From positions 1 through 41,134 of the IMG/VR virus record IMGVR_UViG_3300017917_001510: 41,134 nt of DNA. One strand, 5' to 3'. Below the pieces are notes generated by a model. That model was not told the DNA's origin. It made no database searches and worked only from the letters and a program-made list of their open reading frames with translations. Source of the stretch: a virus. The translations under genes were made by a program, and so were the position numbers. Below are positions 1 through 41,134 of the stretch, piece after piece (position 1 is the first letter of the stretch; every line of letters starts with the position of its first letter).

Positions 1-597
1 TTCACGCTGTATGTCATCTTTGGTTTGTTTGTTTAGTTCTTTGATACGATCAGCACGTTCACTCAGCATGGTAATGCCAAGTAATTGCTCAATGATTGTG
101 CGTTGATCGTTGGCTTTAAGACTTAGGAATGGTTCTGTATAAGTGTTAAGAGCCATGATGTGCTTGAACATGTCATGACTGAGTCCTAGCGTATGCTCAA
201 TGGCATCTTGTGTTTCTCTCGAATCGCCTTGTGCTTCGTCGGTGATTTCCTGTTCCTGACTGTTGACATAGAACTTTAGGACATTAGGCTTACGCCCACG
301 TTCAATTTTGTATTCTGTTCCGTTGACCATAAAATCTAACGACACCAACATGTTTTTGCCGTTGGTCTTGTTGACCAAGTTATCTTTGCGAATGTTGCTT
401 AAGGCCTGTCCATATAGGGCATAGCTGAGAGCATTGATAATTGTAGTCTTACCTGTGCCGTTACGTGAGCCATCTCCGCCCAAGTCCAAGTTCTCACCTA
501 ACACTAAGGTAAGATCTTTGCGATCAAAGTCGATGCCTTGTGTAGAATTACCCACACTCATAAAGTTACGAACAGTTAAGTTTTTAATTTGAATCAT
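1..597 (-). CDS. 46: gp46-like recombination endonuclease subunit (SbcC/Rad50 type), partial
   Basis: The N-terminal 199 residues are visible; the gene runs off the left edge of the window. It starts MIQIKNLTVRNFMSVG and has a P-loop SRNGTGKTT at about residues 44-52, where the first P-loop glycine is replaced by serine. A Q-loop region, NTYTEPFLSLKANDQR, follows near residues 150-167, and then the beginning of a coiled coil (LSERADRIKELNKQTKDD). This is the layout of SMC-like ATPases of the T4 gp46/SbcC family, which work with gp47 to resect DNA ends in recombination-dependent replication. The ATG overlaps the gp47 stop codon by four bases (ATGA), so the two subunits are probably translationally coupled. 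The family is clear; only the missing C-terminal half cannot be judged. Confidence 0.93.
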   Translation of the reverse strand, partial: MIQIKNLTVRNFMSVGNSTQGIDFDRKDLTLVLGENLDLGGDGSRNGTGKTTIINALSYALYGQALSNIRKDNLVNKTNGKNMLVSLDFMVNGTEYKIERGRKPNVLKFYVNSQEQEITDEAQGDSRETQDAIEHTLGLSHDMFKHIMALNTYTEPFLSLKANDQRTIIEQLLGITMLSERADRIKELNKQTKDDIQRE

Positions 598-1610
598 AGG
601 TTTTGATAAATTTTAAGAAGTAGTTTTGGATCATAAAAGTCCGACTCAATAGCAGTAATTTGATCTGTAACAATTTGATCAACACTTTCAAACTTAACTT
701 CTCCTGGTGATAGATCCATATCAACATCCGTGCGTTTGCTGGGAATTAGGGCCATTTCTCTCAAGTTATGATCTCGAATAAATGTTTCTTTGATAAAGTT
801 TGCTTCTTCGTAGCTGATGTCAATATCTAATTCTACACGCACATGCATGTTAGGCCGTAGAATGTTGGCACCATTGTCGATGCATTCGCTTAGACGTAGC
901 ACACGATACAAAGGTTGTCCTGGCCACGCATGATATTCCTGCGGCTTGCCCCACTCCAAGATCATCATGCCACGATCACTATCGCCAGCATCGGCAAAGT
1001 TGTGAGGGAAGCAGTTGCCAATATAGTTAATATTTTTCTTGCTTTGTCGTAAGTGGAAGTGTCCAGAGAACACGCTTTCAAACCCATGAAAGTTGTCTAC
1101 TTTGACTTCGCCATGATCTGGCATTTCCACCATGGCATTCATTTTAAAGTGTGGCAATTCAAAGTGTCCAAACATATACTTGCCTGACAGTTTGGCCAGC
1201 TTCTTGTGATCGTCTCCGACTAACCAAGGAGCAATGACCACGTCACCACTAGTAAACCAGTCATTGACAATGACGATATTCGGTATGTGTTTTGCCCACT
1301 CAGCGCCATGAATATCTCTTTTGTCACGATAGTAGAGATCATGATTACCGGGAATAAAATAAAAAGTATCAAAAGCACGGCTAAGTTTCTCCAGGGCTTG
1401 AACGCTGAACTGTAGCGTTTGTAGGTTAATCGATGCACGATGATTGTGCCAATCGCCTAGGAACATTCCGGTTTCACAACCTTCCTCTTTGGCCTTGGCA
1501 ATAAACCAATCAATGAATGCTTCGCAATCGCGATTGTGGACCAGACTGTTACTCTTAAGACCCCAGTGTATGTCCGTACACACCGCGGCCTTCTTAAATA
1601 GGTTTGTCAT
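594..1610 (-). CDS. 47: gp47-like recombination endonuclease subunit (SbcD/Mre11 type)
   Basis: This is a 338-residue calcineurin-like metallophosphoesterase, close to the length of T4 gp47 (339 residues). All the metal-binding motifs are in order: DIH at residues 13-15, GDWH at 52-55, GNHD at 88-91, GHF at 148-150 and GHFH at 183-186. The protein should form the nuclease half of the gp46/gp47 complex, which processes DNA ends for recombination and replication restart. It lies downstream of a radical SAM gene (16-base gap) and overlaps gp46 by four bases. No clear Shine-Dalgarno sequence precedes the ATG (the upstream bases are AAAATAAACAACT), so expression may depend on read-through from the upstream gene. 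Confidence 0.95.
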   Translation of the reverse strand: MTNLFKKAAVCTDIHWGLKSNSLVHNRDCEAFIDWFIAKAKEEGCETGMFLGDWHNHRASINLQTLQFSVQALEKLSRAFDTFYFIPGNHDLYYRDKRDIHGAEWAKHIPNIVIVNDWFTSGDVVIAPWLVGDDHKKLAKLSGKYMFGHFELPHFKMNAMVEMPDHGEVKVDNFHGFESVFSGHFHLRQSKKNINYIGNCFPHNFADAGDSDRGMMILEWGKPQEYHAWPGQPLYRVLRLSECIDNGANILRPNMHVRVELDIDISYEEANFIKETFIRDHNLREMALIPSKRTDVDMDLSPGEVKFESVDQIVTDQITAIESDFYDPKLLLKIYQNL

Positions 1611-1626
1611 AGTTGTTTATTTTACG

Positions 1627-2757
1627 TTAATTTTTGGGCAAAAGCAAGGCCACATTGGGCCAAAGTTCTTTGAATCGACGATGATTCCAAGAATCAAACC
1701 ATTCGATCTTGTTCCATACGTCAACAAAAGAAATCGGATTGTTGTTTTGGCGTTTTAAAAAAGTTATTAATGCGTCAACTCCCTGCATGGTAAAGAGATC
1801 TCTGTCTTCTGGATGTAGGGATTCGTTGTGCCATTGTATTGTTTTTTCGAGTTCGGCTAAGGCTGTTAATTTAATCGAGTCCGGCATAAGAAACACATCA
1901 ATTTCAGGCACACCGCCCACAGGTTGAAAATTAAATTTTTTGATTCCGTATTCGCTGAGTTTCTGCACAGTGGTCAATAAATCAAAGGCACTGAACATGC
2001 TGTAGACCATGGCACAAGAAACAGGCCAACGACTGGATATGTATTTTAAATTGTGCTCAACTTGAGACCAAGATGCTCCGTTTCTTACATACTCAAACTG
2101 TTCGCCAATATTTTCTAAACTCACATTCCATATGATATTTTCTCTTGGCCTGTCTAGTAAACTGGTAATACACGGCAGGCTTTCTAAGTCGTAGCTCAAA
2201 TTGGTTATGATACTGATACGACAATCCTGCGGCAGCTTTTTCAATAGAGTGTAATTTTGTTTCATCAACAAAGGTTCACCACCTACCAACATGATTTCTT
2301 TGACATGATCAGCACGTTCTAGTATCCAATCCAATAGATCATCCTGATAAGATTTTACTGGAGGAATTTTTCTATCTGATGATAATCGATCCGTCCAGGT
2401 GCTACTAAAAACAGGACTGCAATACATACAACCTAGGTTACAGGTATTGTTCCAGCGTATATCTAAAAACTGTAAACGCAAGTTGTCTATGTCGGGATAG
2501 TTTTTTAAATAATATTGCCGTAACGAAGACAAACCAGAACGTTGTTCGTGTTGAATACAATCACGGCAGTTATCCAAGACAGGCGTGTCTGTTAACATGG
2601 CCTGTCTTAGACTGTTTAAAATTTCCCCGGACTCAATGGATTCGATTGATTCAGTGTTTAGATTACCCAACGAAGTGCGACCATTGCAACAGGTTCTAAC
2701 TGTGCCGTCTTCTCTGATGGTTAATCCATTCCAGGGAGCCGTACAATATACGGACAT
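1627..2757 (-). CDS. Radical SAM protein with N-terminal auxiliary Fe-S (twitch-like) region
   Basis: This is a 376-residue radical SAM enzyme. The CxxxCxxC motif for the SAM-binding [4Fe-4S] cluster is CNLGCMYC (C106, C110, C113), and the GGEP motif lies at 159-162. The N-terminal hundred residues carry C5, C23/C24, C64 and C67, in a CAPW-like context typical of SPASM/twitch auxiliary clusters but placed before the radical domain. I recall a family described as twitch-domain radical SAM proteins with this order. The substrate is unknown. The gene sits between the late sigma factor and gp47, and its ATG overlaps the sigma stop codon by one base (TAATG), so it belongs to the same early or middle operon. 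It is a relative of the two radical SAM genes at 36992 and 39427. Confidence 0.92.
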   Translation of the reverse strand: MSVYCTAPWNGLTIREDGTVRTCCNGRTSLGNLNTESIESIESGEILNSLRQAMLTDTPVLDNCRDCIQHEQRSGLSSLRQYYLKNYPDIDNLRLQFLDIRWNNTCNLGCMYCSPVFSSTWTDRLSSDRKIPPVKSYQDDLLDWILERADHVKEIMLVGGEPLLMKQNYTLLKKLPQDCRISIITNLSYDLESLPCITSLLDRPRENIIWNVSLENIGEQFEYVRNGASWSQVEHNLKYISSRWPVSCAMVYSMFSAFDLLTTVQKLSEYGIKKFNFQPVGGVPEIDVFLMPDSIKLTALAELEKTIQWHNESLHPEDRDLFTMQGVDALITFLKRQNNNPISFVDVWNKIEWFDSWNHRRFKELWPNVALLLPKN

Positions 2758-3653
2758 TACTCTTCGCCTTGTGTGATTGTAACAACTGCTCCAAGGTTAG
2801 GGTCTTTCTTGCCTGCGTTCTGTCTAGTCCAGGAAGGATTCAGTCCAGCTTGCTCTAGCATGTCATCACGAATGTTTTGATTCTTCTTTTCCAGGTTAAG
2901 AATACGAGTAAACGAGTTAGTGATTGCGGCAGTGTAATAAGCAAAAGGATTCTGACTCTTTGATTCATCAAACTGTAGACCAATTTGACTCAACTGTAGT
3001 AAGGCTTGTCCACGCATTTCTTCGTTGTAGGTATAGCCACGCCAGTTTGATCGAGTAGCATAGCGTTCACACAGTTTCATAAACATGTGTGCCAGCTTGC
3101 GAGTCATTTGTCCGTGATCTTTTGAAAACTCTCCGTTGACTAGATCACCTTTCCAGTGACTTTTGCCCACCAAGAATGGTTCCTTGTTGTCATCTAAACG
3201 ATAGTGATAAAACGGAGGAAAGTTCAAGCGAACGTGTTTTTCATCCAACACCGGCTCCTCAACAAGATCAGCCAAGGGATCATCGCCATCTAAATCCAGT
3301 TCAAAAATATCATCCAGCTTTTTCTTTTTGGGTTGTGTTTTAGGAATCTTCTTAGGTGCCATGGGTATGTGTTCCCACATGGTAATTCTAAACACCAGGT
3401 CAGTGTTGGGGATTTTTTTAGGATCCACAATGGTGCCTTCGCGCTTTAGACGATCAGCACGATTGCGACGAGCTTCGGCAATAGTGCGTTGATTGATCTT
3501 TTCTATAGTGGGCAAAATAATATCATACTGATGATCCACAACAGGATCTCGGTAACTACAGTAGGTATTTTTGCTTAGGTGTATTTCTTTTAAAATATCT
3601 CGATTATTGAGATAGTTGACTTTTGTTGGTGTTTTAACTGGTGCTGTGGCCAA
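2757..3653 (-). CDS. 55: gp55-like sigma factor for late transcription
   Basis: The protein has about 298 residues. Its C-terminal part (about residues 190-270) matches the T4 gp55 family: CERYATRSNWRGYTYNEEMR, then FDESKSQNPFAYYTAAITNS and a basic LNLEKKNQNIRDDML segment. This resembles sigma region 2, which recognises the late -10 element. T4 gp55 has 185 residues, so this version carries a long N-terminal extension with a Lys/Pro-rich patch (near 101-115) and an acidic patch (116-140). Start choice: an AGGAG ribosome site ends only one base before the TTG at 3659 but sits seven bases before the in-frame TTG at 3653, which I prefer; starting at 3659 would add two residues. It is the first gene of the leftward operon, divergent from the late structural genes it probably activates. 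Confidence 0.84.
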   Translation of the reverse strand: MATAPVKTPTKVNYLNNRDILKEIHLSKNTYCSYRDPVVDHQYDIILPTIEKINQRTIAEARRNRADRLKREGTIVDPKKIPNTDLVFRITMWEHIPMAPKKIPKTQPKKKKLDDIFELDLDGDDPLADLVEEPVLDEKHVRLNFPPFYHYRLDDNKEPFLVGKSHWKGDLVNGEFSKDHGQMTRKLAHMFMKLCERYATRSNWRGYTYNEEMRGQALLQLSQIGLQFDESKSQNPFAYYTAAITNSFTRILNLEKKNQNIRDDMLEQAGLNPSWTRQNAGKKDPNLGAVVTITQGEE

Positions 3654-3677
3654 TGACAATCTCCTAGTAATATACTT

Positions 3678-3705
3678 ATTGTAGCATAAAAGCCACGGTT
3701 GTCAA
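3678..3705 (-). promoter_or_regulatory. Sigma70-type promoter for the sigma/radical SAM/gp47/gp46 operon
   Basis: Read on the minus strand, a perfect TTGACA -35 box (3705-3700) is followed after 16 bases by TACAAT (3683-3678). A TG one base before the -10 box makes it an extended -10. This is a near-consensus host housekeeping promoter, placed about 25 bases before the sigma-factor start. It implies that the host polymerase transcribes this operon before late transcription begins. Not tested experimentally; the call rests on sequence match only. Confidence 0.75.
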
Positions 3706-3714
3706 CCTCTAATC

Positions 3715-3746
3715 ATTAAATACGCCTATTTTTTCTGCGGTAAATA
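3715..3746 (+). promoter_or_regulatory. Tandem late-promoter-like octamers
   Basis: ATTAAATA (3715-3722) and GGTAAATA (3739-3746) lie 24 bases apart upstream of the first structural gene. Both share the TAAATA core of the T4 late promoter (TATAAATA), which is read by gp55. The second copy leaves about 21 bases to the ATG at 3768, with an AGGA ribosome site at 3757-3760, so its position suits a transcription start near 3752. The TAAATA hexamer also occurs by chance inside genes, so this is a candidate only. Confidence 0.5.
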
Positions 3747-3767
3747 TAACGATAACAGGACAAGTTA

Positions 3768-5207
3768 ATGCCATACATTACATTTAACGGACAACTATTT
3801 CAAATAACGCAAGCTCAATACGATGGCTATACCATTGGCGATCCATTGCCCAACGGCGCTATTTTTACCAGTCCTGGCAATGTTGCGGCAGGTGGCACAG
3901 TTACAGAAAATAACTCAACAACCACACCGATTCTAGAACCAAATACTACTGACAACACTCCTGGGCAAACACTAACAACTACAACAGCAACAACCGAATC
4001 TGCGCCAGGCGATGTTAGTTCTGCTGTTGATCCACAAGCTAGTTTGGCTCCAGGTGAAACTATTGTTTCTACTGATCAAATTAATACTTCGCCCGAGGCA
4101 CTCAATGCTCTTGCAGCTGCTCAAGGAGTAGCCGGCGAAGAAGGAAATATTACTGCTGACACACTTGCACGTGAGCCAGGAAGTCTTACCCCAGCTGAAT
4201 TAAATGCCATTGCTGATGCACAAGGCGTAGCCGGCGATGAAGGAACTGGTGTTGCTGCCAGCGATGTTAACACCGGTGCAGAATCAACCACAAACGATGA
4301 CTATTATGCCAGCCCTGATGCAGTTGGTCCACCTGCTCCGGGTGGTGCTGGCGCAGGATCCAACACAGCAACAGCCGACTCGGCTGGAGTAATTCAAGGC
4401 CTAACATCAACAGCACAAAGTCAACAAACCTATGCAATACAGCGTCGTCAAGTCAACAATGCTGACTGGCGTGTGCGTTTGAGATTGGCGCCAAACAGCA
4501 ACTATTTGTATAATGCTAGCCAACCTGGAATACTGAAACCACTCAAGGTCACTGACGGAATTGTGTTTCCTTATACTCCGTCAATCAGCACTTCATATCG
4601 TGCGCAATACACTCCGTATGATTTGACTCACAGTAACTACAGAGGTTACTGGTATTCCAGCAGTTATACAGACGTGGTTCAGTTGAATGGTATGTTCACT
4701 GCTCAAGACACCAATGAAGCAAATTATTTGTTGGCAGTGATACACTTTTTGAGATCTGCTACAAAAATGTTTTATGGCCAAGACGCCGAACGTGGAAGCC
4801 CACCACCGGTATGTTATTTGTCAGGACTTGGTGAGTATCAGTTTAAAGAACATGCTTGTCTAATACAGCAGTTTACCTATAACTTGCCGGCTGACGTTGA
4901 TTATATTCGTGCAGGTTCGCCCAATCAAGTTGGACTAAATTTGACTAATCTTCGTGATCGACAAGATGTAGCTACCAATAGTATTTTTGGTCAAATCAAC
5001 AGATTGGCCAACGCATTTTTAAACAAGGGCGGAATAAATCAACCACCTGCTCCACCCACGCTGGGATTAAACGCACCGGCTTATGTGCCAACCAAAATGG
5101 AAATTCAATTGAGTTTATTACCGGTTCAAAGTCGCAATCAAGTCAGTAAACAGTTTAGTCTCAAGGGCTTTGCCAATGGAGATTTGATCAAAGGAGGATT
5201 CTGGTAA
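3768..5207 (+). CDS. Tail/baseplate structural protein (tail-tube-cap-like, gp48/gp54 candidate)
   Basis: This is a 479-residue protein. A short N-terminal motif is followed by a Thr/Ala/Pro/Gly-rich low-complexity region to about residue 215. The folded C-terminal half contains FPYTPSISTSYRAQYTPYDL, then a LNGMFTAQDTNEANYLL segment and an AVIHFLRSATKMFYG stretch. I recall this pattern from baseplate and tail-tube-junction proteins of aquatic T4-like phages, but I cannot assign it securely to gp48 or gp54. It is the first gene of the structural operon and overlaps gp53 by one base (TAATG), which fits a role where the tube meets the baseplate. The start has an AGGA site seven bases upstream. 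Confidence 0.6.
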   Translation: MPYITFNGQLFQITQAQYDGYTIGDPLPNGAIFTSPGNVAAGGTVTENNSTTTPILEPNTTDNTPGQTLTTTTATTESAPGDVSSAVDPQASLAPGETIVSTDQINTSPEALNALAAAQGVAGEEGNITADTLAREPGSLTPAELNAIADAQGVAGDEGTGVAASDVNTGAESTTNDDYYASPDAVGPPAPGGAGAGSNTATADSAGVIQGLTSTAQSQQTYAIQRRQVNNADWRVRLRLAPNSNYLYNASQPGILKPLKVTDGIVFPYTPSISTSYRAQYTPYDLTHSNYRGYWYSSSYTDVVQLNGMFTAQDTNEANYLLAVIHFLRSATKMFYGQDAERGSPPPVCYLSGLGEYQFKEHACLIQQFTYNLPADVDYIRAGSPNQVGLNLTNLRDRQDVATNSIFGQINRLANAFLNKGGINQPPAPPTLGLNAPAYVPTKMEIQLSLLPVQSRNQVSKQFSLKGFANGDLIKGGFW

Positions 5208-5506
5208 TGGCCACTTACGATTCAGCCAGTCCTTACTATAGCACACAGTATAGTCAATTTTTCTTGGATGTCATGGTCAACAGACCTATACCTAAACAAA
5301 CTGATGATCAGTTGTTTAAAATTAATGCTACCTATCAGTATCGACCTGACCTGTTGGCGTTTGACTTGTATGATAACTCCAAACTCTGGTGGGTGTTTTA
5401 TCAACGCAATCCCAACACACTTACCGCACCCCCGTTAGATTTCAAAGTAGGCACATTGATATACATTCCAAAAATTACTACATTACGTTCAGTGTTAGGA
5501 TTCTAA
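5207..5506 (+). CDS. 53: Baseplate wedge protein gp53-like
   Basis: This is a 99-residue protein with the gp53 signature: RPDLLAFDLYDNSKLWWVF followed by QRNPN and ending in a short LysM-like GTLIYIPK segment. T4 gp53 is about twice as long (196 residues), but short forms that keep this core are common in phages with long contractile tails. In T4, gp53 clamps neighbouring wedges together around the hub. It is coupled to the gene before it by a one-base overlap, with a GGAGG ribosome site inside that gene, and is followed one base later by the hub-like gene. Confidence 0.86.
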   Translation: MATYDSASPYYSTQYSQFFLDVMVNRPIPKQTDDQLFKINATYQYRPDLLAFDLYDNSKLWWVFYQRNPNTLTAPPLDFKVGTLIYIPKITTLRSVLGF

Positions 5507-5507
5507 C

Positions 5508-6698
5508 ATGGCACAAACTCCACAAGAAGCCGCTCAAGCAGTTGCTGCCGCAGAAGCACAAGGACAAAATAATTCTCCTTATGTGAGCACGATTCCTACG
5601 TCGGTGGCAGCCGATACTCTGGATACTACACAAAGTCAAGCCACTCCGGCAAATGCACCAGTCTTCACAGCGGCACAAGTAAATCAAAATTTAGCTGCCA
5701 CAGGAGCCTCAGGCGCAGCTACACCTACTACCCAGCCTGGTGCAGGAGCCGCAACTGAAGATAAATCAGGCTCAGCCACTACAGCAGCTGGCAAAATTAT
5801 TTCAGCGTCATTTAATCAGACCATTGTGCCACAGCCCAACGTGCTTGACAAGTATGTGAGCTATACCTATGGTGTCAGTTGGTATCTTATTACTCCGCAA
5901 CAGTTTGATAATTTCCAAAAGGGCAACAGAAATTTTGCTACCTGGCAACTGTTGGCGCAATCGGGCGGAGCAAGTCAAACTGGACGCAATCAATTTTTCC
6001 AACTAGACTACTACATGGATGATTTTGTTATAGAAACCACCTGTGTTGGCAAAGGAACAGGAACACCTACGCAGGCAACTCTTATTGAATTCACAATCAA
6101 AGAACCCAATGGCCTTACACTGATTCCAAATTTATACAAAGCAGTAGACACTCTTTATAAACAAAACAATTTGTCCAACGGAAACGCTACCAGTTACGTA
6201 GCAGCCACTTATGTTTTGGTCTTTAGATTTTACGGCTACGACGAAAACGGAAAACTTGCGAACCCTATTCGCGGACAAGGACTCACTGGATACCCAGCAA
6301 TTTCATCAGATCCTAAATCAATTGTGGAAAGATATTATCCATTTTTGATACAGGATCTTACGTTCAGTGTCACTAATAAAATTATTGAATACAAAGTAAA
6401 AGGACAACCAGTTCCTTATCAGACCGCTGTTAGTTTTGACCGCGGCAGTATTCCGTTTCAGTTTGAATTGGTCGGCGAAACTGTTACAGATATTTTGGTA
6501 GGCAAACCAGTAGGCACACAGTATGCCACCACTGCAGGCGAACGTGAGAGCACTCCAACACCAGCGCCTACGCAACCAGCACCAGCACCTACCACTGTAG
6601 CAGACTTACCAATGAAACAGCAAGCAGCCATTGCTGCTGGAACCGATCCTAACGCAGTAACCGACTCGGGCATGGCCTTTGGTGGTGGAGGATTATAA
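5508..6698 (+). CDS. Baseplate hub-like structural protein (N-terminal hub region candidate)
   Basis: This is a 396-residue protein. An Ala/Thr/Pro/Gln-rich leader runs to about residue 95, followed by a folded core containing LDKYVSYTYGVSWYLITPQQ, then FFQLDYYMDDFVIETTCVGK and TLIEFTIKEPNGLTLIPNLY. A second conserved block, YVLVFRFYGYDENGK, follows. The end is a Pro/Ala/Thr-rich tail (near 350-370). I associate this core with the first domain of phage hub proteins (gp27/gpD class), from general knowledge of such proteins. It lies between gp53 and a second hub-like gene and overlaps the latter by one base, with a GGAGG ribosome site. Together the two may form the hub that a single gp27 makes in T4. 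The function is inferred, not proven. Confidence 0.5.
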   Translation: MAQTPQEAAQAVAAAEAQGQNNSPYVSTIPTSVAADTLDTTQSQATPANAPVFTAAQVNQNLAATGASGAATPTTQPGAGAATEDKSGSATTAAGKIISASFNQTIVPQPNVLDKYVSYTYGVSWYLITPQQFDNFQKGNRNFATWQLLAQSGGASQTGRNQFFQLDYYMDDFVIETTCVGKGTGTPTQATLIEFTIKEPNGLTLIPNLYKAVDTLYKQNNLSNGNATSYVAATYVLVFRFYGYDENGKLANPIRGQGLTGYPAISSDPKSIVERYYPFLIQDLTFSVTNKIIEYKVKGQPVPYQTAVSFDRGSIPFQFELVGETVTDILVGKPVGTQYATTAGERESTPTPAPTQPAPAPTTVADLPMKQQAAIAAGTDPNAVTDSGMAFGGGGL

Positions 6699-8488
6699 TG
6701 GCACTTATATATGATGCACTGGGTAATGTTATAGGCGAAGACGGACCAACACCAGGAGTTCGTACTGCCAGTGGCCTAGATAGTCCAATTGCTCCAGCAC
6801 CTGCTGTAACCAATACATCTAGCAACGCTACTGGAACAACTTCGGCACCACCCAATGCCGCAGCAGCTGCCAAGAAAGAAAACACATTCACTGGTTTGTG
6901 TGAAGCACTGAATACCTTTCAAAAAGAACAAGAAAAGAAATTGCCTGGCTATGTTGCCGACGAATATATTATTGAATTTGCGCCGGCTAGTCTAGGTGAT
7001 AGCACAGTCAAAAAACCTGGCAACACAGATTTTAGCAATACCCCTAATCAAGAAATTGACCCCAACGGTAAAAGTTTAAATCCAGCAACCAACAGTGTCA
7101 AGACTTCGGCACGTGTATTGCCTGTGGTTGCCGGCACACAGATTGTGCAGTTTATTGATCAGGTCATGCGCAACAGCAGTTATATCAGTGACCAAGCACT
7201 GTATATCAAGGACGAAGTCACCGGTGCTATCAAACCCAATGCCAACACCAAAAATGGACAGACAGCCTGGTTCAAAGTAAGTGTTACAGCTACTCCGCTG
7301 AAGATGGACAAGGTTCGCAATGATCATGCTTATCGCATGAAGTTTACCATTACACCGTATGCCATAAATCAAGTGCGTAGCGACTGGTTTGCCAAGGGCA
7401 GATACAGAGGCACACACAAGGTTTACAATTATTGGTTTACCGGTGAAAATAATTCTGTGCTTGATTTTCAAATCAACTACAACAGTTTGTATCGCACAGT
7501 GATAACCGGCAACAGTATTGGTTCCAGTTCGCAGGTCACATCGGACCCTAGAGCCATTGTCAAAAAAACTTTTATGCCAGCATCGGCACAAAGTGACAAA
7601 GGAGCAAAAAACGGTGCCAACGAGCCAGCAGCCAATCTAGCAGACAGTTTGTATAGTCCCAATGACTTTGCCGAAACAAAAATACGTATAGTAGGTGATC
7701 CTGCCTGGATGCAACAGGGCGAAATCACCACCGGAGTCAGTGCTAGAACTTTTAACTTTGCTCCATTCAACAGCGACGGCGGAATCAATTTTGACAGTCA
7801 AGAAATTGTATTTTCTATAAGTTTCAATCGCCCCACTGACTATGACTTCAACACTGGCCTGATGAATGTCAATGCCAACAATGTTACTTCGGGACAAAAC
7901 GCTGCCACTGGTAGTGTTCGTGCTCAAGAAACCATGTTGTTTCAAGCACAAAAAGTTAGACACACATTTAGCAAAGGTAAATTTGAACAAGAAATTACCG
8001 GAACCTTGCTACAAGAATTTTATGACAATTTGTCTGGCTCGGCCACAAATCAAAGTGGCGCAGGTATTCAAGCGCCACAGCCTGCATCGCAAGCAGGCCA
8101 GACAGCTGAAACTCCTTCAGCATCTGTGGCTACAGCAGGCAATTCAAACAACGGCACTACTACCATTGAAGAAACAGGTGTGCGAGCTCCTAGTCGGTCA
8201 GCCGAAGACAATGGTCCAGTTACTACATCTACACCTCCAAATTCCAACGCACAGGATCAGGCAGCACCTACCAGTGACAATGGTCCAGCACCGCAACAAC
8301 CAGCTGGACCAACCACATCAAACGGCACAGTGGTGGCATCATACAATAATTCATCGCCAAGTAATCCGCTGGGAATTGGTAATCCTTTAGATGTTTCAAG
8401 ACTCACCGCAGAAGAGCGAGCCATTTATAATATTGGACAACAATCTGCTGTAAATAGCACACCCCAAACCACTAACAGAGATGCATAA
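6698..8488 (+). CDS. Baseplate hub-like protein (gp27/gpD-type candidate)
   Basis: This is a 596-residue protein. After a low-complexity leader, residues 60-330 include YVADEYIIEFAPASL, the segment AGTQIVQFIDQVMRNSSYI, and YNYWFTGENNSVLDFQINYN. The helix in the second segment is typical of hub proteins of the gp27/late-control gpD class, and the third motif recurs in long-tailed phage hubs. The C-terminal 150 residues are Gln/Pro/Ser/Thr-rich and probably disordered. It overlaps the spike gene by one base and follows another hub-like gene, so it probably forms part of the ring on which the gp5-like spike sits. The gp27 equivalence is an inference from order and motifs. Confidence 0.55.
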   Translation: MALIYDALGNVIGEDGPTPGVRTASGLDSPIAPAPAVTNTSSNATGTTSAPPNAAAAAKKENTFTGLCEALNTFQKEQEKKLPGYVADEYIIEFAPASLGDSTVKKPGNTDFSNTPNQEIDPNGKSLNPATNSVKTSARVLPVVAGTQIVQFIDQVMRNSSYISDQALYIKDEVTGAIKPNANTKNGQTAWFKVSVTATPLKMDKVRNDHAYRMKFTITPYAINQVRSDWFAKGRYRGTHKVYNYWFTGENNSVLDFQINYNSLYRTVITGNSIGSSSQVTSDPRAIVKKTFMPASAQSDKGAKNGANEPAANLADSLYSPNDFAETKIRIVGDPAWMQQGEITTGVSARTFNFAPFNSDGGINFDSQEIVFSISFNRPTDYDFNTGLMNVNANNVTSGQNAATGSVRAQETMLFQAQKVRHTFSKGKFEQEITGTLLQEFYDNLSGSATNQSGAGIQAPQPASQAGQTAETPSASVATAGNSNNGTTTIEETGVRAPSRSAEDNGPVTTSTPPNSNAQDQAAPTSDNGPAPQQPAGPTTSNGTVVASYNNSSPSNPLGIGNPLDVSRLTAEERAIYNIGQQSAVNSTPQTTNRDA

Positions 8489-10005
8489 TGAGCGAAAATA
8501 GTCAAAGCGGTATAGGCCGCCCGTCGAATTTTAAATTTGATCGAGGTGGCAATCCCACGGAAATGGGCCCGTTTATTGGCGAGGTCATGAACAATGTTGA
8601 TCCCAGTAGACAAGGTCGTTTACAAGTGTATATTGAACAGTTTGCCAACGGCTCAGACAAAAAGAACAAACAAATTTGGCGCACCGTAAGTTATTGTCCA
8701 CCTTTCTACGGAGCCACACCACGCAGTGATGCTTCAGGCACACAGGGCACTGGAACATACCCAGGCAATCAAAGCAGTTACGGCATGTGGTTTACTCCTC
8801 CGGATCTGGGTGTCATGGTTCTGTGTTTCTTTGTAGCAGGCGATGCCAATCAAGGTTACTATGTGGGTTGTATTCCTCAGCAGGGCCTGAATCGTATGTT
8901 GCCAGCCATTGGTTCTACAACCAATTATGTTCCAGGCAATGCCAACCAAGAAACATACTTTGCCCAAAGTCCGCGCTTACCGGTCACAGAAGTCAACAAT
9001 GCTCCTGAGAATACCAAGATCAGTGAGAACCCACAGTTTTTTGATCAACCCAAACCTGTGCATGCCTATGCGGCTGCTGTGCTATTCCAACAAGGCCTAA
9101 ACAACGACCCTGTGCGTGGGTCAATTGGATCCAGTGCGCAGCGTGAAAGTCCCAGCAGTTGTTATGGTATTTCAACTCCGGGTCGTGCTATCTATGCCGG
9201 TGGAGCCACCGATGCTAGTATCAGCAAACAAGTGTCAGGCAACGGAGTAGCCGCAGGACAGGCTACGGTTATTGGTCGTCGTGGTGGACACACATTTGTC
9301 ATGGATGATGGTGCGCTAGACGGTAGCGATAACCTTGTGCGGATACGCACAGCCAAAGGGCACCAAATTATCATGAGCGACGATGGCAACTGTTTTTACA
9401 TTTGCCACGCCAACGGTCAAGCCTGGATTGAGCTAGGTCAAGAAGGAACCCTAGATGTGTTTACTACCAACTCGGTCAACATGCGTAGTCAAGGCACAAT
9501 TAATTTACATGCTGACAAAGATGTCAATATTTTTGCTGGTGAAAAACTAAACATGAAGGCCATGAAAGGCGTGGCAATACAATGCGACGACGAACTGAGT
9601 CTTGCTTGTAAAAAAGCTCTTACATTGTTTAGTGAAAGTCAAATTGGCATCAAGTCCAATCAAACATTTGCTATAAAAAGTAAACTGGCCACTATCGATG
9701 GCGGATCTTCATTGAGTCTTAAAGGAGTGTTGATGCAGTTAAATGGCGGTCCTTCTCTGGGTGTAAATGCTCCCAAGGGCCTTACCAAATATATCATGCC
9801 AGACACTAGTTTCAACAATTCCACAGGTTGGGAAATTAAAGCTGATGGTATTGAAAGTATTGTGACTCGTGCACCCACACACGAACCATGGCCGTATCAC
9901 AATCAAGGTGTCAGTGCCAGTGTCAGCTTGTCCGACGGGCAAACAACACCAAGTCCTGGTGCTGCCACATTGCCAGCCGGAGTAACTATTACTAAGACCA
10001 ACTAA
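8488..10005 (+). CDS. 5: gp5-like baseplate spike (OB fold plus beta-helix, no lysozyme domain)
   Basis: This is a 505-residue protein. Residues 28-145 form an OB-fold like gp5/VgrG: GEVMNNVDPSRQGRLQVYI, then WFTPPDLGVMVLCFF and GYYVGCIPQQG. A conserved RESPSSCYGISTPGR segment lies near 219-233. From about 268 a repetitive region begins (GHTFVMDDG, IRTAKGHQIIMSDDG, then short alternating hydrophobic strands to about 425), as in the triple-stranded beta-helix needle that pierces the outer membrane. T4 gp5 has a lysozyme domain between these parts; here the linker is only about 120 residues and shows no lysozyme motif. The start overlaps the previous stop codon (TAATG). Confidence 0.87.
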   Translation: MSENSQSGIGRPSNFKFDRGGNPTEMGPFIGEVMNNVDPSRQGRLQVYIEQFANGSDKKNKQIWRTVSYCPPFYGATPRSDASGTQGTGTYPGNQSSYGMWFTPPDLGVMVLCFFVAGDANQGYYVGCIPQQGLNRMLPAIGSTTNYVPGNANQETYFAQSPRLPVTEVNNAPENTKISENPQFFDQPKPVHAYAAAVLFQQGLNNDPVRGSIGSSAQRESPSSCYGISTPGRAIYAGGATDASISKQVSGNGVAAGQATVIGRRGGHTFVMDDGALDGSDNLVRIRTAKGHQIIMSDDGNCFYICHANGQAWIELGQEGTLDVFTTNSVNMRSQGTINLHADKDVNIFAGEKLNMKAMKGVAIQCDDELSLACKKALTLFSESQIGIKSNQTFAIKSKLATIDGGSSLSLKGVLMQLNGGPSLGVNAPKGLTKYIMPDTSFNNSTGWEIKADGIESIVTRAPTHEPWPYHNQGVSASVSLSDGQTTPSPGAATLPAGVTITKTN

Positions 10006-10006
10006 C

Positions 10007-11614
10007 ATGGCTATTTTTAAATATACCCTTCCTAGCGGCGCTGAATACACGGTAGAAACTCCGTCGGGCTATACACAAACACAAGCTGACTATTTGTTTT
10101 ACAGTCAGGTGGCTGCGGGCAGTCTGGTAGGCTATACCAAAGGACAATCGCTGTCTACCTTGCAGACACAAATAACAAAATTTGAGCTGAGTCGTTTAGA
10201 TCGTGGCACAGCAGGAGTAGACATCTTGACCGTTTTGGCTATCTCAGATGGGTCGCCTGTGGCCACAGTGCCTAACTTGTCAGGTGTGCCTTTAAAAAAT
10301 CCTATTACAACAGCTGACTATGCTCAGATAGGACCGGTTACTCCGGTGGGCTCGTTAACTGCTGAACAAACACAGGCCGTATTGGCACAAACACAAAATC
10401 TAGTAGACCAACCCGCTGACACAGTATCCACTGATAAAGGAGTAGGCAGTTATGGTCTAGGTCCTAATCAACTTGAAAACGCTGGCTATCTTAAACCTGG
10501 CACCAGTAACTATCCTGATTTTAATTGTGTGGTAGGAACTCCCAGTGTATGGACCGGTAAAAATGGTGTGTATAGTTTGGCCGACGTAACAGGTGATCCT
10601 GCACTACAAACACAAATTCAAACCGCAGTCATGCAGAACAGCTATAATGCGCTCACTGCCAGCGGAACCATACAAACTCCGGCCAGTTCTCCTGCGTCGA
10701 TCAGCACAGGACAAGTTTATACAAGTGCCGGTGTGTTGGCCACATTGACTGCTCCTGCCTTGGTAACTGGCACCGCAGTATTAACCAACAATCTAAACAG
10801 CTTAGTAACAAAATCATTTGCCAGTGCTGGTAATATCAGTTCTCTGTTAAGTAACCCAGTTAGTTCGATCAACACCATTGCTTCGGGCGCAGTAAATTCA
10901 ATCACACAGTCAGCAACAAACTTAGTTTCAACAGCTTCGGGTGCTGTGACTCAATTGGCATCAAATCTTTCTAATCAAGCTGCTGGCGCAGTGGGTGCAT
11001 TGGTTACTAATGCCAGCCAATTTGGTTCAACTGTAACCGCAGCCTGGGCACAAGGCAGTTCATTGTTGAGTGGCGCAGTCAATGGGTTGACCAACACCGC
11101 GGGTGCAGTTACCAGTGCCATTGGAACAGCTACAGGTGCAGTTAACAATGCTATAGGATCAGTTAACAATGCTTTAGGATCAGCCTCGGGTGCCCTGGGC
11201 AATTTAACCGGCTTGGCCAGCGGAGCACTAGGATCTTTACAAGGTCAAGCTCAGGCCTTGCTGTCGCAATTTGGTAGCAACCTTGATATTTTTGGAAAAA
11301 TGTCACAGTTCAGCGTAGATTTCAGTTTGTTTAGTTCCGACAGCTTAGTGTCGGCCACTAAAGTTGCTGCTGGTTTTTCAAACACAGTGAATCGACAAAC
11401 TGTGGACGCGGCTGTAAATCGTATCCTAGGAAATGCCAAAATTCCCGCGCCTACATTTGAATTTCCAAGTATAGGATCCAGTGCTATTGCTGCTGATATA
11501 AAATATGCACAGCAACAACTACAAAGCCTGGCTAGCACTGCTACTGGTCTAGCCGGCACTGCCAGTGGCCTAGTTAACAATGCCACTGGCACTGTTAGAA
11601 ACCTAATAGGATAA
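10007..11614 (+). CDS. Tail/baseplate protein with Ala/Gly/Ser repeat region, function unknown
   Basis: This is a 535-residue protein. The N-terminus (KYTLPSGAEYTVETPSG) is followed by a conserved block near residues 145-170 (VGSYGLGPNQLENAGYLKPG) that resembles a peptidoglycan-binding-type helix motif seen in aquatic phage tail proteins. Residues 255-420 are a long, almost uncharged run of short Ala/Gly/Ser/Asn/Leu repeats such as ASGAVTQLASNL and VNNAIGS/VNNALGS. The C-terminus (420-535) is less repetitive and then becomes repetitive again. It sits between the spike gene and gp25, so a baseplate hub or tail-tip role is likely. It is too late in gene order and too low in charge to call a tape measure. 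The exact function is not recognised. Confidence 0.55.
   Translation: MAIFKYTLPSGAEYTVETPSGYTQTQADYLFYSQVAAGSLVGYTKGQSLSTLQTQITKFELSRLDRGTAGVDILTVLAISDGSPVATVPNLSGVPLKNPITTADYAQIGPVTPVGSLTAEQTQAVLAQTQNLVDQPADTVSTDKGVGSYGLGPNQLENAGYLKPGTSNYPDFNCVVGTPSVWTGKNGVYSLADVTGDPALQTQIQTAVMQNSYNALTASGTIQTPASSPASISTGQVYTSAGVLATLTAPALVTGTAVLTNNLNSLVTKSFASAGNISSLLSNPVSSINTIASGAVNSITQSATNLVSTASGAVTQLASNLSNQAAGAVGALVTNASQFGSTVTAAWAQGSSLLSGAVNGLTNTAGAVTSAIGTATGAVNNAIGSVNNALGSASGALGNLTGLASGALGSLQGQAQALLSQFGSNLDIFGKMSQFSVDFSLFSSDSLVSATKVAAGFSNTVNRQTVDAAVNRILGNAKIPAPTFEFPSIGSSAIAADIKYAQQQLQSLASTATGLAGTASGLVNNATGTVRNLIG
11141..11182 (+). repeat. 21-base tandem duplication inside the repeat-rich tail gene
   Basis: The unit at 11141-11161 is repeated immediately at 11162-11182 with a single base difference (CTATAGG against CTTTAGG). 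It encodes VNNAIGS followed by VNNALGS. The 21-base unit keeps the reading frame and adds seven residues, and looks like a recent duplication that lengthens the repeat region. Confidence 0.85.
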
Positions 11615-11615
11615 G

Positions 11616-11623
11616 TGTAAATA
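11616..11623 (+). promoter_or_regulatory. TAAATA-core octamer directly before gp25
   Basis: TGTAAATA ends four bases before the gp25 ATG. It matches the TAAATA core shared by other gaps in this operon. A T4-type late promoter here would start transcription at about the ATG, so any transcript would be nearly leaderless. No good ribosome site exists otherwise. Weak candidate. Confidence 0.3.
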
Positions 11624-11627
11624 CAGT

Positions 11628-12002
11628 ATGACTACATTTGTTGGCTTTAACACAATCAATCAAAATAAAAAATTCACGTTGGTAGACATGGATTTAATTA
11701 AGCGCGATTTATTAAATGCGTTTAATATTCAACAGGGTCAGTTGGTTGGAATTCCTGGTTATGGCACTGTGATTTGGAATTATCTGTTTGAAAATCAAAC
11801 ACAAAGCACAGAACAGGCAATCGCTCAAGAAATTCAACGTGTGGCCGGTGGCGACCCTAGAATTTATATCAATCAAGTTGAAGTATTCCCACAACAAAAT
11901 GGCATGCTGATTCAAATTGAACTTCAATTTGTGCAGGGTCAAACAGCCGAACTATTATCGGTTTTCTTTGATCAACAAGCACGTCGCGCCAGCTACGTTT
12001 AA
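11628..12002 (+). CDS. 25: Baseplate wedge protein gp25-like
   Basis: This is a 124-residue protein, close to T4 gp25 (132 residues). The gp25/TssE fold is marked by DLIKRDLLNAFNIQQGQ, then GIPGYGTVIWNYLFE, which holds the conserved GT-W--LFE core. The C-terminal strands are VEVFPQQNGMLIQIELQF. In T4 this protein joins the wedge to the sheath and starts sheath polymerisation. It follows the repeat-rich tail gene after 13 bases and precedes gp6, the same order (25 then 6) as in T4-like genomes. There is no clear Shine-Dalgarno sequence before the ATG. Confidence 0.92.
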   Translation: MTTFVGFNTINQNKKFTLVDMDLIKRDLLNAFNIQQGQLVGIPGYGTVIWNYLFENQTQSTEQAIAQEIQRVAGGDPRIYINQVEVFPQQNGMLIQIELQFVQGQTAELLSVFFDQQARRASYV

Positions 12003-12021
12003 CTACCCACTTTATTCCTGT

Positions 12022-12029
12022 AATAAATA
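12022..12029 (+). promoter_or_regulatory. Late-promoter-like octamer before gp6
   Basis: AATAAATA lies 19 bases before the gp6 ATG in the 46-base gap after gp25. It differs from the T4 late consensus TATAAATA only at the first base. A start site about six bases downstream would leave a short leader that includes a weak CGGA ribosome site. This is the best-matching single octamer of the window. Confidence 0.5.
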
Positions 12030-12048
12030 ATAGAACAACGGAATAACC

Positions 12049-15000
12049 ATGGCTAAAACTACAAGACAAACCGCGATATTTGGCGTTGAAGATTGGAAGA
12101 GAATCTATCAAACCTACCGCGAAGCTGACTTTCAAAGTTACGATTTTGAAACCCTACGCAAGAGTTTTGTCGACTACTTACGCCTTTACTATCCAGAAAC
12201 TTTTAACGATTACATCGAGTCTAGTGAGTTTATTGCCTTGCTTGACGTCATGGCCTTTATGGGTCAATCGTTAGCATTCCGCACAGATTTAAACACACGT
12301 GAGAACTATCTAGACACAGCTGAGCGCCGTGATAGTGTGGTTAAATTGGCACAATTAGTCAGTTACACACCCAAGCGCAACACAGAAGCATCAGGATATT
12401 TAAAAGTTTTCAGTGTTCAAACCACAGAAAATGTCACGGACTACAATGGTGTTAACCTCAGCAACATCACAGTCAACTGGGCAGACCCTAGTAATGCTGA
12501 CTGGCAAGAACAATTTACTGCAATTATTAATGCGTCGTTGTTGAACACACAGCGCATTGGACGTCCCGCAAATGAACAAACTATTCTTGGCGTAGACACA
12601 CAAGAATACACAATTAATCTAGTGCCAGGATACATTCCTATTATTCCTTACACAGCCACCATTGATGGTGTCAACATGCCTTTTGAAGTGTGCAACAGCA
12701 CCGCAGCAGGTAAATCATTTATCTACGAACCAGCACCTAGACCCAATGGTGAATTTAATGTTTTGTTCCGCAATGATCAATTGGGTTTTGCCTCGGCCAA
12801 TACAGGCTATTTCTTTTTATTCAAACAAGGTGTCTTACAAAGCCAAGATTTTAACTTGCCTGAGCGCATCAGTAATCGTGCTGTAGACATCAACATCGAA
12901 GGTGTCAACAACGAAGACGTTTGGTTATATCAGCTAGACAACATAGGAAACATTGCCAGCGAATGGACGCTGGTGCCCAATGTTTACGGCGCAGCAGTTG
13001 AACAATTAACTCCAGGCACAAGAACAATTTATTCCGTGACAAGTCGTGCCAATGATCAAATTACCTTAAACTTTGGTGATGGTGTATTTTCAACCATTCC
13101 AGTAGGCACATTCCGCAATTATGTGCGTGCCTCAAACGGACTGACTTATATTATTAATCCTGTTGAAATGCAGAACGTGATTGTGCCAATTTCGTATGTG
13201 AGTCGCACGGGACAAATTGAAACAATTACATTTACCTGTGGAATTACACAGCCAGTTAGCAACGCACAGTCACGTGAAACCATTGGCGAAATCAAACAAC
13301 GTGCTCCGGCTCGTTACTACACACAGGATCGCATGGTCAACGGTGAGGACTACACAAATTATCCATTTACTGCCTACAATAGTATTTTAAAATCCAAGGC
13401 CTTGAACCGTGCGTCAATTGGCACAAGTCGTTATCTGGATCTAGTAGATGGCACAGGCAAATATTCATCAACTAATATTTTTGCTGCCGATGGTGCTCTC
13501 TATGAAGAAAATACTCTGCCAGCCTTCCAGTTCAGTTATCTAACTGTCAATGACATCAATGATGCCATTACTAATAAAATACAACCGGCTCTATTAGACG
13601 CAGGAGCTCAACAGTTTTATTATAATAATCCGCAGTATGTGGCAATTCGTCCTAACCTGGCTGTTTTAAATTTAAGTTGGCATGAAAGCACTCGAGTGGT
13701 CAATGAAACCACCGGCTATTTTATGAACGAACTGGGTAATCCTGTCATGATTGGCACTTACAGTTCTAGCAATAGCAAATATATTCAAGTAGGATCCTTG
13801 GTTAAATTCGCAGCACCCACTGGTTATTTCTTTGACAAAGACAATCAACTACAAGTAGGTGTGCCTACTCGAGCCGATGAAAAATTAACTATTTGGGCTT
13901 CACCACAAGCAATTTACTTGGATGGAACCAATCAAGGCCTGGGCAATTTACCTTCGGGCGTGGGTCCAGTGGTATTGGACATTTATGTGCCCACAGGTGC
14001 TATTGCTACTCAGGTAATTCCAATTTTTGTAACAGATTTTACCAATGTATTTTTACAAAGTATTGCTGAACAAATTCGTTTGAATCGTCCGTTTGGCTTG
14101 GGCTACGATAGTTTAACAGCCACATGGTATTTGATTAATTCAGCCAACATTGCGCTGAATGCGCCATTTAGTTTGGTCAACGCACAGAGCACAGAAGGTG
14201 TCAACAATGATGCTTCCTGGTTTATTCAGGCCACTACTGATGGTTCGAACTACACAATCGTTACTAGAAATTTAGATTATTTCTTTGGAAGTGTGATTGA
14301 AACTCGTTTCTTTTTCTTTACCGGACAAAAAATCTACGACAGTAGAACCGGCACAGTGATTTCAGATTTTATTAATATTTTAAAGACCAACAGTAAGCCT
14401 GACAACAACACACCTTTGGATGGCGATACTCGCGTTAAGATTATTGGACAGCCAGTAGAAAGTGATGGCTATGTGGACGACTTCCAGGTCTTGGTCAGTT
14501 TCCAAGACAGCAACAGCGACGGCATACCAGACAATCCAGATTTCTTTAACGACATTGTGGCACCCACTGTGAATCCCAATCAAAAGCTGGTGTTCCTAGA
14601 GCAAACAGTGGACTTTGACAATCTACAACGTTACCTATTGGTAGAAGCTGGTCGAGTCAACAGCGACTATCCTACACTGGATGCTATAGAATTGGCCAAA
14701 TCTGAGTTTGCGGTTGGTCAAGTATTTTACGCATGGAACCCCAACAACACAACTATTACCAACCCTGCCAATTTTGATTACACAGCAGGCTTGTTTTATC
14801 AATTAGATTTGGCATTGGACAATCAGACCCTGGTAATAAATCCTGCCACTGGTTGGATTGCTAGAACAGGACGTCAAGATTTGTATTTCCAATATCGTCA
14901 CAACAGTCCATTGACCAGTCGAATTGACCCAGGCACAACCAACATCATTGATGTATATGTTGTGACTTTGGCCTATTACACAGCTTATCAAAACTGGATC

Positions 15001-15513
15001 AAAGATTCTACCGGCACAGTTACACAACCTATACCACCTACCATAGATGAGTTGACCACAGAATATTCTGGACTCCAGAATTATAAAATGATTTCAGACA
15101 ACATGATTATTAATTCAGTAGAATTTTTGCCCTTGTTTGGCAGCAAGGCACCCGAAGCTTTGCGAGCAATAATTAAAGTTATTCCTGCTGCCAATACCAC
15201 AGCCAGTGTTAGTGAAATTAAAAATCTAGTTGTGGCCAACATGGATGCATATTTTAGTCTTGACAAATGGGATTTTGGTGCCACATTCTATTTTTCAGAA
15301 TTGGCAGCCTATATCCACAGTCAAATTGGAGATATTGTTAGCTCGGTTGTATTGGTGCCACTTAACCCAGAAAAATCTTTTGGTGACTTATATGAAATTC
15401 GTTCTGCACCTAATCAGATATTTGTTAATGCGGCCACAGTCAATGATGTGCAAGTAATCACAGCCCTGACATCAACCAATATCAGAACAGCACCTGGTAG
15501 CGGAGTAATTTAA
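12049..15513 (+). CDS. 6: Baseplate wedge protein gp6-like
   Basis: This is a 1,154-residue protein. The N-terminus has the gp6/baseplate J signature: FETLRKSFVDYLRLYYPETF, SEFIALLDVMAFMGQSLAFR and NTRENYLDTAERRDSVVKLA. A LVSYTPKRNTEASGYL motif follows, and later GERAPARYYTQDR-like and NGEDYTNYPF segments (about residues 415-445). In T4, gp6 (660 residues) forms the iris-like dimer ring that holds the wedges together. This version is nearly twice as long, with inserted beta-rich segments after residue 500, as in other aquatic T4-like phages. It overlaps the giant gene by one base (TAATG), with a GGAG site before it. Confidence 0.93.
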   Translation: MAKTTRQTAIFGVEDWKRIYQTYREADFQSYDFETLRKSFVDYLRLYYPETFNDYIESSEFIALLDVMAFMGQSLAFRTDLNTRENYLDTAERRDSVVKLAQLVSYTPKRNTEASGYLKVFSVQTTENVTDYNGVNLSNITVNWADPSNADWQEQFTAIINASLLNTQRIGRPANEQTILGVDTQEYTINLVPGYIPIIPYTATIDGVNMPFEVCNSTAAGKSFIYEPAPRPNGEFNVLFRNDQLGFASANTGYFFLFKQGVLQSQDFNLPERISNRAVDINIEGVNNEDVWLYQLDNIGNIASEWTLVPNVYGAAVEQLTPGTRTIYSVTSRANDQITLNFGDGVFSTIPVGTFRNYVRASNGLTYIINPVEMQNVIVPISYVSRTGQIETITFTCGITQPVSNAQSRETIGEIKQRAPARYYTQDRMVNGEDYTNYPFTAYNSILKSKALNRASIGTSRYLDLVDGTGKYSSTNIFAADGALYEENTLPAFQFSYLTVNDINDAITNKIQPALLDAGAQQFYYNNPQYVAIRPNLAVLNLSWHESTRVVNETTGYFMNELGNPVMIGTYSSSNSKYIQVGSLVKFAAPTGYFFDKDNQLQVGVPTRADEKLTIWASPQAIYLDGTNQGLGNLPSGVGPVVLDIYVPTGAIATQVIPIFVTDFTNVFLQSIAEQIRLNRPFGLGYDSLTATWYLINSANIALNAPFSLVNAQSTEGVNNDASWFIQATTDGSNYTIVTRNLDYFFGSVIETRFFFFTGQKIYDSRTGTVISDFINILKTNSKPDNNTPLDGDTRVKIIGQPVESDGYVDDFQVLVSFQDSNSDGIPDNPDFFNDIVAPTVNPNQKLVFLEQTVDFDNLQRYLLVEAGRVNSDYPTLDAIELAKSEFAVGQVFYAWNPNNTTITNPANFDYTAGLFYQLDLALDNQTLVINPATGWIARTGRQDLYFQYRHNSPLTSRIDPGTTNIIDVYVVTLAYYTAYQNWIKDSTGTVTQPIPPTIDELTTEYSGLQNYKMISDNMIINSVEFLPLFGSKAPEALRAIIKVIPAANTTASVSEIKNLVVANMDAYFSLDKWDFGATFYFSELAAYIHSQIGDIVSSVVLVPLNPEKSFGDLYEIRSAPNQIFVNAATVNDVQVITALTSTNIRTAPGSGVI

Positions 15514-18500
15514 TGGCCGGACAAGTTCGCACAATTGATTTTTTACCAGAAATATTTCAAACTCCGGTTAACCGGCAGTTTCTCAATGCTACCTTAGATC
15601 AGCTAGTTCAAGAGCCTAAATTTAAAAAGACTCAAGGCTATGTTGGACGTCGAGTAGGTCCTGGAGTCAACGCCGATGACAAATATGTAGTTGAACCCAC
15701 TCCAAGTCGTAACAACTATCAACTTGAACCCGGTGTTGTTGAAATTGATCCAGAAAACAGCAGTAAAATTCTAGATACCATTACCTATCCAGGCATCACA
15801 GATGCGCTTAAATTACAAGGCGGTGTCACTGACAATGCTGATCGTTTATACACATCACAATACTATGCGTTTGATCCGTTTGTGGACTTTGACAAATTCA
15901 CAAACTTCAGCCAATATTATTGGTTGCCCGAAGGACCCTTGGATGTAGACGTTTCAGCAACAACAATTCCGTTGACCGACGACATCACTGTTACTCGCGA
16001 AAATGGCGTGTACATGTTTAGCGGCCGTTCAGGAACCAATCCTTCATTGACCTTGGTTCGTGGTGGAAGTTACACGTTTAATGTAGCACAAAACGCCAAA
16101 GAAACTGTCAACTACAGAGTAGGAAATTCGGGAGTCAGTGCTTATCTGATTGACTATGAAGCCAATCCAACCTTGACCTTGGTGCGCGGCAACACCTATG
16201 TGTTTACCTTAAACCTTGAAGGAATTTTTCCTTTTTACATCAAGACCATTGCCAGTCTGGGCAATGTAAACACTTACGACAACGGAGTAACCAACAACGG
16301 CGCCACAGTAGGAACAATTACATTTACAGTTCCGCAAGATGCACCCGACACTCTGTATTATTCCTGCTCAACAGAATTTAACCTGCGCGGCCAACTCAAT
16401 ATCATTGACGGCACACCAGGAACTGGTCCGGGCTTTTGGATTCAGGCTGAACCTGGAGTTAGTGGAACCTTGCCTTGGGCACAAAACATTAGTAGTCGCG
16501 ATGTTCTAGGAGTTATCAACAACGGTGAAGATCTAGGCACAGTTACATTTAACGTTCCTTACAGCACCGCACAGAGTTTTTATTACAGTTTAAACAATAT
16601 TGGCAACTCAAATGTGGCCAGCACAGTTGACCTGGTAACCACACTGCAATTTGATCAAATCAACAATCAGTATGTGACTCAATTTAATTCTGAGTTTAAT
16701 GGTATTGACGGTATTACCAGTCTAAATGGCCGCACTGTGGTATTCCTAAATCAAAACATTGATCCAGAAGCTGGTGGTTGGTTACGCACCACACAGTTTG
16801 ATCCTTTGCCAAGAAATGATTCTTTCAACGGCGAATCTGGTAGTTTTGACACACTACCATTTGATCAAACAACCGCTATTGATCCAGCCAACTACTACAG
16901 TGTTTGGCAAATACAGTACGAATATGACAGTGATGGCAATGCCTACATGGTTCTTAATTCTGTTCTGGAAGTAGATAAACTACAAAAGTTTTCAATTGCC
17001 TATGGAAACGAATACAGCAATACCAGCTGGTATAAAAATGCGTCAGGGTTCTTTGAAGAAATTCCATTGCTGACCGCTATTAAAAATATACTTTGGTATC
17101 AAGACGGCACAGATCCCGAAATCTTTGGACAAATAAGATTAATTGATCAAAATCAAAATGCCACAATATTTGTTGAAAGCAACGCAGCACCAGTTACACT
17201 CTATGGAGCCTACATCAATGGCAGTCAGCTGACCATTACAGGATCCAGCGGAGTTATTGTGCCAGGCATGCGACTCAGCGGCGGCGGAGTGACCACAGAA
17301 ACTTATATTCTAAGTGGCTCTGGCAATACCTGGACACTCAATAAATCAGCGTCAGGCAGTCCGACCACCGCGGAAATTGTTGAAATTCTTGGAGCCAAAA
17401 ATTATACCAGCCCCAATGGCGTGGTGTTTACCAACGGTCTTAAAGTAACGTTCCGCGGCAGTGTTTATCCAGAAAGTTACGCCAACCAAACCTATTATGT
17501 AGAAGGTGTAGGCACAGCAATAAAACTCCTGCCCATTGGCAATTTTATCACACCAGAAACCTACACACAAAGTGGCACAGTGCCTTATGACTCAACCCCA
17601 TTTGACGTTGGCAATTTTGATGCCACACTGAATGCTCCGGTTGAACCCGACTACTTGACCATTAATCGTGCCAGTGCGGATTTGAACGCCTGGACTCGTA
17701 GTAATCGTTGGTTCCATGTTGATGTTATCAACTACTCGGCTGAATTAAACAATGTAGTTCCTACTGTTGATAATTTACAACGCGGACGCAGACCTATTTT
17801 AGAGTTTTGTGCAGGCACAAGATTATTTGATTTTGGAACCGAAGGTATACCTCCTGTTAATATTATAGATTTCAGTGCCACTGATGCTTTAAGCAACATC
17901 AATGGATCCTTGGGCTACAGCACCGACGGATATACTTTTATCGACGGCACCACTGTTATTTTTGCTGGCGACACAGATCCTGAAGTTCGTAACCAAGTGT
18001 ATCAAGTTGAATTTATTACACCTGACACTGTGCCACCGTTGATTGCTGAACCAATTATTAATTTGACTCCGGTTTACTCTACTCCAATTCAATACGATCA
18101 AACTGTGGTTGTTCTTAGTGGACAAACACAACAGGGTCTGAGTTACTGGTTTGATGGAGTAGAATGGAAAGCAGCACAACAAAAAACAAAAACAAATCAA
18201 GCACCGTTGTTCAACGTTTACGACAAGGACGGAATAAGTTTCAGTGACCGTGTCAAATATCCAAGTACAACTTTTGCTGGAACCAAGTTGTTTAGTTATG
18301 CCACACCTAGCACAGCAACAGAAACAGAAATTTATAGTTCATTGAACGATCCTGTGCTGGGCTTCCAGTTGGTTTATCTAAGTCTCAGCAACGTGGGCGA
18401 CATTGTGTTTGACAATAATCTTTACAAGGATACTTTTGTCTACGCTGTTAACTCTGTGGGCACAACCGTGCCTATCAGTAACGGATTTATTCGAGAGTAT

Positions 18501-21500
18501 TCTGATCGCACAACATTTAATCGCGAAATTGGTTGGCAAACGGCTGTAACCAAGAGTCGTGCTCGCCAACAATTCCAATTTACCTATGATGGTAAACCGT
18601 TGTTGTTGGATGTAAAAGTTGTAACTTCAAAAGTGTTGCCAGCAATTCAACTGTTTGTAAATGCTTCGTTTGAAGAATCCAGCAACTATACAGTTAAAAC
18701 CACAGACACAACAACTACCATTACACTTTTAAAAACTTATCCGTTGGGCAGTGTTATCGAAGTTGATGTGCTCAGTGATCAAGTTAGTAAAACTGGTTTT
18801 TATCAGGTTCCAGTTAACTTGGAAAATAATCCATTGAATGCCAACAGTGAACAATTTACCTTGGGCACTATTCGTAATCACTATGGAACCATTTGTCAAA
18901 ACCTAATTAATTTATCTGGCCCAATCAACGGCGCCAACAACACTCGTGACCTAGGCAACATTGTTCCTTATGGTCAGCAAATACTACAGCAGTCAAGTCC
19001 GCTTACCTTGGCCGGCTACTTCATGCGCAGCAAAGATTATGATATTTTTGCTGCCTTGGAATACAACAGTCGCGAATATATTAAATTTAAATCTAAATTG
19101 CTAGACACCGCAGTCAACAAAGACTTCGGCGACATGACTATTCCTGAAATTTTAGATGCTATTATCGCAGACATTACACTGGGCCGCACAAATCTTAACC
19201 CATTTTACTGGTCAGACATGTTGCCCACTGGCAGTGTTTTACAAACCACAAACACTACAGTAACAGCAATTACCACATCGGTCTTTAACACTTTACAAAC
19301 TTATGATTTTACATCCAGTAATTACTTGGGTTTGTTGGTGTATATCTATCCAGCGTCTGATCCTACTCGACCTATTTTATTAGAACGTGGCTATGATTAT
19401 GTGGTCAGTGCCGACAGTCCACGCTTGACTATCACAGTGCCTTTGACCATTGGCGATGTTGTCAGCATCTGCGAATACAATAACACAGCTGGTAACTTTG
19501 TTCCTAATACTCCTACAAAGTTAGGTTTATATCCTAAATACAAACCAGAGATTTTCCTAGATACCAACTATGTTGACCCAACCTATGTGATCCAAGGACA
19601 CGATGGTTCGATTACTGTGGCATTCCAAGATTTCCGTGATGAAATTTTATTGGAATTTGAAAAGCGTATCTACAACAACTTAAAGACCGACGACAATCCA
19701 ATTCCGTTGACTGTAGATGAAGTCATTCCGGGCTTCTTCCGCACAACCGATTACACACAAGATGAAATCACAGCTATTTTAGGCGAAAGTTTCTTGTCAT
19801 GGGTAGGTTGGAACAAGTTAGATTACAAGGCACAAGATTATATTGCTAACGATCCTTTCACTTACAATTATAGTGAAGCTGGCAGTAAACTCAACACAGC
19901 TGATCAAGTAACCAACGTAGACGAGCCACCACTGTTGGGTGCATGGCGTGGTATCTATCGTTACTTCTACGATACAGAAAGTCCTAACTACACTCCGTGG
20001 GAGATGCTGGGCTTTAGTGAAGAACCAGACTGGTGGGCAGATCGTTATGGTCCTGCTCCTTATACGTCAGACAACTTGGTTCTCTGGGATGACTTGGCCA
20101 ATGGTTATGTAGCTGATCCTACAGCGCCATATGTTAAACCCAACTATATTCGTCCAAACCTACAGTCAGTGATTCCGGTAGGCACCGAAGGACAACTATT
20201 AAATCCTTTAGAGAGTGTGGTCGGACAATATGATCCTACAGCATTCCGTAAGAGTTGGCAAGTAGGCGACGGCGGCCCTGTAGAATACTCATGGTGGACT
20301 AGCTCAAGCTATCCATTTGCGGTCATGCGTTTGTTGGCCTTGACAAGACCTGCAGAGTTTTTTGCCTTGTTTGCCGACAGAGACAATTATCGTTTTGATG
20401 CTGAACTAGGACAATACCTATACAATGGTCGTTACAGATTAGATGCCAACGGAGTTCCGGTCTATGGCAATGGTCAAAGTAGAGCCAGTTATATTGACTG
20501 GATCGTTGACTACAATCAACAACTAGGTATCAACAGCACCACTGCTTTGACCACAGCCCTGTCCAATTTAGATGTGCGTTTATGCTATCGTATGGCAGCG
20601 TTTAGTGATCCTCGCTATTTAGAAATTTACAGTGAGCGTTCAAGCCCTAACAGCAACAACAGTAGCCTGCAGATCCCGCCCGAGAGTTATAATCTCTTAC
20701 TGTACAAAAATCAGCCATTTGCTGACATTACCTATAGCGCCTTGATTGTTGAGCGTGTGGTTGATGGCTATGCGGTTTTTGGTTACAGCACAGTGGCTCC
20801 TTATTTCCAAGTGTTAGAAAGTTTCAGCAACGGAGTATTACAAACTATCAATGCCGGCGGCGTAGAAGTGCGTGTGCCTGCGCAATACACTGATAACATA
20901 GCTCAAATTCCTTATGGTTACACCTTTACCAACACAACCATGGTGGTGGACTTTATTTTAAGCTATGGAAAATATCTTGAAACCCAAGGCCTAATTTTTG
21001 ACGATCAACAAAATGGTTACACATTGGATTGGCGTCAGATGGCAGCTGAATTTTTATACTTCAGTCAGCAGGGTTGGACCGAAGGCACAATGATTAACCT
21101 TAATCCAATGGCCACAACACTCAAGGCCTATCGTCCTGGTGCTGTGGTGGATTCCATTATTAGTTTAACACCCGAGAACATGGTGTTGGATCAAAATCGT
21201 GGTGTATTGGAAACTCGCAATTTGGTCATTGATCGTGAAGGCAACTACTTCACTATAACTTCTACCAATAATCAAACAATTAGTTTCTTGCAGATGCGTT
21301 GGACCAACTATGAACACATGGTTGTGTTAGATAATCGCAGTATTTTCAACGATCTTTTATACGATACAGTAACTGGTGCTAGACAAAATCGAATCAAGAT
21401 TGCAGCAGCAACTACCATTGAATGGGACGGCGAAGTAAATGCCCAGGGCTTCATACTCAACCAAGCCAATGTTAAACAATGGCAACCTTATGTCAAGTAT

Positions 21501-24500
21501 ACCAAAGGCGAAATTGTCAAATACAAAAACCAATACTGGCAAGCAATTACCATTATTCAACCCAAAGAAAAATTTGATTTCAATGACTGGTACAAGAGCA
21601 ACTATGATCGAATTGAACAAGGTCTCTTACCAAACATTGCCAACAAGGCAAATCAACTGGCCAACAGTTACAACGTAAACTCGGCCAATCTTGATCGTGA
21701 CAATGACCTGTTGTCTTATGGACTTATTGGATTTAGACCACGTCAATACATGCAGGCCTTGAATCTTGACGACGTAACACAGGTCAATTTGTACAGTCAG
21801 TTCTTGGGCACCAAAGGCACCTTGTTATCCGCTGAACTTTTTACTCGTGCTGACCTTGGCAAGGAAACTGGCGAATACAACATTTATGAAAACTGGGCGG
21901 TATTGGCTTCTACCTATGGTGCCAATGCCAATCGCAGTTTCTATGAACTACAGTTAAACGAAGCCAACCTACAGGCTAACCCATCAACTATACAGGTCAT
22001 TCAACCCGGACAAGAAAGCGTTGCTGATCAAACAATATTGCTAAACAATGTCTGGCGCAGCAGCTACAAGTTGTCTTCCACTGAAATATTACCAACTACT
22101 TACGATACCCAGCAAGAAATGGCATTGCCAACTGCAGGTTATGTAAGTCTTAATGATGTAGATATTACAGTTTTTAATATCAACGATCCTACCAGCATTG
22201 AAGAAAATATCAATACAGTTGGTATTGGCACAGTGATCTGGGTGGCCAAAGTCAACAGTTATGATTGGAACATTTACCGTTGTTCTGAAAAGCCCGGCAC
22301 AATTTTCCAAGTTCAAGACAACCTCAACGGCACAAGTATAGCGTATTTTACAGGAACACACAATCTTGCTGTAGGCGATTTGGTGATTATTCGCTACTTC
22401 GACCAAGGTGTCAATGGAGTATATCGTGTGTTGGCAGTGCCTAGCATCTCGTCGATTACCATAGCATTCTCATTTGCCAATGTGGGACAGACTACATTAA
22501 CTGGCACAGGCCTGGCATTCTATCTTGAACCCATGCGTGTAAGTCAAGCCAGTGATGTGGTCAATCTTGACTATGTAAAAAATCTTCTGCCTGGTGCACG
22601 TGTTTGGGTAGACAATGATGGTGCAGGCCATTGGGAAGTAATTGAAAAACAAGATGTGTTCACTGTGGTAGAAGCGTTGTTGCCGTTGGAATATGTCAGT
22701 AATTCTTTATACGGAACAAGTATTGCTCAATCTGAAGATCATTTTGATGCCTTTGTTGGATCACCTAACTCTGGCACAGGCACAGTGCAGACTTATCGTC
22801 GTGATGAATTTACAAACTATGTTCCAAACTTATTGTTAAAATTAAATGCTACTGATGTAGCTAATTTTGGTAACTGGGTTGACATCGGAGACAAGACCTG
22901 GGGAGCCGCTGCCGCAGTTGGCAGTAATTCAAACAACGGTTATGTAATGATATTGTATTTGGTTCCAGGATCAAACGACATTGTTCAAACACAACTGTTG
23001 GTGCCACCTGAAACTAGTGTTACTGCATTTGAATTTGGACATGAGTTGGCATTCAGCACCGACGAACACTTCTTGTATGTAAGTGCTCCTGGTGTAAACA
23101 AAATTTATGCTTACGGCCGCGTGGATGTCGAAACACAAGAAGTTTCGTATATAACCGACGGAATAACCAAGAATTATGCTTACTCTGACAATATACAAAT
23201 CACCACCAGCGAACCCAACCAACTAAGAGTATTTGTTAATAACTTAGAATTAATCTACGGCACAGACTATTTGATCAATGCCCAAAATGTAATTTTAAAC
23301 ACAACTCCAGTTGAAGGACAAAAGGTTTTAATTTCTCGTCGTCAGGCTGTTCAACTTGATCAAACTGTGTATTATTCTCTGTTCCAGGATGCCACTTCAG
23401 GATCTGGAACACTGGCTCAATTTACAGTTACCAACACACGAGGTGTGTATTATGTGAGTTTGGTCAACGCAGGTAACAATTATAACAATGGCGACACAAT
23501 AACCATTGACTACACACAAATTTGCCCAGCTGGTAGTGCCGCAAACAATCTGACTATTACTGTTACCAGTGTCAGTGCTGGCGGGCATATTGTTGAGTTT
23601 ACCACATCGGGTTCGGGTATTTCAAACACATCAGTGTTTGCTTTGAATCAGAGTTTATACACAGCAACTGATATCTACTCATTTACAGTTGTAGTTGACG
23701 GAGTGTATCAGAGACCTACCATTGACTACACCTTTGACAACAATACTACTGAAATTACTTTCATTACCAATCCTGATCCTGGTGCTCAAATAAGTGTAAT
23801 TTCTGAAACTTATTGGAAATACATTGGCAATTTTACCGTAGCTGGGTTAGAGACTGACGCAAGATTTGGCGACAGTGTTAGCACAGCATTGGATGGCCGC
23901 CAAGTTGTAGTTGGTGCTCCACGTGATACAGTAGGAACAGTTCCACATGCTGGCAGCACTTATGTGATTGATAGAGGAGCAGTTGCTTATCAAATTACCA
24001 ATACTGATCAACTGACCTACGCTATTCCAGGCACTTATGCTGAACCAGTAATGGTTTCGTTAAACGGACGTTTCTTGACCAATTCTGATCAGTTCATCAA
24101 CGGTGAATTTAGTGTCACTGGAGGAAATGTAGTATTAAGTAGCTCGGTCGCATTGACAGTGGGCGACACACTAGAAATTGAAACCAACATATTCCAATTT
24201 TTAGAAAAGATCTCTTCTACTGATCCACGTGATGAATCCTCATATGGATACAGTGTCAAACTTTGTCATTCTGATTGCAGTGTGTATATCGGTGCTCCAT
24301 TTGAAACTGTTGAACTTCCGCAGGATGGCGCAGTTTATCGCTGTGTAAACCAGAGTCGAGTGTATGGAATCACAACATCAACCAATGCTAACCCAAGTCT
24401 AACACCTGGCGACACTGTTCGTATCAACAATTTTGAAGTTGAAGTTCCAGCCGTAGGCACCGTGGCCAGTCTGGTATCTGCAATTAATTCTTCTGGAATT

Positions 24501-27500
24501 CCTAATGTTGTAGCAACATCTACTCCAGATTTGACTTTTGTTGGTGATGGATTTACAAAAATATTTAATGTAGGATCTGTATATTCTGCGGCAACTTCTT
24601 ATACTACAGTTGTTTATGTTGACAACGTTTTACAAACTTCCGGAGTTAACTACACCTACAACAATACCACAAAAGAAATTAATTTTGTAACTGCACCAGC
24701 AAGCATGAGTGCTATTACAGTTATTTCTGGTCGCATGACAGTTTCTGTCAAGAATAGTCAAGCTGCTCAGTCTTCTAACAAGCTGCAAGTTCTTCCAGGC
24801 TTGAGCACAGGAAGCACAGCCTTTTATGATTTAGGATTTATTACCTATCCTGAAGTTCAAAAAATTACCAGTCCTAATCCTACTGATTATGCACACTTTG
24901 GATATTCTGTAGACATTGATACCAACAGTGTTAATTTGGTTGTAGGAGCTCCTAACGGCACAGTAATACAGCCAGTTACATTCGATCAAGGTCAAACAAC
25001 ATTTGATTCATACAGCACCACATTCAATGCGCCGATCTTTAACAGTGGTGTAGTTTACACTTACAATTATTTGCCAGCTGCTACTGCGTCAATTGATAAT
25101 CCTGGAAGTTTTGTATTTGGTCAACAAATTTACACAACCAACTTATTGCCAGGTGATTCTTTTGGTGCATCAGTAAACTATACTTCAAATCGTTTGATGG
25201 TAGGTGCACCTGGCACTGACATAGGAGTTTCTCAAGGCAATTACGGCGCAGCTATAGTTTACGACGATCCAACCAATCGTCCAGCCTGGACAATTATACA
25301 TGCTCAACAACCAGCAGTAGACACTCAATTGATTGATGGTGTATATGCCTATGACAAACTGTTGAGCAAGGTTACTTCTTATTTTGATTTTATTAATCCG
25401 TTACAAGGCAAAATTTTAGGAGCTGCTCGTCGTAACATTGACTATATTGGAGCAGTTGATCCAGCACAGTATAACGTGGGTGTAATACACAACAATGGCA
25501 GTAGTTGGGCCAGTGAACACCTTGGAGAAATCTGGTGGGACACAGACACTGTGCGCTTTATTGATCCTAACCAGGATGACATTGTGTATGCAAGTCGTCG
25601 TTGGGCGCAAACATTCCCTGGAAGTCGTGTAGACATCTATCAATGGACCGCAAGTAATGTGCCTCCTGTGAGCTACACTGGCACTGGAACTCCGTTGAGC
25701 ACAGTTACCTACACAGTTAACACCGCAGTCAACCAACAGGGCATTGTTGAGACAACTTATTATTTCTGGGTTCGTGGAATCAATACCATTGATACTGGAG
25801 CAGGAAAGACCCTGAGCCCGGTTGGTATTGCCAGTTATATTGAAAGTCCTAAAACTGCAGGTATTCCATATTTGGCAGCATTAAATGCCAGCACTGTGGC
25901 CATCTACAATGCTAATAGTTTAGTTTCAGCTCAAGATACTATTCTGCACATTGGATACGATCGTCAAGCCCAAGGCGGTGACAATAACATTCACCAAGAA
26001 TTCCAATTTGTTGCCGATGGCCGCCCTGACAGTTTCTTAAATGCTACATTGTATCGCAAACTACAAGACAGTTTCTGCGGAGCAGATGAATCTGGTGCTG
26101 TTGTACCTGACCCAACTTTGAGCCCAGCTGAAAAATATGGTGTTCAATTCCGCCCACGTCAGTCAATGTTTGCGGATCGCTACAAAGCACTACAAAATTA
26201 TCTGATCAGAGCTAATACTGTATTGGCTCAGTATCCTATTGCTGAAACACGCAGTTTTAATTTGCTGAATAGCAGTGAGCCAATTCCTACTTCCAACAGC
26301 GGTCAATACAATTTTGTAGTGGCCACTCTTGACGAGCTTGGTTATCAAAATCTTCAAATTGTGCCAATTGGTTATCGTTATTTGGTTCTGTCTGACAGTA
26401 GTCAAGAAGGCCGTTGGACAATTTATCAAGTTGCCGAGGGCACAATACCAGGCCAACCTGTTTTAAATTTAGTTCGTATTCAAAACTACGATACAAAGTT
26501 GTATTGGAATTACATTGATTGGTATGATCCTGGATACAACAGTTCTAAATTACCATTGGTTCAAGTTCCGAACTACTCAAGTTTAATTTCTGTTTCTTTG
26601 ATTGATGTTCCAGTTGGCGGCAGTGCCAAGGTTGATTCTAACGCACAAGGCAAATTTGAAATTTATTTAAGAACCGAAACTGGATGGACACGTGTGGGAC
26701 TCCAGGACGGCACTATTGAATTCAAGCAAGAGCTGTGGAACTATGCCCTGGGCAATTTTGGATTCGATGCAGAAATTTTTGACGGCCAATACTTTGATCA
26801 AGAACCTGTAATTGAAACTCGCAAAATTATCCAGGCCATCAACGAAGAATTATTTGTTGACGAGTTGGCTATTGAAAGAAACAGCAGTTTGATATTGATG
26901 TTTAATTTTATCTACAGCGAGTTTACCACACCTGATTGGTTAATCAAAACCAGTTTAGTAGATGTAAATCATAACATTCGTGCTTTGTTACCATATCAAA
27001 TGTATATGCAGGACAATCAAACATTTGTGCTGGACTATATCAAAGAAGTCAAACCATACCATGTGCAGATACGTGAATTTAATTTGATATATTCTGGACA
27101 AGATACCTATGGTGGTAATCTAACAGACTTCGATGTTCCAGCCTATTGGGACACCACATTGACTGTGCCACAATATATCAGTCCAATTCTGTTGCCATAT
27201 ACTCATGCTACAACCTCTGTTCAAAGTGATCTGAGCGATACTCCATACAATGCTGAAATCTGGTTGGCCGAGCCATGGAAACAATGGTACAACAACTATT
27301 TGTTGAGTGTTCTATCTGTGGATGTTATCAATCCAGGATCAGGATACCTTACTCCACCAAATGTAACAGTAACCGGTGATTGCACAACGCCGGCTGTGTT
27401 GACAGCAACAATCAACAGTGCTGGACAAGTGATTGCTATCACAGTTGTAAATCCTGGAGCTGGATATTCTGTTACCCCAACCATCACAATCGACACCAGT

Positions 27501-30188
27501 GGCAACGGTATAACTGCAACAGCTTACCCATTGATGGGCAACAGCCTAGTTAGATCTATTAAAACAACAATCAAGTATGATCGTTGTGAATACACCAGCA
27601 CAGTTAGCGAATGGCAACCTAATGTAACCTACACAGATGGTCAATTGGTTCGTTATGCTGACACAGTATGGTCAGCCATTGGAACAGTTAATACCAGTGA
27701 ATTTATAACTACCAACTGGACACTGGTAGATGCTGGCACACTAAGTGGTGCTGACAGAACCATGGGTTATTACTTGCCTACAGCTAACCAGCCTGGACTA
27801 GAATTACCTTTGTTGATTGATGGAATAAGTTATCCAGGTGTTCAAGTAACCGGACCTTTGTTTAATCAAAACACCGGATTTGATGTAGGTAACTTTGACA
27901 TCAATCCGTTTGACAATATCAGTATTGATGCCAACGGCTTACCTACATACGACTATGGAATTTTAGATACTTTCTACGCAAGTTTCTATGGAACTCCAGC
28001 AACTGGTCCGATTCCAACAGGCACAGCTCTTACAGACATCAACGTGGCCGGCGGTGCTTATGTAGACACATTTAGTAGTCATGCTCCAGAAGAATTGATT
28101 CCAGGCGCAGAATTTGACACACTTGACATGCGTATCTATACCACTCCGGGCAGTGACTGGTCTGGTGACGGACACGGATTCCCAACAGCAACACGTCGCT
28201 ATGCTTACAATCCGCTTGATCCTTTTGTAAACTTTGGCGGCTTGCTACCATACGAATTTACAGTGACCTTGTTTAATGTCTCAACTGGTGTTTTATTAGA
28301 CCCTACAGTGTATGATCCTGCATCATTGGATTGGCCAACCTATACCATTGACTTAACCAGCATTGTTGAAACAGGTGACATTCAACCCGGCGATACACTT
28401 GAAGTAGTGGTCACTGGTATCGGCGGCGGAAATCAATTATACCTAAACACATATCTTGGCAGTGAGCTCACCGACGGAAATACAATTACAGTTCCATTTA
28501 ACATTGACCAGATCAGTGAATTTGCTATCTGGAACGGCGAACAACCATTGTTCGACGGCGTAGATTATACCTATGCGGCTGGCACAGGAAATCAAACTGT
28601 AATAACTTTTGACGCAACTTACGACAATACCAATCGTATCAATCTGTGCGCATTGGGTTATGCTGCTACAGGAACAACGCACAGTTGGAGTCTTCCTGTG
28701 TTACAAACGTTTATTGCCGATGGTAATCTAACATACGACCTAGAATCTTATGCTAGCCTGCAGGGCACAAACATACCTAATGTTATTGTAGAGCGTAACG
28801 GCATTCGTGCTAGACCATACGAAGGTGGTCGTCACATCAGTGATGGTAGCACAGTAACTTACAACTTGCCTTGGTCTGGAAACTACAGTCAAGACTTGGT
28901 TGCAGACAACGACGTTGCTGTGTATGTTGACCAAACAGTGTTGGTGTTGGGCGTTGATTACTTTGTTGACCCATACACATCAAGCCCTAGAACAGTTACA
29001 TTAGCAACTGCTCCTACTGCTGGACAAGTTATTTTGATCAGCGTTCGCACAGTGGCACAATACTTTATACAAGGCAACACAATTACTTTCCGTCCTGATC
29101 AAGGCTTGAATCCTCAGATAGGCGACAGTATCAGTATTACCACATGGAATGATCCTACTGAGCAAGGAATTTACACACAGGTATTTGTAGGCCCTACTAC
29201 TGAAGGTATCACAGTCAGTGAAGGTTACGATCAAACTGTCTATGATGAAGGAACCGTAACTGGAGATCCAGGATCATTTAGTTATCAAGCAGGTGCGGTA
29301 GTTCAAACCAACAGATTTGACACAGGACAAGTTATTGTTGATCCTCAACGTTTGATGGTGACATTGGATGGCCGTTGGATCTCTTATGGAGATGGTTACA
29401 GTGTTGATGGTAGTTATATTGTAATCAATGGTCCGGTGGTTCCACCAACAACTACTTTGGTAGTAACCAGCTTTACACAAACTACCGTTAACCGTGGTAT
29501 GGCCTTCCGTATATTCCAAGACATGCGTGGTGCTCAGGCTATCTATCGTATTACTCCAGAAACAACAACAACTCTGGCGCAACCTCTGTCGGCCACAGAT
29601 GACATTATCTATGTAACCGATGCTTCAAGGTTGGGAGATCCAGAAGTTGATGTCAACATCTGGGGAGTAATTATGATCAATGGCGAAAGAATTATGTATC
29701 GTCAACGCAACACAGTCAACAACACAGTAAGCAGTTTGTTACGTGGCACTGCTGGCACAGCCGCTGATAACCATGACGCCGGTGCTGAAGTAACTGATAT
29801 GAGTAGAGGAAATCTTTTACCTATTGAGTATCAAAACTACGTTGTAAGCAATATTGATACTGATACACGACAGTATCCATTAGGTGACGGATCTACTACA
29901 CAGTTCACGGCCAGCGCAATCAACTTGGGTGTTGCTGAAGACAGCACCAATTTAGAACTGGCTGTAGAAGTTTATGTCGGCGGCACACTGCAATCATCGG
30001 GTTACACAATAATCAGTGAAGATCCAGTGATAGTATCCTTTGCTACACCACCTGCCGCAGGCAGTGCTGTGGCTATTTTGGTGCGCCGCGGAGTAGATTG
30101 GTATAATCCAGGTGTTGGAACTCCTAGTGACGGAGTGCCCTTACAAGATACTGACAATCCTATTGCAAGGTTTTTACGGGGTAACTAA
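15513..30188 (+). CDS. Giant multidomain baseplate/tail protein (4,891 residues), gp7-position
   Basis: One uninterrupted 14.7 kb reading frame directly after gp6. The N-terminus (FLPEIFQTPVNRQFLNATLD, near 11-30) matches large structural proteins I recall from aquatic and alphaproteobacterial T4-like phages. Visible parts: interleaved cupredoxin-like segments (175-355); three short NG--V-F-GD--P repeats (near 400, 638, 811); a large core rich in Trp/Tyr (about 1380-2160); a CBM5/12-like segment (1989-2030); six FG-GAP blades (2399-3252); two GSGY-type repeats (3937-3998); a second CBM-like segment (4032-4076); and about ten copies of a 45-residue beta module. The last copy precedes the C-terminus (NPIARFLRGN). 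There is no signal peptide or enzyme motif. Its place suggests gp7, with gp8 and gp10 roles possibly absorbed. Existence is certain; the precise role is inferred. Confidence 0.72.
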   Translation: MAGQVRTIDFLPEIFQTPVNRQFLNATLDQLVQEPKFKKTQGYVGRRVGPGVNADDKYVVEPTPSRNNYQLEPGVVEIDPENSSKILDTITYPGITDALKLQGGVTDNADRLYTSQYYAFDPFVDFDKFTNFSQYYWLPEGPLDVDVSATTIPLTDDITVTRENGVYMFSGRSGTNPSLTLVRGGSYTFNVAQNAKETVNYRVGNSGVSAYLIDYEANPTLTLVRGNTYVFTLNLEGIFPFYIKTIASLGNVNTYDNGVTNNGATVGTITFTVPQDAPDTLYYSCSTEFNLRGQLNIIDGTPGTGPGFWIQAEPGVSGTLPWAQNISSRDVLGVINNGEDLGTVTFNVPYSTAQSFYYSLNNIGNSNVASTVDLVTTLQFDQINNQYVTQFNSEFNGIDGITSLNGRTVVFLNQNIDPEAGGWLRTTQFDPLPRNDSFNGESGSFDTLPFDQTTAIDPANYYSVWQIQYEYDSDGNAYMVLNSVLEVDKLQKFSIAYGNEYSNTSWYKNASGFFEEIPLLTAIKNILWYQDGTDPEIFGQIRLIDQNQNATIFVESNAAPVTLYGAYINGSQLTITGSSGVIVPGMRLSGGGVTTETYILSGSGNTWTLNKSASGSPTTAEIVEILGAKNYTSPNGVVFTNGLKVTFRGSVYPESYANQTYYVEGVGTAIKLLPIGNFITPETYTQSGTVPYDSTPFDVGNFDATLNAPVEPDYLTINRASADLNAWTRSNRWFHVDVINYSAELNNVVPTVDNLQRGRRPILEFCAGTRLFDFGTEGIPPVNIIDFSATDALSNINGSLGYSTDGYTFIDGTTVIFAGDTDPEVRNQVYQVEFITPDTVPPLIAEPIINLTPVYSTPIQYDQTVVVLSGQTQQGLSYWFDGVEWKAAQQKTKTNQAPLFNVYDKDGISFSDRVKYPSTTFAGTKLFSYATPSTATETEIYSSLNDPVLGFQLVYLSLSNVGDIVFDNNLYKDTFVYAVNSVGTTVPISNGFIREYSDRTTFNREIGWQTAVTKSRARQQFQFTYDGKPLLLDVKVVTSKVLPAIQLFVNASFEESSNYTVKTTDTTTTITLLKTYPLGSVIEVDVLSDQVSKTGFYQVPVNLENNPLNANSEQFTLGTIRNHYGTICQNLINLSGPINGANNTRDLGNIVPYGQQILQQSSPLTLAGYFMRSKDYDIFAALEYNSREYIKFKSKLLDTAVNKDFGDMTIPEILDAIIADITLGRTNLNPFYWSDMLPTGSVLQTTNTTVTAITTSVFNTLQTYDFTSSNYLGLLVYIYPASDPTRPILLERGYDYVVSADSPRLTITVPLTIGDVVSICEYNNTAGNFVPNTPTKLGLYPKYKPEIFLDTNYVDPTYVIQGHDGSITVAFQDFRDEILLEFEKRIYNNLKTDDNPIPLTVDEVIPGFFRTTDYTQDEITAILGESFLSWVGWNKLDYKAQDYIANDPFTYNYSEAGSKLNTADQVTNVDEPPLLGAWRGIYRYFYDTESPNYTPWEMLGFSEEPDWWADRYGPAPYTSDNLVLWDDLANGYVADPTAPYVKPNYIRPNLQSVIPVGTEGQLLNPLESVVGQYDPTAFRKSWQVGDGGPVEYSWWTSSSYPFAVMRLLALTRPAEFFALFADRDNYRFDAELGQYLYNGRYRLDANGVPVYGNGQSRASYIDWIVDYNQQLGINSTTALTTALSNLDVRLCYRMAAFSDPRYLEIYSERSSPNSNNSSLQIPPESYNLLLYKNQPFADITYSALIVERVVDGYAVFGYSTVAPYFQVLESFSNGVLQTINAGGVEVRVPAQYTDNIAQIPYGYTFTNTTMVVDFILSYGKYLETQGLIFDDQQNGYTLDWRQMAAEFLYFSQQGWTEGTMINLNPMATTLKAYRPGAVVDSIISLTPENMVLDQNRGVLETRNLVIDREGNYFTITSTNNQTISFLQMRWTNYEHMVVLDNRSIFNDLLYDTVTGARQNRIKIAAATTIEWDGEVNAQGFILNQANVKQWQPYVKYTKGEIVKYKNQYWQAITIIQPKEKFDFNDWYKSNYDRIEQGLLPNIANKANQLANSYNVNSANLDRDNDLLSYGLIGFRPRQYMQALNLDDVTQVNLYSQFLGTKGTLLSAELFTRADLGKETGEYNIYENWAVLASTYGANANRSFYELQLNEANLQANPSTIQVIQPGQESVADQTILLNNVWRSSYKLSSTEILPTTYDTQQEMALPTAGYVSLNDVDITVFNINDPTSIEENINTVGIGTVIWVAKVNSYDWNIYRCSEKPGTIFQVQDNLNGTSIAYFTGTHNLAVGDLVIIRYFDQGVNGVYRVLAVPSISSITIAFSFANVGQTTLTGTGLAFYLEPMRVSQASDVVNLDYVKNLLPGARVWVDNDGAGHWEVIEKQDVFTVVEALLPLEYVSNSLYGTSIAQSEDHFDAFVGSPNSGTGTVQTYRRDEFTNYVPNLLLKLNATDVANFGNWVDIGDKTWGAAAAVGSNSNNGYVMILYLVPGSNDIVQTQLLVPPETSVTAFEFGHELAFSTDEHFLYVSAPGVNKIYAYGRVDVETQEVSYITDGITKNYAYSDNIQITTSEPNQLRVFVNNLELIYGTDYLINAQNVILNTTPVEGQKVLISRRQAVQLDQTVYYSLFQDATSGSGTLAQFTVTNTRGVYYVSLVNAGNNYNNGDTITIDYTQICPAGSAANNLTITVTSVSAGGHIVEFTTSGSGISNTSVFALNQSLYTATDIYSFTVVVDGVYQRPTIDYTFDNNTTEITFITNPDPGAQISVISETYWKYIGNFTVAGLETDARFGDSVSTALDGRQVVVGAPRDTVGTVPHAGSTYVIDRGAVAYQITNTDQLTYAIPGTYAEPVMVSLNGRFLTNSDQFINGEFSVTGGNVVLSSSVALTVGDTLEIETNIFQFLEKISSTDPRDESSYGYSVKLCHSDCSVYIGAPFETVELPQDGAVYRCVNQSRVYGITTSTNANPSLTPGDTVRINNFEVEVPAVGTVASLVSAINSSGIPNVVATSTPDLTFVGDGFTKIFNVGSVYSAATSYTTVVYVDNVLQTSGVNYTYNNTTKEINFVTAPASMSAITVISGRMTVSVKNSQAAQSSNKLQVLPGLSTGSTAFYDLGFITYPEVQKITSPNPTDYAHFGYSVDIDTNSVNLVVGAPNGTVIQPVTFDQGQTTFDSYSTTFNAPIFNSGVVYTYNYLPAATASIDNPGSFVFGQQIYTTNLLPGDSFGASVNYTSNRLMVGAPGTDIGVSQGNYGAAIVYDDPTNRPAWTIIHAQQPAVDTQLIDGVYAYDKLLSKVTSYFDFINPLQGKILGAARRNIDYIGAVDPAQYNVGVIHNNGSSWASEHLGEIWWDTDTVRFIDPNQDDIVYASRRWAQTFPGSRVDIYQWTASNVPPVSYTGTGTPLSTVTYTVNTAVNQQGIVETTYYFWVRGINTIDTGAGKTLSPVGIASYIESPKTAGIPYLAALNASTVAIYNANSLVSAQDTILHIGYDRQAQGGDNNIHQEFQFVADGRPDSFLNATLYRKLQDSFCGADESGAVVPDPTLSPAEKYGVQFRPRQSMFADRYKALQNYLIRANTVLAQYPIAETRSFNLLNSSEPIPTSNSGQYNFVVATLDELGYQNLQIVPIGYRYLVLSDSSQEGRWTIYQVAEGTIPGQPVLNLVRIQNYDTKLYWNYIDWYDPGYNSSKLPLVQVPNYSSLISVSLIDVPVGGSAKVDSNAQGKFEIYLRTETGWTRVGLQDGTIEFKQELWNYALGNFGFDAEIFDGQYFDQEPVIETRKIIQAINEELFVDELAIERNSSLILMFNFIYSEFTTPDWLIKTSLVDVNHNIRALLPYQMYMQDNQTFVLDYIKEVKPYHVQIREFNLIYSGQDTYGGNLTDFDVPAYWDTTLTVPQYISPILLPYTHATTSVQSDLSDTPYNAEIWLAEPWKQWYNNYLLSVLSVDVINPGSGYLTPPNVTVTGDCTTPAVLTATINSAGQVIAITVVNPGAGYSVTPTITIDTSGNGITATAYPLMGNSLVRSIKTTIKYDRCEYTSTVSEWQPNVTYTDGQLVRYADTVWSAIGTVNTSEFITTNWTLVDAGTLSGADRTMGYYLPTANQPGLELPLLIDGISYPGVQVTGPLFNQNTGFDVGNFDINPFDNISIDANGLPTYDYGILDTFYASFYGTPATGPIPTGTALTDINVAGGAYVDTFSSHAPEELIPGAEFDTLDMRIYTTPGSDWSGDGHGFPTATRRYAYNPLDPFVNFGGLLPYEFTVTLFNVSTGVLLDPTVYDPASLDWPTYTIDLTSIVETGDIQPGDTLEVVVTGIGGGNQLYLNTYLGSELTDGNTITVPFNIDQISEFAIWNGEQPLFDGVDYTYAAGTGNQTVITFDATYDNTNRINLCALGYAATGTTHSWSLPVLQTFIADGNLTYDLESYASLQGTNIPNVIVERNGIRARPYEGGRHISDGSTVTYNLPWSGNYSQDLVADNDVAVYVDQTVLVLGVDYFVDPYTSSPRTVTLATAPTAGQVILISVRTVAQYFIQGNTITFRPDQGLNPQIGDSISITTWNDPTEQGIYTQVFVGPTTEGITVSEGYDQTVYDEGTVTGDPGSFSYQAGAVVQTNRFDTGQVIVDPQRLMVTLDGRWISYGDGYSVDGSYIVINGPVVPPTTTLVVTSFTQTTVNRGMAFRIFQDMRGAQAIYRITPETTTTLAQPLSATDDIIYVTDASRLGDPEVDVNIWGVIMINGERIMYRQRNTVNNTVSSLLRGTAGTAADNHDAGAEVTDMSRGNLLPIEYQNYVVSNIDTDTRQYPLGDGSTTQFTASAINLGVAEDSTNLELAVEVYVGGTLQSSGYTIISEDPVIVSFATPPAAGSAVAILVRRGVDWYNPGVGTPSDGVPLQDTDNPIARFLRGN
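16036..16580 (+). other. Interleaved cupredoxin-like segments in the giant protein
   Basis: Two first-half motifs, NPSLTLVRGGSYTFNV (about residue 175) and NPTLTLVRGNTYVFTLN (216), are followed by two second-half motifs, TFTVPQDAPDTLYYSCS (about 273-289) and TVTFNVPYSTAQSFYYS (about 343-357). The inner pair makes a complete domain and the outer pair appears to flank it, as if one domain is inserted in another. The usual copper ligands are mostly lost: Cys remains in YYSC, but the expected His and Met positions read STEFNL. A structural role is therefore more likely than electron transfer. Confidence 0.55.
22704..25268 (+). other. Six FG-GAP (integrin-type) repeats in the giant protein
   Basis: Six segments follow the pattern (F/Y)G-S followed by a (V/I)GAP or VSAP turn and a short Tyr-rich strand. 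They lie near residues 2399 (VGSPNSGTGTVQTY), 2505 (FGHELAFSTDEHFLYVSAPG), 2784 (FGDSV with VVVGAPRD), 2910 (YGYSV with VYIGAPFE), 3128 (FGYSV with LVVGAPNG) and 3216 (FGASV with LMVGAPGT). Such repeats build beta-propellers in integrin alpha chains and bacterial adhesins. The 45-residue beta modules lie between several blades, so the propeller would be decorated or interrupted. Confidence 0.65.
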
Positions 30189-30192
30189 CCAA

Positions 30193-30200
30193 GGTAAATA
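30193..30200 (+). promoter_or_regulatory. TAAATA-core octamer directly before the 46-residue gene
   Basis: GGTAAATA, identical to the octamer at 3739-3746, ends four bases before the ATG at 30205. The four-base spacing is the same as at gp25. A T4-type late start would coincide with the start codon. No Shine-Dalgarno sequence is visible in the short gap. Confidence 0.35.
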
Positions 30201-30204
30201 AATC

Positions 30205-30345
30205 ATGAACGAAAATACCACGACTAATAAGCCCGAAGCACCTGTAGAAAAACGCCCCAATGACACAGGGTCAATTCGTGTAGAGGGATTTGTGAAGATT
30301 TTTGATCCAAATACTCAAGAGAAATTTGTGGAGCAACGAGCATGA
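30205..30345 (+). CDS. 46-residue protein related to the N-terminus of the next gene
   Basis: A short reading frame with a polar leader (MNENTTTNKPEAPVEKRPND) followed by RVEGFVKIFDPNTQEKFVEQ. The second part matches the first residues of the following protein (KIEGFVKIHDPNTGEVLVDK). The stop codon overlaps the next ATG by four bases (ATGA), so the two genes are coupled. It lies 16 bases after the giant gene. It is probably a real small structural or assembly protein, but it could be the remnant of a partial duplication. Function not recognised. Confidence 0.62.
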   Translation: MNENTTTNKPEAPVEKRPNDTGSIRVEGFVKIFDPNTQEKFVEQRA

Positions 30346-30959
30346 TTCAACCGGGCTTATGTAAAATTGAAGGATTTGTAAAAATACACGATCCTAACAC
30401 TGGCGAAGTTTTAGTAGACAAAAAGAATGCCATTCACTATGAGAACATTTCCATAGCAATGGCTGAAACCTTAAGTAATCGCACCAGCGCACAAGGCGGT
30501 GGGTGGATTTACGAAATGGCCTTTGGCAACGGTGGTTCAGCAGTGGATCCTACCGGAGTTATCACTTACTTGCCACCAAATACCACTGGTCAGAATGCTG
30601 ATTTATACAACGAAACTTATTTCAAAGTAGTTGATGATAATTCAGCCGCTGATACAGATCCAAATTACAATAAAATGACAGTGTTACACACCAGTGGCAA
30701 CGTTTATACTGACATTTTAGTAACCTGTTTGTTAGACTACGGCGAACCAGCTGGTCAGCAAGCATTTGATAATAGCACTAATTTCAACGGCGAATACGTA
30801 TTTGATGAGTTGGGTTTAAAATCTTGGGCAGGCAGCGCCACCAATTTAAGACTCATTACACACGTGATTTTCCACCCTGTGCAGAAGAGCTTAAACCGTC
30901 AGATTCAGATTGATTACACGCTGAGAATCCAGACTCTAACGAATTTAAGTGCCGCATAA
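30342..30959 (+). CDS. Virion structural protein, unknown function (205 residues)
   Basis: The protein opens with KIEGFVKIHDPNTGEVLVDK, then NAIHYENISIAMAETLS and FGNGGSAVDPTGVITYLPPN, and ends with HVIFHPVQKSLNRQIQIDYT. I recall similar proteins in the tail gene clusters of aquatic T4-like phages without a known function. Position between the giant baseplate protein and the tail fibre suggests a baseplate-to-fibre connector. No transmembrane segment or enzyme motif is visible. Coupled to the 46-residue gene by an ATGA overlap. Confidence 0.7.
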   Translation: MIQPGLCKIEGFVKIHDPNTGEVLVDKKNAIHYENISIAMAETLSNRTSAQGGGWIYEMAFGNGGSAVDPTGVITYLPPNTTGQNADLYNETYFKVVDDNSAADTDPNYNKMTVLHTSGNVYTDILVTCLLDYGEPAGQQAFDNSTNFNGEYVFDELGLKSWAGSATNLRLITHVIFHPVQKSLNRQIQIDYTLRIQTLTNLSAA

Positions 30960-30987
30960 ATATGTATAGATTATCTTGCGATAAATA
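30955..30987 (+). promoter_or_regulatory. Tandem late-promoter-like octamers before the tail-fibre gene
   Basis: CATAAATA (30955-30962, overlapping the previous stop codon) and GATAAATA (30980-30987) lie 25 bases apart. Both differ from the T4 late consensus TATAAATA only at the first base. The second is followed by a strong GGACGGAG ribosome site (30994-31001), eight bases before the ATG at 31010. The doubled arrangement mirrors the pair at 3715-3746 and would suit high expression of the fibre. Confidence 0.6.
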
Positions 30988-31009
30988 AGAATAGGACGGA
31001 GTAACATAA

Positions 31010-32284
31010 ATGGCATATACAATTAACTTAACGAATGGTAGTATTTTCGCAACTATTGCGGATGGTACCATTAACACAGCAAGTTCAATGACACTTATCG
31101 GTAAGAATTATGCCGGTTATGGTCAGTTCTTGGATGACAACTTTATTCACTTGTTGGAAAACGGTGCTAACAGCACACCTCCAGGAGCACCTTTGACAGG
31201 TCAGCTTTGGTGGGACAGTTCCAACAACTTGTTGAAAGTCTACAACGGTAGCGTTTTCAAAACAATTAGTGCTGCCACAGCGGCATCAAGTGCTCCTGCT
31301 AGTAACGTAACTGGCGACTTATGGTATGACACAGTCAACCAACAGTTAAAAGTATGGACAGGTTCCGCATGGTTAGTGGTTGGTCCAGCGTTTACAAGTG
31401 GCCAAGGTGTTACTGGCGCAATCGCAGATACCATTGTTGACAACGTAGCAGTAAGTCACGTTGTTATTAAATTATATGTAAACGATTCTGTTGTTGGAAT
31501 TGTTTCTAAAGATGCTGCATTTACTCCACAAGTTGCTATCACTGGTTATACCACAATCCGTCCTGGTATTACATTGAGCACTCTTGTTGGTAGCCAAGTT
31601 CCCCTATTCCAAGGAACAGCAACTTTGGCACAAGGCCTTGTTGGCGGTCAGCCATACATGCTCAACAATGCCAACACAAGCACAACAGGCACAGTCAGCG
31701 TATTGAACAACACAGGTTTATTTGTCGGCTCAAACAGTGACTTGAACCTTTATGTAAGTGGCACTTCAACATTTATTCAAAATCAAACTGCCAATGGCAA
31801 TATGTATTTCCGTGTTAACGTAGGCGGCACACCAACCAATGCGTTGACAATCAACGGAAGCACAGGCGTTGTTAGTGGTAACCAAATCAATGCCAACTAC
31901 GCTGACGTCGCAGAACGTTTTGAAGCTGACACAGTATTAGAGCCTGGAACAGTGGTTGAGCTTGGTGGTTCAAAAGAAATCACCAAAGTATCTACAGAAT
32001 TAAGCGATTCTGTGTTCGGTGTCATAAGTACACGAGCAGCATATTTGATGAACAGCCAAGCAGGCACAGACGCTACACATCCCCCAGTTGCAATGACTGG
32101 ACGAGTTCCTGTTAAAGTTATCGGTCTAGTTAACAAAGGCGATCGTCTTGTAAGTGCTGGCAATGGTTATGCTCGTTCTGCTCAAGCAGGCGAAGCTACA
32201 GCATTCAATGTAATTGGTCGTGCGTTAACTGGTAAAACAGAAGCGGGCGAAGGCACAGTTGAAGCCATTGTTACAATCAAATAA
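31010..32284 (+). CDS. Tail fibre protein with C-terminal Peptidase G2-like domain
   Basis: This is a 424-residue protein. The N-terminal half carries two copies of a fibre-type motif: PLTGQLWWDSSNNLLKVYNG (near 63-82) and VTGDLWYDTVNQQLKVWTGS (near 100-119). Residues from about 295 contain ANYADVAERFEADTVLEPG, then DSVFGVISTRAAYLM and MTGRVPVKVIG. This resembles the intramolecular chaperone or autoproteolytic domain (Peptidase G2-like) found at the ends of phage fibres. That domain helps trimer folding and may be cleaved; cleavage cannot be read from the sequence. The gene has its own strong ribosome site and two upstream late-promoter-like octamers. It is likely to be exposed on the virion and to take part in host recognition. 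Confidence 0.75.
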   Translation: MAYTINLTNGSIFATIADGTINTASSMTLIGKNYAGYGQFLDDNFIHLLENGANSTPPGAPLTGQLWWDSSNNLLKVYNGSVFKTISAATAASSAPASNVTGDLWYDTVNQQLKVWTGSAWLVVGPAFTSGQGVTGAIADTIVDNVAVSHVVIKLYVNDSVVGIVSKDAAFTPQVAITGYTTIRPGITLSTLVGSQVPLFQGTATLAQGLVGGQPYMLNNANTSTTGTVSVLNNTGLFVGSNSDLNLYVSGTSTFIQNQTANGNMYFRVNVGGTPTNALTINGSTGVVSGNQINANYADVAERFEADTVLEPGTVVELGGSKEITKVSTELSDSVFGVISTRAAYLMNSQAGTDATHPPVAMTGRVPVKVIGLVNKGDRLVSAGNGYARSAQAGEATAFNVIGRALTGKTEAGEGTVEAIVTIK

Positions 32285-32299
32285 TTTTAGGAACGAACA

Positions 32300-33298
32300 A
32301 TGACATATTCAGCAGGTAACGTAATTTTAGCAGCAGACTACAATAATTTTGTAGCAAACACTTCATCCAACTGTATCAATCAGGTCTGGTCAACTGGATC
32401 CACTGATAGTGGGTGGGGACAAACCGCAATAGGAAACGTTTCTGCTGCTGCCACAGTCACAGCCACACAGTGGGCTTCGTTGGTTAATAACTTAGGAACA
32501 ATGGGTAGCCAAACTAACGTGGCTATCACTTCAAGAACTGCTCCTGTAGCAGGAAACACAATTGCAATTTTTGCCAATGTTCAAACAGATATTAATAATG
32601 TTACACTTTATCGTGGCAACGCAGCTGCTAGTGGAACACGCTATGCTACATGGACTGGTAACGTGGCTAAAACAGCCGCAACATCAACCAATGCTGCAGG
32701 TTGGAACATCACATTTACCAATACCATAACATTCCCTAGTGCCGATCAAGCACGTTATTTCTTTAATGCTGGTGGTTTGGTTCGTATTGACATGAGTAAG
32801 ACAAGTACTGGCACTGACAAAGATCCAGACTGGAATACATTTGTTGGCACAGTCGGCACACTCTACATGAGTGGTCGTGTTAACGGTGCGGCACAAACAA
32901 TCGCTGGCACAAGCTATACCGGCTTTACTCGTGTAGGCGGATCAGGAACACCAAGTCCAAACTTAACAACCACTGGTTGGTATACATTAAGTGCTGGCGC
33001 AGCCGCAACAACAATGTGGCAATTGGCCTCTACAGTAAGTCCATATTCAGGCGACTACATTCAGATTACTGCCGCTAAAAATGCTGGCTCAACTACACTG
33101 ACATTGGTATCAACCTGGCACGATAACGGTTATACATTGCCGGGCGAAAACAACGCAATTTCAGGTGGAACAGACACAACAAGTCCATACAGTTCTTTTG
33201 GAACAGCACCTGCGGTTGTAGTAAGTTATCTTCCACCAAGCACAACTTATCTAACCAACACCTGGGGCACACCAACTATTGCTGCTTCTGTAGCTTAA
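32300..33298 (+). CDS. Fibre-like structural protein (332 residues)
   Basis: The start is MTYSAGNVILAADYNNFVAN, a leader seen at the N-terminus of phage fibre and appendage proteins. The rest is rich in Thr/Ala/Gly/Ser with few charges, and includes FPSADQARYFFNAGGLVRIDMS (near 148-169) and a GWYTLSAGAAATTMWQ segment. An AGGAA ribosome site lies six bases before the ATG. It is the last gene of the late operon and precedes a hairpin terminator, so it is probably a virion surface or receptor-binding component. The exact function is not recognised. Confidence 0.6.
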   Translation: MTYSAGNVILAADYNNFVANTSSNCINQVWSTGSTDSGWGQTAIGNVSAAATVTATQWASLVNNLGTMGSQTNVAITSRTAPVAGNTIAIFANVQTDINNVTLYRGNAAASGTRYATWTGNVAKTAATSTNAAGWNITFTNTITFPSADQARYFFNAGGLVRIDMSKTSTGTDKDPDWNTFVGTVGTLYMSGRVNGAAQTIAGTSYTGFTRVGGSGTPSPNLTTTGWYTLSAGAAATTMWQLASTVSPYSGDYIQITAAKNAGSTTLTLVSTWHDNGYTLPGENNAISGGTDTTSPYSSFGTAPAVVVSYLPPSTTYLTNTWGTPTIAASVA

Positions 33299-33328
33299 TA
33301 GTAGCCGAAAGGCACTGTAGCTTTACCA

Positions 33329-33348
33329 AAAGCCCCGCAAGGGGCTTT
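33329..33348 (+). terminator. Hairpin terminator ending the structural operon
   Basis: AAAGCCCC (33329-33336), a GCAA tetraloop (33337-33340) and GGGGCTTT (33341-33348) form a perfect eight-base-pair stem. It lies 31 bases after the last structural gene. The T-run after the stem is short (CTTTACCTTAT), so termination may be partial. The flanking A and T runs make it able to act on both strands. Confidence 0.72.
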
Positions 33349-33374
33349 ACCTTATCACCATTTTGTAGTATAAT
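33346..33374 (+). promoter_or_regulatory. Sigma70-type promoter for the glycosyltransferase/radical SAM operon
   Basis: TTTACC (33346-33351, four of six -35 matches) is followed after 17 bases by a perfect TATAAT (33369-33374). The -35 overlaps the last bases of the terminator stem. The expected start of transcription coincides with the ATG at 33381, which would give a leaderless message. The -10 is strong and the -35 weak. Confidence 0.55.
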
Positions 33375-33380
33375 AATCCT

Positions 33381-33686
33381 ATGGATACTGAAAACTTAAT
33401 CGCACACAGTCGTGCTCGTTTTGAACACGCGGCCGCTAAACGACTTCTTAGAGAAAAATACCAAGGCAAACTAACTTTTGCCTATCGTGGTGGTATGTTT
33501 AACGCAGGTCCAGAATTGATCAATACCTTAAACACTTGTCCGTGGGACGAAGCAGTTATTTTAGATTTATATGAAAATCCTGTTCGAGTAGCACCTGTAG
33601 AACTTAAACACTTGGCCGAACAACGTTGGCAAGAACAAATGACAGCTTGGCTAGCAGAATACGAAGCTATATCAAAAAACAGATGA
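33381..33686 (+). CDS. Unknown 101-residue protein
   Basis: A basic N-terminal helix (HSRARFEHAAAKRLLREKY) precedes AYRGGMFNAGPELINTL and CPWDEAVILDLYENPV. The C-terminal helix contains EQRWQEQMTAWLAEYE. I recall similar small proteins in aquatic phage genomes but no known function. It is the first gene of the operon and its stop codon overlaps the next ATG by four bases. There is no ribosome site before the ATG; the TATAAT box ends six bases upstream. Confidence 0.72.
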   Translation: MDTENLIAHSRARFEHAAAKRLLREKYQGKLTFAYRGGMFNAGPELINTLNTCPWDEAVILDLYENPVRVAPVELKHLAEQRWQEQMTAWLAEYEAISKNR

Positions 33687-34480
33687 CCACCGGCGCTGTA
33701 ATTTTTGCCTACAACAATGAACTCATTGACTATGTTGCTATGGCCGCATGGACTGCTGAAAATATTCGTAGACATCTTGACATTCCTGTGGCACTTGTAA
33801 CTGATCGTCCCACTGAATTAAAATTTGAACAAGTAATCATTGCTGATGCAGGCGGAGCAAATGGACGTTGGTTTGGAGATTACAATACCAATGTTGCCTG
33901 GCACAATCGGTCAAGAGTCAATGCTTATGAACTTAGTCCTTGGAATCAAACTTTGGTCTTAGACGCTGATTATGTTGTGGCCAGCAACCAGTTACGAACT
34001 GTGTTAGATTCTAAACAAGATTTTCTAGCGCATCGGTGGGCCTATGACGTTACTGGGTTACGAGACTTTGAAGATTTAAACTACTTTGGTGCATATGATA
34101 TGCCCATGTGGTGGGCCACTGTAATGATGTTCCGTCGCAGTGAACAAGCTAGATTGATATTTGAAACCATGGCCATGATTAGAAACAACTGGGATCACTA
34201 CAGAAATATCTACAGTAATAGATTACATGCCTATCGCAATGATCATGCTCTAACTATAGCACTAGGAGTAGTCAACGGACACACATTAAATCACCCTGGC
34301 ATTACCTGGGACTTGGCTAGCCTAACACCCGATCATCAACTAACACAGTTAGATAAGGATCATTACAGAGTAGACTTCCTGACGACAGATCAAAAGCCTC
34401 GATGGATTGAGCTACACAATCAAGACTTTCATGCCATGGGAAAGAAAACATTAGGAGACATAGTTGCCAATCCTTGCTGA
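33683..34480 (+). CDS. Glycosyltransferase-like protein (GT-A type candidate)
   Basis: This is a 265-residue protein. The start TGAVIFAYNNELIDYVAM resembles the nucleotide-sugar-binding N-terminus of GT-A transferases. LVLDADYVV at residues 91-99 supplies a DxD motif (D94, D96) for metal-bound UDP- or GDP-sugar. A conserved HNQDFHAMGKK segment is near the C-terminus. The start is chosen at the ATG that overlaps the previous stop (ATGA); a longer frame from 33626 would lie inside the upstream gene. It has no membrane segment, so it probably acts in the cytoplasm, on virion proteins, DNA or a host glycan. The acceptor is unknown. Confidence 0.7.
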   Translation: MTTGAVIFAYNNELIDYVAMAAWTAENIRRHLDIPVALVTDRPTELKFEQVIIADAGGANGRWFGDYNTNVAWHNRSRVNAYELSPWNQTLVLDADYVVASNQLRTVLDSKQDFLAHRWAYDVTGLRDFEDLNYFGAYDMPMWWATVMMFRRSEQARLIFETMAMIRNNWDHYRNIYSNRLHAYRNDHALTIALGVVNGHTLNHPGITWDLASLTPDHQLTQLDKDHYRVDFLTTDQKPRWIELHNQDFHAMGKKTLGDIVANPC

Positions 34481-35189
34481 ACGTGGATATCTAATACCGG
34501 CTATAGGCCAGCAGTATGAGCAGTGTGCCAAACAGTTAACTGACAGTATACGACGTTTTCATCCTGAAGCCAACATCACTGTCTTGACTGAATCTATGTT
34601 ACCGTATGGACGACAAGGCGGATTTGCCGATGACTGGCAAGTGTTTGCGGCCAGTCCTTACAGACAAACTATTAAATTAGAAGCTGATATGATCTGTGCT
34701 GGCCCAATTGATCATTGGTGGACTTTGTTTGAGCGTAGAGATGTTGTAATCAGTCGCGGTGCTAGAACATTTTATGACCGTCCGGCCAAGTCTAGACGTT
34801 ACCGCAAAATATTTGATGAAAACAATTTGCCTGACGTTTACAATGCTGTTACCTATTGGCGTGTAAGTCAAACTGCTCGAGAGTTTTTTATCTTGGTGCG
34901 TAACATATTTGAAAACTGGGCCGAATATCGTCGATTGTTAAAGTTCCCAGACGACGAACCTACTACCGATGTTGTATATGCCATGGCTGCAGTAATCATG
35001 GGCGAAGAAACAGTTACACTACCTTCTGGGCTAGGTCCAACTATTGTGCATATGAAACGCCATATCAATCGATTACAAACAGAAAACTGGACCAAAGAAT
35101 TGATCTGGGAAAAGAATCCTTTTAGAATCAACACAGTGGCACAATGGGGCTTGGTTCATTATCATGTAAAGGATTGGGTGTATGAGTGA
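34464..35189 (+). CDS. Glycosyltransferase-like protein (GT-A type candidate)
   Basis: This is a 241-residue protein with a GT-A-like layout: YEQCAKQLTDSIRRFHPEAN (near 18-37), then YRQTIKLEADMICAGPID, where ExD (E73, D75) stands in the DxD position. The later segment FDENNLPDVYNAVTYWRVSQ suits an acceptor-binding region. The start codon is TTG at 34464, supported by an AGGAG ribosome site at 34453-34457, six bases before it. The gene overlaps the previous one by 17 bases and the next one by eight. The sugar and acceptor are unknown. Confidence 0.65.
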   Translation: MPILAERGYLIPAIGQQYEQCAKQLTDSIRRFHPEANITVLTESMLPYGRQGGFADDWQVFAASPYRQTIKLEADMICAGPIDHWWTLFERRDVVISRGARTFYDRPAKSRRYRKIFDENNLPDVYNAVTYWRVSQTAREFFILVRNIFENWAEYRRLLKFPDDEPTTDVVYAMAAVIMGEETVTLPSGLGPTIVHMKRHINRLQTENWTKELIWEKNPFRINTVAQWGLVHYHVKDWVYE

Positions 35190-35535
35190 TCAGCCAATGA
35201 CCGAAGAAGAATTCTGGGCCATACTACAGGCACCGATTGAAACCAAGCCTATATTTTATCGTTTGTATTATAATGATGATGGCACGCCTATTTGTTACAG
35301 CATGGAGCAATTACCTCATAATTATATAGAGCTTACCCTGGAACAATATCATCTAAGATCAGACCATGTTCGAGTAATCAACGGACAATTAGTTTATGTC
35401 AACCCAGCGTCTTACACTAAAAAATTAAGGCCTGATACTGAAGGAACTGCCTGCGATCCTCGCGATATTTGTGTTGTAGTAGAACAGTACAAACCTAACA
35501 TTAAATGGAGATTAAAAACCAATGAAGCAAGTTGA
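35182..35535 (+). CDS. Unknown 117-residue protein
   Basis: The protein contains TEEEFWAILQAPIETKPIFY, then RLYYNDDGTPICYSMEQLP and VRVINGQLVYVNP, followed by ACDPRDICVVVEQYKPNIKW. It is small, acidic and without membrane segments, and I do not recognise a catalytic motif. It lies between glycosyltransferase-like genes, overlapping the one before by eight bases and the one after by 14, which suggests it works with them. Similar small proteins occur in aquatic T4-like phages as far as I recall, without assigned function. Confidence 0.7.
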   Translation: MSDQPMTEEEFWAILQAPIETKPIFYRLYYNDDGTPICYSMEQLPHNYIELTLEQYHLRSDHVRVINGQLVYVNPASYTKKLRPDTEGTACDPRDICVVVEQYKPNIKWRLKTNEAS

Positions 35536-36448
35536 TGTAGCAGATTTAGATTGCATATATCTCAGCTACGACGAGCCTGAGCGAGAGGAATTTTGGGTTA
35601 AAATTAAAAACATTATTCCTTGGGCACGTCGTGTAGACGGAGTCAAAGGTTCAGATGCCGCACACAAAGCCGCCGCAGAAGCCAGCGAAACAGAACGTTT
35701 TGTTTTGATCGACGGAGATAACATTCCCTTTCCAGATTTTTTCAATCAGACACTGGTATTCAAAGATCAAGAATGGGAATCTGCGGTGTATCGTTGGCGA
35801 GCAAAAAATTCAGTCAATGGATTAATGTATGGCAATGGTGGTTTAAGTTGCTGGACTAAAGAGTTTGTTCGTAACATGCAAACACATGAGAACACAGATG
35901 GCTCTGCAGAGAATGATGTAGAGTTTTGCTTTTACCCTAACTACTGGGCCATGCATGATTGCTTCTCAACCACATTTCCTAATCAAAGTGAATTCCATGC
36001 ATGGCGAGCAGGCTTCCGTGAAGGTGTCAAGATGTGCCTTAACAAAGGTGCTCGACCAGAGATTAACGAGTTTAAAGATCAGGTCCATCAACGTAACCTA
36101 GATCACCTGACTATTTGGCACAATATTGGACGTGATGTTGACCATGGTATATGGGCCATTGCCGGTAGCCGCATGGGCACTTACATGACCATGTTGACCA
36201 ACTGGGATTACAAACAAGTTCAAGACTTTGATGCCTTGGCTGACCTGTGGAAAACTGTTGAAACTTCAGATCCAGAAATCTTAGCTGGTCGTGTAGCCGA
36301 AGATTTAGAACAACAATTAGACTTGCCTATTACCATGTATGGCCCAGAAGAAAGTAAGTTTTTTAAATTTCACTATCGTAGTAATTGGAACAACATGGGT
36401 GTCATGGTTAGAGAAATGGATGTAATACGTCGTCAGGAAGGTTGGTAA
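35522..36448 (+). CDS. Glycosyltransferase-like protein with DGD motif
   Basis: This is a 308-residue protein. DCIYLSYDEPEREEFW (10-25) is followed by WARRVDGVKGSDAAHKAAAE (34-53), a helix typical of a family of phage GT-A-like proteins. FVLIDGDNIPF (60-70) provides the DxD motif (D64, D66). A NGLMYGNGGLSCWTKEFV segment follows and may bind the acceptor or the sugar. A GGAG ribosome site lies 11 bases upstream of the ATG. The end overlaps the next ATG by one base. The sugar and acceptor are unknown. Confidence 0.66.
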   Translation: MKQVDVADLDCIYLSYDEPEREEFWVKIKNIIPWARRVDGVKGSDAAHKAAAEASETERFVLIDGDNIPFPDFFNQTLVFKDQEWESAVYRWRAKNSVNGLMYGNGGLSCWTKEFVRNMQTHENTDGSAENDVEFCFYPNYWAMHDCFSTTFPNQSEFHAWRAGFREGVKMCLNKGARPEINEFKDQVHQRNLDHLTIWHNIGRDVDHGIWAIAGSRMGTYMTMLTNWDYKQVQDFDALADLWKTVETSDPEILAGRVAEDLEQQLDLPITMYGPEESKFFKFHYRSNWNNMGVMVREMDVIRRQEGW

Positions 36449-37002
36449 TGATTATAGCATTTTATCCTGGCGGTGGCGGCAATCGTTTTTACAAATGGCT
36501 ACAGGGTCAGACTGCCTTTGAACCGAACCAAGGATATGATCATACCAATCCGCGACAGTCTTTTGTTAATAGATATCCAAGAAAAGAAACAAAAGCACAA
36601 CTGGTTCAAGAGCCTGTTGTGTTTACGCATTGTGTTAATTTTGATTTTATAACAGAATGTTGGCCTGACCAGGATAAAATTTATTTTATTTTCACAGACA
36701 AAAATCAAAGTTTAAAGCGACAGTGGGCATTGTTTCAAAATAAAAACAGTGCCAATCGACATCCAGTGGGTGGGCCATTTAGTGTTATCACATGGCACAA
36801 TGATTATTACACAGAATACCCATGGGATACTAAAACAGGCACTGTGGTTGATTCAAATACCTTCCCAGATTTTATAAAAATGATTCAACAAGAGTTGGAC
36901 AGCATTTCGTGTCCAGAATTTGATTTTGCGCAACGCATGTTCGAACAACACGGACCCACAGCACCTATTTTAGATCTTTACAATCAGCACTATGTCAAAT
37001 AA
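36448..37002 (+). CDS. Unknown 184-residue protein with glycine-rich loop
   Basis: The N-terminus IIAFYPGGGGNRFYKWLQG has a strand followed by a glycine-rich loop and a helix, as in nucleotide- or PAPS-binding proteins, but it lacks the GK(S/T) of a true P-loop. DKIYFIFTDKNQSLKRQWAL (near 75-94) could be a second phosphate-contacting segment, as in sulfotransferases; this is speculative. Start choice: the ATG at 36448, which overlaps the previous stop (TAATG) and has AGGAAGG six bases upstream, rather than the TTG at 36442. It is surrounded by glycosyltransferase and radical SAM genes. Confidence 0.6.
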   Translation: MIIAFYPGGGGNRFYKWLQGQTAFEPNQGYDHTNPRQSFVNRYPRKETKAQLVQEPVVFTHCVNFDFITECWPDQDKIYFIFTDKNQSLKRQWALFQNKNSANRHPVGGPFSVITWHNDYYTEYPWDTKTGTVVDSNTFPDFIKMIQQELDSISCPEFDFAQRMFEQHGPTAPILDLYNQHYVK

Positions 37003-38389
37003 GGGTGACCAAAGTAACTTTTTAAGCTCAGCTGAAGAAATGAAAAATCAGTTGGGCACTGCCATGTGCCTGGCCAAGTGGAAACAGGTTAGCCTACACT
37101 TGCCCACAGGACTCAACAACAGTTGCTATCATCCACCCTTACACGCTATACCTGCTGAACTTCTGGCCAACAATCCTTCAGCACTACATAACACACCACA
37201 CAAAAAAGAACAACGCAAAATAATGTTGCGTCAAGAACGCCCAGAAGAATGCAGTTACTGCTGGGCCATGGAAGATCAAGGCAAGTTGTCAGATCGTCAC
37301 TATCGGTCAGGTGAGCCATGGGCGGCCAAAGACTTTGATACAATTATGAATTCAACCGGAGAAGAAGATGTCATCCCTAGCTATGTGGAAGTTAATTTTA
37401 ATCATGCTTGTAATCTCAAATGTAGTTATTGTAGTCCTCAGTTTAGTTCAAGTTGGCAACAGGAAGTTGAGCAATACGGGGGATATCCTACAAGCACTAT
37501 TCATAACGATCCTAATCATTTTGTTGGTCGCAATCGCCCTATCCCCGTTCGTGATCATAACCCTTATGTAGATGCTTTCTGGTCCTGGTGGCCCGACTTG
37601 TATCCTGAACTAGAGCACTTCCGCATGACCGGTGGTGAACCACTATTAGATAAGAATACATATAGAGTTTTTGACTATGTGTTGGCCAACCCTAGTCCTA
37701 AACTGCATCTTAATGTAACAAGTAACTTTAGTGTAGATGAAAAGTCGTGGAACAAGTATTTAGGTTATGTTAAGCAGTTGTGTGAGGGTGAAAAGATTGA
37801 ACACTTCATGCAGTATGTTAGCCTGGATGCCTGGAGCACACAGGCCGAGTATATCAGACACGGTCTAGACTTTAGACTGTTATGGGATCGTGTAAATCAA
37901 TTCTTGACAGAGATTCCAGGACGCAATTCAATAACCTTTATTGTTACCATGAATAATCTAAGTGTAACAACCTTGGATAGTTTATTTGCTGGCATCTTGG
38001 GACTTAGACATATCTACAGTAACACATACCAGCGTGTATGGTTTGATACTCCGGTGCTACGTCAACCAGTGTGGCAACGACTGGACATCCTACCAGAAAG
38101 CTATGCTGACAAATTAGAACACTTGTGGGCATGGATGCTTAAACAACAAGAAACACCAGACACACGCTTCAAAGGATTCAAGGACTATGAAATAGCTCGA
38201 CTAGATCGTGACATAGCCTGGATGCGAGCTGGACAACAACAGCCTGCTGAAATAACCAATCAACGCAAGGCTGATTTTTATCGTTTCTTTAGTGAGTATG
38301 ATCGTAGACACAACACAGACTTTTTATCTACGTTTCCAGAAATGAGCACTTGGTGGTCAGAATGTGAGTATTATGCTAAACAATCGTAA
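36992..38389 (+). CDS. Radical SAM protein with N-terminal auxiliary Fe-S cysteines
   Basis: This is a 465-residue protein. The radical SAM cluster motif is CNLKCSYC (C140, C144, C147), followed by SPQFSSSW, and GGEP is at 214-217. Before the radical domain lie C26, C45, C87 and C90, which could bind an auxiliary iron-sulfur cluster in the twitch-like manner. The spacing of these four cysteines is the same as in the enzyme at 39427. Other matches with that paralogue are NPYVDAFWSWW and QAEYIRHGLDF. The ATG overlaps the previous gene by 11 bases with a poor ribosome site; an in-frame ATG at 37040 is possible but would remove conserved flanking sequence only. Substrate unknown. Confidence 0.9.
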   Translation: MSNKGDQSNFLSSAEEMKNQLGTAMCLAKWKQVSLHLPTGLNNSCYHPPLHAIPAELLANNPSALHNTPHKKEQRKIMLRQERPEECSYCWAMEDQGKLSDRHYRSGEPWAAKDFDTIMNSTGEEDVIPSYVEVNFNHACNLKCSYCSPQFSSSWQQEVEQYGGYPTSTIHNDPNHFVGRNRPIPVRDHNPYVDAFWSWWPDLYPELEHFRMTGGEPLLDKNTYRVFDYVLANPSPKLHLNVTSNFSVDEKSWNKYLGYVKQLCEGEKIEHFMQYVSLDAWSTQAEYIRHGLDFRLLWDRVNQFLTEIPGRNSITFIVTMNNLSVTTLDSLFAGILGLRHIYSNTYQRVWFDTPVLRQPVWQRLDILPESYADKLEHLWAWMLKQQETPDTRFKGFKDYEIARLDRDIAWMRAGQQQPAEITNQRKADFYRFFSEYDRRHNTDFLSTFPEMSTWWSECEYYAKQS

Positions 38390-39446
38390 AGTAATCGCCG
38401 ACACATTTTGTGAAGTGTATAATCTAATCAAGCCCATGGTTGATGAAGAGTTTTGGGATTTTAGTCAGATACAAGATCGTATAGAACCTGGTGCTGTATA
38501 TCTTATAAGCCGAAAAGAGTTTTACAATCACACTGAACGCATTAAACAAATTGCTGACCAGAATATTGCTACTATCATAATGAGTAACCCGCACGAAGGT
38601 TCGTGGACCATACTAGGACAATGCACCAGGCTGGGCATTGTTAATTTGGTCAACGAGGGCAAAATATTAATAATCGGCGGAGGTGACATGGATGACTCAT
38701 ACCCATGCCTGCGCTATGATAGTTTCTTGCCAAAAGTTTTAGACTACGAAGAAAATATCAAGGCCGCCGAAGACTATCGCTTGGGCTGGACTGACACCCG
38801 CCCTTATAAATTTTTGTTTTTAAATGGTCGAGGACGTCCACACAGGCAAAAACTAATTGCTAGACTAGAGCCCTTGCTGGAGCAATCAATCTGGACCAAC
38901 CTAGATAGCGCAGCTGGACCTATCAAGATACTGGGTCCAAAATATGAATTTGATTTTTACAATGACAAGACCGCAGTAGCTGATTCTGGTTATGTCAAAT
39001 ACGAATTGTTTAACAATCAGTGGGGAGAAATATATCTACGTGCTGAACCCTACTTGGACACTTACTTTAGTTTGGTCAGTGAAACAGTGTTTGAATATCC
39101 CTACAGTTTTCGCACAGAAAAAATGGCCAAGCCCTTGGCAATAGGACATCCATTTGTTGTGGCCAGCAATCAAGGCTACTATAGAGATCTACGCAACTTG
39201 GGATTTCAAACCTTTGATCAGTTGATTGATGAATCATTTGACTTGATCGAAGACAATGATGCTCGCTTAGAACGCCTGGCTTCGGAAGTAGAATGGCTAT
39301 GCCGCCAGGATCTTGCTAAATTCTCACACGAAGCCTACACAATATGTAAATACAATCAGCAACGTCTTGCCGAGTTAAGAATTCAAATACGACAAGAATT
39401 TCCCGATCGATTCCAAAATTTTATCAATGAACGACTTAGAGTTTAA
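38373..39446 (+). CDS. Glycosyltransferase-like protein (GT-B/GT10-like candidate)
   Basis: The protein has about 357 residues. Near residues 235-268 it carries LVSETVFEYPYSFRTEKMAK followed by PLAIGHPFVVASNQG. This E-x(9)-FRTEK-(x)-KP-(x)-GHPF pattern matches the donor-binding region of phage glycosyltransferases related to GT10 fucosyltransferases, as I recall it. The N-terminal half (YLISRKEFYNHTERI, then IIMSNPHEGSW) would be the acceptor domain. Start choice: ATG at 38373; a GTG at 38364 would add three residues, and neither has a strong ribosome site. It overlaps the radical SAM genes on both sides, so the three are translated together. Confidence 0.68.
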   Translation: MLNNRKVIADTFCEVYNLIKPMVDEEFWDFSQIQDRIEPGAVYLISRKEFYNHTERIKQIADQNIATIIMSNPHEGSWTILGQCTRLGIVNLVNEGKILIIGGGDMDDSYPCLRYDSFLPKVLDYEENIKAAEDYRLGWTDTRPYKFLFLNGRGRPHRQKLIARLEPLLEQSIWTNLDSAAGPIKILGPKYEFDFYNDKTAVADSGYVKYELFNNQWGEIYLRAEPYLDTYFSLVSETVFEYPYSFRTEKMAKPLAIGHPFVVASNQGYYRDLRNLGFQTFDQLIDESFDLIEDNDARLERLASEVEWLCRQDLAKFSHEAYTICKYNQQRLAELRIQIRQEFPDRFQNFINERLRV

Positions 39447-40761
39447 ACAACAGGTCCTGGACCCTAAAGGCACCTTCTGCGCTGCCAAATGGTATAATGC
39501 TACCATATGGTTAGGCTCTGGCCAAACAACCAGTTGTCATCACCCTCCGGCACATGCAATCGATCTGGAGGCTATTCGAACTAATCCTCGAGCTATACAC
39601 AATACCAGTCAAAAGAAACAAGACCGTTACGAAATGCAGACCGGAGAACGTCCACCTGGTTGCGAATACTGCTGGAAGATAGAAGACATGGGTCGCGACG
39701 CTATAAGCGACCGTGTATATAAGAGTAAAATTTATCCTATAGAGGCCCTAGATGAAGCATACAACACAGACCCCACAGAAGACGTCAATCTTCGCACACT
39801 TGAAATCGCATTCGATCGCACTTGCCAATTCGCTTGTAGCTATTGTAACCCTGCTTTCAGTAGCACATGGGTTAAAGACATACGATCCAACGGTCCCTAT
39901 GAGCGCCTGGTGTCTGATGGGCGTGGTCACTTTACTCATACTCACGATAGCAGTCAACTATACCGGTTTGGTGAAGTTAATCCCTATGTTGAAGCGTTCT
40001 TCAAGTGGTGGGAAACAGACTTACATAGAACACTCCAAGAACTAAGAATTACCGGCGGCGAACCGCTTATGTCAGGCGAAACCTGGAAGCTGTTAGATTG
40101 GTTCAAAAACAACAAAGGCAAGAGTTCTACACGCCTGGCTATCAACAGTAACTTAGGTGTAGATGTTGATGTGGATCGCCTGTTGGACAGCATCGAAGGA
40201 CTTGAAGTAGATGTTTACACCAGTAATGAAGCTGTAGGCGCACAAGCAGAGTATATACGTGATGGTCTAGACTATGAGCACTGGTTTGCCAATGTAAGAA
40301 AACTATTGGATAGCGATCGCATTCGTGCTGTGCATTGTATGTGCACCATTAATGCCTTGTGTTTAGATACACTGCCTAGACTGTTGGGCCTACTAAATCG
40401 ACTTAAACAAGTGTATGGCAAGCAACGTGTGAGCTTTACGTTAAATATATTACGCTTCCCTAGTTTCCAAAGTCCTCTGGTCTTGCCGTATGAACAAAGA
40501 ACACAGTATCAATATGAGTTAGAAGCATGGTTAGAAGAAGAATGCAGAGACCCTGCGTCATTGTTACACGAACACGAACGCAATCACACACAACGCTTGA
40601 TTGATTACTTAGATGTAGTAAAGACTCCGCACTCAGAAGCATTTGAACTAGACAAGTTGCGTAATGACTTTAAACAGTTTTACACACAATACGATCAACG
40701 TCGTGGCAAGAACTTTACAGCCGCATTTCCTAGACTAGCAGAATGGTACCAAACACTATGA
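39427..40761 (+). CDS. Radical SAM protein with N-terminal auxiliary Fe-S cysteines
   Basis: This is a 444-residue protein. The radical SAM motif is CQFACSYC (C133, C137, C140), followed by NPAFSSTW, and GGEP is at 210-213. Auxiliary-cluster cysteines C18, C37, C79 and C82 precede the radical domain. NPYVEAFFKWW and QAEYIRDGLDY align with the enzyme at 36992, so the two are paralogues. The ATG lies inside the end of the glycosyltransferase gene (20-base overlap) and the stop overlaps the next ATG by four bases. Its role is probably modification of a peptide, sugar or nucleotide in the same pathway as the neighbouring transferases; the substrate is unknown. Confidence 0.9.
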   Translation: MNDLEFKQQVLDPKGTFCAAKWYNATIWLGSGQTTSCHHPPAHAIDLEAIRTNPRAIHNTSQKKQDRYEMQTGERPPGCEYCWKIEDMGRDAISDRVYKSKIYPIEALDEAYNTDPTEDVNLRTLEIAFDRTCQFACSYCNPAFSSTWVKDIRSNGPYERLVSDGRGHFTHTHDSSQLYRFGEVNPYVEAFFKWWETDLHRTLQELRITGGEPLMSGETWKLLDWFKNNKGKSSTRLAINSNLGVDVDVDRLLDSIEGLEVDVYTSNEAVGAQAEYIRDGLDYEHWFANVRKLLDSDRIRAVHCMCTINALCLDTLPRLLGLLNRLKQVYGKQRVSFTLNILRFPSFQSPLVLPYEQRTQYQYELEAWLEEECRDPASLLHEHERNHTQRLIDYLDVVKTPHSEAFELDKLRNDFKQFYTQYDQRRGKNFTAAFPRLAEWYQTL

Positions 40762-41134
40762 TAACAGAATTACAACAAAAATATCACTGTCATGTTGTTG
40801 ACCTAGATGCTTGGCATGATCAACCTGTATTCAAAAGAAAATTATGGTTGAAAAAACAATTAATGTCAGTGTATAAATCCTTTTATCAAGAAAATGAAAG
40901 AGTAGTTTTTACCTTAACAAAAGGAGATGTTTACGAAAATCAAACCAGCGCAGCAGGCCTGCTGGCGACTGACTTGTATAAACAGCTAAATGAAATTGAT
41001 ATCAGTAACTATTTTGTAATACTGTTGACCACCGACAGCACAGTGCTAGAAGCCTGCTCCTGGCTACAAGAAAACGTCAGTCAAGATCCAGTGCCTATTA
41101 CATGTCAACTTTTATCCACAGAAACAAATCAAAA
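40758..41134 (+). CDS. Unknown protein, partial (N-terminal 125 residues)
   Basis: The frame begins MITELQQKYHCHVVDLDAWH and continues KRKLWLKKQLMSVYKSFYQE, then ERVVFTLTKGDVYENQTSAA and SNYFVILLTTDSTVLEACSW; it is still open at the right edge of the window. Its start overlaps the radical SAM stop codon by four bases (ATGA), so it is co-translated with that enzyme. The alternating strands and helices suggest a Rossmann-like fold, and I have a vague recollection of similar proteins next to radical SAM genes in aquatic phages. No catalytic motif is recognised. Confidence 0.72.
   Translation, partial: MITELQQKYHCHVVDLDAWHDQPVFKRKLWLKKQLMSVYKSFYQENERVVFTLTKGDVYENQTSAAGLLATDLYKQLNEIDISNYFVILLTTDSTVLEACSWLQENVSQDPVPITCQLLSTETNQ

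Follow-up and report, generated by a model that had tools for sequence, protein, structure and literature searches.

The question raised by this locus is whether the radical SAM (rSAM) enzymes and the sugar transferases that it encodes side by side belong to one pathway and, if so, on what that pathway would act. Radical SAM enzymes carry out reactions that few other enzymes can catalyse. The window, by which is meant the whole 41 kb (41,134 nucleotide) stretch analysed, is a fragment of a jumbo phage that ends inside the third rSAM gene of an array, and the preliminary description of its genes as phage-encoded is borne out. The features concerned are as follows.

32300..33298, + strand: variable tail-distal structural-like protein, directly upstream of the island; candidate virion target (84/86 loci)
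33683..34480, + strand: GT-b, putative GT-A glycosyltransferase with an invariant DAD (homology to GT-c; locus conservation)
34464..35189, + strand: GT-c, putative GT-A glycosyltransferase with an EADM motif (phrog_1903, weak glycogenin matches, locus conservation)
35182..35535, + strand: small conserved protein within the operon (87 relatives of similar length)
35522..36448, + strand: GT-a, putative GT-A glycosyltransferase with an invariant DGD (weak family match, locus conservation)
36448..37002, + strand: small P-loop-like protein, sulfotransferase-like by eye (homologue fused to rSAM1 in several relatives)
36992..38389, + strand: rSAM1, 465 aa (NF033640, 309.7 bits; C26, C45, C87 and C90 at about 37067-37261; CxxxCxxC at 37409-37432; GGEP at 37631-37642)
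38373..39446 (alternative GTG start at 38364), + strand: variable GT-B-fold glycosyltransferase (predicted fold)
39427..40761, + strand: rSAM2, 444 aa (NF033640, 297.2 bits; C18, C37, C79 and C82; CxxxCxxC from about residue 133)
40743..41134, + strand: 5' end of rSAM3, an N-terminal extension with the rest beyond the contig end (similarity to rSAM3 N-termini in relatives)

Both rSAM1 and rSAM2 carry the pattern C-x18-C-x41-C-x2-C, followed by CxxxCxxC and then by GGEP. The last N-terminal cysteine is 49 residues from the CxxxCxxC in rSAM1, where the remaining cysteines are C140, C144 and C147 and GGEP occupies residues 214-217, and 50 residues from it in rSAM2. The identical patterns previously noted in the two paralogues are upheld by the open reading frames and by the matches to NF033640 (N_Twi_rSAM, twitch domain-containing radical SAM protein), which cover model positions 3-397 (rSAM1, E 3e-92) and 3-398 (rSAM2, E 2e-88) of 398, that is, its full length. 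Because these scores are far over the curated cut-off of 170 bits, the shared pattern is due to homology; chance likeness is rejected, both proteins being full-length members of one family. It follows from this membership that the shared N-terminal cysteines are the family's extra iron-sulphur domain, which in the family model, as here, precedes the radical SAM core, although that model is generic. Pfam PF04055 is detected in the rSAM proteins, but below its cut-off.

All seven cysteines and GGEP are kept in 155/155 group-1 and 140/140 group-2 phage orthologues, and in every one of the 678 proteins examined. Among the phages, dN is 0.13-0.19 against a dS of 1.4-3 for rSAM1 and rSAM2, and on these substitution estimates the array is shown to be under purifying selection. 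Groups 1 and 2 form a deep subgroup of N_Twi, found here only in these phages and in the Bdellovibrionota. A literature search found no function, substrate or product for any N_Twi rSAM.

The AlphaFold2 model of rSAM1 (pLDDT 93.6) has a radical SAM fold and matches radical SAM structures with Z up to 14.2. The nearest solved folds are nearly tied between peptide maturases (SkfB 14.2, SuiB 13.5) and sugar or nucleotide enzymes (BlsE 13.3, DesII 13.3). The SPASM/twitch enzymes (anSME, SkfB, SuiB, BtrN class) likewise combine a radical SAM core with an extra cysteine-rich auxiliary-cluster domain and have a similar fold. Their auxiliary domain is C-terminal to the core, whereas in the array rSAMs it precedes the core.

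The five-member array and its exchangeable neighbours

The pair in the window opens a fixed series of five rSAM genes carried by giant phages of a group that is widespread and uncultured. Of 98 long non-redundant phage loci, 95 have all five orthologous rSAM groups with almost no change of order, and the open reading frame at 40743 is 28-44% identical to the N-terminus of the 555-573 aa rSAM3 proteins of L018, L025, L041, L053 and L056. The "pair" first recorded is therefore real as two paralogues, but understates an array that has five members in full. An order of five paralogues that stays fixed while its surroundings turn over argues strongly for a joint pathway.

The genes overlap by 11 bp upstream of rSAM1, by 17 bp (ATG start) or 26 bp (GTG start) between rSAM1 and the transferase, by 20 bp between the transferase and rSAM2, and by 19 bp between rSAM2 and the open reading frame that follows, so that the transferase does lie between both enzymes and overlap each, as had been claimed. 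The small P-loop-like protein has a homologue fused to the N-terminus of rSAM1 in 644-649 aa open reading frames of L019, L022, L024-L026, L032, L038 and L053. Neither the window protein nor the N-terminal part of the L019 fusion has a match in Pfam, and the sulfotransferase label is therefore by eye only.

Upstream of rSAM1 in the non-redundant loci, GT-a (GT35522) is present in 84/86, GT-c (GT34464) in 86/86 and GT-b (GT33686) in 84/86. These three genes are near-universal and, on weak evidence, putative GT-A transferases. The DAD, EADM and DGD motifs are conserved, but the matches to glycosyltransferase families are weak. Eleven of 30 GT-a homologues weakly match Glyco_tranf_2_3 (best E 0.0015), and hhalign gives only 1.2% for GT-a against GT2. 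GT-c belongs to phrog_1903 (E 1.7e-11), a PHROG of unknown function, and its PDB profile search returned mostly weak glycogenin matches (E 0.2-1.4); GT-b is homologous to GT-c (hhalign 99.2%). PDB profile searches with GT-a, GT-b and the GT-B-like gene gave no significant match, and hhalign of GT-b and GT-c to the GT8 enzyme of Vibrio phage K566, as a single sequence, gave nothing. Of the several GT-A-like genes described upstream, three conserved genes with these motifs thus stand, with their GT-A identity resting on weak matches.

The gene between rSAM1 and rSAM2 has no match in Pfam or PHROG. Its AlphaFold2 model (pLDDT 89.6) has EXT1/2, SdgB and TarM as top Foldseek matches, and its best 50 VIA matches are all GT-B enzymes (Z 10.2-12.3 over about 240-290 residues), with T4 beta-GT and the phage HY126 GT among the GT-B matches; it is predicted to be a GT-B glycosyltransferase with a two-Rossmann fold. 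A transferase occupies 81 of 134 rSAM1-rSAM2 intervals and is absent in 30, where rSAM1 and rSAM2 abut, so the intervening transferase is replaceable cargo and obligatory interleaving is rejected. The description of the rSAMs as interleaved with glycosyltransferases holds in this window, but for a dispensable gene that is GT-B-like and not GT-A. The comparison of homologous loci that had been proposed shows the rSAMs and the three upstream genes staying together within the phage lineage, with the middle transferase often absent.

The cargo identified by Pfam includes carbamoyltransferase (34 loci, by clustering), NAD epimerase, DegT aminotransferase, GHMP kinase and cytidylyltransferase. L080 also has an S-AdoMet synthetase, which would fit SAM supply, and L081 a PNP_UDP_1 nucleosidase (by eye MTA/SAH-nucleosidase-like), which would fit removal of 5'-deoxyadenosine.

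Homologues in the Bdellovibrionota

At E<=1e-30, 93 of 369 Bdellovibrionota genomes have a homologue of rSAM1, whereas the 1085 genomes sampled from the Pseudomonadota, Bacteroidota and Cyanobacteria have none. Among the four sampled phyla, the closest cellular relatives are confined to the Bdellovibrionota. The phage rSAM1 nests inside the bacterial tree, and the best reading is that the operon was acquired from a Bdellovibrionota-like bacterium. Matches in marine metagenome-assembled genomes (L082-L086) were judged to be phage contigs in the bins and left out of the cellular counts; four share the tail or glycosyltransferase genes, whereas L086 has rSAM and cargo genes alone.

GT-a and rSAM1 co-occur in the Bdellovibrionota (18/21 against 93/369, nominal p 3e-9, ignoring phylogeny), and in L193 a GT-a homologue directly precedes the rSAM1 homologue. 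For some homologues the setting is a polysaccharide locus encoding a GT2, PMT_2-like, ABC-2 exporter, carbamoyltransferase or GDP-mannose dehydratase protein. In the case of L231, the rSAM1 homologue is beside three flagellin-like genes (by eye). Homologues lacking glycosyltransferases, which had been held to tell against a joint pathway, do occur, and this objection holds in part: those of L234-L236 and L238 are alone among housekeeping genes, and the further N_Twi members scattered across the same phage genomes mostly stand alone, without glycosyltransferase neighbours. That glycosyltransferases always accompany the N_Twi family is rejected family-wide by these members.

A chromosomal N_Twi array in the Bacteriovoracaceae (UBA6144, L087) has relatives of all five groups in one block (rSAM1 49%, rSAM2 51-52%), adjoining genes that read as obg and rpmA. 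It differs from the phage array in that no glycosyltransferases are seen in the block, the order is shuffled and members are duplicated. It might be supposed that the five-step array was taken as a block from the Bdellovibrionota and its order kept by the jumbo-phage clade, that one glycan or glycoprotein undergoes a series of radical reactions giving an undescribed kind of surface structure, and that the clade infects Bdellovibrio-like predators; taken together, this is unlikely. No report of giant phages infecting predatory Bdellovibrio-like bacteria was found in the literature. Because the cellular homologues are restricted to one phylum, two matters become testable: infection of Bdellovibrionota by this abundant clade of jumbo phages, and the radical chemistry of the bacteria themselves.

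What the array may act upon

The array is probably used to build or decorate an unusual glycan. More specifically, the locus may be the opening section of an operon for glycan tailoring within a jumbo-phage host-recognition region, a reading that we hold with evenly balanced confidence. Each rSAM would bind two [4Fe-4S] clusters and cleave SAM to the 5'-deoxyadenosyl radical, and on sugar or glycan intermediates each would carry out its own hydrogen-atom abstraction chemistry, be it oxidation, epimerisation, dehydration or C-C/C-X formation. The fixed glycosyltransferases would make a common core, the ends of which would be varied by the swappable glycosyltransferases, carbamoyltransferase, epimerases and others, and the product would decorate either the host surface, for superinfection exclusion, or the virion. 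The joint radical and sugar-transfer pathway of the preliminary description is favoured to the extent that three putative glycosyltransferases are fixed beside the array and a good part of the cargo is glycan chemistry; its interleaving is not obligatory. Family membership and motifs, the five conserved groups, purifying selection, sugar cargo, the genes that fit SAM supply and 5'-deoxyadenosine removal, the GT-B fold, the bacterial polysaccharide loci, the co-occurrence of GT-a and rSAM1, the K566 GT8 and the parallels in CP220 and the pelagimyophages are points for glycan tailoring. The literature search that found no substrate or product for the family, the near-tied peptide-maturase folds, the solitary bacterial and phage N_Twi genes and the weak GT-A matches are points against it.

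A somewhat unlikely alternative is that the array modifies the side chains or backbone of a virion protein in the style of a RiPP maturase, with the glycosyltransferases then glycosylating it to give a hardened or recognition-altered tail fibre. The 32300-33298 protein, 30-76% identical between relatives, might be such a target; the island is directly after the tail genes in the phage loci examined, Sinorhizobium phage Phosso has PapB/DynA-like SPASM rSAMs at the same position after its gp30342 homologue, and by Z the closest folds include anSME, a sulfatase maturase, as well as SkfB and SuiB, which mature RiPPs. The flagellin-like neighbours in L231 would also agree with a protein target. However, among open reading frames of at least 60-90 aa, the range covered systematically, no conserved gene for a small precursor was seen to accompany the homologues; the small proteins encoded at 33381 and 35182, although conserved across the phages, matched nothing in the bacterial loci. 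A good part of the cargo is sugar-nucleotide chemistry, and several bacterial homologues are in polysaccharide-export loci without structural proteins.

Should the role of the rSAMs instead be in host takeover, with a small molecule or an RNA (cofactor, lipid or tRNA) as substrate and no relation to the glycosyltransferases, the co-location of the two would reflect only a shared insertion hot spot. The solitary N_Twi genes at many sites in the same genomes, the solitary bacterial homologues and the collection of cargo by the island are in keeping with this, but the gene order fixed in spite of cargo turnover, the three glycosyltransferase genes that stay attached, and the co-occurrence of GT-a and rSAM1 in bacteria, where they can adjoin, make it distinctly improbable. 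Hypermodification of phage DNA, in which a radical enzyme would act on a base or base-sugar and the glycosyltransferases would glycosylate it for protection from restriction, is highly improbable. DNA-modifying phage glycosyltransferases are known, and two phage enzymes are among the GT-B matches. Yet many loci lack the GT-B gene, the bacterial homologues lie in polysaccharide or housekeeping loci, and PF00303 (thymidylate synthase/hydroxymethylase) is present in 0/6 phage genomes of 316-347 kb, with the control positive in 9/14. The modified-base option offered earlier is weakened by this absence, and a hydroxymethyl-pyrimidine route is rejected on the basis of these six genomes; a Tet/JBP search, whose controls stayed silent, carries no weight here. 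The array provides a short list of proteins to reconstitute, from a family common in aquatic phages.

Comparable phage systems

Nothing was found in the literature on radical SAM enzymes with jumbo phages or with virion glycosylation, but phage clusters of rSAM and glycosyltransferase genes are already on record. Campylobacter phages CP220 and CPt10 have a cluster of rSAM, amidinotransferase and sugar-transferase genes, an interchangeable module for which a boost to host metabolism was proposed (PMC2853527). In CP220 (FN667788, CPT_0080-0089) there are likewise five rSAMs in a block, two nucleotide-diphospho-sugar transferases, an amidinotransferase and overlapping genes. Its gene order is not shared, however, and its rSAMs reach <=26 bits on the N_Twi profile and do not match over its length, so that homology to this module is rejected and the resemblance is in gene composition only. 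A tblastn search with the amidinotransferase recovered marine phage and cyanophage relatives and not CP220, and that parallel is therefore by function only.

The host-recognition cluster of the pelagimyophages follows the tail genes as a hypervariable region that holds radical SAM cassettes and several glycosyltransferases, and modification of the host O-chain has been suggested for it (PMC7029224). These are SAR11 phages, likened here by description only, in which the rSAMs are added cassettes and there is no fixed five-member array (PMC7029224). The Vibrio phages K566, K567 and D479 (255-258 kb) have N_Twi rSAMs 22-24% identical to those of the array, in other surroundings and with no five-group array, and in K566 a GT8 glycosyltransferase gene lies between two N_Twi rSAM genes. 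Together with Sinorhizobium phage Phosso, K566 and K567 are cultured entry points with related arrangements.

The block of overlapping genes

The genes considered here, in a virus record of 41,134 bases, are the following.

36448-37002, small P-loop-like gene, with homologues fused to rSAM1 in loci L019, L022, L024-L026, L032, L038, and L053
36992-38389, rSAM1, radical SAM protein of 465 aa
38373-39446, gene between the radical SAM genes, here the GT-B gene
39427-40761, rSAM2, radical SAM protein of 444 aa
from 40743, ORF that is the N-terminal extension of rSAM3; the window ends inside the gene

The identical N-terminal cysteine pattern reported for both enzymes in the preliminary description was confirmed, the cysteines being present in both ORFs. 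Each matches NCBIfam NF033640 (N_Twi_rSAM) over its full length, with 310 bits for rSAM1 and 297 bits for rSAM2 (cut-off 170), and the pattern is therefore the N-terminal twitch-type domain of the family. Successive genes overlap by 11, 17 or 26, 20, and 19 bp across the block, consistent with the single translational unit that had been proposed. The AlphaFold model of rSAM1 (mean pLDDT 93.6) matches the radical SAM structures of SkfB (Z 14.2), SuiB (13.5), BlsE (13.3), and DesII (13.3), values so nearly equal that this predicted fold cannot tell whether the substrate is a peptide or a sugar.

The gene between rSAM1 and rSAM2 has no match in Pfam or PHROG. Its product model (pLDDT 89.6) matches EXT1/2, SdgB, and TarM in Foldseek, and all of the 50 matches shown in a VIA search are GT-B enzymes (Z 10.2–12.3); the gene is therefore GT-B-like rather than GT-A. 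The ORF 40743 product is 28–44% identical to the N-termini of rSAM3 proteins of 555–573 aa in L018, L025, L041, L053, and L056.

The 1154 aa protein encoded at 12049 shares 34–37% identity with the baseplate wedge proteins of jumbo phages, CBB, Munch, Atu_ph07, and Phosso among them, and gp30342 is 54–56% identical to proteins of Phosso and Atu_ph07. A single ORF of 4891 codons, of tail/baseplate type, lies upstream of the island (15513-30188), and a comparable giant gene for a virion structural protein occupies the matching place in Phosso. Radical SAM genes also follow the gp30342 homologue in Phosso, but these are of the SPASM type, unlike those of the window. At this syntenic position (L213, Sinorhizobium phage Phosso 183082-207639), there are four radical SAM genes by Pfam, some of which resemble the peptide maturases PapB/DynA, together with a cupin. 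Deposited phage genomes contain no close homologue of rSAM1, the GT-B gene, or the putative GT-A gene GT35522.

The five-member array and its accompanying genes

Scanning IMG/VR with rSAM1 returned 80 loci (67–84% identity to rSAM1), and a second scan with group 3 as query returned 80 further loci. Tree and profile grouping resolve five orthologous groups, all present in 95 of the 98 non-redundant loci having at least 8 genes after rSAM1, in the order 1-2-3-4-5 or 1-2-3-5-4 with small insertions allowed. Every one of the 678 proteins in these groups keeps four N-terminal cysteines, CxxxCxxC, and GGEP, with a favoured spacing that differs by group. Against near relatives, rSAM1 and rSAM2 have dN of 0.13–0.19 and dS of 1.4–3, which is near saturation. 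Each of four large phage genomes (G001-G004, 316–344 kb) has several N_Twi proteins above the cut-off, both in the array and scattered, scattered genes in phage genomes being mostly solitary. In the same jumbo-phage genomes, many further N_Twi genes (L215-L230) occur singly next to genes for replication and other functions and resemble repeated single-gene insertions. Marine MAG contigs assigned to Rickettsiales, Betaproteobacteria, Pelagibacter, Verrucomicrobia, and Flavobacterium (L082-L086) look like jumbo-phage DNA binned with bacteria.

It had been suggested that radical chemistry and sugar transfer act on the same target, and this is supported in part. In the 86 non-redundant loci whose upstream sequence extends far enough, the three putative GT-A genes are present in 84 (GT35522, 35522-36448), 86 (GT34464, 34464-35189), and 84 (GT33686, 33683-34480), as is gp32300, a variable tail-distal structural-like protein gene, in 84; GT35522 is immediately upstream of rSAM1 in 36 of 84 phage loci. 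Against this, the GT-B gene is replaceable, being found in 81 of 134 rSAM1-rSAM2 intervals, while rSAM1 and rSAM2 abut in 30. Pfam-confirmed cargo clusters include carbamoyltransferase, NAD-dependent epimerase, DegT aminotransferase, GHMP kinase, cytidylyltransferase, AMP-binding enzyme, and a B12-type radical SAM protein. Near the array are also an S-adenosylmethionine synthetase in L080 (20116-21198, Pfam) and, in L081, a PNP_UDP_1 protein gene (span 18724-19706) adjoining a cytidylyltransferase gene and resembling an MTA/SAH nucleosidase. The former would supply SAM and the latter would remove 5'-deoxyadenosine, which would agree with active radical chemistry.

Homologues in bacteria

With a threshold of E<=1e-30, the rSAM1 search was positive in 93 of 369 Bdellovibrionota genomes and in none of 398 Pseudomonadota, 395 Bacteroidota, or 292 Cyanobacteria; the same query detects phage contigs binned in two MAGs, and the search therefore works. 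In a maximum-likelihood tree, with the root assumed between groups 1 and 2, phage rSAM1 forms a single clade within Bdellovibrionota sequences, sister to L087/L199 (support 100/100, inside a 99/94 clade); the sister of phage rSAM2 is likewise the rSAM2 of L087 and L199. When genomes were scanned with group 3, relatives of the five groups all turned up on one Bacteriovoracaceae chromosome (L087). There they lie in a block next to apparent obg and rpmA genes, and no glycosyltransferase was seen in it. The simplest reading of the tree is that the array came from a Bdellovibrionota-like bacterium; one step further, Bdellovibrionota may be the phage host.

Some Bdellovibrionota homologues are in glycan loci, with GT2, PMT_2-like proteins, ABC-2 exporter, carbamoyltransferase, GDP-mannose dehydratase, and an FAD amine-oxidase-like protein. 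GT35522 homologues occur in 21 Bdellovibrionota genomes, and rSAM1 is found in 18 of them (Fisher p 3e-9, nominal and without correction for phylogeny); in L193 the two are adjacent in the phage arrangement. In contrast, the rSAM1 homologues of L234-L236 and L238 are solitary amid housekeeping genes, and most scattered phage N_Twi genes are likewise solitary. The glycan association is therefore strong for the operon of the phages but no more than partial for the bacterial homologues.

By eye, an rSAM1 homologue (49%) in L231 (7726-16040, Bdellovibrionota) is near three flagellin-like genes, and a lone N_Twi gene of Paenibacillus (L088, 7977-9269) is within an apparent acyl-carrier/ketosynthase biosynthetic cluster. 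In bacteria, rSAM1 homologues repeatedly neighbour the gene of a ~310 aa protein that carries an SDxDxTV-like motif and by eye resembles a nucleotidyltransferase (L198:9210, L199:3350, L200:2120, L201:11938, L202:4858, L205:111, L207:1339, L208:2, L210:8319); two examined have no Pfam match.

Possible function and comparison with known phage clusters

We infer catalytic roles throughout from families and context. The best explanation, which we hold with about even confidence, is that the array and transferases would tailor a glycan in the host-recognition region of the phage. Modification of a virion protein by the array is rather unlikely, and an unrelated metabolism is improbable. DNA, a modified base of which had been listed as a target, is a very doubtful substrate: the thymidylate synthase-type hydroxymethylase is absent from six large phage genomes, where controls were positive, which argues against the known hydroxymethyl-pyrimidine route, if not against every route of DNA modification. 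The cultured phage Phosso is a tractable model.

Campylobacter phages CP220/CPt10 have blocks with five radical SAM genes and an amidinotransferase, that of CP220 also with two sugar-transferase-domain genes (PMC2853527), but by profile comparison these are not N_Twi, unlike the present array. Amidinotransferase-like genes near radical SAM genes in L020 (20296-21321, no Pfam match) and L229 (7248-8249) parallel that of CP220; identity to a cyanophage protein annotated as glycine amidinotransferase is 28%. Pelagimyophage host-recognition clusters combine glycosyltransferases and radical SAM cassettes, read as host O-chain modification (PMC7029224), a T4-like marine genome of 183 kb has 12 radical SAM genes (PMC5332604), and in Vibrio phage K566 a GT8 gene separates two of the N_Twi genes. 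Phage clusters of radical SAM and glycosyltransferase genes are thus known but uncharacterised; what is new, as far as our literature search found, is the fixed five-paralogue N_Twi array with its phylum-restricted cellular source.
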